A stretch of 64,000 nucleotides of DNA, from positions 2,166,068-2,230,067 of the forward strand of contig CM026427.1 in NCBI GenBank assembly GCA_014871385.1. Direction: 5' to 3'. Position 1 is the first letter of the stretch, and every line of letters starts with the position of its first letter. Shown one piece after another: positions 1 to 64,000 of the stretch. The notes under the pieces are model-generated. The model searched no databases. It saw only the letters and a program-made list of their open reading frames with translations, and was not told the DNA's origin. Position numbers and translations under genes: made by a program. The stretch is from Ceratodon purpureus (Eukaryota > Streptophyta > Bryopsida > Pseudoditrichales > Ditrichaceae).

Positions 1-1818
1 GGCATGCATTTAAAGTCATCCTCTTGCGTTGGAGAGACATTAACGCCATATACATTAAAATGGCCATTCTACGTTATATGGAGTGTCATACTATTTGACT
101 ATAATATTAAAAGTAATCCTTAGAGGGGGTTGTTTATAGTGCGGATTTGGGAATTAGTCATACCTTTGAATGTGAAAAGAGCCGCCATGGTGGAATAATG
201 ATTTAATTGTTTATTTTTTTTAAATTCAAGAAAGTGGAAAATATTGGGAAAGAAAAGTATTTGCATGGAAAGAAATGGGACAATTTTGAAGGATAGGGAG
301 TCGAGGGTAAAAGAAAATTCATATATAGAAGAAAAATAATCAAATAAAAAGAAAGAAAAATAAATGAAAAGAAAAATGATCAAAGAAGAAGAAAAGGGAT
401 AATTAAAAGAAAAGTACTTATATTAAAAGAAATGCATTCAATAAAAGAAATGCATTCAATAAAAGAAAAGTATTTATATCAAAAGAAAAGTACAAATCAA
501 GAAAAATTTGAATTAATCAAATAGTGTCAAACAATGAAAGAAAAGCGTCTACGAAAATAGTAGATTCAATGGAGTCACGTTGATTAAAGGAAGAGTGGGG
601 GACAAATAAGCTAAGGGGACCCAAGAAAGTTGTATTGAGTACACTTTCAGCTTATGCAAGTGTGCCAGAGATATGCATCTTCTAAATAAAGTTAAGAATA
701 AGAACTCCAAATGAGAGAGCAACTTTCAACACTTGTAAGGTTCACCAAAAATTAATTCACCTCGGTTGAAGAATGGGAAGAATTTTTAATATGTATTTTA
801 GTTGAAAGAGCACTAAGTCTTGTCTCAATTATAGACAAATCCTCATAAACAATCAATTGATACATGAAATGATTTCATTTTGATATCATTTATGGATATG
901 ACTTACATGCACCTATGCCTCATATAAAATAGATAGTTAGACAAATAAAAATTTAATAATTTTTGCACCATGATATTAGCGCAAATCTCTCGAAATGGAA
1001 AAAAATTATTGTGGACGGTTTAATGATCCGGGAAAAAAAATCTTCATTCCACTTACACATACGATATCTTTAAATGATTTTTTACTCCTTCTAATTGAAA
1101 AGAATGGAAAATAAATGGTGCACTTCGGATGTTTCAACCAAAACTCACGTAATTAGTCTTGATAAAAAGTGATGCCATACCTTCACTGTCTCCAGCGGTT
1201 CTGTCTACAAAAGAGGTGTGCGGGCGAAAGGGAATTCTTTTCATGTATCAAGGACGATTCTCTGAAAGACGGCGTATTTGGAAAAAAGACACAATCCATG
1301 GTGTTCCAATAGAATCTTCGAGAAACTAAGTAATTATTATCATAGGGGATGATAGAATGTTCCATCGTATCTTTGACAGTAGTTGTGTCGTATATTACTA
1401 AGTTAGAATGTGTAGAATAACATTATTGAATAATTTAGGAAAGTCTATACATTATAGTAGTGTGTTATACATGGTGTGGAAAAGAGTGCATGGGTGGTAT
1501 TCTGTAGATCAAGTCTGCGTTAGAATAAAGCATATTGCACGGCGTTGGAAAAGAGTACATGATAGGGCAAATAGTACATGATAGTTCAAGAAAGGGGTTT
1601 ATAAATAGGGGTGATAAATTACGATGGAAAGACACTAGAAGTAGAGCATGGTGTGCGTTAATACGTTACTCTAATATTTCCCTTTGAAAGGCATGAAAAA
1701 GTAAAAGGGCGGCGCACTTTACACCCTTTACAAAACTTGACTCCTGAATAATACACTATAGTGTAAAATAAATACTGTGCTAAGTTAACATTGCAGGAAC
1801 AAGCTTCCGCTCTGGGAT
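1..1818. other. AT-rich intergenic DNA, no gene recognised
   Basis: No convincing ORF or splice structure is seen. A purine-rich, simple-sequence-like stretch runs from about 300 to 540 (repeated AAAAGAAA/GAAAAG words). A 36-bp imperfect palindrome centred on ATGGCCAT lies at 46-81 and recurs in inverted orientation at 50606-50642. A perfect 14-bp palindrome, TACACTATAGTGTA, lies at 1752-1765, just past the 3' end of the neighbouring minus-strand gene. Confidence 0.6.
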
Positions 1819-4800
1819 TTAGCTTTGATTCCTCTCAAACTCGAGGATTTTACGTAGATTGTCCTGTGCAAATTGGATTTGCATAGCTGGGGCATATTGG
1901 ACCAGGCCCTTCTCCGGTTTCCAAGAAGCAAGAACGGCATCTGTTGAAATACTGTCCTGCGTTTTAGTGCTGCGGTCTAGTTTATATGTAAACATGGAAA
2001 CTGTATTCCACCCGCGATACGCATCAGGGCCTCCCGCAATATTATTGTTTGGTAACCACCATCGAACCTTGAATTCTTTATACTTGGGTAATAAAGCATC
2101 CAGTTGGGGCTGCGTCGTGACTTTTCCAAGCCATATGGGTTCATGACAACCTTCACCCGGTCTAACAAATACCAAAAAACCTTTTCGTATGTCATTCACA
2201 ACTGTAAACGGAGGGGGAGGTCTGCCGTCCATGGTACCAATGTATACCTCATCTTCTGATTCTACGTCGGCCTCGTATCTTGGAGGTTGCATCAGAGGGG
2301 CGTGTGTAGTTGATCGCAGAGCTTCCACATCTTCTGAAAGTCTTGTTCTTGGCCAAAATCCAAATCTTAACGTGATATCTCGAGGAATGTCCTCATTCGG
2401 GTTGTTTATATGCTGCGGATTCTCTGCATTCAGCGGTTCTTCGTTCAAGGACTGTACTCCCACTTCCGTGCTCTGGACACCATTGTTTTCCTCAGCATCA
2501 TCTTCTTCACCATCAATGTTCTGGAAAGTGCTTGCTTCCGCATTTTCATCATTATCACACTGTTCGGGAGAGATTTCTTGACTTAGACTTGTTGGGAGAC
2601 CACTTGTTGGCTTGATTGCATTTAGAATGCCCGTCCAATATTGCACGTAGTGCGACTGCTGCGATTTGAATACCGGAGACACCTCCGCTCTTTGAAGTTT
2701 CTTGTAATAAGCTATGAAACCCTTAACCCCTTTTAATAAATCCTCTTCGTGTTTCAGCTTTCCTGGTTTTACTGCTAATGGTTCTGCGTCCTCTGGAGGG
2801 AGAATTGGCATCCCTCTACTATCTTCCTTCCAAAGCTTGATACCGGGTGCATGCGTAGGTTTCCATTCTTTCTCCGTACAAGCTAATTTATATTGCATCA
2901 ACGGCCATCCATTTTCATGCATAAAGAATCTGAATTGGCTACCTTTGCTGTGCCCTTTGAGCTTGTTGCGGCCTGAAGCAATGTATGGGGCGATAAACCC
3001 TTTGAAGTCCGGAACTTCTTCAATAAGATGCGGAATCATTGGACCGTCTGTGTCTAAGTCCATGTAAGATTTCATCAATATTGGTAAGGTCGGATGGTCT
3101 TTTGCCTTCAAGACCATACTCCACCTCCCAAATGAAGCGTCGATGTCATCGTGAGTGTGTCCAACCATCATGAACGACACCATAACCTCTCTAACTATCC
3201 TTTTTGCTACCAAGAGTGACCAGAAACAAAATGCAAATCTATTTTTATTCTCCCGCCAACAATTATCAAGTTGGACGTGTAAGACGGGTGGAAGATCTTG
3301 CTGTGGCCTTGGATTGTCCCTCGGTTCCCCTAGTAATGGTAAACAGATCTCTCTTCCAAGAAGCAGTGCTTCATATAGCGGATTGCTACCGTTCTCTGAG
3401 AAAAGTGCTCTAGTATATCGTTTTGATGGTTCTTCCAAATCACGTAGCAGCTTCGCAATTGAGCCTATTGTGAAGTTACTGTCGATTGGATAAACATCTA
3501 CGGTGTAGTGAGCATACCTTGCATCACCGTGTCCATGGGCATACATGCCAACCACTGATATTGGCAGCTTCAAATAGCCATCGAGGTCTTTCGTTCGATT
3601 TTTCAAACATGGGAGTGCGGTCTTTGAGTGGTCCATCTTGTCATGAAGAATGGACACAAATTCTATGGGACGGTCAATAGAATGAAGTCGATCCGACCAA
3701 TACACATTCCGTGCTGCCCATTGAGCCTTGGTATGCTTGTTAAATTTCATGACCCATTCTTTTTGCTCCTTCGATCCACGGGGGGCTGCATTTCGCAGCT
3801 TTGTATACAAGTCGCATTTTGAACACCTTGAGAATAAATCCCCTCTTCTTTTTACCATATAGTCTGCATACTTTGTAATGCGGATTTTGCTTAGAAGTGC
3901 AATAGAGATGGGTTTCAATCCAACTTGCACGTTCACCTGTCAAGTAACATCAAGAATATTGAGTTCCTTTAGGGTTTCAAAACAATGAGCAACGCACTCA
4001 GATGCAACTAACAAAGGTAGTTGTACTACACCTTATTTATTTGAGGAAGGAATTGGTTCCATTGAATTCCAGTTGGAAGGACCTTTTGTGGAACACGTTC
4101 TCCTGAAGGGAGGGTGCATGTGTATGGCATTTGGTCCGCAAGCCCATCCACAATTGTTCGCAATGTTTCGGTAGCTTGTAATGTGGAAGACCTTGGTTTG
4201 GATTTGCCAATATTGCCATGTGGTCGGCCTCGCTCGCCTGATGTTGCTTGTTTCTGGTAGCGTCGAAAAGTTCGGTCTGCGACCCCGTGAATGAGCTTCC
4301 ATCCTTTGATGCATACTTCCTTGCATTCAAGCATTGCTACATATTTTCCATCGAGGGAACAAAATTTCGTCCGGTGTATATCAAGGTTCTTAAACCGCTT
4401 CTCTTCAGAGTTGTGTAGGTACATTTCATATCGAAGCGTTCGAATAATCTCTGCAGGAAAGGCTCTTGTACAATGCCGATGATAGCACTCGTTGAGGTAC
4501 ATTTTTGAAATCTCCTCGTCGCTAACCCTCCAGTCCTGTGTTTTTTTTTCCTTGGGGGGTCTATTCGTGTTATCGTATGTGCGCTTCCCTTCTCGATTCA
4601 ATCTCCTGACCTCGTTGACTTTTACAGTAATTGCCCATTTTCGAAGATGATCATACACGCTTACATTTTTGTAAAAGAGCAAGTGCACAGGCCAACAAAT
4701 GCATCGGTCAATCAAGATAGAATCACCTTCGAATACTTCATATACTACAACGCCAAATTGATAGTCCCCTAGTTCTTTTTCACCGTCCACGGACATGAAA

Positions 4801-6906
4801 GAATTTGTTGCAGTTACAAGAACTGTGGCAAATTTTGTCCCATGTTCATGCCTTGCTTCCACCGTAAGTCCTTTCCAATCATCTCTTGTAATGTCATCGC
4901 ATTCAGGAATCGGGGAATTATCCACGTGCTTATCGTTCCTCTCATCCTCCGAGATGTCAGAAGTAGAGGGTGTCCCCTAGATATTGTGGACACAAATCAA
5001 ATTCATATTATCAGTAAATGACAGAGAAAAGAAGCCTAAGTATTTGGCTACAGACATGTAACAAATTTAGGTTTGAAATGTTCCAGTTTATGATCATGCT
5101 GAGATCACTGTGACACTCATACATACATGGAAATGGAGAATACCATTGTACACATATGTCTCTAATGCATGACTTGCGGCCGTTATATGTCCTATAATCC
5201 AATATACATCTTATATATACATAAGTATAGCAATTGTCATGGTCAAATTCACCCCTTCACTTGTTCTGGATAATTTACTTATCTCAAACAACCTCCAGAT
5301 TATTTCCCTCATACATTTTTCAGAGTTCCATTGTATCTCCAATGGATATATAATAACCTTTCATATTCATCAATAGTACAGTGCACACTCATAAGATATT
5401 AAAATCACCAAAAGGCGTATCATTCTTCAGTAGTCTTTAAATTACTTGTTTTAAAGTTAGTACAATATTAACATTAGTGAAAGGCTATTCACTTTTTAGT
5501 AGTCTTTAGATTGCTCTTTCTACTTTACTACAGTATCACCAAGTTTTATTTTATAGCAATTGTAGTACATGTTCTCAAAGATAACTCTATCCTTGCCTGA
5601 AGGTGACTAGTCCTTAGGTTTCTATAATAAAATTCTGTCGTCGGTGCGCTCATGACATTATATGTGATTTGCAAACATGATCTCATGTACTTCTTATTAA
5701 TGAAGCTGGCTTATGTACAAAAAAATTCATCAGATTCACATAGGCATGAGTTTAGAACTCGGTCTTGACGTCAAATCTGTTGGAGATGATAGAGATGTAC
5801 TTCACTTTTTCAAATATTGTCACCATCCTAAATTTGTCATTTTAATTAAATAGGATCTTTCTCTAGTTTTCTTAGGAACAGTATCTTCTCACTATTTGAA
5901 TGACTTCGTAATCGCTCCAAGTTGGAGCTCAAAAAACTTCACCCTTATGGAATTGTCATTTTGTTTATCTTTATACTCATGATAATGCATTCTCATGCCA
6001 TTGCAGAAAGCAAGGTATGAAATCAAAAATATTAACATACTTCACTGCCTCAATTCAAATACACTATTACAGTTGAAAAGATCCGAGACCACCGGTATAT
6101 TATAATTTATCCTGAAGATCTACCCAAATTTAAGTAGAGCACAGAAGCTTCAGACATTCACAATGGTTTCCTCTATTATCTTTATCCAGTTTTGTTTTAC
6201 TCTGCATGTAAAAGACACACAGTAAGTTGTTCTCACCATTTGGATTTCCTATGCAATAACTTTTAGATGCCAATTTGATTGTACGAAAAAGCTAAATTTG
6301 GACTTGAATTATAACATTCTGCAACGTGAAAACTAATGTTCCTCGAGATGTGAGGTATGGAAAAATGAAAATGAAATTCTAAAACACCAATATAACATAT
6401 AACACCAAGAAACAAAAATTCCATAGTCTTGCAGCTATCCATAAAGGGGGTCATTCAATAGTTCTCTTTACACCCTAAACAGTGTTGTTCCCTTATAGTG
6501 CAGAGGATAAATTATTTCATCCAACTTCAAACATTATAATCTCCCAAACAGATGGAGTTTGTATTTTACGTGTGCTATATATGTACATGAACAAGTATAC
6601 GAGTAAATCCAACAACTACACTCTTCATAGTACCTGACAAATTAAAACTCAAATGAACCCACACGGTTTGAAGGGGAATTTGCAAAACTCGATAAAAATA
6701 TCTGTAGGGTTTATTGTGTGTTGCACAAATCATACCCACAAACTGACACCATCTTCACTTGTAGTTGAGTCGGCATCACTGAACTCTTCTACATCTGGAA
6801 TGGGAGCGTAATCGTCATCGTCCTCGGAAGAAGTTCCAGACATAACCAAGACCTGGTGGTTGAAGCTGGGATGCTTGTTCCGTGTTCTTGAGGTCTGTCC
6901 AGTCAT
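1819..6906 (-). CDS. DUF7869-type, RNase H-like transposase-related protein (3 exons, 1077 aa)
   Basis: Seen: three exons join in phase 0 at GT-AG sites, 6906-6736, 4976-4032 and 3936-1819 (introns 1759 and 95 nt), giving 1077 residues without a stop. The ATG at 6906 is chosen because the short exon 1 splices in frame to the otherwise ATG-less start of exon 2. The N-terminus is acidic. A Cys/His-rich segment with CKEVCIKGW and a GxPHGN-like stretch occupies roughly residues 250-340. A CSKC pair lies near 410-413. The core carries YTVDVY (D about 519), QLDNCWRENKN (D about 596) and GHTHDDID (about 631-638). Known: DUF7869 proteins share the last two motifs and are regarded as transposase-derived. 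Inferred: an RNase H-like fold with three acidic residues. The C-terminal 130 residues (WLGKV, KVRWW) may be a small chromo/tudor-like barrel. It could be an active transposase or a domesticated gene; no element ends were found. Confidence 0.8.
4977..6735 (-). other. Intron 1 of the DUF7869-type gene
   Basis: This 1759-nt AT-rich intron starts TGG|GTATGA and ends ATATCTAG|GGG, both read on the minus strand. It joins exon 1 to exon 2 in phase 0. No independent gene or clear transposon is seen inside it. Confidence 0.65.
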
Positions 6907-7404
6907 AGCTCTGTCCTACTAATTGCACTCGTATTTGTTGGACCCCGACTTAGCTGCACGGCATACAAATAGTGGTCCGACAGCGTTCAAGTCCAATTTT
7001 AGCTAAAAAATGCATTAAGAATGTTTGATGTAATGTTGCACTAAATTCCAACGCAGGAGAAGGGAGCTACCTAAAACTCATAACAAACGGAAAAGACCAC
7101 ACTACAAGCATAACATGGAAGTATAAGAATGATAGAGTACATGCAATACCGTTGATGAGCCGATGCGTATGATCACGAACAGCAGAAAATGAGGTACTGT
7201 TCGAAAGGAATCGTTGAGAAAAGATTCAATGAAGATAATGAGAACTCACTCGCTACTACAAAAGAACAAGCCACACAAATGAAGTAGTCAAACATTGAGT
7301 TTGGGTGACCAATGCAACCATGTTGTGTTGGAGAATCACTAGGATGAAGTCAGAATGACTATGATTGGCAGGCAAAAAACAGGATTGGCAAACTCCACGA
7401 CAGA

Positions 7405-7830
7405 AGGATTGTTACAAACTCGAGTTCCTGACCGATGCTCCACTTCTCCTGCAAGGATAATGAGTAGGAGGCTTGCCTATAGCAGGTTACAAACTACAGT
7501 TTGTAACTTCAACCTCAGATCTGTAGAAAATATGATAAGTACAAGGCTCGGCTGTAGGACAGTTTCAAACTCTAGTTAGTAACCTATTATCCACTTCTCG
7601 TGGTAGTATGGTACGTGCAAGGCTCTTCTATGCGATGAAGAAAATGACAATCATGGGAAAGAAAATAAACTTCAGTTTGTATCGTTCAAATGACAAAGAA
7701 TAGGCATGTGAAGAAAATGACAAGAATAGGGAATACGAACTTCAGTTGGTATCATTCTATCGACAAGGAACGGGCACGTAAGGAGGAAAGACACCAAGTA
7801 GAACAGTTTACAAACTCAAGTTTGTAAACC
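7405..7830. repeat. Iteron-like array of AAACTCGAGTTT-type palindromes in the 5' leader
   Basis: Related dyads sit at about 7411, 7485, 7560, 7672, 7739 and 7805, mostly 65-115 bp apart. The clearest are 7485-7509 (GGTTACAAACT...AGTTTGTAAC) and 7805-7829 (GTTTACAAACTCAAGTTTGT). The flanking DNA is itself repeated: 7637-7709 and 7710-7781 are diverged 73-bp copies beginning GAAGAAAATGACAA. The array lies between the minus-strand TATA box (8033) and the ATG (6906) of the DUF7869-type gene, so it is in the leader or just downstream of the start site. The same dyad occurs upstream of and inside the ParB-like gene. Confidence 0.65.
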
Positions 7831-7845
7831 GCTCCTGTCAGGAGC

Positions 7846-7932
7846 TGACGTCACTGTCAGAGTCGACACTGACAACCTGACCACTGACACTACCTCCCTG
7901 TCAGTCTTTCCAGACTGGACGTGATGACGTCA
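7846..7932. promoter_or_regulatory. Two TGACGTCA sites (bZIP/TGA-type)
   Basis: Two perfect TGACGTCA octamers lie at 7846-7853 and 7925-7932, about 100 and 180 bp downstream of the minus-strand TATA box. Plant TGA and other bZIP factors bind this sequence. Between them are several GACACTGAC/TGTCAG words. Function here is inferred from the match alone. Confidence 0.45.
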
Positions 7933-8025
7933 CGGAGACGTAGACACTGTCAGGGGTTCAATGTGGGAGTCGGGAAGAGACAGCGTGCAACATAGAGAAA
8001 GAGTCATGAGAATGAGGGCTTGGCC

Positions 8026-8033
8026 TTTATATA
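8026..8033 (-). promoter_or_regulatory. TATA box of the DUF7869-type gene
   Basis: Read on the minus strand this is TATATAAA inside GGGGTATATAAAGGCC, a strong match to plant TATA boxes. It lies 1.1 kb upstream of the proposed ATG at 6906 and implies transcription starting near 8000, with a leader of about 1.1 kb that may contain an intron. Confidence 0.6.
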
Positions 8034-8039
8034 CCCCAG

Positions 8040-9750
8040 CTCTTAGGAATTATTTCGGGCTGCCCGTCTCGGAATTTCGGGAATTGTCCAGCACTGCCTA
8101 GGGAGGGGGGGAGGAAATATTGACGACGTTTAATGGAGAGGGTGGGAGATGACGGCGACGGTTTTAAATTCATTGTTTTCTGTGCAGATTCTAGGTAAAG
8201 GCGGAGGGCTCTAAATTTTTTTTCATTTGTTTGAAGCCCATGAGGGAGGGGGAGCGGCATTTATGTGATTGTCCAAAAAATCAAATCTTGTGGGGAACTT
8301 GAAATAAAACTTTAATATTTTTTCTTAATTTAAGACTTCCAATTCTTACTTCAAATAAATCCTCATATAATTTTCCCAAATATTTCTCTAATTTAAACTT
8401 GTACCAAACTATGTATTCAAAATTTAAATAAATTAATGTTAAATGAAATATTAACGTGAGTGTACATGAGTTCCTACAGACTATTTATATAGTTTTATTA
8501 CACTCCTTCATAGGACGTACCTCTTCATTAATACCTTTTTATTTAATTGAAGACCTTTCGTTAATAAATATGTTATATTTGCAAATTTACTTTTAACAGC
8601 ACACAAAAAACTCCGACTTGCGGTTCTAAATTTAATTGTGACTCTTGACAGGTGCCTTTTCTAGACCTACATTTGGACTTCAGATGCGACTCTTTGAATG
8701 TACTGTCCTTCCGAACTGACCGAAAATTAAACCACAAAAACATATAAAAATTGAAAAGAAAATTAAAAAATACCATAAATGTGCAATTTCATAAAAGAAT
8801 TTCTAAAATGCTGAAATTCATATATGATCTTCATAAAAGTAAAATTCCATAAAGGCCTGAATTCCAGAGCTGAAAATCCATTAAATTAATATTCATGATG
8901 ACGGAAATAAAATAGATGAATACAAAATGACTGAGAGCACTTCAGATCTATTTCAGACTCCAAAGCAGTCATTGGCAAAAATATTAAACTTGGGATATGC
9001 ATTATATAACGTGTGATTTATATGAAATATCCAAAATATTAAAAACAAACACATAGAAAGAAAATTCAAACTAAACAATAAATACTGCTGGATTTCTGTA
9101 ACAAAACCCAATTCTATGTATAATATTCTCAAGAGTAGGGCATCTTGTAGTTATGAGAATAATTAGTCCAAAGAATTTGAATTCCAACAATCATGTTGTG
9201 ATGAAATTGAGTACTAATACAGACCTCAGGAATCAGCTCAATTTCAACCAATTTTAAAATTAAGTACGTATTATATGTGCAAGATTGTTAATGAGGTAAG
9301 TCATGCTCTAATCCACCCAGCAGATCAGCCATTAAAAATCAGACGGAAAATGGGAACAGGAAGCTTGAGATTCGTATGATATCAAACCAGCCCCCAAAAT
9401 TTGTGTAAGGAAATAAAAATAATTAAATTGCAAAATCTGGTTTCTAACATGCTAACTATTACCTTAAATTATAATAACCAGGAAATAGCATATTAATTCT
9501 AAACAGTTAATCATTCTTGATCAACATGATTTATCATTTTTTATTTCATATTTTGAATAATTTGAAATCTTATAGTTATGAAAATTTACTCTAAAAAAAT
9601 GAATGTTTGATTTTAGAATAACGTTTATGCCAAGCACTCGGTGTCTGCTACTTTGATTTTTAAAGCATATATATAAATAAAAATAAAGATTCAATGTACA
9701 AATCAATGTTTTCACTTCACTCTCTTATAGGTACTAAAACCCAAATTTCA
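8040..9750. other. AT-rich intergenic DNA, nothing recognised
   Basis: Between the promoter of the DUF7869-type gene and the 3' end of the oxygenase-like ORF the sequence is AT-rich. It has only short ORFs without family resemblance and no clear repeat ends. Confidence 0.5.
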
Positions 9751-11283
9751 TCAATTTTCCCAACTTATTGGTGTTCCCTCTATTAATTGATTTTTAAATC
9801 GGGTAATTGCCCAACTTTTATTCACCAACGCTACCCCTAGCTTAAAATCTTTTAGTGATAAGGAATCCATATCAAACTTGAGCGTGCCATGGCTAAGATA
9901 TTTGCTTAGCACAAATATGCCAGCACCGTTATTGTTATCAAATTTTAAACCATGTTGGAAAACACCAAAATATCCTCCTCTTGGAACCCCCTCTGTATAC
10001 CATGTTATCAAAGAGGCCTCAGCATCTGATCTGTCAATATGAGGCATAATATAGGAGTTTTTTGATACGTGTTGTTGATGTACGCATGTCTCAAATCCCT
10101 TCAAACCAATGGCTAGGGGAGTCATCGGTTCAATCTGATTTTGAAAAAACGTTCTAACCGAATCTCCAAATATATTTATTTCTTCCCAAATTGCTGAGGC
10201 AATGGTATCCCCTTGCCTTCTGATAGCCTCCTGCAAAGTCTCCGATATATTTTTCTGAGCATACCTTACCATGTTTCCAAGAGAAGTATCTCCTCCGTGT
10301 GCCGTGAAACCATGGCTCACAGATTTGTACCTCCCTCTTTTGGGATCTTTTTGATTTTTTTTCGCTTCGAAAGGGGAGCTTTCATAGTGCATGTTGACTG
10401 TAGACACGATTGTTGCATACATAAAAGGTGACTTCCAAATCTTTGGTATATAAATTAACAAGATATTTTGAAAAAATAGCCCATCTAAGCTTCTTATGTT
10501 GTGATTTGATATATAGTCTTCATCTAACAATAACATCGCTGATTTTGTTTTAGGAAAAATAACTTCATTCTCATATATATCTTCCCAAGTGTCTTTGTAC
10601 TTATCATTTTGCCAGAAAGGCACTTTTTTTTGGTTTTTCTTCGCGCAATTGGGGACGTTTGTATATCCTATAAGACATCTCATATCAATATGTATACCAA
10701 ATTTTTTTAGGATTAATCTTTCAAAATATCCCTCCGGAACAAATGTAGTCTGGAAAACAATATACTTGGATAATGAACTTTTCTTCTTGGATGTAGACGG
10801 GGCTCTCTGATCAAGATAATTGGTAAATTTGCCAAATAAGTCATGATACTCCATCAGAGATTCTATCTCAAACCCCTGTGCTATTGATATATCAAATACA
10901 TCTTTGGTTTTCTTGCTAAAATCATAATCTTTTGGTACTGTGCATATTGGACAGGATATGCGGTTCTCATTCTCTGAGGCAAGTGCATCCAAACAAACTT
11001 TACAAATTCAATGACATGAATTCACATAGACTTGTTGTTTTTCTGAAATACCAATTTCGGATGTATGTGATGGGTTAGTGAAAATACTCATAAAATATTC
11101 ATGCTGCAAGGTTTTCTTACAGGGTACCACATACAGCCTGTCGACCAGTTTCTGTTTATGGTTTGGGGTTTTACAACCCTTGATTGGAGAGTTGTATGCT
11201 AATTCCAAAACGTTGTATTGATCAAGAAATTTTAAATCCACCACCTCCTGGTATTTTCGCTTTTTGGGGATTTCTGACCCCAT
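9751..11283 (-). pseudogene. RING-like plus 2OG-Fe(II) oxygenase-like ORF with one in-frame TGA
   Basis: One reading frame of 511 codons runs from ATG 11283 to the stop at 9751, interrupted only by a TGA at 11010-11008. The N-terminus carries an SV40-like nuclear signal (PKKRKY). The TGA lies inside what looks like the second half of a RING finger (CH-stop-ICKVCLDAL, then SCPIC). The C-terminal part has PHIDRSD (near 10035), a GGYFGVF strand and a distal LSHGTL (near 9890). That is the H-x-D...H order of the double-stranded beta-helix iron site of 2-oxoglutarate dioxygenases (inferred). The first half of a RING is not evident. No intron is seen. It may be a very young pseudogene, a read-through gene, or carry a sequencing error. 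A TET/JBP-like or prolyl-hydroxylase-like relationship is possible but not shown. Confidence 0.55.
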
Positions 11284-11616
11284 TCTTAGAATATTTTCTG
11301 TATATTATACTTGGTGAGAATTAGCCTCTCTAGCTTGTTAGATTGTATGATATATATTTATGAATATATATCTCATCAAATATTATATACAACTAAAAAA
11401 GTAAAAAAAATTATGTTGTCCGGGAGTAAATGTTTTTTTATATTATTTTTACTTTGGAAGTGGAATTTAACTTTTATTTTTAGATGTAAGCAATGAATTA
11501 GCTAGTTCAAACTTCCAAGTAAAAAAATCTTTAACCTTTTGACTTGTGTAAAAGGATGAAAGGTTCTAATAAAATCACACTAAAAATTTAATTATATTTA
11601 AAACAAATACGACTAA
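11284..11616. other. Short AT-rich spacer upstream of the oxygenase-like ORF
   Basis: This would be the promoter region of the minus-strand ORF starting at 11283. ATATATTTATGAATATATAT-like tracts near 11350-11370 could supply a TATA element, but none stands out from the AT-rich background. Confidence 0.35.
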
Positions 11617-12481
11617 TTAACCCCTAAAGGACAATGCGGCAAAAATGGGCTATTTTAGAGTTTGGGCATGTACCTCTGACTTCAAATATATTTCAAATTT
11701 TATGATTTTTTTTTTTATGAAAGTAGGCCTCGGTGAGAGCTTCAAGTCAGTATTTTTTATTCTCAATTCCGTTGTTGGAATCAAAAGTTATTCAGCTCTG
11801 AACTGCAAAAGCTCCTCCAATGGCAGGAAGTTAGCCAATGAGAATGACAGTGACTGCAGCAAATTCTGCCCAAAACTGCCCAAAATTTACCAAAATCTGC
11901 CCAAAGACGAAACTTTGAAATTCCACCAAAAATTGAGATTTTGAAATTTTTCAAAAATAAAAATTTGTATGTATCAAGAAGGCAGTAGAGCATGTTCTCA
12001 CCGTTCAGAATTTCAATCCAAATTTTTTTAATATGATATTTTTATTGTCAAAAAACGGCCTTTGTTTGTGAGTTTCAGTATACCCCTAGCGGAAAATGAT
12101 TTCTGGGGCAACCTTCCACGACTTTGTTGTATATGCTATTTTTTGGACATGTACCTAACTCACTTAGAAACAAGAATTTGGAGAGACGCATTCCATATCT
12201 ACTTTAAAAAATGGTGTTTTGGGCCTTCAAAACTCTGCTGTCCCCTTTTTGCGCAGGGAATAAAAACTTCTTTTTCAACTTTGAACGTTGCGATCTTGCA
12301 ATTGGTGAGGAATGAGTGTGTGAGATTTGGTGTACATATAGAGATACAAGTAAGCTACAAGATCTTACGGCTAGATGTACTAATTAGGACCCCAATATTG
12401 CAAAATCCACCTTGCTTTTGAAGAGGGTCTGTTTTGAGGCAGTTTTGATGATAAATACCCTCAAAACTTTAGGGGTTAACC
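11617..12481. mobile_element. Non-autonomous DNA element with TTAACCCCTAAAG terminal repeats
   Basis: The left end TTAACCCCTAAAG (11617) is mirrored by CTTTAGGGGTTAA ending at 12481, giving an 865-bp unit with 13-bp terminal inverted repeats. The right 230 bp, read on the minus strand, clearly resembles the segment that begins with the same terminus at 63272. The shared blocks include CCGTARGATCTWGTA, CTWACTTGTA and TATGT-TACAC. This second copy shows that the termini define a dispersed family. No transposase is encoded. A further TTTAGGGGTTAA at 13224-13235 may be another end. The superfamily is not determined; TA or TWA target duplications are both possible. Confidence 0.5.
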
Positions 12482-13734
12482 TCCAAACGCCTAAACGACC
12501 AAAAACTGGTCGTTTCCATTTTTCCAAGTTCCATAACTGTCATCCAAATGACAATCTTTCATCCATTTTTTTCCCATGTTGTAAAGTTGTGAGAAATCTA
12601 TCTAATCTCATTAAAAATTTCTCAAAATAATAATTTCATGAATTTTGGTGCCTCCTTAAAGTCAAAAAGATCAATAACGTGTGTGTATCCAAAAATTCCT
12701 TGATACAGACAGCTGAAACACAATTTTGACTATCGGGATGATCTTTTTTGCAGTTGAGGTAAACTAATAAAATGTAGTTTGGCAAATCTATTTTCCAGTC
12801 CAATTTAAAATTTTGAAAAATACCTAAAATTGAGTGATTTGTAGCTGGTATAAGATGAAGGGGTATAACCGTGGCTACTTCTTGATTTTCCACGGTTTTA
12901 GGTTTTTTCATCATATTTTTGAATTAAAACATAATTTTTGAGCACGCTAACTAATATAAGGTTTTTGGTTGTCATATTCATCTATAGTAAGTAATTCATA
13001 AGTTTTTAGTATAACCTATATTTGATATAAATTTTCTTTGTTTGTTTTAATTTGAAAATTTATATTAATTACATTTTGAAACATTTAATTCTGATAAAAT
13101 TACTTCTTGTAGATAACATGTGTATCTAGCTAGGAAAAGTTTAAAATTCATATTTTACATTATTTAGAGTAGCAAAATAGAGCATCCAAAGTCAAAGTCC
13201 ATTTCCGTAATCATAGGCTCAAGCATTTAGGGGTTAAATATCTACAATAGTTGTATTGACAATGGTTGATTATACCTCAATGTTGTACATAATGGCTAAG
13301 CCACCAAAAATATATGAGCCAAATTGCATAAACATTATAATACTTATTAATGAAGATAGAATGCCTCCAAAAAATAAATATTCTCTTCGTCTTGCTAGAG
13401 AGGCATCTTTCGTGAAGATGCAAAAATTGTTGTAGACCTAAGAAATGCAACCATGACAATACTCTGACAAATAATTATCTTTAAAAAATACACATTGTAA
13501 CCATTTATCATCTTTATACAAATTAAATTTGATTTGTTTGTATTAAACAAAAATTACATAATTTGCAATAATAACATATAATGTCTATAAGAAGAGTTAA
13601 AAAAAACACCATCCTAAAAAAAGTTTTGATAGAAAAACATGTTAATAAGCATAAGTTTGTCTAATAAAAGAAAATCTAAATATTTAATTTTATGATTATA
13701 AACACCATATTAGAAAAAAAAAAATCATTAAATA
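12482..13734. other. AT-rich intergenic DNA
   Basis: No coding region is recognised. It contains a further TTTAGGGGTTAA word at 13224-13235, a possible end of a second, older element related to the one at 11617-12481. Confidence 0.4.
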
Positions 13735-16700
13735 AAAATTCCTTTTAGAATGCAACAAAATGTGATTGAATATTTACTTTGGGATAAGTTTAAGAACTTG
13801 AGCCCCAAAAAATTCACTTGATGCTCCTTCACAAATAACAGCCGCACCCAATAGCATTAATCTCTTAATCTGTCATCCAATAAAAAAATAAATACTATAA
13901 TTTTGGAATTTTAATTTGATTTCTTCAATCGTGATTCATTTATGAATTTCGATCCATTCAAAACTATTATAATATTTTTCAAGATTGAATTAGATTGTGT
14001 GGATATTATGGTCAAATGCTTGAAGTATATGTGCATTTGCTCATTCTTATAATCTAATCAATTTACTTGGGCATCCCAAATAATGTAAGAAAATTTATTC
14101 ACTTGGGCATTACAAGTAATGTAAAAAACTTTATTCACTAGGGCATCCCAAGTAATGTAAGAAAATTTATTCACTAGGGCATCCCAAGTACACAAAGAAA
14201 ATGTAAACATATACTTATATGATTCTAAACACCATATTATAAATAAAAAATCATTGTATGTAAATTCCTTACAAAATGTAAATTTTCTTCAATTGTTATC
14301 AAATTTTAAATTTCGATCTATTCAAATCTATAATAATATTTTTCAAGATTGAGTTAGATTGTGCGGATATTATGGTTAAATGCTTGAAGTATATGTGCAT
14401 TTGCTTATTGTTATAATATAATCAATTCACTTGGGCATCCCAAGTAATGTAACAAAATTTTATTTATGTGGGCATTATTAGTAATGTAAGAAAATTTATT
14501 CACTTGGGCATCCCAAGTGATGTAAAAAAATGTAAACATATACTTATATGATTAGAAACACCATATTAAAAAAGCAATTTACTAAACATAAATTCCTTTC
14601 GGAATATAAATTATCTTCAACCCTGATCAAATTTCAAATTTTGAACCATTCAAAACTATTATAATATTTTTAAGATTGAATTAGATTGTGCGGATATTAT
14701 TTTCAAATGCTTGAAGTATATGTGCATTTGTTGGTTGTTATAATCTAATCAATTCACTTGGGCATCCCAAGTAATGTAAGAAAATTTATTCACTTGGGCA
14801 TCCCAAGTAATGAAAGAAAATGTAACCATATACTTATATGATTCTAAACACCATATTATAAATAAAAAATCATTATACGTAAATTCCTTTTAGAATGTAA
14901 AGTTTCTTCAATCGATATCAAATTTTAAATTTCGATCCATTCAAAACTATCATAATATTTTTCAAGATTGAATTGGATTGTGCGGATATTATGGTCAAAT
15001 GCTTGAAGTATATGTGCATTTGCTCGTTGTTATAATATAATCAATTCACTTGGGCATCCAAAAGAATGTAAGAAATTTAATATACTTGGACATCCCAAGT
15101 AATGAAAGAAAATTTATTCACTTGGGCATCCCAAGTAATGTAACAAAATTTTATTTATGTGGGCATTATTAGTAATGTAAGAAAATTTATTCACGTGGGC
15201 ATCCCAAGTGATGTAAAAAAATGTAAACATATACTTATATGATTAAAAACACCATATTTAAAAAAAAATTCATTAAATGTAAATCTCTTTTAGAATGTAA
15301 AATTTCTTGAATCGTGATCAAATTTTAAATTTCGATCCAATCAAAACTATCATAATATTTTTCAAGATTGAAGGAGATTGTGCGGGTATAATGGTCAAAT
15401 GCTTGAAGTATAAATGCATTTGCTGATTGTTATAATATAATCAATTCACTAGGGCATCCCAAGTAATGAAAGAAAATGTAAACATATACTTATATGATTC
15501 TAAAGACCATATTATAAATAAAAAATCATTGTATGTAAATTCCTTACAGAATGTAAATTTTCTTCAATTGTTATCAAATTTTAAATTTCGATCTATTCAA
15601 ATCTATAATAATATTTTTCAAGATTGAGTTAGATTGTGCGGATATTATGGTTAAATGCTTGAAGTATATGTGCATTTGCTTATTGTTATAATATAATCAA
15701 TTCACTTGGGCATCCCAAGTAATGTAACAAAATTTTATTTATGTGGGCATTATTAGTAATGTAAGAAAATTTATGCACTTGGGCATCCCAAGTGATGTAA
15801 AAAAATGTAAACATATACTTATATGATTAAAAACACCATATTATAAAAGCAATTTACTAAACATAAATTCCTTTCGGAATATAAATTATCTTCAACCCTG
15901 ATCAAATTTCAAATTTCGATCCATTCAAAACTATTATAATATTTTTAAGATTGAATTAGATTGTGCGGATATTATTTTCAAATGCTTGAAGTATATGTGC
16001 ATTTGTTGGTTGTTATAATCTAATCAATTCACTTGGGCATCCCAAGTAATGTAAGAAAATTTATTCACTTGGGCATCCCAAGTAATGAAAGAAAATGTAA
16101 CCATATACTTATATGATTCTAAACACCATATTATAAATAAAAAATCATTATACGTAAATTCCTTTTAGAATGTAAAGTTTCTTCAATCGATATCAAATTT
16201 TAAATTTCGATCCATTCAAAACTATCATAATATTTTTCAAGATTGAATTGGATTGTGCGGATATTATGGTCAAATGCTTGAAGTATATGTGCATTTGCTC
16301 GTTGTTATAATATAATCAATTCACTTGGGCATCCAAAAGAATGTAAGAAATTTAATATACTTGGACATCCCAAGTAATGAAAGAAAATTTATTCACTTGG
16401 GCATCCCAAGTGATGTAAAAAAATGTAAACATATACTTATATGATTAAAAACACCATATTAAAAAAAAAAATCATCATTTGTAAATCTCTTTTAGAATGT
16501 AAATTTCCTTCAATCGTGATGAAATTTTAAATTTCGATCCAATCAAAACTATAATAATATTTTTCAAGATTGAATGAGATTGTGCAAATATTATGGTCAA
16601 ATGCTTGAAGTATATGTGCATTTGCTGGTTGTTATAATATAATCAATTCACTTGGGCATCCCAAGTAATGTAAGAAAATTTATTCACTTGGGCATTACAA

Positions 16701-17035
16701 GTAATGAAAGAAATTATAAACATATACTTATATGTTTATTAACACCATATTATAAAAAAAATTCATTACATATAAATTCTTTTTAGAATGCAAGAAAATG
16801 TGATCTTATATTTACTTTGGGATAATTTTGAGGGAGTTGAGCTCCAAGAGTTCCTTTTGATGCTCCTTCACAAATAGCAGCCGCATCCAATAGCATTAAT
16901 CTCTTAATCTGTCATCCAATAATAAAATAAAAACTATAATTCTGGAATTTTAAGTTATTTTCTTCAATCGTGATTAATTTTTTAATTTCGATCCATTCAA
17001 AACTATAATAGTATTTTTCAAGATTGAATTAGATT
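13735..17035. repeat. Satellite-like array of about ten diverged ~260-450-bp monomers
   Basis: Each monomer contains GCTTGAAGTATATGTGCATT, then TATAATCAATTCACTTGGGC, one or more hairpin units ACTTGGGCATCCCAAGT, AACATATACTTATATGATT and AATATTTTTCAAGATTGA. The GTGCATTTG landmark recurs near 14028, 14390, 14718, 15007, 15410, 15667, 15991, 16285, 16613 and 17068. A higher-order repeat of about 1277 bp is visible: 14252 onward matches 15529 onward nearly base for base. A roughly 240-bp segment (TGCTCCTTCACAAATA...) occurs at both edges, near 13820 and 16857. No coding capacity. Confidence 0.8.
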
Positions 17036-17754
17036 GTGAGGACATTATGGTCAAATGCTTAAAATATATGTGCATTTGTTGGTTGTTATAATATAATCAA
17101 TTCATTGAATCTATAAAAATGTCAATAATGTATAATAAATTACGTCATTTTCAATTATTGGAGGATTGACAAGTTGCCACGTGCTAAACAAAATAAAGAG
17201 TAGAAATGTAATGATTCCTCCAATATTCAATAAAGTATGAATGTACACTCTAATTGTTGATAAGAGCACACTAATAGCCAAAGTTGTATAAACCTATAAT
17301 GAAAATGTAGATTGAATGCTATGTTGACACGAACAAAAATTCTAGAGTTTAGACTCCTTTTAAATATAATTAAAAACACATATTCGACATCAAGGACATT
17401 TAGGGTTAAGACTCCTTTTAAAAACTAATTCAAAACACATATGGTAAGTGAGTTTAAACACATGGAGGTAAAAGTGATTATATTGTCAAAGAGTAAAAAT
17501 GATTTCACTTTATTTTTTTTCTAGAAATTAAAATTAATATTTAAATTTAGAAATCCTAAAAGCTAAAATTCTAATCAAATTATAAGTATTTTACTTCTAT
17601 TTCTATACTACTAAAAAGGTAAAAAAGATTATGAGAGACTTGAGTAAAAGGTATTTCATTTTATTTTAATTTAAAAAGTTAACTCTATTATTTATACTTA
17701 GAACTTCTAAAAAAGAATGTGTATTACCACCTAATAAAATGGTAGGTATTTACT
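17036..17754. other. AT-rich spacer between the two tandem arrays
   Basis: No gene or clear element is seen. It separates the ~300-bp satellite from the 30-bp minisatellite. Confidence 0.5.
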
Positions 17755-18795
17755 TGAGTTGCTTGGGCATCCCAAGTAATCACTTGGGGTGCTTGGGCAT
17801 CCCAAGTAATCACTTGGGGTGCTTGGAACATCCCAAGTAATCACTTGGGGTGCTTGGGCATCCCAAGTAATCACTTGGGGTGCTTAGGCATCCCAAGTAA
17901 TCACTTGAGGTGCTTGGGCATCCCAAGTAATCACTTGGGGTGCTTGGAACATCCCAAGTAATCACTTGGGGTGCTTGGGCATCCCAAGTAATCACTTGGG
18001 GTGCTTAGGCATCCCAAGTAATCACTTGCGGTGCTTGGGCATCCCAAGTAATTACTTGGGGTGCTTGGGCATCCCAAGTAATCACTAGGGGTGCTTAGGC
18101 ATCCCAAGTAATCACTTGGGGTGCTTGGAACATCCCAAGTAATCACTTGGGGTGCTTGGAACATCCCAAGTAATCACTTGGGATGCTTGGGCTCCCCAAG
18201 TAATCACTTGGGGTGCTTGGGCTTCCCAAGTAATCACTTGGGGTGCTTGGGCATCCCAAGTACTCACTTGGGGTGCTTGGAACATCCCAAGTAATCACTT
18301 GGGGTGCTTGGGCATCCCAAGTAATCACTTGGGGTGCTTGGGCATCCCAAGTAATCACTTGGGGTGCTTGGGCATCCCAAGTAATCACTTGGGGTGCTTG
18401 GGCATCCCAAGTAATCACTTGGGGTGCTTGGGCATCCCAAGTAATCACTTGGGGTGCTTGGGCTTCCCAAGTAATCACTTGGGGTGCTTGGGCATCCCAA
18501 GTACTCACTTGGGGTGCTTGGAACATCCCAAGTAATCACTTGGGGTGCTTGGGCATCCCAAGTAATCACTTGGGGTGCTTGGGCATCCCAAGTAATCACT
18601 TGGGGTGCTTGGGCATCCCAAGTAATCACTTGGGGTGCTTAGGCATACCATGTAATCACTTGGGGTGCTTGGGCATCCCAAGTAATCACTTGGGGTGCTT
18701 GGGCATCCCAAGTAATCACTTGGGGTGCTTGGAACATCCCAAGTAAGTACTTGGGGTGCTAGGGCATCATAAGTAAGCACTTGGGGTGCTTGGAA
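17755..18795. repeat. 30/31-bp minisatellite with double dyad (about 34 units)
   Basis: The unit is TAATCACTTGGGGTGCTTGG followed by GCATCCCAAG (30 bp). A 31-bp variant has GGAACATCCC in place of GGGCATCCC. Each unit has two overlapping dyads: CTTGGG-CAT-CCCAAG, and CCCAAGT-AATC-ACTTGGG across the unit junction. Variant units show higher-order structure: the block GGCTTCCC...GTACTCAC...GGAACATCCC occurs at about 18222-18290 and again 241 bp later (eight units). The array is GC-rich against AT-rich flanks. Long ORFs on both strands arise only because 30 is a multiple of three. Confidence 0.95.
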
Positions 18796-19480
18796 AATTA
18801 TATACAAAGTCATAAATAATCAATATTGAATATAAGTAATTTAAAGAAAAAAACCGTTCGTTGGGATATATGAGTTTAAAGAGGAATGCAGGAAAGGTAC
18901 TTGAATGCATCATTTTCCATACGCAGGGGACCCTAAGCTGTTAAATTCAAGAAGTAGATTATAGACCCTTGTCTCTAGGGCAGTTGAAGAGCATGACGGC
19001 ATTGGGGGACACTTATCAGAGGGGGCACCATGTGTGCACCGATTTCCCAATATATAGTATCACAATTCACCATTTATGAATGTAACAAATTTAAAAAACA
19101 TCCTAATTTGGATGATTGTTCTTTAAGGATTAAAATGTAATGGATACAACATTGTGCTAAATTTGGAGGTTCTTTTGTGTAATAAGATATTCTTTATGTA
19201 TTTAGTTCTTGTCACAAAACAATCATATTTTGAGCATTATATATATATATATATATATAAAATTTAGGTATCATACTTTTATATTTGTGGAGTATTTTTA
19301 ATTTTATTTAATTTCCTCTCAAGTAATAATACATTTTCATTAGCAGAGATGATAGAAGGTAGCTCATTAAATATCGAGTTCTGTAAACTTTGGCTTATGA
19401 ATTTAAGATCGACTACAATATTTTGTATTCTATATTATTCTTGAGATGATGTCTCAATTTAATGCCTCTCTGAAACTGGT
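18796..19480. other. Intergenic DNA with an (AT)n microsatellite
   Basis: No gene is recognised. An (AT)n run lies at about 19235-19259. Confidence 0.5.
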
Positions 19481-20680
19481 GTGCGGATACTCAATGCGGC
19501 ACGAAGTTGCCAATCTTGTCCGCAGTTGAATGCGGAGGGGTTTCCCCTATGACCGAGACAGTGAGCCCTTAGCCGTGTAGGGCTGGAGGGTCCTGCCGAT
19601 GGAGTTTTCGAACTTCGAGCCCGCCCACGACATCCTCCCCTAGCCCGTGGTCGCTTTTCCCTGCCTGACCGAAACCCTACCGCCCCCTTCGTCTATCAAC
19701 GCTGGCAGTCTCTCTCCCTCGCGCAAGCGTGTTTCTCCCTCATCTCGTCCGCTCTATTTGCAACGTCGTCCCAGTCTGCCGCGGTGAGGTGTGGGTTTGT
19801 CGACGTTGTCCTTCTCGAGCCGTCCTTCGCGTGGTCCGCAGTTCGTGCTCTGGGGGAGTTCGTAGAAGGGCGCCGGAGGTTGGAAATGGAGCTTCTTCTG
19901 GCTACATAAGGAGTCTGCGTCCGGAGGTTATTCCAGAGACTTTACAATCACCTTCTCTACCTCTTCTCTCGCACCGTCATTGCACATACTGCATCTACCA
20001 GGATTGAGGGTTTTGAACGGGATTCGCAACTCAGTTCAAGGAATTCTAGTTTTGGTGTTAGAAGGTGTTTAGGATTTCGTTATCTGGAGTACTCCACCGC
20101 TGGCTTGTTTAATTCTCGTCAAACCACAATGCATCCTCTGACGAATACACCAACTATATGACTAATAGCTGATCGAGGACTAAAATGGAATATGAAAACA
20201 ATTTGTACCTGGAAGCAGTTAACAATCAGTTTGACAGTAAAAGATGACTTGCATTCACGTAATTGCTGTTTTTTTTCCTAGAACAATGCTCGAATAGTCA
20301 TTTGTTGCTGCAGTCCTTGAATCTTACTGACTTCACTAGGTGTTCTTCTACAGCGAGTTTCTGCAGCAAGGGAGGAGGGTCCAACATCCAAGAGTTGGGA
20401 GGCGCTCACCCACTTCGAGGTATTAGAATCGTGGGTTAGGGTTGTTTGCAGGAAATGACTAGAGTCTACTGTTTGTCACTCGGTCGCAGTATTCTTGCAT
20501 TTGTTCATTTTGATTAGCTGTCTGCAACAGGGTAGTAACAAGGACGTTGATTCCCGGGCAAGTTTTTCCATTTTCAGATAGCAAACCCCTGCAACCAAAG
20601 AAGGGCTTCAGGCCGTTTTCATTTCTGTGACTGATATTACAAATGTCGTTGATTTCTATGGACTAAACATTCCTTGTGTA
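19481..20680 (+). other. GC-richer upstream region of the ParB-like gene
   Basis: Base composition shifts abruptly from AT-rich to GC-rich at about 19480, with CT-rich stretches near 19680-19750 that resemble plant 5' leaders. Only a 92-codon ORF (19729-20007) without recognisable family is present. This may be a promoter with a first non-coding exon, or the end of an unrecognised gene. No splice donor could be assigned with confidence. Confidence 0.35.
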
Positions 20681-20687
20681 AAATCGT

Positions 20688-20696
20688 TATATAAAT
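20688..20696 (+). promoter_or_regulatory. Candidate TATA box of the ParB-like gene
   Basis: TATATAAAT lies about 380 bp upstream of the proposed ATG at 21071 and about 150 bp upstream of the first palindrome. This spacing is similar to that at the DUF7869-type gene. The surrounding DNA is only moderately AT-rich. Confidence 0.4.
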
Positions 20697-20837
20697 ATTA
20701 TAGAAAGGAGAGTTCTGAATACATTGTGTTATTAGAGATTGTGTTAGTAATCATCTTATGAACAAATATAATTCAACTGCAATTTCAGGGTTCAAAACTT
20801 AATAATTGATTATTTAAAAAGAAAAGGTGGGACCTTG

Positions 20838-20925
20838 CAAGTTACAAACTCGAGTTTGTAAGTTGCAGTGTAGGAACTTGAGTTCATGAGTTGCAGTTCA
20901 CTAACTTGAGTTTGTAAGTTGTAGG
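20838..20925. repeat. Three palindromic iterons upstream of the ParB-like gene
   Basis: The core TTACAAACTCGAGTTTGTAA, a perfect 20-bp palindrome, lies at 20842-20861 within the longer near-palindrome 20838-20865. Two diverged copies follow, around 20875-20896 (AACTTGAGTTCATGAGTT) and 20902-20925 (AACTTGAGTTTGTAAGTT). The same motif iterates in the leader of the DUF7869-type gene. Confidence 0.7.
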
Positions 20926-22927
20926 TTAAAAAGCCCGTCAGTGTGGCCTAAGGGGTGAACATTTCGACCAGAAGTTCGTAAATGTATAATGTAGATACTT
21001 TTCGTTGCTAAAAGTGACCATCCACTGAATGAATGTCACATGTTTTTTCCTGCTGGTTGGAATCACAGGAATGGCAAGCAAAAAATTCCTACAGCAGAGA
21101 TTTCACTTCTCGCCATATCTATCTCAATTGGATTTATCAGACCTTGAAGAGAGCCTGAGATCGGAAGTAAGTCCTGGAGAGATTGCCCTGACACTAAATG
21201 GTAGTAAGGGGTCATCATGGTCCATCACCCCTGACATTACTCGTGACAGGAACAATGTGCTCTTCACACTTGCTGTTGGGAAATTGAAGTCTGAAAACGT
21301 CTTCCACTGGAAAGCATTCCGTTCTATAAGTGTTTTGGGTCTTGCCACTGTAACTGGAGTTATAATTGTTACGCTTTACTCAAACGAGTCAATTGCGAAG
21401 TTGATCATTCGACTTGAAGAGAACCATCCCTTCAATGTTGAGTATTTTACTAGCGAGGCTAATGGGTTAGTGGAGCCATGGAAGACAACTATCTTATCAG
21501 TGTTTGGACCACTTCAAGGAATGCAGCAAGAATCAGTTGATCTTGCATTGAGTTGGTCCCGTTTAACAAAGAGAGTTGACCGGCGTGCAGCAGTGTTGTC
21601 AAAGACAAGTACCAGTTTGAACTCGGAGGGTACAGTTTCAGAGCAGGAGTCAATGGGGAGGGAGAAAGAAGATCCCAAGGAAGGAAGGTATGTAAAAAGA
21701 GCAGAGGAAAAAAGAGCAAGAATAACACCAAAGGCTGTCGTCCCGAGTGCACCAACTGGAGATGTTGGACAGAGCTTGCGAGTGCCTAGTGGCAGTGCAC
21801 AAGGACGAGAATCGTCTTTGCCCGTGACCCCTCTTGCAGCAGTAGGAGCAGGACGATCCTCATTGACTGGGAAGACTGCACGCCCAAAGCAGATGGTGTC
21901 GAAGACGAAGTATCTTAAGGGGTCTTGCTCTACAGCCGCCCCAACTCTACTAACTCAACCAGGTCTCGAAAATGACGATGCACCAGGGGAAGCGCCTGCG
22001 CCGGCATCAGATCACTTGACTGAGTCGGTGAGAAATATTTCTCATGACATTCTTAACGCGGGCAGTAGTGGCGAAGCAGGAATTGCGATCATGGCAGGTC
22101 CTTTATCTGGTCGGGTAGATGATATACTGAACATCATGCCCCGAGAGCTTGCCCCAAAGCCTCCAAAGGTACGCTTGATGTCGGAGAAGGTGTGGTCCTC
22201 TAACCCGGTCACTAACCCTGTGGATGACTCCGTTGTTATTCCGGAAGATTTGGAGACTGAGGTAGATGTAGTTGTTACCTCCAAGAAAGGAGAGGATCGT
22301 GACGCGGACTTGCGAAAGCGTTCTCTTCTCAATGAGAAGTTTACTCGCGAGTCAGATTATATGTATGTATTTGGCCGTGACCAGATCTTTGAGCTTGCAT
22401 TGGGACATATGGAGCCAAGCGACCATAGGTTGGGTAGAATCTACCGCCACTATGAAAAGGCAGGAGCTGAGGATATTAAGCGCAATCTCATTTTGGCGAA
22501 TTATGTGAAGCCTGTGCTCACAGTGATGCCGAACCTCGACCACCGTCCAAAAGATTGGTCGGAGTGTGTAAATGCTGGGAAATTTCAAATAATTAACGGA
22601 CAACATACTTGGCATGCGGCAATTGCATGCCTAAATGACCCTGTTCTCCGCTCTCAGAATCCCCGAATTGAAGATATGAAACTCTGGGACGTGCAAGTAG
22701 TCTGGACAGATAAGGCCAGCCACTTGCACGCTCTATCATTCAAGTGTAATGAGGGTCACAACGAGACCAAGCACTTGACGTCTCTTCTGCGAGCTATCCT
22801 TCATTGCCGTGTACTTTGGGAAAGCGCTGGGAAGCCACCCCTAGTGAGAAAAAATGCATCCACGCGACGGAAAAAGGACCCACAAGCCATTGAAGCAGCC
22901 GACCCTAAACTGAAGCAAAGATATGAG

Positions 22928-24922
22928 GTAACATGATTTGACCCGGAATTTTCTATTTTCTCTTATATCAGAATGAGAATGCTTGTACATAGTCAACTTT
23001 TTGCAGCCTCAAACTGAATTGATAAGTCATTTAGAGGTGCGGTAATAAATGTAACTTAATATGCAGAGCTATCCATATGCACAATTTCTTACAAATTTAA
23101 AGCCAGAAGTCTACCATACTGTATGTCCTCTTATTGGTTACTAACTCAAGTTTGTAAGTTGCATCCAACCTTGTGTCTGCAACTCATGCTTTTGATCCTG
23201 AACGAGTGATTAGTATTTGATTTGGATTCGTACTAACAAATAAAAATTGTACCATGAAAAGCTTTTCCATTCTGATCCATGAATTAGTATTCTTTGACCA
23301 GACCATTGTAGGCATAGTACAATGCAGTACCCAGTGTAGTTGCTTCGGCGGTAAACAAAGCTCCGTAGTCAGTGATCAATGATCCATGGTGTACTGGTCG
23401 TCTGGGTTTTCTAGCTTATTAAGGACTATTCATAAAACAATGGAATTATTTATCAGGCTATTCTGTGTTTGAATATGTAAGAACACTTCCTTGCAGATCA
23501 AATTGTAGGGTCAGATGTTTCGTAGTTTTAATACTTACGCTTGAGTGATTTCAAATCACAATACAATAATGTGCTCATGAGTGTAAGTTACACTAGTACT
23601 TTCGCCCTTTGGGTTGCTCAGATTCATAACAAGCAACTTCTTCTGATGTTCCTTACACTTTACAAAGCGTATGATTAGTAGTTCATATCGTGTCAAGTCT
23701 CATACAATTCCTCCTTTTGATGTCTGTTACTCTATTTGAGACTTTGGTGGTACAATGAACATAAAGCAGGCAAGGTGACATACTCAAGTGCAATCAGAGT
23801 CAATTGCTCAGAGAAACTTGTACTACCTTGGGCTTTGCGCTCATTGTGTCGACGTCTTTTTATTTCTTGCCAAATTAGTAGCTCAGAACGATGTGGAATC
23901 TGAGAAGTCGGCCGAAGTGATTAATCAACCTTCTGAACGGAAGAGACATATAGATCAGAATCTGTACGTTCGTCTAAATTGAATTCGAAAAGCTAACGTG
24001 TCTTAGAGGTCTTACTTCCCAGTCTGGCAGGTTTTTCGTTGAAGAGTAGTATCATGGAAATACCAAACGCAGAGTTGCCGCCGATAGGTATTGCTGTATG
24101 ATGGTGCTGAAGTTGATTCATGGGGGGTTTACTAGTGGTCGAACTGATATGTGCCACCTGGGTTTGAAAGTCTCATGTCTAAATACTCTTTGATTCTTAA
24201 ATCTGATCGTAGTATTTCTTGTTTCGACATAAAAAACTCCGTAACAGATGTAAGCCTATGTTGCAAAGATTTTCCGATGTTAGTTGGTGAAAATACTTTC
24301 TACTGGGCACGTTGGTAGTGAGTGTAGGTGGTTCAAATTTCGTGGGACGTGCGGAGGCCTTACCTGACTGCCTATTGCGAAACACTGTTTTGAAATTGTT
24401 CACGCACAGGGTTCCGATCCATGACTACGACCTCAACCGAGAATGTCTAGGGAGTCTGTTGAAGCCATTTACGAGTAGTTTTCCTGTCGAGGCCAATGCA
24501 GGTACATCCTTGAAAGACGGCAAATCGTTATGGAGAGAGATTGACAGAGAGCTCGACGTTAATCACACTCCAGAGTTGAGCTGTTGCTGTGACCTTGCGG
24601 CACTGATAGAGCTTTTTGTTCCGTTCGTTTCAGATCGCTGTGGTCGTCAATCAATATGACCTCTCCACTCTACGTCTGCTTGTCTCAATCGTAGTTAATG
24701 AACAATGGGTATAGACACTTGTGAACAGCAATAACCCCCGCGGAATTTTGAGGGATCTGGCCTCCGTCTTCGAGTTGCAAACGACTTTCTAGCACATTGT
24801 GCAATTTGTTTTACGAGTGGGAATTCTAAATGGCGTTGTTATGGGTGTTTGTGTATACTAACTTGAATTTGTATCCGTTGCTTGGGACCTTAGACTGATT
24901 GAGCATCATTCCGTGTTTGCAG
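22928..24922 (+). other. Intron 1 of the ParB-like gene (possibly with unrecognised exons)
   Basis: It is bounded by GAG|GTAACA and TTTGCAG|GCG and both exons are in phase 0. It carries one more palindrome at 23136-23161. An open segment bounded by AG and GT (about 24410-24500) and a 115-codon ORF (24312-24659) leave room for an extra exon. Neither resembles a known domain. Confidence 0.5.
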
Positions 24923-26553
24923 GCGTTTCGTATGCGAGCTTGCCAGTCCCTTAGCGCGACTGTGAAACAGGAGCAACCTGATAAGCCTATCCGGATTAAT
25001 TGGGAGCAGAGAGGGGAACGACAAATTATCATGTCTCCGGACGATATTTGGGAGAAATGGGAATCTGTTTTCACAAAGTACGAGGCAGGGGACTTGATCG
25101 ATTTGGACACAGGAGAGGAGATGAGAAAGTCCCCAAACGCTGCTGAGCTGATGAGTCTGGGCAACATAACTGCGACATTACTTCGAGGCCTAGCCGCTGT
25201 TAGTATGCAAAACATTGGACAGGCTGCAGATCATATCCTAAGTAATCCTCCACGCATCTTTCTTGGGAAATCACCTAAGAAGTGGCACCGTGCACTTTCC
25301 CTTGATAAATGGTGCGAGCGAAGAAAGTGGAAGGATGTAATCGTCAGAGCTATTGGCGACCGCATCGCGTACATCAAGAAATCAGAGGAGAATATGTTCT
25401 TCACAGATAATAAGGAGATAAATTTGCCGATGTGGAAGAGGTGGAAACAAGAGAAGTTTTTCTCCTCGACAATTATGCAAGCAATTTACTTCTCTGAGGG
25501 AGCTGAAAACTACATCACCAATTGCATGTCTGCTAATCGGACAAGTCCAGAGTATCCTCCCTACCATTGTCGCATTGCTATTGATCAAGCTCTCACCAAT
25601 GGTCTCAGGGCGGACGAAGTTGCAGAAGGAAATTAGTCTGTTTTTGTCCCTTGGAAACCAAGCGAGGGAAGGTTTCAACTCCAAACAGGTGCATTTGGTG
25701 TGAGCGGAAAGGTGGTTCCAGAAGTGCAGAAGAAGTTTAATCCAAAGAAGCTCAGGGCAGGCATCATTGATCTACGTCATTTCCCTCTTGTCTCGAAGGA
25801 TGCCGAGGAAACCACAAGCTGGAACAAAATTATTCAGCTCATGCAGGTGCGGGCCATGAAGTTTGGGTTTGCAACAACAAAAGCGTGGATGATCATTGCC
25901 AGGAAGGAGAGGCGGAATGTGGTGAACATTTTGCGAAGTCACTTCTTCCCAAACCATCGTTGCAAGCATGTCCAATACACATCTGCTAGTGGCGAACCCA
26001 CTCCCAAAGCAAAGTCCAAGGACATTGAGATAACATACCTCGAAACTCCAACAACGTTTAACAACTACACAACTGGATATCTTTCCGATGATTATGAGGC
26101 GGAGGAAGTCCTTGGAAAACAATTCAAACATCAAGAGTTTTACCGGGCGGAGCACAAAGACACAGTCTTCCTTGACGAACTTCGAATGGAGACCTATATC
26201 CGATTCATTCGATATCATTCAACTGAGAACACAAACATCTTCCTGGGATTTGCTGGATCTAAAGCCCTTAGGGCATGCCGAGTAAGTCAAATACAACCCT
26301 CTACTTACATTTGAGTGCGGTTTTTCCAATGCATTTGCTGATTTTAATTTTTAAACCATTGGTTGACAGAAAGCAAATCTACCGTCGTGAATGGAATGTC
26401 TAAAGGGAACATTGCAAATTTGACATGTTTAGTTAAATGAACTTAATTATGTACACCGTCAATAAAGAGAAACAGAGCCTCCTTACTTGTTAGAATGCTA
26501 AGCTATCGTCGTGAATGGAATGTCTGAATTAAATATTGAAAACTTGACATCTT

Positions 26554-26580
26554 CAGTTACAAACTCGAGTTTGTAAACTG
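26554..26580. repeat. Palindromic iteron in intron 2 of the ParB-like gene
   Basis: CAGTTACAAACTCGAGTTTG followed by TAAACTG contains the perfect 20-bp core TTACAAACTCGAGTTTGTAA. It sits about 110 bp upstream of the intron's 3' splice site. The copy-2 counterpart is 36913-36939. Confidence 0.75.
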
Positions 26581-29500
26581 ACCCTACTTTGGGAAACAGT
26601 GTTTGCCCACTAGTTAGAATCATAGCCCACGTCGTGATTGGAGTTTTTGAATTTCGTTCCAAATTTGACTTACGCCTCATTACAGATGATGAAGCGAAAC
26701 AGCATTTCCTTTGAGTTCTTGCGCGTCGGCACAGAGAAGCTGCTCTTCAAGGCAGTATCAGAGGCTCCGTCTAACTGGAGAACGTATTACTTACCCAATC
26801 CTAAGGATATGAAAGGCGACAAGGTGATTACCTACGAACCTGGACTCGGCATTCAGGTTTTGGTGAACTATCGCTTCAATTGGGACATCACAATCGGAGG
26901 ATTTTATGACGACGATGATGACGAGACTGTTGACGTGCGACAATCACAGTCTAGTTGCGGTGCTGGCCCATCAAGACAAGAATCGCCCCAGGCTGAGTCA
27001 AACCCTTCAGGCTTTGCACGTGACGTTGTAGATGATACTACAAACTTCAGCGTTGAGTTGCCTTCTCCCGGGATTCACGATGATGATATCGTGAACATCG
27101 ATTCCGCCTCGGAGGATAATGATATTATGGGATCAGGTTGCTCCGATGATGCCCTCTCGGTTGGTTCCTTGATGAATGACTTATTCAAGGACGTTGTTGA
27201 CTCTCCAGTCATCGGTCTCTCAGGTCAGTCCGTGAGGCCTGATACCGCAAGTCTGACCTACCCTGCACCGGAGAGGTGGATGTTTCAGAAGGTGAGGAAT
27301 CAGGTTTTCAGTTGAAGACCAAGTCAGCGTTACCATCGGTTGCTGAGAAAGACAGGGACGAAGTACTGCCAACTCTTCAGGCTGAAAGAGCCCGCCGCTT
27401 GGAGCAGAAAAACCGTAACATTCGAATTCAGAATGCGCAGTCGTTAAATATTGACGACGTTTCTCCATCTGCACCTGAAACTGCCGGGACCTCTCACTTG
27501 ACAGTTTCTACTGATGATAGTGCTCAAGGCGAGGATGGTGACGACTGTTATGACACTGAACTTGTTGGGTTCCGTCCTGGTGATTCTTCTTGCGCTGGAG
27601 TCGAGGCAGCGACTCAGAGAGTGGGAGAGAAAATCCGCGCCACACGAGACAGGGAACTGGCATCACACGCAACAAAGAAGGCTGCGACAAGAAAGGAATT
27701 AGAGAGGAGTCTGCTTGCCATGGAGAAGGAGATAGCTGTAAAAGAAAAGCAAAAGGTAGTAACCGAGAATGAAAAGAAAATGGCGGCATTGGAAGTGAAA
27801 AAGAACGCTCCGTTGGGGGAGAAAGGAAAGAGTTCTCGAGATCAGAAGAAGGCTGACAAAGACGCAGTACAGCAGGGTGCCCGAGCTTCTAAAGAGAATG
27901 CTAAGAGGGTGACGATGAAGAAGGCGGCGGAACAGCCGAAGGTAGCTGCCCAAGAGAATGCGGAGGAAATTCGCCTCTCTAAGAAGAGACCAGGAGTGGA
28001 GGAGGTTCAATTTTCTAGAAAGAAACCCACAGTGGAGCAGGTTGAACTCTCTAATAAGAGAGATGCAGCAAAGCATGCCTGTCCAATGGAGGTGGAAGAC
28101 TCTGTGCGAGTGGCAGTGGAAAAGGAAGCTCTCCGTGTGGCAGTAGAGGACGAAGCTCCGCGGGTAGAAGAGAAGCAAGCGCAACGCGTACCAGAGGAGG
28201 GAGATTTGCACGAGGCACCTTTGCTTGATACAGCAGAACAGGTTACGCGTTTGCCGGAGGAAACGCCTTTGCGCCAAATTAACGAGAATGAGAAGGTGAT
28301 AGACACGACTGTGACAAACGTGATGGGAGACCATGACGGGCAAGCCACTAAGGGCTTATGTAACTCCGAGGCTTCAGAACTGGATCAGCGGGTGGTACTA
28401 GAGGTCACATTGCCGCCTGCAGTGGAGCAGGGAGCCCTCTCTAAGAAGAGACCATTGGGACCTGGCTTGGTAGAAATAGAATCCCCTATCATAGAGGTTG
28501 GCACACCAGCTCCCCGGAATTCAGTTCCTGTGGATGAAAATTTGGAAATTGCAAGAGCAACGGTCCGAGAGGCAGAAGAGGCTTGGAAACGTCAAAAAGA
28601 ATTTATTGCAAAGGAGAAGCACGAAAAAGACTTGAAGTTAGTGGAGGACAATGAGCTTTTTGAGAAGAAGTTCTCGCGGCCAGCCAAAGACCGAATTGTC
28701 CTGCGAGACTCCTCTGATGATGATGACGATGATATGGTCCGTGGTCGATTACTGAAAACATACAATTGTTTTGTCCCACCAGCGGGTGCGGGAGCGGTTA
28801 CTAGGAATGGTGCAGCCCATGTCACTGTAATTCCTAGACCGACCAAGCCCGAGCCAGAGGAGTATACGGGTGTCAATCCAACCTCTTCTTTACCAACCTC
28901 CTCAGGTCCACGAGGCATGGATCCCTCCCCTTCCTTGGAGGCGCCTCCTTTAGAACACGAGATGTTGAGAGATGTAAAAACTGAGTTTCTAGAGGACCAG
29001 TGGTTGAGGAAGAGAAGAGCAGAGTGGGATGTGGAGTTGACGGATGCTGTAAACAGGAAGTTTAGCGCTGCCAAGGGCGATTTGCTGAAGTCAATTTATG
29101 CAGATATCGAGGCGGGCCGAGTGCAGCTTCCAGTACCTCTGCCATCTTCACGACCTGGTGGTCGATCTGAGATTCTGTCTGGTGTGTCAAATGCTGCATC
29201 TCCAATTGACGTTCCAGTTGTTACTCCATCTCTAGTTAACGTAACGGTTGTTACCGCAGCTCCAACTCCACAGTCATGCCCAGCACCTAACGCACCCCCG
29301 GTGAGTTTCATCTCTAGACGTCCTGTCGAGATGGTCCTATGTACCCCAGATCCCCTGCTACTTTCTCAGTTTGATAGTAGACACGAGACATAGGTGTACT
29401 CCTTCTCTGTCAGCTTGTTGCTTATACCTGTTTCTTTTAAACAGGTACCTCCCAGGATAGAGGGTTCTATCGCACCCAACGAGGTGGATTTTGCAGTCAA

Positions 29501-30774
29501 CGTTTCTGCCCCAGCGTCAGATCAGTGACCTAGTTTTGGGCGGGAATTTGATATTTTCCTTAGATAGATATCTTTAGGTCTCAATAGTCTAGTTGCCTAT
29601 TTTGATAAGATAAAGATCAATAAATTTTTCCCTATTATAATTCCCGTCCTCAGTTTTGATAATTTTGGTGTAGGAGTTCATGTTTTTACTAGCATCATTG
29701 ATCCTTTTACAATTTCTCTCCTTTATAGAAGGACAATTCACGTTAAGTATGTGTCTCACTATGATATTTTTTTGGGCAGCTGACCCATATAGAGATTTAT
29801 ACAAGGATGTAGGTAATGGAAATATTCAAATATCCGTCTCCCCTCTAGGAACCGACAATGGACATTGAACTTAAAAATACTCCACAATAGAATATTATTC
29901 ATATACACAATTGTAAATTTCATTACAGGCATAATTTGAGGTACCAATATTTTTTTGAAGAAAAGGACTCTTACCTTCTATTGCTCTTTCTTTTCATCCA
30001 GGTTCGAGAAGTTCCAGATGTTGTACCAGAATTCATTCATTTAACTAGGACGCAGGCATGCATGGTGAATAAAACCCTATCCAGAGTAGATCACGCTTTG
30101 CATACCATGGTTCCAAGCTCTTCTGGTATACCGGAAACCAAGTTCTCCTTGCAAAGAACAGAAGGGTTAGTACAGGTGAGAAATATGAACTATATTTAAT
30201 AATTGTGTTATGTCCTTTTCACTTGGGTATACAATCTTCTTCTAAATCCAACACTGATTAGAACTAAATAAGATTTGTGATACTTGGCTTTGCCATAAAT
30301 GTTGAATTCGAGAATTTGTGATTCTTACACTCAGCTTTAAAACTCGTTTTCGACACTAAATATAATATGAAAATCTTCACAATTATTTCTAATATTCAAG
30401 ATTAGAGAGACCTTGACTATGGATAATCATTCTATAACGTCCGAACATTGTTTGTTTGAAGATCCACTTGACCCAAAATTTGAAGAACTCAGAGGATGTC
30501 CACACAATTTCCCAAAGTGACTCATCTCCTTCTCCTGTGCACGCTGACTTCTTTGGGGACGTTGATTCGGGAAATATAGGTGAGCTCTTAACACAACTTT
30601 ATCTTCTTCTGTTATAGTCTCCTTCAGCAATGGCATGAACTGATCCCTTTACTTGTATTTTACTCCAGGAAAGCATCACTTTCAAACGGATCTTTAAGAT
30701 GACAAAGTAGGTAAATTAGCATTATTGAATTTACGTGCGTGAGCTTCAAATTCTTTAGCCATGAAATATATGAC

Positions 30775-30811
30775 TGACACTATATTATATAGTGTCATGC
30801 ACTATAGTGCA
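30775..30811. repeat. Two abutting perfect palindromes
   Basis: TGACACTATA-TTA-TATAGTGTCA (30775-30797) is followed with no gap by TGCACTATAGTGCA (30798-30811). Both contain CACTATA/TATAGTG, as does the 14-bp palindrome at 1752-1765. They lie about 80 bp past the last candidate exon of the ParB-like gene and are repeated in copy 2 at 41873-41909. Confidence 0.7.
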
Positions 30812-31069
30812 TTTAGTCGATTTAATTATAGGATTAGTCATTGGAATAGAAAATTTAAGAATAAGGTTAGAGAAATATTGATATGAGCCATCTGATACAG
30901 TCAGTTGAAGAGCATGGATAGCGAAATACCTCCATTTGAACTTTTGAAGGGATTTACCTTCACTCTATATATAAAATCAATCTTATTTAATTTCACTTTC
31001 AACACTGCAGCACCAATCAGTTCTACATACAATCTCTTGTAAGATATGACTTTGCAGTACATTAATGGT

Positions 31070-31730
31070 CACGGGGGGGTGACTTCCCGTTTTTTAATAA
31101 CCTACGTACGGCAGAACATAGGGTACATTTAAATAATTATGGGTAAAATTTATAAGAAATGTATATATAAATTAGCGGACGTTAAAAGTGATATGTCCTT
31201 TATAAGTAATATAGGGAACCGGAAAATATGGTCTCTTAAATTTTAGGTAGATATAATTTAGGGGTAAAAGAATGGGATCCTAAAAAAAATAATGTAATTT
31301 TTTTTAATTTTTAAAAAAAAAAAAAATTAGGCATATATTTATGTTCATACTTGATAAATGCACATACTTTGCCTACAATCTCTTCAAAACTTCTTCAACC
31401 CTAATGTCTTGTTATTCATGCATGTATTTGCCATGTATTTGTATTCATGCATTGTTTTAACTTAACCTTTTTTCCATAAGGTATTTGTTACTCACTTGTA
31501 CTCTCATTATTTTTTAAGTTAGTTTTTTTTCTTACAAAGAAAATAGCCTCTAATATATTCCCGTGACGTACATATTATAAGTAATGATAGGTATGATAAT
31601 ATAGGCAATTTTTTTGCTTTATGTAATAATTGGGGTCTTTAAAATGCTTTTAAGGAGGTAAATAGGCCCCCAAAAAATACCTTACCGCCGCACGTGGGTC
31701 CCCAAATATACACGAAGTGACCCCCCCGTG
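31070..31730. mobile_element. hAT-type MITE (661 bp), copy 1
   Basis: The left end CACGGGGGGGTGACTTC and the inverted right end GAAGTGACCCCCCCGTG form terminal inverted repeats. Perfect 8-bp direct repeats TTAATGGT flank the unit (31062-31069 and 31731-31738). An 8-bp target duplication is the hAT hallmark. There is no coding capacity and the interior is AT-rich. Confidence 0.85.
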
Positions 31731-31738
31731 TTAATGGT

Positions 31739-33103
31739 TTTGGCAAATCACACATTAAAATGATATTACAGCCCATTTCTTCCGGCTTCTAAAGAAATAA
31801 CATGAGCTCGAACAAGATATATTGTTCACTAATGCTACTAACATATTCATTTTCATCTAGATGCATCTTGACATTATTTTCCCTCGACCTTTTAGCAATA
31901 TCAAACTACTTCAATAACCATTTGCTTAAAAAGCAATTAAAAAAACTACTTCGATACCCTTAATAAGCAATTTAAACAGCAAAAAAACAACAATAGAAAC
32001 AACCAATAAATGTTGTGCACTAAAATGATGTACATGATGTTACTTACTTGTGCACCAGTACTGAGACTTAAAAAAAAGGCATAGCATTATGAAAAAAATT
32101 TCATAAGGAATACAAGTTCATGTTTCTTTTGACACTCATTCTATTTTTTATGATAAACCATTTTCTGTTGGAATAAAAATCCATGCGGTCAAAACAAAGA
32201 TCTATCTCTATTCATGAAGTAAAAAATAAAGAAAAAATAAAATAATAAAATAATAAAAATAATAAAAAAATCTCTGTCTTTTTATATGGTCGAAAAAAGT
32301 TTTCCAAAACTTTGGCGTCTTATAAATTGAAAATCTTCCACGATATTAGAATTTGAAATTTTTTTCTTAAATCTCCTAGTCAATCATGTTAGTTACTTGC
32401 ATTAAAATCCCAAAGATAGTTGAATGGTGTATCAAAATTTTGGAACTGATCTAGTAGTACGAAAAGCTGCTTTAGGCACAATAAATATTTTTACCAATCT
32501 CTATTGCACAAAATCGTTGTCCCACCCAATCTTGACTATTGAATTATTTCTTCTTCTCAGCCATGCAAGTTTTTGTAATTTAATTTTCTATTCTTGTGGC
32601 TTCCGTATAATGTTGTGTGATTCCCTATGAATCGACTTGAGTCTAATTCTAACAATGCACTTGAAGTAATATGAAAGTAAAAAATTACATATACATACTC
32701 ATTTAGATAAATTTGAATTATTACACAATCAACATGATTTAAATAATGACTTGTGTAGTTTTGTAAGAGAATTACGTAACCATGGCATTATAAAGGAATT
32801 TTATCCATAAACAAAATAAAATTAATTTAATACCCAAGCCCTTGTCCATCACCCAAGCCCCAAGCTGAACCCCTTTCTCATAATTCCGAAGCCCAGTGGC
32901 CAACTCTCATGCCTCATACACATTGACTTCCCGCACACCCCATTCCCCATGTCCCATGCCATCCATACTCCATACACATGCTCCATGTTTCATCTGGCGA
33001 CCAAGATCTGTAACCGTTAGGTTTTGTAAAGCCTCCGGAGCACTTAGCCACCCCCACGCATTGCAAATTGCAAAGGCTCCCAAGCACTTAGACGCCGCCA
33101 AGT
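31739..33103. other. AT-rich spacer ending in a C-rich, hypothetical leader-like stretch
   Basis: No gene is recognised. 32830-33100 is noticeably C-rich (CCCAAGCCC..., CCATGCC words) and ends at the tandem-duplication junction. Its copy-2 equivalent is 42837-44207. Confidence 0.4.
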
Positions 33104-36100
33104 TGTAATGAGGGTCACAACGAGACCAAGCACTTGACGTCTCTTCTGCGAGCTATCCTTCATTGCCGTGTACTTTGGGAAAGCGCTGGGAAGCCACCCC
33201 TAGTGAGAAAAAATGCATCCACGCGACGGAAAAAGGACCCACAAGCCATTGAAGCAGCCGACCCTAAACTGAAGCAAAGATATGAGGTAACATGATTTGA
33301 CCCGGAATTTTCTATTTTCTCTTATATCAGAATGAGAATGCTTGTACATAGTCAACTTTTTGCAGCCTCAAACTGAATTGATAAGTCATTTAGAGGTGCG
33401 GTAATAAATGTAACTTAATATGCAGAGCTATCCATATGCACAATTTCTTACAAATTTAAAGCCAGAAGTCTACCATACTGTATGTCCTCTTATTGGTTAC
33501 TAACTCAAGTTTGTAAGTTGCATCCAACCTTGTGTCTGCAACTCATGCTTTTGATCCTGAACGAGTGATTAGTATTTGATTTGGATTCGTACTAACAAAT
33601 AAAAATTGTACCATGAAAAGCTTTTCCATTCTGATCCATGAATTAGTATTCTTTGACCAGACCATTGTAGGCATAGTACAATGCAGTACCCAGTGTAGTT
33701 GCTTCGGCGGTAAACAAAGCTCCGTAGTCAGTGATCAATGATCCATGGTGTACTGGTCGTCTGGGTTTTCTAGCTTATTAAGGACTATTCATAAAACAAT
33801 GGAATTATTTATCAGGCTATTCTGTGTTTGAATATGTAAGAACACTTCCTTGCAGATCAAATTGTAGGGTCAGATGTTTCGTAGTTTTAATACTTACGCT
33901 TGAGTGATTTCAAATCACAATACAATAATGTGCTCATGAGTGTAAGTTACACTAGTACTTTCGCCCTTTGGGTTGCTCAGATTCATAACAAGCAACTTCT
34001 TCTGATGTTCCTTACACTTTACAAAGCGTATGATTAGTAGTTCATATCGTGTCAAGTCTCATACAATTCCTCCTTTTGATGTCTGTTACTCTATTTGAGA
34101 CTTTGGTGGTACAATGAACATAAAGCAGGCAAGGTGACATACTCAAGTGCAATCAGAGTCAATTGCTCAGAGAAACTTGTACTACCTTGGGCTTTGCGCT
34201 CATTGTGTCGACGTCTTTTTATTTCTTGCCAAATTAGTAGCTCAGAACGATGTGGAATCTGAGAAGTCGGCCGAAGTGATTAATCAACCTTCTGAACGGA
34301 AGAGACATATAGATCAGAATCTGTACGTTCGTCTAAATTGAATTCGAAAAGCTAACGTGTCTTAGAGGTCTTACTTCCCAGTCTGGCAGGTTTTTCGTTG
34401 AAGAGTAGTATCATGGAAATACCAAACGCAGAGTTGCCGCCGATAGGTATTGCTGTATGATGGTGCTGAAGTTGATTCATGGGGGGTTTACTAGTGGTCG
34501 AACTGATATGTGCCACCTGGGTTTGAAAGTCTCATGTCTAAATACTCTTTGATTCTTAAATCTGATCGTAGTATTTCTTGTTTCGACATAAAAAACTCCG
34601 TAACAGATGTAAGCCTATGTTGCAAAGATTTTCCGATGTTAGTTGGTGAAAATACTTTCTACTGGGCACGTTGGTAGTGAGTGTAGGTGGTTCAAATTTC
34701 GTGGGACGTGCGGAGGCCTTACCTGACTGCCTATTGCGAAACACTGTTTTGAAATTGTTCACGCACAGGGTTCCGATCCATGACTACGACCTCAACCGAG
34801 AATGTCTAGGGAGTCTGTTGAAGCCATTTACGAGTAGTTTTCCTGTCGAGGCCAATGCAGGTACATCCTTGAAAGACGGCAAATCGTTATGGAGAGAGAT
34901 TGACAGAGAGCTCGACGTTAATCACACTCCAGAGTTGAGCTGTTGCTGTGACCTTGCGGCACTGATAGAGCTTTTTGTTCCATTCGTTTCAGATCGCTGT
35001 GGTCGTCAATCAATATGACCTCTCCACTCTACGTCTGCTTGTCTCAATCGTAGTTAATGAACAATGGGTATAGACACTTGTGAACAGCAATAACCCCCGC
35101 GGAATTTTGAGGGATCTGGCCTCCGTCTTCGAGTTGCAAACGACTTTCTAGCACATTGTGCAATTTGTTTTACGAGTGGGAATTCTAAATGGCGTTGTTA
35201 TGGGTGTTTGTGTATACTAACTTGAATTTGTATCCGTTGCTTGGGACCTTAGACTGATTGAGCATCATTCCGTGTTTGCAGGCGTTTCGTATGCGAGCTT
35301 GCCAGTCCCTTAGCGCGACTGTGAAACAGGAGCAACCTGATAAGCCTATCCGGATTAATTGGGAGCAGAGAGGGGAACGACAAATTATCATGTCTCCGGA
35401 CGATATTTGGGAGAAATGGGAATCTGTTTTCACAAAGTACGAGGCAGGGGACTTGATCGATTTGGACACAGGAGAGGAGATGAGAAAGTCCCCAAACGCT
35501 GCTGAGCTGATGAGTCTGGGCAACATAACTGCGACATTACTTCGAGGCCTAGCCGCTGTTAGTATGCAAAACATTGGACAGGCTGCAGATCATATCCTAA
35601 GTAATCCTCCACGCATCTTTCTTGGGAAATCACCTAAGAAGTGGCACCGTGCACTTTCCCTTGATAAATGGTGCGAGCGAAGAAAGTGGAAGGATGTAAT
35701 CGTCAGAGCTATTGGCGACCGCATCGCGTACATCAAGAAATCAGAGGAGAATATGTTCTTCACAGATAATAAGGAGATAAATTTGCCGATGTGGAAGAGG
35801 TGGAAACAAGAGAAGTTTTTCTCCTCGACAATTATGCAAGCAATTTACTTCTCTGAGGGAGCTGAAAACTACATCACCAATTGCATGTCTGCTAATCGGA
35901 CAAGTCCAGAGTATCCTCCCTACCATTGTCGCATTGCTATTGATCAAGCTCTCACCAATGGTCTCAGGGCGGACGAAGTTGCAGAAGGAAATTAGTCTGT
36001 TTTTGTCCCTTGGAAACCAAGCGAGGGAAGGTTTCAACTCCAAACAGGTGCATTTGGTGTGAGCGGAAAGGTGGTTCCAGAAGTGCAGAAGAAGTTTAAT

Positions 36101-39100
36101 CCAAAGAAGCTCAGGGCAGGCATCATTGATCTACGTCATTTCCCTCTTGTCTCGAAGGATGCCGAGGAAACCACAAGCTGGAACAAAATTATTCAGCTCA
36201 TGCAGGTGCGGGCCATGAAGTTTGGGTTTGCAACAACAAAAGCGTGGATGATCATTGCCAGGAAGGAGAGGCGGAATGTGGTGAACATTTTGCGAAGTCA
36301 CTTCTTCCCAAACCATCGTTGCAAGCATGTCCAATACACATCTGCTAGTGGCGAACCCACTCCCAAAGCAAAGTCCAAGGACATTGAGATAACATACCTC
36401 GAAACTCCAACAACGTTTAACAACTACACAACTGGATATCTTTCCGATGATTATGAGGCGGAGGAAGTCCTTGGAAAACAATTCAAACATCAAGAGTTTT
36501 ACCGGGCGGAGCACAAAGACACAGTCTTCCTTGACGAACTTCGAATGGAGACCTATATCCGATTCATTCGATATCATTCAACTGAGAACACAAACATCTT
36601 CCTGGGATTTGCTGGATCTAAAGCCCTTAGGGCATGCCGAGTAAGTCAAATACAACCCTCTACTTACATTTGAGTGCGGTTTTTCCAATGCATTTGCTGA
36701 TTTTAATTTTTAAACCATTGGTTGACAGAAAGCAAATCTACCGTCGTGAATGGAATGTCTAAAGGGAACATTGCAAATTTGACATGTTTAGTTAAATGAA
36801 CTTAATTATGTACACCGTCAATAAAGAGAAACAGAGCCTCCTTACTTGTTAGAATGCTAAGCTATCGTCGTGAATGGAATGTCTGAATTAAATATTGAAA
36901 ACTTGACATCTTCAGTTACAAACTCGAGTTTGTAAACTGACCCTACTTTGGGAAACAGTGTTTGCCCACTAGTTAGAATCATAGCCCACGTCGTGATTGG
37001 AGTTTTTGAATTTCGTTCCAAATTTGACTTACGCCTCATTACAGATGATGAAGCGAAACAGCATTTCCTTTGAGTTCTTGCGCGTCGGCACAGAGAAGCT
37101 GCTCTTCAAGGCAGTATCAGAGGCTCCGTCTAACTGGAGAACGTATTACTTACCCAATCCTAAGGATATGAAAGGCGACAAGGTGATTACCTACGAACCT
37201 GGACTCGGCATTCAGGTTTTGGTGAACTATCGCTTCAATTGGGACATCACAATCGGAGGATTTTATGACGACGATGATGACGAGACTGTTGACGTGCGAC
37301 AATCACAGTCTAGTTGCGGTGCTGGCCCATCAAGACAAGAATCGCCCCAGGCTGAGTCAAACCCTTCAGGCTTTGCACGTGACGTTGTAGATGATACTAC
37401 AAACTTCAGCGTTGAGTTGCCTTCTCCCGGGATTCACGATGATGATATCGTGAACATCGATTCCGCCTCGGAGGATAATGATATTATGGGATCAGGTTGC
37501 TCCGATGATGCCCTCTCGGTTGGTTCCTTGATGAATGACTTATTCAAGGACGTTGTTGACTCTCCAGTCATCGGTCTCTCAGGTCAGTCCGTGAGGCCTG
37601 ATACCGCAAGTCTGGTGGGGGGAAGCACAATAAAGTGGACCAAAAAAGTGCTTATCTTTTCACCAATTTCAGCCCCTTCCGTAAACACTAGGGAAAGTGG
37701 GATCTACGCTATGTCGATGCAAGATTAAGTTTGGAATACCGAAAATAGACTTGATGGACTTCAACGTCCCAAAGTGGCGGGAGAAGACATGGAGTTTAAC
37801 ATGGAAAACGGAGATGTCGAACTCGGACAAAGTGAACTGACTCGTTTCGAAAAGTGAACAGAACGGTTTAGGGTTTTGTCCGATATCACTTTTAATTTCG
37901 CTAGGCACCCCGCTTTTGAAATAGGGTTATATAAATGTACCTGTTTCAGTACTTTGGAACCTCGGATGGACTAAAAGTGTCGTTCCGACGTTTTCAGGAC
38001 AGTGTTTTCGACGAAACTTTTGGGGCGTTTTTTTTCACCGAACATTGTTTTTCAAATTGAAAAAAACATCCTCTAAAGACAATAGATGGCTCCAAATGAA
38101 GAAATTAAGACTTTGGAAAAGTTCATTTTCATGAATTAGAACTAGTGGTCAAATTAAGTTTCAATTGAAGATGTTCTTTTTATGAAGATGTATAAAAGAT
38201 ACCTTATGACACCCTAAAAAGTGACTAAAATGCTCAAAAACTACACCAAAATGCTCAAAATCAGCTTTGAGCCTTAAAAAACAGCACACTTCATATTCAC
38301 TTGTTGGTGGTCACATTTTGCACTTTGTGGTCCACTTTATTGTGCTCTCCCCCTGGTACCCTGCACCGGAGAGGTGGATGTTTCAGAAGGTGAGGAATCA
38401 GGTTTTCAGTTGAAGACCAAGTCAGCGTTACCATCGGTTGCTGAGAAAGACAGGGACGAAGTACTGCCAACTCTTCAGGCTGAAAGAGCCCGCCGCTTGG
38501 AGCAGAAAAACCGTAACATTCGAATTCAGAATGCGCAGTCGTTAAATATTGACGACGTTTCTCCATCTGCACCTGAAACTGCCGGGACCTCTCACTTGAC
38601 AGTTTCTACTGATGATAGTGCTCAAGGCGAGGATGGTGACGACTGTTATGACACTGAACTTGTTGGGTTCCGTCCTGGTGATTCTTCTTGCGCTGGAGTC
38701 GAGGCAGCGACTCAGAGAGTGGGAGAGAAAATCCGCGCCACACGAGACAGGGAACTGGCATCACACGCAACAAAGAAGGCTGCGACAAGAAAGGAATTAG
38801 AGAGGAGTCTGCTTGCCATGGAGAAGGAGATAGCTGTAAAAGAAAAGCAAAAGGTAGTAACCGAGAATGAAAAGAAAATGGCGGCATTGGAAGTGAAAAA
38901 GAACGCTCCGTTGGGGGAGAAAGGAAAGAGTTCTCGAGATCAGAAGAAGGCTGACAAAGACGCAGTACAGCAGGGTGCCCGAGCTTCTAAAGAGAATGCT
39001 AAGAGGGTGACGATGAAGAAGGCGGCGGAACAGCCGAAGGTAGCTGCCCAAGAGAATGCGGAGGAAATTCGCCTCTCTAAGAAGAGACCAGGAGTGGAGG

Positions 39101-41795
39101 AGGTTCAATTTTCTAGAAAGAAACCCACAGTGGAGCAGGTTGAACTCTCTAATAAGAGAGATGCAGCAAAGCATGCCTGTCCAATGGAGGTGGAAGACTC
39201 TGTGCGAGTGGCAGTGGAAAAGGAAGCTCTCCGTGTGGCAGTAGAGGACGAAGCTCCGCGGGTAGAAGAGAAGCAAGCGCAACGCGTACCAGAGGAGGGA
39301 GATTTGCACGAGGCACCTTTGCTTGATACAGCAGAACAGGTTACGCGTTTGCCGGAGGAAACGCCTTTGCGCCAAATTAACGAGAATGAGAAGGTGATAG
39401 ACACGACTGTGACAAACGTGATGGGAGACCATGACGGGCAAGCCACTAAGGGCTTATGTAACTCCGAGGCTTCAGAACTGGATCAGCGGGTGGTACTAGA
39501 GGTCACATTGCCGCCTGCAGTGGAGCAGGGAGCCCTCTCTAAGAAGAGACCATTGGGACCTGGCTTGGTAGAAATAGAATCCCCTATCATAGAGGTTGGC
39601 ACACCAGCTCCCCGGAATTCAGTTCCTGTGGATGAAAATTTGGAAATTGCAAGAGCAACGGTCCGAGAGGCAGAAGAGGCTTGGAAACGTCAAAAAGAAT
39701 TTATTGCAAAGGAGAAGCACGAAAAAGACTTGAAGTTAGTGGAGGACAATGAGCTTTTTGAGAAGAAGTTCTCGCGGCCAGCCAAAGACCGAATTGTCCT
39801 GCGAGACTCCTCTGATGATGATGACGATGATATGGTCCGTGGTCGATTACTGAAAACATACAATTGTTTTGTCCCACCAGCGGGTGCGGGAGCGGTTACT
39901 AGGAATGGTGCAGCCCATGTCACTGTAATTCCTAGACCGACCAAGCCCGAGCCAGAGGAGTATACGGGTGTCAATCCAACCTCTTCTTTACCAACCTCCT
40001 CAGGTCCACGAGGCATGGATCCCTCCCCTTCCTTGGAGGCGCCTCCTTTAGAACACGAGATGTTGAGAGATGTAAAAACTGAGTTTCTAGAGGACCAGTG
40101 GTTGAGGAAGAGAAGAGCAGAGTGGGATGTGGAGTTGACGGATGCTGTAAACAGGAAGTTTAGCGCTGCCAAGGGCGATTTGCTGAAGTCAATTTATGCA
40201 GATATCGAGGCGGGCCGAGTGCAGCTTCCAGTACCTCTGCCATCTTCACGACCTGGTGGTCGATCTGAGATTCTGTCTGGTGTGTCAAATGCTGCATCTC
40301 CAGTTGACGTTCCAGTTGTTACTCCATCTCTAGTTAACGTAACGGTTGTTACCGCAGCTCCAACTCCACAGTCATGCCCAGCACCTAACGCACCCCTGGT
40401 GAGTTTCATCTCTAGACGTCCTGTCGAGATGGTCCTATGTACCCCAGATCCCCTGCTACTTTCTCAGTTTGATAGTAGACACGAGACATAGGTGTACTCC
40501 TTCTCTGTCAGCTTGTTGCTTATACCTGTTTCTTTTAAACAGGTACCTCCCAGGATAGAGGGTTCTATCGCACCCAACGAGGTGGATTTTGCAGTCAACG
40601 TTTCTGCCCCAGCGTCAGATCAGTGACCTAGTTTTGGGCGGGAATTTGATATTTTCCTTAGATAGATATCTTTAGGTCTCAATAGTCTAGTTGCCTATTT
40701 TGATAAGATAAAGATCAATAAATTTTTCCCTATTATAATTCCCGTCCTCAGTTTTGATAATTTTGGTGTAGGAGTTCATGTTTTTACTAGCATCATTGAT
40801 CCTTTTACAATTTCTCTCCTTTATAGAAGGACAATTCACGTTAAGTATGTGTCTCACTATGATATTTTTTTGGGCAGCTGACCCATATAGAGATTTATAC
40901 AAGGATGTAGGTAATGGAAATATTCAAATATCCGTCTCCCCTCTAGGAACCGACAATGGACATTGAACTTAAAAATACTCCACAATAGAATATTATTCAT
41001 ATACACAATTGTAAATTTCATTACAGGCATAATTTGAGGTACCAATATTTTTTTGAAGAAAAGGACTCTTACCTTCTATTGCTCTTTCTTTTCATCCAGG
41101 TTCGAGAAGTTCCAGATGTTGTACCAGAATTCATTCATTTAACTAGGACGCAGGCATGCATGGTGAATAAAACCCTATCCAGAGTAGATCACGCTTTGCA
41201 TACCATGGTTCCAAGCTCTTCTGGTATACCGGAAACCAAGTTCTCCTTGCAAAGAACAGAAGGGTTAGTACAGGTGAGAAATATGAACTATATTTAATAA
41301 TTGTGTTATGTCCTTTTCACTTGGGTATACAATCTTCTTCTAAATCCAACACTGATTAGAACTAAATAAGATTTGTGATACTTGGCTTTGCCATAAATGT
41401 TGAATTCGAGAATTTGTGATTCTTACACTCAGCTTTAAAACTCGTTTTCGACACTAAATATAATATGAAAATCTTCACAATTATTTCTAATATTCAAGAT
41501 TAGAGAGACCTTGACTATGGATAATCATTCTATAACGTCCGAACATTGTTTGTTTGAAGATCCACTTGACCCAAAATTTGAAGAACTCAGAGGATGTCCA
41601 CACAATTTCCCAAAGTGACTCATCTCCTTCTCCTGTGCACGCTGACTTCTTTGGGGACGTTGATTCGGGAAATATAGGTGAGCTCTTAACACAACTTTAT
41701 CTTCTTCTGTTATAGTCTCCTTCAGCAATGGCATGAACTGATCCCTTTACTTGTATTTTACTCCAGGAAAGCATCACTTTCAAACGGATCTTTAA
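33104..41795 (+). pseudogene. ParB/methyltransferase-like gene, 5'-truncated copy 2
   Basis: This is the duplicate of the gene starting at 21071, lacking its promoter and the first 1.67 kb of exon 1. The ParB-like GQH motif is therefore missing. Exon equivalents are 33104-33286 (partial), 35282-36640, 37045-40398 (interrupted by the 738-bp transposon), 40543-40626, and candidate distal exons 41100-41273, 41560-41677 and 41767-41795. The in-frame TAG (35993-35995) is shared with copy 1. Exon 3 lacks the +2 change of copy 1: the bases flanking the transposon, CTG and GTACCC, would read through in frame. Without its 5' end it is unlikely to be expressed as the full protein. Confidence 0.75.
37616..38353. 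mobile_element. 738-bp non-autonomous TIR DNA transposon in exon 3 of copy 2
   Basis: The left end GGGGGGAAGCACAATAAAGT and the inverted right end (AGGGGGAGAGCACAATAAAG on the other strand) form terminal inverted repeats of about 26 bp, continuing through GGACC. The insertion is absent from copy 1. Flanks read CTGG on the left and CTGG on the right, so a 3-4-bp target duplication (CTG, TGG or CTGG) is likely and the exact ends are ambiguous by 1-2 bp. No ORF of note is present. The superfamily is not determined; a 3-bp duplication would fit CACTA or PIF-type elements, but the termini match neither well. Confidence 0.85.
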
Positions 41796-42167
41796 GATGA
41801 CAAAGTAGGTAAATTAGCATTATTGAATTTACGTGCGTGAGCTTCAAATTCTTTAGCCATGAAATATATGACTGACACTATATTATATAGTGTCATGCAC
41901 TATAGTGCATTTAGTCGATTTAATTATAGGATTAGTCATTGGAATAGAAAATTTAAGAATAAGGTTAGAGAAATATTGATATGAGCCATCTGATACAGTC
42001 AGTTGAAGAGCATGGATAGCGAAATACCTCCATTTGAACTTTTGAAGGGATTTACCTTCACTCTATATATAAAATCAATCTTATTTAATTTCACTTTCAA
42101 CACTGCAGCACCAATCAGTTCTACATACAATCTCTTGTAAGATATGACTTTGCAGTACATTAATGGT

Positions 42168-42828
42168 CACGGGGGGGTGACTTCCCGTTTTTTAATAACC
42201 TACGTACGGCAGAACATAGGGTACATTTAAATAATTATGGGTAAAATTTATAAGAAATGTATATATAAATTAGCGGACGTTAAAAGTGATATGTCCTTTA
42301 TAAGTAATATAGGGAACCGGAAAATATGGTCTCTTAAATTTTAGGTAGATATAATTTAGGGGTAAAAGAATGGGATCCTAAAAAAAATAATGTAATTTTT
42401 TTTAATTTTTAAAAAAAAAAAAAATTAGGCATATATTTATGTTCATACTTGATAAATGCACATACTTTGCCTACAATCTCTTCAAAACTTCTTCAACCCT
42501 AATGTCTTGTTATTCATGCATGTATTTGCCATGTATTTGTATTCATGCATTGTTTTAACTTAACCTTTTTTCCATAAGGTATTTGTTACTCACTTGTACT
42601 CTCATTATTTTTTAAGTTAGTTTTTTTTCTTACAAAGAAAATAGCCTCTAATATATTCCCGTGACGTACATATTATAAGTAATGATAGGTATGATAATAT
42701 AGGCAATTTTTTTGCTTTATGTAATAATTGGGGTCTTTAAAATGCTTTTAAGGAGGTAAATAGGCCCCCAAAAAATACCTTACCGCCGCACGTGGGTCCC
42801 CAAATATACACGAAGTGACCCCCCCGTG
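42168..42828. mobile_element. hAT-type MITE, copy 2
   Basis: Identical in structure to the element at 31070-31730, including TTAATGGT at both flanks (42160-42167 and 42829-42836). It is carried by the tandem duplication and is not an independent insertion. Confidence 0.85.
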
Positions 42829-44207
42829 TTAATGGTTTTGGCAAATCACACATTAAAATGATATTACAGCCCATTTCTTCCGGCTTCTAAAGAAATAACA
42901 TGAGCTCGAACAAGATATATTGTTCACTAATGCTACTAACATATTCATTTTCATCTAGATGCATCTTGACATTATTTTCCCTCGACCTTTTAGCAATATC
43001 AAACTACTTCAATAACCATTTGCTTAAAAAGCAATTAAAAAAACTACTTCGATACCCTTAATAAGCAATTTAAACAGCAAAAAAACAACAATAGAAACAA
43101 CCAATAAATGTTGTGCACTAAAATGATGTACATGATGTTACTTACTTGTGCACCAGTACTGAGACTTAAAAAAAAGGCATAGCATTATGAAAAAAATTTC
43201 ATAAGGAATACAAGTTCATGTTTCTTTTGACACTCATTCTATTTTTTATGATAAACCATTTTCTGTTGGAATAAAAATCCATGCGGTCAAAACAAAGATC
43301 TATCTCTATTCATGAAGTAAAAAATAAAGAAAAAATAAAATAATAAAATAATAAAAATAATAAAAAAATCTCTGTCTTTTTATATGGTCGAAAAAAGTTT
43401 TCCAAAACTTTGGCGTCTTATAAATTGAAAATCTTCCACGATATTAGAATTTGAAATTTTTTTCTTAAATCTCCTAGTCAATCATGTTAGTTACTTGCAT
43501 TAAAATCCCAAAGATAGTTGAATGGTGTATCAAAATTTTGGAACTGATCTAGTAGTACGAAAAGCTGCTTTAGGCACAATAAATATTTTTACCAATCTCT
43601 ATTGCACAAAATCGTTGTCCCACCCAATCTTGACTATTGAATTATTTCTTCTTCTCAGCCATGCAAGTTTTTGTAATTTAATTTTCTATTCTTGTGGCTT
43701 CCGTATAATGTTGTGTGATTCCCTATGAATCGACTTGAGTCTAATTCTAACAATGCACTTGAAGTAATATGAAAGTAAAAAATTACATATACATACTCAT
43801 TTAGATAAATTTGAATTATTACACAATCAACATGATTTAAATAATGACTTGTGTAGTTTTGTAAGAGAATTACGTAACCATGGCATTATAAAGGAATTTT
43901 ATCCATAAACAAAATAAAATTAATTTAATACCCAAGCCCTTGTCCATCACCCAAGCCCCAAGCTGAACCCCTTTCTCATAATTCCGAAGCCCAGTGGCCA
44001 ACTCTCATGCCTCATACACATTGACTTCCCGCACACCCCATTCCCCATGTCCCATGCCATCCATACTCCATACACATGCTCCATGTTTCATCTGGCGACC
44101 AAGATCTGTAACCGTTAGGTTTTGTAAAGCCTCCGGAGCACTTAGCCACCCCCACGCATTGCAAATTGCAAAGGCTCCCAAGCACTTAGACGCCGCCAAG
44201 TTGTTGG

Positions 44208-45848
44208 ATCCGCTGTAGGCTATGAGGACAGTCAGGCATCATCCATCTCCCACCTCCCAACAATGAGGCCATAGTAATGGCCCTGTTGGTGAGGCTAGAG
44301 AAATTGAGGATCCAGGGGGTAGGAGCAAGGGAAGACTTCATGTATAATACTTTTGTGATCGCTCTGTGTCTTCTTTCTTGTAAGCAGCGTACCTTCTTGT
44401 TGAAGCATTGGTCCTCTTGTCGCCCGCACAACTCCACTCCACTGCGCCACGCCCTCCCCTGCCACCTCTTTACTTCGTCCCACACTCCTCCTCACATCTC
44501 ACATCCCACTTTACAACAAAACTGTAACCTGGATCGCCACCTCGACGGACCTCGGCAACGCGTCCACCGCCTTGCACATCAGGTTCGCCCTCTTTTTGTC
44601 TCCGGTTTTGGTTTGTTTCGTCCATCAGTTTGTGGCATGCAACCAGGGTTTGGAAGACCTGGTTCTTAGTCTTCTCTCCACCACCGTGCACACTTCGTTT
44701 GTGGAGTCACACACTTCGTTTTGGAGTGTGCAAGTGTTTGTGTGTTTCTGGTTTTTTTTGGAGAGTTCGTTGTGTTGTTGTTGGCGGTAGGGTTATGCGT
44801 TTCAAGTCAAACCATTTCTGCACAGGAGACCACCATTTATTTTCGTTTAAAGATGGTGTAATCTAGATCAAGCGAATGTCTTGCATGCAATTGTTCACTC
44901 AAGGGATTCTGGTGCAGCCAGCATCCAAAGAACCAGACAGCATTTTTTGGCAATTTTGATGCCATTATACTCGGGCGCTCCTCTGTCAGCTAAAAGATTT
45001 GCTCTTCTACTGGTCTGTCGATTTCCACCTCACGTCATCTGGTCGTAATCGCTGGGATTTCTCTTGTTGGTTCTTTGGAACTGGAACTTGACTTTGAGTT
45101 TGCCCATCTCCATCATGAAACAGAAGCATTTGAATGAGCTGTGCAGGAAACAAACTCACAGAATTGCGTTCTATACCGTGGATGTTAGAGGCAGTTGTGC
45201 CAGCTTTTTTGTGGATCTGAGAGCGCATTCATATACTTCTATACCCAATTGATTGCACAGCGCTGCCGTATTCGGCATCTCTTTCTTTCTGGTAATGTCA
45301 ATTATTACCTGTTTTTGAATCATTTCGGTTAGGATATATAATACAGGCCGTCAGTATTTATTGTTTCTTGAATATGTCTCGACCTTGATTGGTTGGTCTA
45401 GGATAATTTCAGAGAACTAAAGTTATATGTGAAATAGCGCTGCCGTGAGATTTATTTGGAATTGGTAATTAAGGAATGGCTGACCCAGTCGGTTGCGCAA
45501 TGCCTGTGAGTTTAGGGTTCTTGAGGTCTTGAACACCGTAGTGATCGGCGTCTCTTTTTTCTGGCAATGGTAGCTATCTTCTATTCTTAAAGCCATCAGG
45601 TGAGGTTAATAAAGACCATCATTCTCTTGTAATTTCTTGATCATATTGTGATCTAAGAGTCGTTGATTTGACATGATTTGAGAGATTTGAAGGAAGACTT
45701 TGTAATATGGGTTTTACAAGTTCACTATGAAACAGACGGAACTTCTAGTTTAATTGGAATTAGGCATGGATTACAGCCTATGTGACAAGGAAAGCATGTG
45801 AGTGCAGGATGAATATTCAGCAAAGGGGTGATTGACATCTCTTTCTAT
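44208..45848. other. Mixed intergenic region right of the duplication
   Basis: A C-rich stretch at 44390-44700 resembles a plant 5' leader but has no recognisable protein. Two diverged copies of a GGCATCTCTTTCTTTCTGGT / GGCGTCTCTTTTTTCTGGCA block lie near 45275 and 45547. No confident gene. Confidence 0.35.
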
Positions 45849-45865
45849 AAATGGTACAAGTCCTC

Positions 45866-46316
45866 CATTAGGGGAAAAATCAGGTCTCCAACGGGCCTTG
45901 TAAGACAGCCCGGATTAGGTGAGCTTCCTGCCCGCTGACACTTCTCTTCGAAATCTCATTGGTCGATATCCTGCCCGCTGACAACAAAATTCGCCTCGCT
46001 GACAGCAGGATTCGCTGACAACAGGATCCGCTGACAACAGGATCCGGTACTGTCCAATGGGGTGATAGCAGTGGGCACACGGTCGGTGACAGTGTCATTA
46101 CTGCTTATATTGTCCAATGGGGGGGTGGGGTGGGGTGGGGTGGGGAAGGGAAGCGATTGGCTGGACCCCCCAAATGCCAACTGCTGTCACTGCTGGCAGC
46201 ATTTGGCGACCTGCTGGCACAGTTGGTGCTAGCAGGTATAGTGCACGGGCATGGCAAAAATTTTGGCACAGAAAACATGGAAAAGGCCCGTTGGAGACCC
46301 CAAACTTCTCCTAATG
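45866..46316. mobile_element. 451-bp TIR element with internal CGCTGACA repeats
   Basis: Ends 45866-45899 and 46283-46316 are inverted copies of about 34 bp, sharing CATTAGG at the tip and GGTCTCCAACGGGCCTT inside. A 14-bp direct repeat, AAATGGTACAAGTC, lies just outside each end (45849-45862 and 46325-46338). It is separated by 3 and 8 bp, so it is not a simple target duplication. The interior has about five short tandem copies around CGCTGACAACAGGAT (45929-46048) and a G-rich tract. Confidence 0.6.
46119..46150 (+). other. G-quadruplex-forming tract
   Basis: Five runs of at least four G separated by single T residues, followed by AAGGG, fit the G-quadruplex pattern with one-base loops. It lies inside the TIR element at 45866-46316. 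Confidence 0.8.
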
Positions 46317-46774
46317 TGTTCTTGAAATGGTACAAGTCATCGTGGGAAGTGAGCTTCAGTAGGCCATCATTCTCTTATTCCTTGCGCAGTTTACGAGCTT
46401 TGTGGGATTAATCTGACCACCTTCAGTAGAAAACTCAATTCATCACTGCACTGACTATGAAGTTGAGCCTTGTCTCAGGGACGGATAGATGTTCCTTGGC
46501 ATTTCTTCTGGTAACAAAATATATGAGTCTTCACGATGCATTAGATTCCGTCATTTCTATCTCTTTGGTTGGTATGAGCAGATTATCTCCGTCCTCACTG
46601 ATGTTTGCTCATATATTCTTCACAACTGAAGGTATGGACTTAGATTACAACAGTCTTGAATAATTGATGTTTTGACCCTACTCTATGGTTCTCCATATCC
46701 GGACTAAGTAGGAATAAGATGCAAGTAAGGTATCACATACTTCTGCTAATTCCTTTGTCGATGCAGTTATATAT

Positions 46775-47062
46775 TTAATTTATTTGTAATTCTTTCTTCA
46801 GTGAAGACAGTGTAAGATCGATAAATTTATTTTCTGTTTCAGAATCACATTCCTGTGTAAGTTCGATAAATTTATTTTCTGTTCCAGAATCACATTCTTG
46901 TGTAAGTTCGATAAATTTATTTTCTATTTCAGAATCACATTCGTGTGTAAGTTTGATAAATTTATTTTCTTTTTCAGCATCACGTTCCTCTTTCTGTAGC
47001 CACCGAGAATCTAGTGAGTGCTTGGATGCTTGTACTTCAAAATCCAAAATTTGCTGATGCAT
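46775..47062 (-). CDS. Hypothetical protein or last exon with four 15-residue SIM-like repeats
   Basis: The minus-strand frame encodes 95 residues. Four 45-bp DNA repeats (46811-46990) translate to units of the type ECDSETENKFIELTQ, with variants KFIKLT, KFIELT, KFIELT and KFIDLT. The repeat length keeps the frame. F-I-D/E-L-T flanked by acidic residues resembles SUMO-interacting motifs such as the VIDLT core in PIAS proteins (inference). A stop lies just before the ATG, but CAG|CAAATT at about 47050 could be a 3' splice site, so this may be the final exon of an unrecognised gene. It could equally be a non-coding minisatellite. Confidence 0.35.
   Translation of the reverse strand: MHQQILDFEVQASKHSLDSRWLQKEERDAEKENKFIKLTHECDSEIENKFIELTQECDSGTENKFIELTQECDSETENKFIDLTLSSLKKELQIN
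46811..46990. repeat. 45-bp tandem repeat, four units
   Basis: Units begin TGTAAG(A/T)T(C/T)GATAAATTT at 46811, 46856, 46901 and 46946 and differ at a few positions each. The minus strand is open across all four. Confidence 0.9.
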
Positions 47063-50000
47063 CAGTCATTGTTGTGTGAGCATGTGATCTGGTGTTTTCT
47101 CAGCCTTCAATCTATTGCCCATTCAAAAGCAGGAATGCATTCAGTACATCATCTGATTTACACATCAAGTCAGAGGTTTGAGATGGATTTCTGCACATGC
47201 TCAGTGACTCTTGTTTCTGAAGTGGTTTTGCAGAGAGCAGCGGATGACAAAGATGTTCAACACAAATTGTCCTACCCAAGTTTCGTGGTAGGAACCAAAA
47301 ACCTTATCGTTGTCCTTCACCACACACTTTTCATTTATAGAAGTGAATTATTCGTGTTTATTTTATGTCGAGAATCTTCTCAGCTAGCTTACTCATGTTT
47401 GCTACGTTTGGGCACGAATCAGTGGGTGTACGATGGAGGAGCATGCTAAAGAGAACTTTCAAACTTCTTTTTGCTTTGAGATGTAAGTGCTAGGAAACTA
47501 TTGTACACCGTGTGTTTAGTTCTGAATAGTATAAATGGATTCAGGTTTTATGTCTGACGAAGTATATTTAGATCGTGGTGCTTGCAGCTCATTACTGGCA
47601 CGCCTATCTGTGGTGTTCAAGCTCCAATATGCGCTATTTAAGCTTTTTATATTTTGTAGCTTTTAGAACTATTCAATCCTTGTGTTCGAAGGGATACTTG
47701 ACGACATCTCTAATTAATTATTTAAAAATATATGTATGCTTTGTTTTAGTGTAGACTTTGAAATTTATCAAATAACATTTAAGTACCTGGTTGGTGATTT
47801 ACCTTCTCAAGATGTTATGGAGAACTCGGTTGGTGATATATCTTCCCAAAAAGGTTGATATGTCGGATTCCTGTCGTTCTCCAAAAACTTGTAAAATATT
47901 ATTTTAAGTTCATCTGAGAACTCGTTTGGTGGATTGTCTTCCCTATAGGGTTGACCCTTCGGATTTTAGATGTTCTCTTTAATTTAATAATCTAATAAAA
48001 TCTAAAATTGAGATTTAAGTTGTTTATCACTTTTATTTGCAAATAGAAAAATACTCATCGGTTTGATTTTTTATTTCTCAATATAATTTTGGATTTGTAT
48101 TTGGACTATAAACCTTCAACTGCATACGTATAATGTTATTCTTTTTTACTTGGATTATTCTTTAAACATAATGTATTTTATGAATGTAAAGTTTTTGTTT
48201 ATTATAATAACTGTAAATTCTCATATTATATGAACCTTCAATATATATTTGACATAGTAATTTTACATAGTTCATTGCTTTTATTTGGAATGTAGAGCAC
48301 TATTTAAAGTAAATTTCAATTAATAATACACAATTGCAGCGAAGGTTTAAAACATTTTGATTATATTCAATTTACAGTTATAGTATGCTCTGAGTCCACA
48401 TTTATTACATAATTTGGTTTTTTTTTAATAGAAATTGGCTACAGTTTTAATTCCTAGTATAAGTGAAATAAAATTGTTATAAAGGAATACATATTGTACT
48501 AAAATTACTACCATGTCAAAAAATTATATATTTATATTTATATATATATATATTTATTTAATTTCTCAAATAAAAACTCTGAATATATTGTTAATTCTTC
48601 AAAGTTACATTATATGACAACATATTGTACTAAATGTCTTTAAACACAATAGATTTATAATAAGTCATTAGAAAGATTTGTAAATCTTTTTAAAACTTAA
48701 ATGTTATTAAAGAGGTATTCAAAAGTTGTTCATAGGATCTCAAAAAAGTATTCAAAAATTAATTAAGAAGTCTTAAGAAAGTGTTTAAAATGACTTCAAA
48801 TGGTCTTCAAAACCTCTCGTACAAGTTATTAGATGGCATTTAATCCCTAAAGTTTTTTAACCATGTTTCATTAGAAATTGCTCTGAAACTATCATTCTTA
48901 ATGTAAAATTATAAATGACTAATATCATTTTTTTCTAGATATATTTATGAGATCTTCATAAGTATTATTATAGTAAATAATTGAAATAAATTCATCATAA
49001 TCGACCATAAAAAATAGAAGATTATAGCAATAAAAATTTGAAAACAATCTTTTTGTGATACGGTTTTGAAATATGTCGATAGCTTCATTCTTATTTTTAG
49101 TTGATTACATGCATTATGGAATTTAGAAGTTATGGAGAGTAATAATGAGGATTACATTGTGAAACTTAAAAATAAAAGAAGGACAAAAAACAAGTGTAGC
49201 ATGTTGAAAATAATATTTTTATTTAAGTAAATACATATGAGCTCATCTTATTTATTTTTGAAGAAATTCCATTATTTTGCAAAGTCCAAAAAAAAATGGT
49301 CAAATTAAAGATTGATGTCCATTATTTACGTTAAAAAATTAAAAACTTAGAGAAATATTTTTAAAGCTTTTAAGAAGGGAAAAAAAAAGTATGTTTCTTG
49401 ATATATTGCATGAAATAGTGAGAAAACTTTGATATTTTGTGCAATGAATATTTTGTACCGGGAGAATTTTCTTTTGGAAATTTCAAAGTTGATGCAATAA
49501 TTTATTTATAGAAAAAATCTCAAAGGTATTGATGTAATTAGCATGCCTTCTCAAATTGCCATGTGGACATAATTTTCCATTTTAGTTATCAAACCTTTTT
49601 TTGAAAGTGTCTAATTGAAATAAAAATTAATTCCCTCAAAGATCTCGTCACAGCAAACATTCACAAAGAATGTAAAGAAATTATTATAAATTGAATCCAT
49701 AGGTACATGCGCAAATGGTAAATAATTCCAAATGTAGCAAATCATCCTAAGTAAGGATTCAACAAGTCTTATAAGGTCAAAAAAGGACTTGTTTAACAAG
49801 TCTTTTAAGGTCGAGAAAGGTGTTTACTGTATTAAAATTAAAATGTATAACTTAGAAGTAGTATGTAAAAGGTGTGGCGATCGTTTATGAGTTCAAGTTC
49901 GTCATTTTATTCTTAAAAAAATTTACTCCTGTCTTTCAGTTCGTGTCTGACTGAAGCCAAATTCTTTCCACACTGTTTCAAGGTCTACACTAAGTTTTTG

Positions 50001-51036
50001 AGTAATGTAATTACAGAATGTTAGTTAATCCAGCCAGATTGAATTCTGAGTTCTGTACACTTGATGTGGAATATGGTCACTCCTCAAATGCATGCCATTG
50101 GTTTAGAGAATGGCATTTTTTAGTTGCTACAATTGGATATGTCCTCGAGCTCATGCATTTTAATTTTAATATTAATTTGGGTGACCCTTATCCCAAATTT
50201 CTCAAATTTCACTCATCTCCAGTAGTTGAACTAAGAGATGAATAAAACTGTCTTTGTACAAGTTGATCAATTTCTTTATCTCCATAAAATTTCTTTATCT
50301 TCATAAAATTTCTTTACCTTCATAAACTTTCTTTATCTTCATAAACTTTCTTTATCTTCATAAACTTACCTTTTATCTTTATTGAAATCTCCTTATCTTT
50401 ATAAACATTCCTTTAACATTAAAAGATTTATTATTTTTTTCCAAGATGCTTTATATATCTTTTGAACTATTTCTTTTTCTCTCAATTAAATCATTATTTC
50501 TTATTTTTTAATTTATCAGTTTTCCTAATTTGATCTGGTCAACATTACATTAAAATTCCATGGTGGCATTTGTGACTTTCCAAAAGGTCACACTATATCA
50601 AGTGGCCAATATAACGTAGAATGGCCATTTTAATGTATATGGTGTTCATTGGAGTTGCCGACGAGCGGACCAAATTATCAGATATCGAGAGTAAATCTCC
50701 ATTTGCAAGAACAATTATTATCCAGCAAGCATGAATTCATCGTTCGTTTCTCAACAATTGGATTTCTACGCATCGTGATAGCGTGCGATGTTGTAAATGA
50801 TCAGGACAAATGCAGCTGACAAGATCACATCTGACTAATGAGCTTTCTAAAGCAGGGGAGTGGAGTGTTGCATGGAAGACGATATTTTCCAACTAGATCA
50901 GAAAATAAACACTTAGATCTACCTCCCTGTAAGTTATACCTTGTCCTAATGTACACAAACTTCCACAATCTAATGGAATTCAGCTATAAAATTACAAGGC
51001 AGAGATCGAAGACGGAGCTGGAAGTGGGTGACGGCG
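47063..51036. other. Long AT-rich intergenic region
   Basis: No gene is recognised. Around 47780-47990 three diverged GAACTCGTTTGGTGGAT-like words recur. 48535-48560 is (TA)n-like. A TTTCTTTATCTTCATAAA simple repeat runs from 50270 to 50410. The 36-bp imperfect palindrome at 50606-50642 is an inverted relative of 46-81. The last 200 bp are the likely 3' untranslated region of the minus-strand receptor kinase. Confidence 0.45.
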
Positions 51037-54000
51037 TTATCTTGGTTCAATGGCGGGCTCCTCAGGGATACACTCTTGAGCCCGCACCCAGAAGTTCCAG
51101 GCTTGGTCCAGCGAGGACGCGACCTCTTTCATCTTGGGCCGGTCTTGCTTTTTGCGCTCCGTGCATCGGAGCGCAATCCGGACGATCTCTACCAAAACAT
51201 CAACATGGTACTCAGGCGCTTCGAGAGATTTATCTAAAACATCTTCCAGAGCATCATCGTCTTCATATTTCCCAGCCCAGTCCTTGATGTTTTCAAATTC
51301 CACGACGACCGGACGGCCAGTCATAAGCTCCAGAAGCACGATGCCGAAGCTGTACACATCGCTGGCGAATGTAACTTGACCACTCGAAACAAACTCGGGG
51401 TCGAGGTAGCCAAATGTCCCTCCCACGCGGCTAGCCATGAGGTAGTCTTGATTCTTGTCGTCCTTGCTCCAGATAGAGAGGCCGAAGTCGGAGACATGCG
51501 CTTCCCACTCGTGATCCAGCAAGATGTTGGCGGGCTTCACATCCCCGTGATAGGTCTTTGGCATCGCGTACTCATGCAAATACTCCAACCCCTTGGCAGC
51601 TCCCATGGCGATTTTCAGCCGACTCTCCCATCCGAGCACCGCATGGGTATTCGGGGAGTGCAACCAGTCAGCTAGCGTGCCGTTTTCCATGAACTCGTAC
51701 ACCAAAATGATCTCTTCCTTGCAGTAGCCCAGTAGGCGCACTAGACGTTTGTGGTTGAGTTTAGACAGAAGCTCCAGTTCTGTAGCGAAAGTGTCCCATG
51801 CGTCTTGAGTAACGTCACGTGTGGGTTTTTTGATGGCGACCACTGTGCCATTTGAAAGTGTGCCCTTGAACACCAAACCATGGGCACCACGGCCAAGTTC
51901 GGCATCGCTGCTCCAATCGCCCGTTGCAGCGGCAAGTTCGGCTTGTGTATACTCAGTCAGGGACTGTCTTGCCTGACTCCCCCAACCAAGAGAGTTTGCT
52001 CTTAACGACCTTCCTGGTGTTTTCCACCTGCATAACGCATTGCAACCAGAATTCCCGGTCATATACATATTTACGCTCGCAATCACTTTTAGAGAGAGAC
52101 AAGATGATGATGTGATTTGAGCAGTAGTGATACTTACGAGGAGAGAGGAGCTGAGCCCGGTTTAAATTTTGACATTAGCGAGTCTGAAGACGGTTTCTCA
52201 GCGAATGCAAAAGCTGTTCTCTTTTCATTTTCTAATCTTCCTTTCCTGTAACACAGAAATATGAGAGCGAGTACAAGTAAAGCCGATACCGATACCCCAA
52301 CTCCAATCCCACCGATCTGTCCAGGTGTCAAAGAACTTCTTCGATTTATTACCGAGGCCAAACAGACTCCAGGGCAGTCGCAAACTCGTTGAGTGAAAGT
52401 AAGGCCGCTCGTGTCGGTATTTGGGCACAATACATTTGCCGGTGCTGTGACGCTCGGGCATTGATTCGCGGTTGACAATGCAAACTGGCAAATAAAAACA
52501 TTCACAACTCAGAAATTTCCTTCTAAACATCTAGGCCCTTTATTATGCTTATAACTAAACTCACCTAGCTTGAACTAACCACAGATTGTGAATGATTGAA
52601 AGAAATAAAGAAAAAAAAGAAAAAAAGAAACATGCTCTCCGTGACCCTGGCAAAGCACTTACATTACATGGAAGTCGTGGCGGCACAAGGCCGGGGATCG
52701 AGTCCGTTTTGCCATGAGTTATTAGTATCGTTGTGAAATCTGATTGTGTAATCGAACCCAGCTCATCGAGAAGTACGTCGATGCCAGCCACACCGATGAG
52801 TGTGTAATTGTCAGCAAAAGCTGGAAAAATCACTGTTATTATCTGCCCAAGGCTTCCACTGTCCTGATAGGGACTCGTCCAAGATGGTGTGTTGTTATAC
52901 TCAAGCCGAATTCTGGCTAGTATACCGAAATAAGACCGGAGTGTCCAAAGAGGATTTTTCACAGTGGTTATCCTTTCGTAAGTCCCAAAGCAGTCACATG
53001 CTATCGTTTGCAATCTAGCCCCTGTATCAGCAGGTGGCCGATCAAAGCTAAAAATCTGAACCAAGGTATTGAACGAGCGGATGGAGTCAAAGACAGTTTT
53101 GGTGTTGCTCGTAGTTCCTGAAGTCACAGGCATGATTTGCCCGTCGGTGATTGTCAATATGACCTGTAATCGCAACATCAAACAAATAACCGTTATTTTT
53201 CCTTTTTGACTAAAAAGTTCAATGTGGCTAAAATCGGTTAAATCAAAGACTTATTGTGCAAATTGTGTTAAAGACTCGAGTTTGTGTTACTCGTACCTTG
53301 AGCGCATTAGTACCTACGAACGTTTGATTCGCCAAAACGAATGCACTTGTCAGATTAGAGTCGCCCTGTGTATTATCAAATGATATGTTACTTTGTAGTG
53401 CAGTTTTCAAGGATTGAACGGCTGTTGCATTTCCAGTAATTGTCATCTGCAAAACGTACGCACAATCTTGTGATACCTCTGAGGAGCCCTGATGTTTGAT
53501 GAGCATATAATTTAATGGGATCGAATATAGGGATCCTGTAGAATGATTGAAGTTTGGAGATTGATGAGCTCATAATCAGAGGATAGAACAATATGGTCAA
53601 AACTGGATGGAACTAAGCACTGTTACTTACAGGAGGAAGAACGGTCTGAGCTCCAAAACTTGTGAAGGTGATGACAGTTACGCGATCACCATAAGCCAAT
53701 GTGTCCAAAAGCTCGGTCACAATTGAGAAGGAAGCACTCAGCTTGCTTATGGCAGCAGTGACCAACAAATCGCTGGGAAGTTTGTCGCCCATGGAATTCC
53801 CAGTGTCAAGAAGCACAATCACGTCCTTTTTAACTGAGGTCGCTCCAATGTACCTGTATCATGTGACTAAGATTATGAGATTATAATCGTATGAACTACA
53901 GCTTAGTACAATGTCTGCTATACACCCTAATATTATTGGCTAGTTGCCAGTGCTGCTTGTGCATGGGTTGCACAGTTGTGCAAGTTTGTAGCGAGGTTAA

Positions 54001-55109
54001 TAAGGAGGATCTTTGCCAGATTGACAATTAAGCTACAAGAGTATCAACACAGTTGAATAGATCAATAAGCTTGTTTTCATAGGCACAATCTCAATGGCGG
54101 AGGAAGGTCTAACATTCTCACCATGGCCGCTTCCGCAGTTCAAACGTGCAGTTGTCCGATGGCAAATCCTGTAGCACGAGACACCTTTCAGAAACTACTC
54201 GAATGAAGAAAATATTTTTTTCAACATAGAATTCGGTAAAAGGAACTCTGGAGGCAGTAATAGAATACGTTAAGTTCCGAGATATGGTGAGAGAACATAC
54301 TCGGCCCGGAAAATTTCGTTGAACGCCTTCCACAGAACCAAAGTAAACCCATGAGGTCAAATTTAGTGCATTCTGAGGAGATGAGATGCTTTTAAAAGTC
54401 GCATCCAGCATTCTTTGGGAGCAAATGGTTGTATTTGCCTCATTCGTCAGATTGTTTGGACCCGTCGGTAACCTGCACATTACCAGATGAGATCCGAATA
54501 TTAGAGTGGCGCAATGTAATGCAGGATCGAAACTTTTAGACAATGACTTCCAATCACAATATAATAACTCCTAATTTTTTTCGAAGTAACCTGGTGATTG
54601 GTTTTAATATGCGACGGAGGAAACAATGTAGATAGTTGGAGGAGGGATTATACCTGATAAAGCTCTTCGTCATGGAGACACGGAGGTTTTGACACCCCAC
54701 ACTGCCATCCGTGCTATGACAATTAGTGTTCAAAGCAACATGTTTGCACTCATAGCCCTCATCAGCTTGCACTGGTGTACAAGCGTGCCTGGAGCAGTTA
54801 CCTTGACACGACGCCAGTAATTCTGGAAAAAACAACAAAACTTATGATTTAAAGAATATGAAGACTTCTGAAACATGTCTAAGAAACCATTTCCAGCACA
54901 AACTGAAAGGACTACTGAATGAAAGAAATGTAATAATACTTACCGCAAGAGTTCATGAAATTCGCAACAGCATTTTGCGAAACCTCCTTAACCTGGCTCT
55001 CGAGGTTGTTGATATAATTGGCTGCCTCCGCTAAATTTTGAGCATAGCAAACTCTGAAAACAATTACCACCACCGCCACAAAGACGTACCATGCTCGTGC
55101 GTTTCCCAT
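51037..55109 (-). CDS. Receptor-like kinase with calcium-channel alpha-2/delta-like VWA-Cache ectodomain (965 aa)
   Basis: Eight exons join in consistent phase with GT-AG introns: 55109-54944, 54822-54654, 54472-54122, 53853-53631, 53446-53297, 53163-52663, 52484-52138 and 52027-51037. They give 965 residues with no stop. Order: signal peptide (1-23); Cys-rich VWA_N-like region; VWA domain starting KRPWYIGATSVKKDVIVLLD with MIDAS-type DTGNS (245-249, the first Ser of DxSxS replaced by Gly); Cache-like domain (about 424-490: NPLWTLRSYFG, WTSPYQDSGSLG, LIGVAGIDV); Cys-rich juxtamembrane stretch; transmembrane helix (about 578-599); Ser/Thr kinase (about 675-950). The kinase keeps GRGAHG, VAIKK, DFG (816-818) and GTFGYLDPEF, but has HGD (796-798) instead of HRD, a non-RD type. 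The VWA-Cache order and the RPWYI start are those of alpha-2/delta subunits. It is inferred to sense a small extracellular ligand at the plasma membrane; the ligand is unknown. Confidence 0.9.
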
Positions 55110-55333
55110 CTCGTACTGAACAATTTTTATCCTGGTTTGAATCTCTAGGAACTCCTACAGAACATAAGGAGAATAGAACGCTTGAGGTCCTCGCGTTGAT
55201 AAGCGCCGATTGAGGGCATCTTACACCTTCAAGCTCGTGTCCCGAAATGTGCTTCCAGCAGCCTAATGTTCACCATTGCACAGAGCACGCAAGTTCGAGA
55301 ATTCTGCATTGCAAGAGACAGAAGCTTCCGCAC

Positions 55334-55342
55334 TTTAATATA
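55334..55342 (-). promoter_or_regulatory. Candidate TATA box of the receptor kinase gene
   Basis: On the minus strand TATATTAAA lies about 225 bp upstream of the ATG at 55109, in otherwise mixed-composition DNA. It is a moderate match only. Confidence 0.35.
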
Positions 55343-55349
55343 GATGAAG

Positions 55350-58300
55350 TCTGAGCAGTCATTCAGGCCCAGCAAATGTTGCGGAATCAAAACCCTGTTC
55401 GAATGGAACGTGTGGCTATACCACACCAATGGATGGGACAAGGCAGAGCATAAACCTCAACTAAACAAGAATTTTGAAAACTCCGTTCAAAAGGACCGAA
55501 ACAGGGAGAACGAAAAAAATCGTTTCGAAAAAATCCTGCGAAACGCAAGCTATCTCATGTTAACTCGAGCTTTAAGGGATCACTTTAACTCGTGGTTTAA
55601 TGGATCATGTTAACCCATGCACCGCACATTTCATTCCTCATTCCAAATACTCAAGGTGAGCATCATATACCAATGAACCGTCGACTCGGTCGTTGTATCC
55701 TGATCATCCTGCGATCGCCATTATACTATTTCGCTGACTAAACCGAATGACACAAAAGCTTTCCAAATAATACCAAAATTCGCTCAATCGACAGCCAACA
55801 CAAACGCGTATGCGAGCATCGCCATTCTCACATTCCTAAGGGAAAAGCCGATCACATGAAGCGTGCCCTTAGATCACATTCAACAATATTCTAAGATTAT
55901 AGGAATTCTCTGGTTAACCATGTTAGAATACGCAGGGATGACATGGAGAAAAGCTCATGCTCGAATGAAAACGAGCCTTCAGGACTGATATTCTCAATTA
56001 AAGAAAGAAGTTCTAAACGGCCTAAGAAATCCTTTCGAAGACAAGTCAAGAGGAACTTTTTGTCAATTAGTAGGGATTACTATTTTGTAGCGTAATTAAT
56101 CGAGTTACTAACTTCTTTTCGGTTGGGTTTAGTGCCACCTGGTCCCTCGCTGATGCGAGACTTGTGGGACAAGATAACCTTGGAGAGGTTGAGAAGTCGC
56201 TATTAAACCTGCTGCGTACTTCGTCCTGCCAATGACGGTAGCACTATCGTCGCAGTTGTACCAAAAGAAAAACCAAAATTTAAAACATCGTACTCTACAA
56301 CTCGTGCTGAACCGTAGCAGCATTCCGCACATGTATGCGACATGAAAGCTGCCCTCTGACTTCGTGGTCGACGTGCACAACTATATCTTGCTGGAACTTA
56401 AAAGCGTGTCACTAGCTGATACACAAGAACATCCCTGGTGCTTAAGCTTCAACCCAGAAAATCATTAATTGCAACAGACGCGGAGAGAATCTGGGCAAAA
56501 CGTCATGCTCCTACCTCACTCTGCAGAAATTCTCTGTAGATTCCAACCGAAAGAAATGTCGTTTCGTCACATAAATTCCTCAAGAACCTCCATTTTTCAA
56601 ATCTAACGCCACCATCCTCCGCCCTGTCTTTCCACTACATTCCACCTGACCAGAATCACGTCAAAATAGGCACATCTAGCTAAGGAACGAACCAGCACAT
56701 TCCCTGTTCCAAACGCAATTCCTCCAAAACTGCCGACTAAACTCGGAAACTCAAACTCCTACTCGCACTGCCCAATCTTTCCTCCGAAAGAAAACAAAAC
56801 CACTAGCTCAATCCTTCACCACCAAATTCGCACCTTCACGAAGAATCTTGTCGCCTCTGCCAATCCTAGTTCACGCTACCACGCCCGACTGTCACCCCCG
56901 CTATTCAAGGTTTTAAAACCACACCAATTCGCAGTTCGTGCATTCTACAGAAAGAAGCCGGCCTCATCAATCCTTCACCACCAAATTCACAGCACCACGC
57001 AGACTCTCGACGCCACCAGTGGAGTACCACCAGTAGGCCACCAGTTCAATCCTGCTTCCTGCGACCACTCCCAACTATCACAGCGCTGATGAAGCTGCAA
57101 AAACCACACCGATCTTCATCCAAACCCTTCCACGCAATTCAGCGCACACTAAATCCTTCCGCCTCAAGTTACACCTCCTCCAAGATCCTAGACAACACCA
57201 GTCCAATCCTGTTCAGCCCGACTGGTACCCCGCTACCGAACCTGAGAAAACCACCCGTATTGCAGTCTGCAAATTCTTCACCAATCCTCCAGTGCTAGAT
57301 CAACACCTCCTGGAAGATCTCTGTCGCAACCTCAGTCCACCAGTCCCATGAAGTGTCCTGATCACCGAACTGAATCGGAAACATAGAAGGTGAGAATGGT
57401 GCAGACAGAGCATTGTGCAGACAGTCGGAGCAGCAGGCTCCGACAGAGGGGAAGAAGAGGCAAGAGCTGCTCCTCCAGAGCCCAGTCTCACCCTCCAGCC
57501 ATTGCTGCAGCCTCCCTGCAGAAGCTCCTCGCTACTATTCCACTACAGTTTCACGACTGTGTCACTGCTGCTAGGCTGCTCTCCCTCGGTGAGAGGCTGG
57601 ACCGGCTCATCTGCGGAGGAGACCCGGACGTGACCCTCCGCAGCCGGTCGCATCACCGACCTACTGGCGCTTCCGGTTGCGCATGTTGCAATTTGCATCA
57701 CAACCACAAATGTGGCACGTCAAAAATGATTCCCGTCCATCATCACACAATTATGTTATTAACCACCTGCTCAAAGTCAAAGTATGATATCTTTTTCTGC
57801 CTTTTCATGATTTTTCCGGCGCAGATGTAAGTGGGTTTCGTTCCGGATTATAAGGTCAAATTGAGTTTTTATAAGCTTTTGGAACAGAGGATAGTAGGTG
57901 AAAGGAAGAGCTTATCTGTGTTTTAAATATTAATAAAATGGCACAGATGGAAGTAGATTCAGTTTTTAATCTTCAATTTTTTATTTTATTGACAATTTCC
58001 AGTACTGAAAGTAGGATAATTGTTTTTAAATTGCATTTAGATGATAATTGAGTTGGTTTCAATAAGTGTATTAGTATGAGTTGAAGCAGTGGTTTGGTGA
58101 GAGATGCAACTTGGAGGTTTCATGCATGGAGTGCAAGGTCAGAGATGGATTCCTTGGCTGGAAGGAAGGGTTTTGGGACTACAGTCCAGAACTGAATTGC
58201 AGCCAGGTAGCCTACTTGAAGCGGACTGAGTCTATTCTGGGGCTGTACGTACAATAACACATGAACCGTGGTGTTGCTTTGGAATAAGTTATAGGGTCTG

Positions 58301-58590
58301 GAAAGGTGCAACTTGTGTGATAACATGTGATGATATTGAGCCTTATCGAGAATCCAGAATTTTTAAGAATTTTGGAGATTTTTTCAGTGTCGTCTTACAT
58401 GTATGAGGAAGGTAGAGCTGTCAGTTAAGCCCTAAAACGCTAGACCTACGACCATGGATTCCTTCTTAAACAGGAAGTAATAGAGCCCATATCCATGCTT
58501 TTAATGTTTTAGTAAAGTATCTTAATTATATTAAAACAAGAAGTTATAGACCCTACCTCTCTCGAATAGAAATGTGATTTTATTTAATAA
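55350..58590. other. Intergenic region, C-rich in the middle, no gene recognised
   Basis: 56500-57300 is C-rich with direct repeats of ATCCTTCACCACCAAATTC (56812 and 56971 regions). 57390-57830 holds a 146-codon plus-strand ORF that is Arg/Ser/His-rich and without family resemblance. Composition alone can explain these ORFs. Confidence 0.4.
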
Positions 58591-60596
58591 GAGCATTCGT
58601 AGCCAGGAGTGAGAAAGGAGTCCTTTCCCTCAAGAAAATTTGGAGGAATTGGGTACAGTTGGAGGAACGATCAGGAGCATTCTTCAGGGAATGGTCACGG
58701 CGAGGGTGTGAAGGGGCGAACGAGGGGAAAAAATGCTCCAAGTTGGTATGAAAATGGGTCCATTTGAAGAAGGCTCTAGACACAACGTCAACGTGGGATT
58801 CTAGTTTTGGAGAGGAGGATGGTGTAGTGAATAGTAGGAGGATGCATTGTAGTACAATTTGATGTGCAAGGAGGGGGCGTAAGCCAAGTATCCGCGAGAC
58901 GGAGGAGGCGAGGTGGCGCTCAAGGAAGGCTAGGATAAGAAAGATTAGCACATCGATTAGGACGACGAAGACGACTAAGACCATGACGAAGAGCAGGGCA
59001 ATCAGAATGGGAGGGAGGCCATGGAAATGATAAAATCAATAGGAATATTGTCCTCTCAACACCCACATGTGCTCAATGAGGCCCCTTCTAAGACTGTTTT
59101 GGACATCGTGATTCTTGACCTCTACTATTCTTGCAACTAACACATCAAAAGATAGGCCTCGGCTTAATGGCACCCTTTGATTGATGTTAAAAGGAAGCTC
59201 TAAATCAAGATCTTGCTCATCATCCACGATCATGTTGTGTAAAATACAATATGCAAACATGATATAGCCCAAGTTCTTGTTGACCACTACGTGCAAGGAT
59301 TTTGAATGGTGGCAAACCACACTTGCAAAACCCCAAAGCATCGTTCGACATCTTTGCGGCATGCTTCTTGACGCTTTGGCGAAATGAGATCTCTCCACAT
59401 CATTAGACTTGTGAATAGTCTAGACAAAGCAGCTCCAATCCAGATAAATACCATACGTCAACAAATAATAACAAATGTACTCACAAACGTTTACCATGAA
59501 GGTCATATCGCTATCTTTACTTGTCAACATTTTGCAAACTAGCAGTGAACGATCCAGAACGTTGATGTTGTTATTCGACCCGAGCAAACCAAAGAAAACA
59601 TGCCATATATGAAGACTTTAATCAGCAATCGCTTGTAAAATGATGGACTTGGCACCACCTTTGTCTCTATAATTGCCTTGTTACGCAACGGGGTAAAGTT
59701 TTTCACAAATAATGCATGTAGTCAAGTGACACAAATATACTTGAAAATCCACGGGCCGCATTTATTCTCAATTGCACTTTAAAATCTGCCTGCATGGGCT
59801 GCCTAAGGTAATGTGGTCCAAACTCTGCCTAAACAACTTAAGAAAACCTCTTCATTGATTCCTTTGCCATATTGCTTTCATAGATGCGGCAAAACTCAAT
59901 TGTGGCGTCAGCTATCACACCATAGGGAAGCATGCGCAACGTTATAATGCACTTCTAAACCAAAGAGAAGCACAATGAACCACAGGTATCAAGCTTCTCC
60001 ACAAATCAATCATCCTGTGCACAAACCAAGGCCATAATTCTAAAGAATGATAACCATTGCATTTTAAATTGTTGTCAAAGTATATCGAAGCCAAATACGA
60101 GGGATTCCAAAAAGTAGTCAGCAAAAATTCAATTGTTTCATTGCTGCCTCTTCCTATCAATGTTAAGTGCTCTTCTTGGTTTCGATCCCTACTGAAATAT
60201 CCTCCAAGATTGAGCACAAGCTTGTCTTTATCATCATTCTGAAGCAGTTGTTGCTTAGAGGCTGCAAGTCGGACTTCTCAAGCTTCCATGGAAGCTCAAA
60301 GAAGAAGAAAAAACACTCACTATTGTAGCTGTTGGACCTGCAAACATTGAGAGGGGCACTGAAATTTAAATAAAGGTGCAAGACAAAGTGGCGAGACCGC
60401 AAAGAACCAAATGGACCAGGTGGAGAGGATTAGATCAGTAGGCGGGCCTGTAGTAGAGCATGGCTATGGAGGAGTGCATGCCAACGAAGAGACTAGGCAA
60501 GTGTAGGGTTGGAGAAGCACGGTAAGTGTAAGGTTGGAGAGGCACGGCAAGTGCCTCATACCAAGGCCTTTCCATGTGCAAACGTTGCGGATGCTC
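58591..60596 (-). mobile_element. Decayed PIF/Harbinger DNA transposon
   Basis: Minus-strand translation shows transposase blocks in the right order. RMLPYGVIADATIEF.RIYES lies at about 59930-59870, and GNYRDKGGAKSIILQAIAD then WHVFFGLLGSNNNINVLDRS at about 59690-59540. The C-terminal YCILHNMIVDDEQD lies within ORF 59398-59036. These match the plant PIF family (ARGD, WHAFFG.PGSNNDINVLD, ACIILHNMIVEDE). Stops and frame changes break the gene. Likely ends are GAGCATTCGTAGCC (58591) and, inverted, GAGCATCCGCAACG (60596). The flanks TAA and TAT do not form a perfect 3-bp duplication. At 2.0 kb the element is shorter than an intact one. Confidence 0.75.
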
Positions 60597-60847
60597 TATA
60601 TCAATATAGTTTGACTCACAATTTGATAAGAAGGAGAAGTGGAGAAAAAAGCCAAAGCATATTTCAGAATTATATACCCACTTCATCATTACAAAGATAA
60701 GAGCAAATGTGAATGTCCTTCTACCATATCCTAATCAATATTGTTAATATTACAACACACGTTTATACTCTGCAATACAATATGCACAAGAAAAGGACTT
60801 ACAATCTACAAAACTGATCATGGTTATGTTTTGATCACCTTACTAAG

Positions 60848-61823
60848 GTACAGTTGGGTACACCATGCTTACGAATTCCTTTCTAGAGGAAGTTTTTGTG
60901 AAAAGTTTGGAAATTCATTGTAAACTCAAAAATGATCAAATTTGAAAATTGTAAAGTGTTTTGGAATCACATCGGAGTGTACTACAATTGAATGATAAAA
61001 TATAAATACATTTTTGTAATATCATCCATCATATTACAATTACTTTATACACTATCATTAGTGGAAAAGATGTACTCGTACACCTTTTCGACTAGTGTAT
61101 TTACCATTGAATACTCCTCCCTTTTGTTTCAATTACAATGTACTTTTTAATTTCAAATTGAAAATAACTTTGCAAAGTTGTTCTTTGAATACTTTAGCGC
61201 ATATTTGAATGATAGAAAAGAAGTTTTTCTTTTAAATTCTTTGATTTGGAGTGGTGTCTTGTGAATTATCAATCAAACTGAAAGTGGAAAATAAATCCTC
61301 CTTTGAACTTGACAAGGATACTAGAAGAATTTAAGGTAGACCTGAGAGTTATCATTCTAATAACCTTCAACCATCCTTCAAGTCCTTGGAGGACATTTTT
61401 AGTAGTGTGAAAGGCTTTCACACGTTTTGGAAAAAAATTATAGGTCATTAGAACTTTTCAAGAAGTTCTTCCAAGTCAAAACCCAAACAAGAAGTATATC
61501 AATGATACCACAAGTATGTGCTCAAATATTCCAAGAACAAATTTGAAAGTCATTTTCAATTTGCAATTGAAATGTACATTGTCACTGAAACAAAAGATAG
61601 AAGTATTCAACAGTAAATGTTGTATAAAATAATTGTAATATGATGGATGATATTACAAGAAGGTATTGATATTTTATCACAATATTGTGGTACACTTTGA
61701 TGTGATTCCAAAACACTTTACAATTTTTAAATCTGATGAGTTTGAGTTCACATTGAATTTCCAATTATTTCATAAAAACTACCTCCAAAGTGAAATTCGT
61801 AAGCATGGTGTACCTGACTGTAC
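60848..61823. repeat. Foldback: 976-bp imperfect inverted repeat
   Basis: The left arm (60848 to about 61225) and right arm (about 61490 to 61823) are inverted copies. Examples: GGTACACCATGCTTACGAAT, TTGTAAAGTGTTTTGGAATC and TTGTAATATCATCCATCATA all recur on the opposite strand of the other arm. The loop is about 260 bp. There is no coding capacity. A transcript would form a hairpin of more than 300 imperfect base pairs. Confidence 0.85.
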
Positions 61824-63271
61824 ATGACAATAATAGTATGCAAAGTATTGATTCTGAATGAGCTACATAGTACAGAGTTTTGGTCTTCAATCTTCTTAAT
61901 TGAGTCATTTCTAATCTCTCATTTTTAATAGTATTAAAGGAGAATTTGATGGACAAACACATTTTCTCACTAGTCTGCACGGTAAAGTACTTCATGTTTC
62001 AAAGAGAAATATATTCACACTGATGTGCCAAATTGAGGAGAAGTTCTTGACTTACTTCTATAGTTGACTTGGGGCACAAAGGTACCCACAGCATTAGGCT
62101 TGTAAAAAGAATCATCTAACATGAATTCAGGGGAAAAAATGAAATATATGATTGGACAAAAATTCATGGACTAATGGATGGTTACGGTTGACCTCTAATT
62201 AATTTCCAATGCTTGGTGTCTTTTTCTCACCAATTATTCATTATTTTCATGAACTCAAATCTGCATTGCAATCTGAATTATGCCAAAGCCTGAAAGCAAG
62301 TAGTAGAAAAAAATAATTACTGAGTGATCTAAAAATTTACTTTGCAGAGGAGCAATTTCAGGATATATTGCAGCCCCCCATTGCCTAAAATACAAATGTG
62401 GCACATCCCAAGTCCCTGGGGAAGGTGCCTCCACAAGTTTTGGACGTTTTCAATGCTTGAAATGTGGTAGTGCAGACAAAATTCCCCCAAAGGTTACTAC
62501 CAGATGAAAATGATTACCATACCAGACGTTACATGCCTGAAAATCACAATAAGAGCAAATATCCATCTCCTTTGCACAGGTCCATCCATGATTTATGGTA
62601 AGTTCTTCTACAGCCAAAGTATCGAGTCTATATTGTACATTAACACATGCCTAAAGAGCTAATACTTACAGTCTTGCACACATTATACAGTATTCTCATC
62701 ACAGGAGCAGCAAAGAAGTTGCATTCTAGGTGACAGAAATTCCAACTTTCACTGTGACAGCCCACCACAACTTCAGGCCTAAACCGCCAAAACTCCCACA
62801 AGGTGCCCACTTGGCATGATACACATTTTCTCAAAGCAATGAATATGCATAGACAACAACGTTACTATATTATATGCATGGAAGTATAATGTCACTGCAA
62901 TGAATCTAAACTTAAAATTGTTGGATGCTTTAATTCAACATCCAAGTTTCAAATCTCTGCAATGAAATTCAATTCTAACAAGCAAGATTTTTTTGGATAT
63001 ATAAACATTTATAAGGATTGATTATGGTTGGTTGTCCTAATATCAACCACTGACCCAAAAGTGATCAGGCCTAATTTCTAGATTGTGAAAAATAGATGTA
63101 CCTCATTTGTACATTAGAACATATGACTGGTTTTGGGTCACAAGTTACATTGCACTTTGGAATTCTGTAAAAAAATGAGAAATGCATATTATTTGTTGCA
63201 ATTTTTTCCAATCCTTCTGAAATCCTATTTGGAAGCCTCTCGTATTTTTTTTTCAGAATTTGCCACAGCTT
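61824..63271. other. AT-rich intergenic DNA
   Basis: No gene is recognised. A short open segment at 62345-62503 with four cysteines was considered and not called. Confidence 0.4.
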
Positions 63272-64000
63272 TTAACCCCTAAAGTTTTTGGCCTAAAATC
63301 CCAAATTCTGCCTCAATTCTGCCCTGTTTAGTTCAGGGTAGAATTTTGCGAATTCAAACATATTTTAAAGAATCTAACCGTAGGATCTAGTACCTAACTT
63401 GTACATATATGTGTACACAAAATTTTAAATTGTAACTCCTCACCGTTTGGAAGATTGTAAGGTTTGAACTTGGGAGAAAAGTTTTTTTTGGTACTGCCTG
63501 GCAGCGGCAGCCACCCTTCGGAGAGTGAAACAGCCAATTTTTTGAGATTGTTTGGTTGGAGGCTCTTCAGTTTTGGATTCTAAAGTGAGATGGGAGTATA
63601 CTCAAAAAACTTGAAGACAATACAACACACAGAAGCATTGGAAAACCACATTTCCAGTGACGGGAGTCAAATGAAATGCATAAACACTGGCTCTTTTTCC
63701 ACACTACAAATGCCTAAGAAGATCATCTATTTTTTGAAATCCAAACGGTGTATACATGCATTTGTATGGAAAAGAAATTGTAGAGGAAAGAAATCCAAAA
63801 AATAAATAAATCCAAAATAGATATGAATTTTATAGCATATACTGTGGTTTAGGAGGAGAAATGGTGAAGGAAAAATGGGTGATGAAGGTGACCCAATCAC
63901 TGTTGATCTGTCTGAAAGATTTTATAAAACTTAGAACTTTGACTAAATATATCTCAAGATCCGTACGGTCAAAATTTATAAAACTTGATACATAGGCTAA
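63272..64000. mobile_element. Second copy of the TTAACCCCTAAAG element, cut by the window end
   Basis: It starts TTAACCCCTAAAGTTTT at 63272 and shares blocks with the minus strand of 12250-12481 (TCTAACCGTAGGATCT, TACCTAACTTGTA, CTCCTCACC). If it has the same length as the element at 11617-12481 it would end about 140 bp beyond the window. Confidence 0.45.

Follow-up and report, generated by a model that had tools for sequence, protein, structure and literature searches.

In bacterial partition systems of the ParB-parS type, palindromic sites lie near the gene for a protein with a GxH-type motif. In the Sola superfamily of transposons the target duplication is 4 bp. Sola1-1_Ec32, a 21.5-kb transposon of Ectocarpus, carries a gene for a ParB-like and N4C/N6A methyltransferase protein, according to the part of the report that concerns this element, which also cites green and red algal cases of ParB-methyltransferase genes (PMC12477816). 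Sola1 has been listed in a table for Physcomitrella (PMC9033089). The sections of another study that deal with VANC proteins place the motifs of VANC21 upstream and within introns, frequently in repeats, and give the targets of VANC6 motifs other than those of VANC21 (PMC5735166). The gene described here is an accessory gene of a giant DNA transposon family in the moss Ceratodon purpureus and probably a variant of the ParB-methyltransferase genes already carried by algal transposons. A preliminary description had considered a protein of this sort unusual; its kind had already been reported from algal transposons, as the passages devoted to them make clear (PMC12477816).

The window, the stretch of 64,000 nucleotides that was analyzed, contains a DNA transposon of 50,605 bp (50.6 kb), and the whole locus lies inside it (Table 1). 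Its terminal inverted repeats are approximately 38 bp long and its target duplication is 4 bp. Exact 4-bp duplications are found in all five large copies whose two ends are simply paired, the window element included, and in five of seven miniature copies; in a sixth large copy, on C6, the duplication fits the outer right end and does not fit the inner one. The terminal repeat pattern, with up to three mismatches, has 340/338 matches in the genome and 0/0 in the control. Measured copies of the family are ~32–75 kb in length, and copies that are ~98–99% identical are spread over several chromosomes. We infer that the DUF7869 gene is the transposase of the element; the open frame adjoining its exon probably belongs to the same gene, and a Pfam search of that frame gave no match. 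The segment 22741–33106 is tandemly duplicated, with an identity of 99.96–99.97% over two aligned parts.

Table 1. Features of the transposon and of the ParB-like/pseudo-methyltransferase gene, in window coordinates.
Feature	Position	Strand	Remarks
Target-site duplication, left	38–41		CATT
Giant DNA transposon	42–50646		Inverted ends start AACGCCATATACATT (left) and AACACCATATACATT (right); CATT flanking both
Left terminal inverted repeat	42–79	+	34 bases equal to the right end; 4 outer bases with 1 difference
Transposase-type exon, PF25273 DUF7869	1822–3939	-	E 1.4e-43, 149 bits; many genomic copies
Likely upstream exon of DUF7869 gene	4029–4976	-	Adjoining open frame
Cluster of 5 palindromes, 5′ side of DUF7869 gene	7412–7827		TTACRAACTNNAGTTYGTAA at 7412, 7487, 7563, 7733 and 7808; 0–3 mismatches
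Cluster of 3 palindromes directly upstream of ParB-like gene	20842–20981		20842 perfect; 20898, 2 mismatches; 20962, 3 mismatches
Exon 1, ParB-like/pseudo-methyltransferase gene	21071–22927	+	Open frame
ParB/DGQHR-like segment	22292–22927	+	GQH motif ~22592–22624; 31 invariant columns, 7 sequences
Palindrome, intron 1	23138–23157		1 mismatch
Exon 2	24923–26281	+	In-frame stop 25634–25636
Pseudo-methyltransferase segment	25694–26281	+	Motif-IV-like D-[LF]-R near 25769; motif-I-like FAGSK near 26249
Palindrome, intron 2	26557–26576		Perfect
Exon 3	26686–29393	+	End of motif-I-like stretch and C-terminal part; frame break near 27256
Second tandem copy of 22741–33106	33099–44204	+	Most of exon 1 missing
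Insertion with inverted ends, second copy	37615–38356		~740 bp; 3-base footprint at matching place in copy 1
Right terminal inverted repeat	50609–50646	-	
Target-site duplication, right	50647–50650		CATT

The accessory gene had been described as spliced, and this was borne out: its three exons are delimited by canonical donor and acceptor dinucleotides, and the exon-1 donor, the exon-2 donor and the exon-3 acceptor are kept in all three other copies compared (e, h and j). The motif-I-like stretch is indeed joined across intron 2 by splicing; its form is retained in relatives, and the spliced stretch is conserved across three families. The proposed end of the gene at 30697 is unsupported: for the two candidate downstream pieces (~29443–29527 and ~29891–30196), a search of ten further copies gave no match below E 0.5. 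The gene copies within the window are broken. Both tandem copies have the in-frame stop in exon 2, and the frame break in copy 1 coincides with the site of the ~740-bp insertion in copy 2. Intact frames are present elsewhere in the genome, and full-length or nearly full-length matches to exon 1 outside the window are ~56–62% identical to it.

The genome contains 107 matches to exon 2. A DUF7869 place lies no more than 40 kb away from 46 of the 104 exon-2 places tabulated, and the two genes are divergent in 45 of the 46 pairs; a DUF7869 partner within 40 kb was counted for 44 of 99 exon-2 places, compared with a null mean of 1.6 and a maximum of 7. The gene is encoded opposite a transposase-type gene within a giant bounded DNA transposon, the arrangement that marks an accessory protein of the algal ParB-methyltransferase type. 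A check of dN/dS among paralogues (copies d and j) gave 0.18 for exon 1 and 0.10 for exon 2, indicating purifying selection on both.

With respect to candidate binding sites, a 20-bp palindrome, TTACRAACTNNAGTTYGTAA, occurs at 151 sites genome-wide and at none in the control, and was absent from three shuffles. The sites cluster upstream of these transposon genes and in their introns: 91 of the 103 distinct sites listed adjoin them, in regions that make up 0.24% of the genome, and 12 of the 103 are away from the known gene places listed. Four of 26 near-family ParB-gene places had no site within 10 kb among those listed. The palindrome of a distant family is another one, matched 352/353 times, compared with 6/5 times in the control. 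Among 100 of its sites listed, 58 are no more than 10 kb from a distant-family place (null mean 1.2, maximum 6), 42 are away from the known places listed, and none is near a near-family exon-2 place; nor did it occur in 11 near-family sequences. L053 lacks the near-family palindrome and has one loose match to the distant-family one. The presence of family-specific palindromes at these genes, with another palindrome in a distant family, is new. These short motifs lie in non-coding parts of the element, as would be expected of a VANC-like system. A separate array of CTTGGGCATCCCAAG (~14.4–18.7 kb), with 30 exact copies in the window, was dropped as a general binding site because the ten other copies contain none.

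On balance we favor a role for the accessory gene product as a sequence-specific DNA-binding regulator, built on a scaffold of ParB and pseudo-methyltransferase parts, which would control its own gene and the transposase gene in the manner of VANC. The protein probably recognizes short palindromes that mark the genes of its own family. The ParB/DGQHR-like part would bind the palindrome specific to its transposon family, and the former methyltransferase part, its catalytic motifs gone, may be a DNA- or cofactor-binding scaffold. Candidate bound sites are the clusters that lie ahead of its own gene and inside the introns of that gene, together with the cluster 5′ of the transposase gene. The bound protein would then control both genes, and the most plausible way would be to counter silencing by the host, by analogy with the VANC proteins of VANDAL elements. 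The preliminary description had raised the possibility of a ParB-methyltransferase protein turned into a host or transposon DNA-binding factor; transposon membership, purifying selection, motif loss in all 13 sequences and family-specific palindromes are best matched by the transposon half of this proposal, and the host half falls away. The palindromes could instead be bound by the transposase or by a host factor. Two-protein transposition systems such as Spm are also known, and the protein on its palindromes might assemble the transposase complex and have no role in expression. That the gene travels divergently with the DUF7869 gene under purifying selection would suit such a co-factor; however, all 12 palindrome matches in the window are upstream or intronic to the two genes or lie in the duplicate, and none is near the terminal repeats, and we consider this role unlikely. 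An extension of the regulatory reading, offered as speculation, is that a ParB-parS-like module serves as a self-recognition system of giant plant transposons. The ParB-derived protein would load at family palindromes and perhaps spread over the element in the manner of bacterial ParB clamps, its dead, possibly SAM-binding methyltransferase part shielding the element against host silencing, and protein and palindrome would diversify together.

The GQH motif that suggested a ParB/DGQHR-like domain is present and invariant in all seven aligned sequences, drawn from three families. When the moss part was compared with a narrow set of phage ParB proteins by hhalign, one motif was in register, at a score of 14.5 and P 0.26. 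This score was exceeded by several of 120 shuffles, which reached 26.7 when one outlier was left aside; such an outlier, read as a numerical artefact, appeared once in each of two ParB shuffle sets, with scores of 120 and 100. Because the comparison set was so narrow, this failure is weak evidence. PF02195 had no match in the genome, and a search of NCBIfam with the ParB-like part of seven members gave no credible match. A match to wcaK in three of the seven (best E 0.0018) was set aside as chance, since it reached 17 bits where the cut-off is 727. The motif stands as described, and the ParB identity that it suggests rests on one motif in register, with homology short of statistical significance.

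The methyltransferase-like part fared somewhat differently. It matched a methyltransferase profile in the right register with a score of 28.3 (P 0.0033, probability 9.7%), above all 120 column-shuffled profiles (maximum 24.3) and the reversed profile (14.7). In a further set, three of 150 shuffles scored 131–134 over 3–11 columns, which we read as numerical artefacts, and the others did not exceed 17.5. The HMM-HMM comparison backs the register only weakly, and the putative identity of this part is based on motif order and this weak profile match. Library searches yielded no credible match in Pfam for either part, in PHROGs or PDB sequences for exon 2, or in PADLOC for exons 1 and 2 of the window, and relatives of exon 2 were not confirmed in IMG/VR or GTDB. 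These results would suit a lineage-specific DNA-binding protein whose fold is unrelated to ParB or to methyltransferases, as would a cross control in which the moss ParB part scored 20.1 against the methyltransferase profile, compared with 28.3. In the other cross control, the moss methyltransferase part scored 15.6 against the ParB profile. Against such a chance resemblance, which we think improbable, the motifs are in the right order and register, two distant sequences alone recover the motif-I register (19.9), and the gene lies opposite a transposase, as in the algal element with its ParB-methyltransferase gene, so far as that element's description goes.

An active, divergent methyltransferase that marks the element encoding it, the role proposed for the algal ParB-methyltransferases, appears very unlikely. 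In the alignment of 13 sequences the motif-IV-like Asp survives, as does the greater part of the motif-I-like stretch, and in the relevant part of the report the algal relatives are predicted to be N4C/N6A methyltransferases (PMC12477816). However, DPPY and DPFxGSG are absent from all 13 sequences, from three families, and PF01555 does not figure, at its curated cut-off, in the families that these members match. A duplicated host gene outside any transposon, which size, introns and the tandem duplication might have suggested, can be dismissed, contradicted as it is by the bounded ends with target duplications, the nearly identical copies on several chromosomes and the repeated DUF7869 pairing.

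These observations bear on the means by which giant DNA transposons survive silencing by the host, and the regulator proposed here may offer such elements a candidate way to control themselves or escape from it. Accessory genes of the ParB-methyltransferase type, reported in algae, now extend to a land plant, where the enzyme motifs are gone. Since a single genome reveals both the protein family and its candidate sites, which differ from family to family, ParB-type self-recognition by transposons becomes directly testable in mosses. With ParB-parS the moss gene shares a GxH-type motif and palindromes near its own gene, a likeness in which homology is without statistical support; the moss protein is not known to act in partition. 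With Sola the element shares the 4-bp target duplication, and Sola1 carries the Ectocarpus ParB-methyltransferase gene as described; the moss transposase, in contrast, is identified as DUF7869 only. Sola1-1_Ec32, compared here by its description only, is likewise a giant DNA transposon whose accessory gene lies on the other strand from the transposase and joins ParB-like and methyltransferase-like parts in one protein (PMC12477816); the moss elements differ in their size of 32–75 kb, their lost catalytic motifs, their family palindromes and the lack of a credible library model. The transposon and the protein are other than those of the VANC system, the palindrome is 20 bp long, and the likeness is drawn from sequence; in common with VANC of VANDAL, as far as the sections on it describe, the moss gene is transposon-encoded and is associated with short intronic and upstream motifs that are often repeated and differ between related families (PMC5735166).

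The inverted repeats at 39-79 and 50609-50649 are the ends of a transposon that spans 42-50646 of the window, with CATT at either flank when the flanking sequence is included. The genome searched amounts to 362 Mb in 151 contigs, numbered C1, C4 and so on, of which C6 has 110.5 Mb. With up to 3 mismatches the pattern of the ends matched 340 times forward and 338 times in reverse, compared to 0 in the control. All five large copies with two simply paired ends, those in the window and on C9, C12, C11 and C4, have an exact 4-bp target duplication; two further left ends (L049 and L050) lie outside this paired-end set. A copy on C6 (18022606-18097636) is apparently a composite of 75 kb. Its two ParB-like genes are separated by 38 kb, and its flanks read AAAA on the left, TTTA at an inner right end and AAAA at the outer one. 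Miniature elements of 139 bp (e.g. C4:8872752-8872890 and C1:12221947-12222085) share the ends of the giant elements and are presumably mobilised by them; most have 4-bp duplications, exact in five of seven. A protein-kinase frame (PF07714; 51040-52161, minus strand) lies ~400 bp beyond the right end of the window transposon.

Coordinates of transposon copies and of features within the window transposon
Feature	Location	Position	Strand	Size or number	Remark
DUF7869 exon	window	1822-3939	-		PF25273 match, E 1.4e-43
TTACRAACTNNAGTTYGTAA palindromes	window	7412-7827		n=5	5' side of DUF7869 gene
TTACRAACTNNAGTTYGTAA palindromes	window	20842-20981		n=3	directly upstream of ParB-like gene
TTACRAACTNNAGTTYGTAA palindrome	window	23138			intron 1; duplicate at 33497
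TTACRAACTNNAGTTYGTAA palindrome	window	26557			intron 2; duplicate at 36916
Giant copy	C9	5473985-5511771		37.8 kb	exact 4-bp duplication CTTT
Giant copy	C12	10824350-10863300		39.0 kb	exact 4-bp duplication TAGT
Giant copy	C11	5115605-5147808		32.2 kb	exact 4-bp duplication CATG
Copy	C4	5626237-5639864		13.6 kb	exact 4-bp duplication ATGA

The ParB-like gene sits on the strand opposite the DUF7869 gene, here taken as the transposase. The first half of its exon 2 has at least 107 matches in the genome (best 150 of 306 candidates scored), and DUF7869 has at least 106 match rows (best 63 of 1493 candidates scored); 104 and 63 places, respectively, were tabulated, omitting extra fragment rows of one place. 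Among the matches listed, a DUF7869 place lies no more than 40 kb away for 46 of the 104 exon-2 places, and all of these pairs but one (45) are divergent. When the count is limited to contigs whose length is known, 44 of 99 exon-2 places are paired, compared to a null mean of 1.6 and a maximum of 7 in 1000. The 58 unpaired places carry little weight, because the DUF7869 places are only those among the matches listed.

Related copies of the window's own (near) family are lettered a to j. Copies a-f are mostly ~98-99% identical across long stretches and lie on different chromosomes, which indicates that the family moved recently; identity is 94-98% in some of their parts and in the group g-h-i. 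The dN/dS comparison among paralogues that the preliminary description proposed covered 36 pairwise comparisons for each exon, drawn from nine of the 13 sequences. Synonymous change between groups was saturated (pS 0.81-0.94, pN 0.19-0.30), and very close pairs gave scattered ratios, up to 1.5, from few changes. The measurable comparison, that of copies d, e, f and a with j, gave 0.18-0.19 in exon 1 and 0.10-0.11 in exon 2.

A head-to-tail copy of window positions 22741-33106 occupies 33099-44204. This recent 10.4-kb duplication within the transposon is 99.96-99.97% identical, the aligned parts differing by three substitutions, and includes one large indel; it truncates exon 1 of the second gene copy. 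Since moss gametophytes are haploid, the tandem copies are hardly alleles. They have in common an in-frame stop (25634-25636); copy 2 has a ~740-bp insertion with inverted ends (37615-38356), and at the same spot copy 1 has an apparent 3-base excision footprint (27256-27258). The window gene copies are therefore broken. Stop-free open frames of the gene are found elsewhere in the genome. Long tandem arrays at ~13976-18822, with 30 exact copies of CTTGGGCATCCCAAG, are present in none of ten related copies (20-30 kb of each compared). A 418-aa open frame inside the transposon (9754-11007, minus strand) has a RING-like cysteine pattern by eye and no credible Pfam match; tblastn found none in the related copies, whose compared stretches mostly stop short of that part.

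A ParB/DGQHR-like domain had been read from the window sequence. Residues G103, Q104, H105, A109, W132, V137 and W138 of this segment are kept in all seven sequences, and hhalign against 27 phage ParB_N proteins placed GQH on the ParB GH motif, with a score of 14.5 (P 0.26) that was no better than shuffles. A profile search of the genome with PF02195 gave zero matches. Among exon-1 matches, 25 rows with nearly equal scores (e.g. C6:8988133 and C12:4530230) correspond to ParB-like exons whose open frame measures 492 aa; they are 28-29% identical over residues ~378-606 and probably represent another recently expanded family.

The exon-2 alignment comprised 13 sequences, from the near family and from two loci, L052 and L053, with 24% and 27% identity to the window; L008, which has a stop, was excluded and L006 was left out. 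D280, R282, W319, E416, R418, M419, E420, Y422, F440 and K444 are invariant. By eye the segments follow the order of a beta-class methyltransferase: a motif-IV-like D-[LF]-R precedes a strand and a variable stretch, after which ELRME or EFRME stands where the KP motif would be and F-[AG]-x-x-K follows. Across the splice junction F-[AG]-x-x-K is continued by a strand with an acidic residue at its end, in agreement with the earlier proposal that splicing joins a motif-I-like stretch. The replacement of the catalytic motifs was also confirmed, as neither DPPY nor DPFxGSG occurs in any of the 13 sequences. Comparison by hhalign with 21 enzymes of the beta class, E. coli YhdJ together with relatives from IMG/VR, gave P 0.012 for the whole profile and P 0.0033 for the region (score 28.3, probability 9.7%), and aligned the KP/motif-I part and the next strand, the motif-IV part falling outside. 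This supports the methyltransferase reading without proving it. Another methyltransferase-like gene, at 385-861 and 1765-2154 of L054 (C12:14529600-14533600), matches PF01555 above the cut-off (31.7 bits), and its motifs also look degenerate (IDQPF; DLNASTG); PF01555 has at least 150 scored matches in the genome, maybe from more than one family.

The perfect 20-bp palindrome TTACRAACTNNAGTTYGTAA has 151 sites in 362 Mb, compared to 0 in the control. When up to 3 mismatches are allowed, the window has 12, all at the positions tabulated above, compared to 0 in three shuffles. Perfect sites number 19 in copy g, 27 in h and 12 in i, and many of them form arrays directly upstream of the gene. Of the 103 distinct sites listed (of 151), 91 adjoin near-family genes, being no more than 10 kb from a ParB-gene place or 8 kb from a DUF7869 place; this zone makes up 0.24% of the genome. 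The 12 listed sites outside it include pairs ~14 kb apart (C8:15769740/15783654, C39:2614/16515, C51:5475/19453 and C54:6429/20322).

The introns of the gene at L052, which represents a distant family, carry a different palindrome, TTAAGRTGACMMCCTTAA. With one mismatch allowed, it has 352/353 matches genome-wide, compared to 6/5 in the control. The 100 sites listed are all perfect, 83 of them on C6, and 58 have a distant-family place within 10 kb (null mean 1.2, maximum 6); none has a near-family exon-2 place nearby. With up to 2 mismatches TTAAGRTGACMMCCTTAA was found in none of 11 near-family sequences, and TTACRAACTNNAGTTYGTAA was found in neither L052 nor L053; L053 has a single loose match to TTAAGRTGACMMCCTTAA.

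Among the papers listed from the open-access literature, with subscription papers mostly outside its scope, no report of this moss transposon system was found, nor, in the same literature, any paper on DUF7869. VANC21 and VANC6 and their motifs involve family-specific sites within introns and upstream regions of the transposon's own genes, and the moss palindromes are likewise family-specific and so placed (PMC5735166). Self-binding and self-modification have been proposed for the accessory gene, encoding a ParB-methyltransferase, that Ectocarpus Sola1-1_Ec32 carries, and the moss gene has the same order and putatively the same domain make-up (PMC12477816). Together, a site pattern of the VANC type and gene order and putative domains of the Sola1-1_Ec32 type point to a self-recognising role, and the moss protein is most likely a regulator of this kind, with a putatively dead enzyme part.
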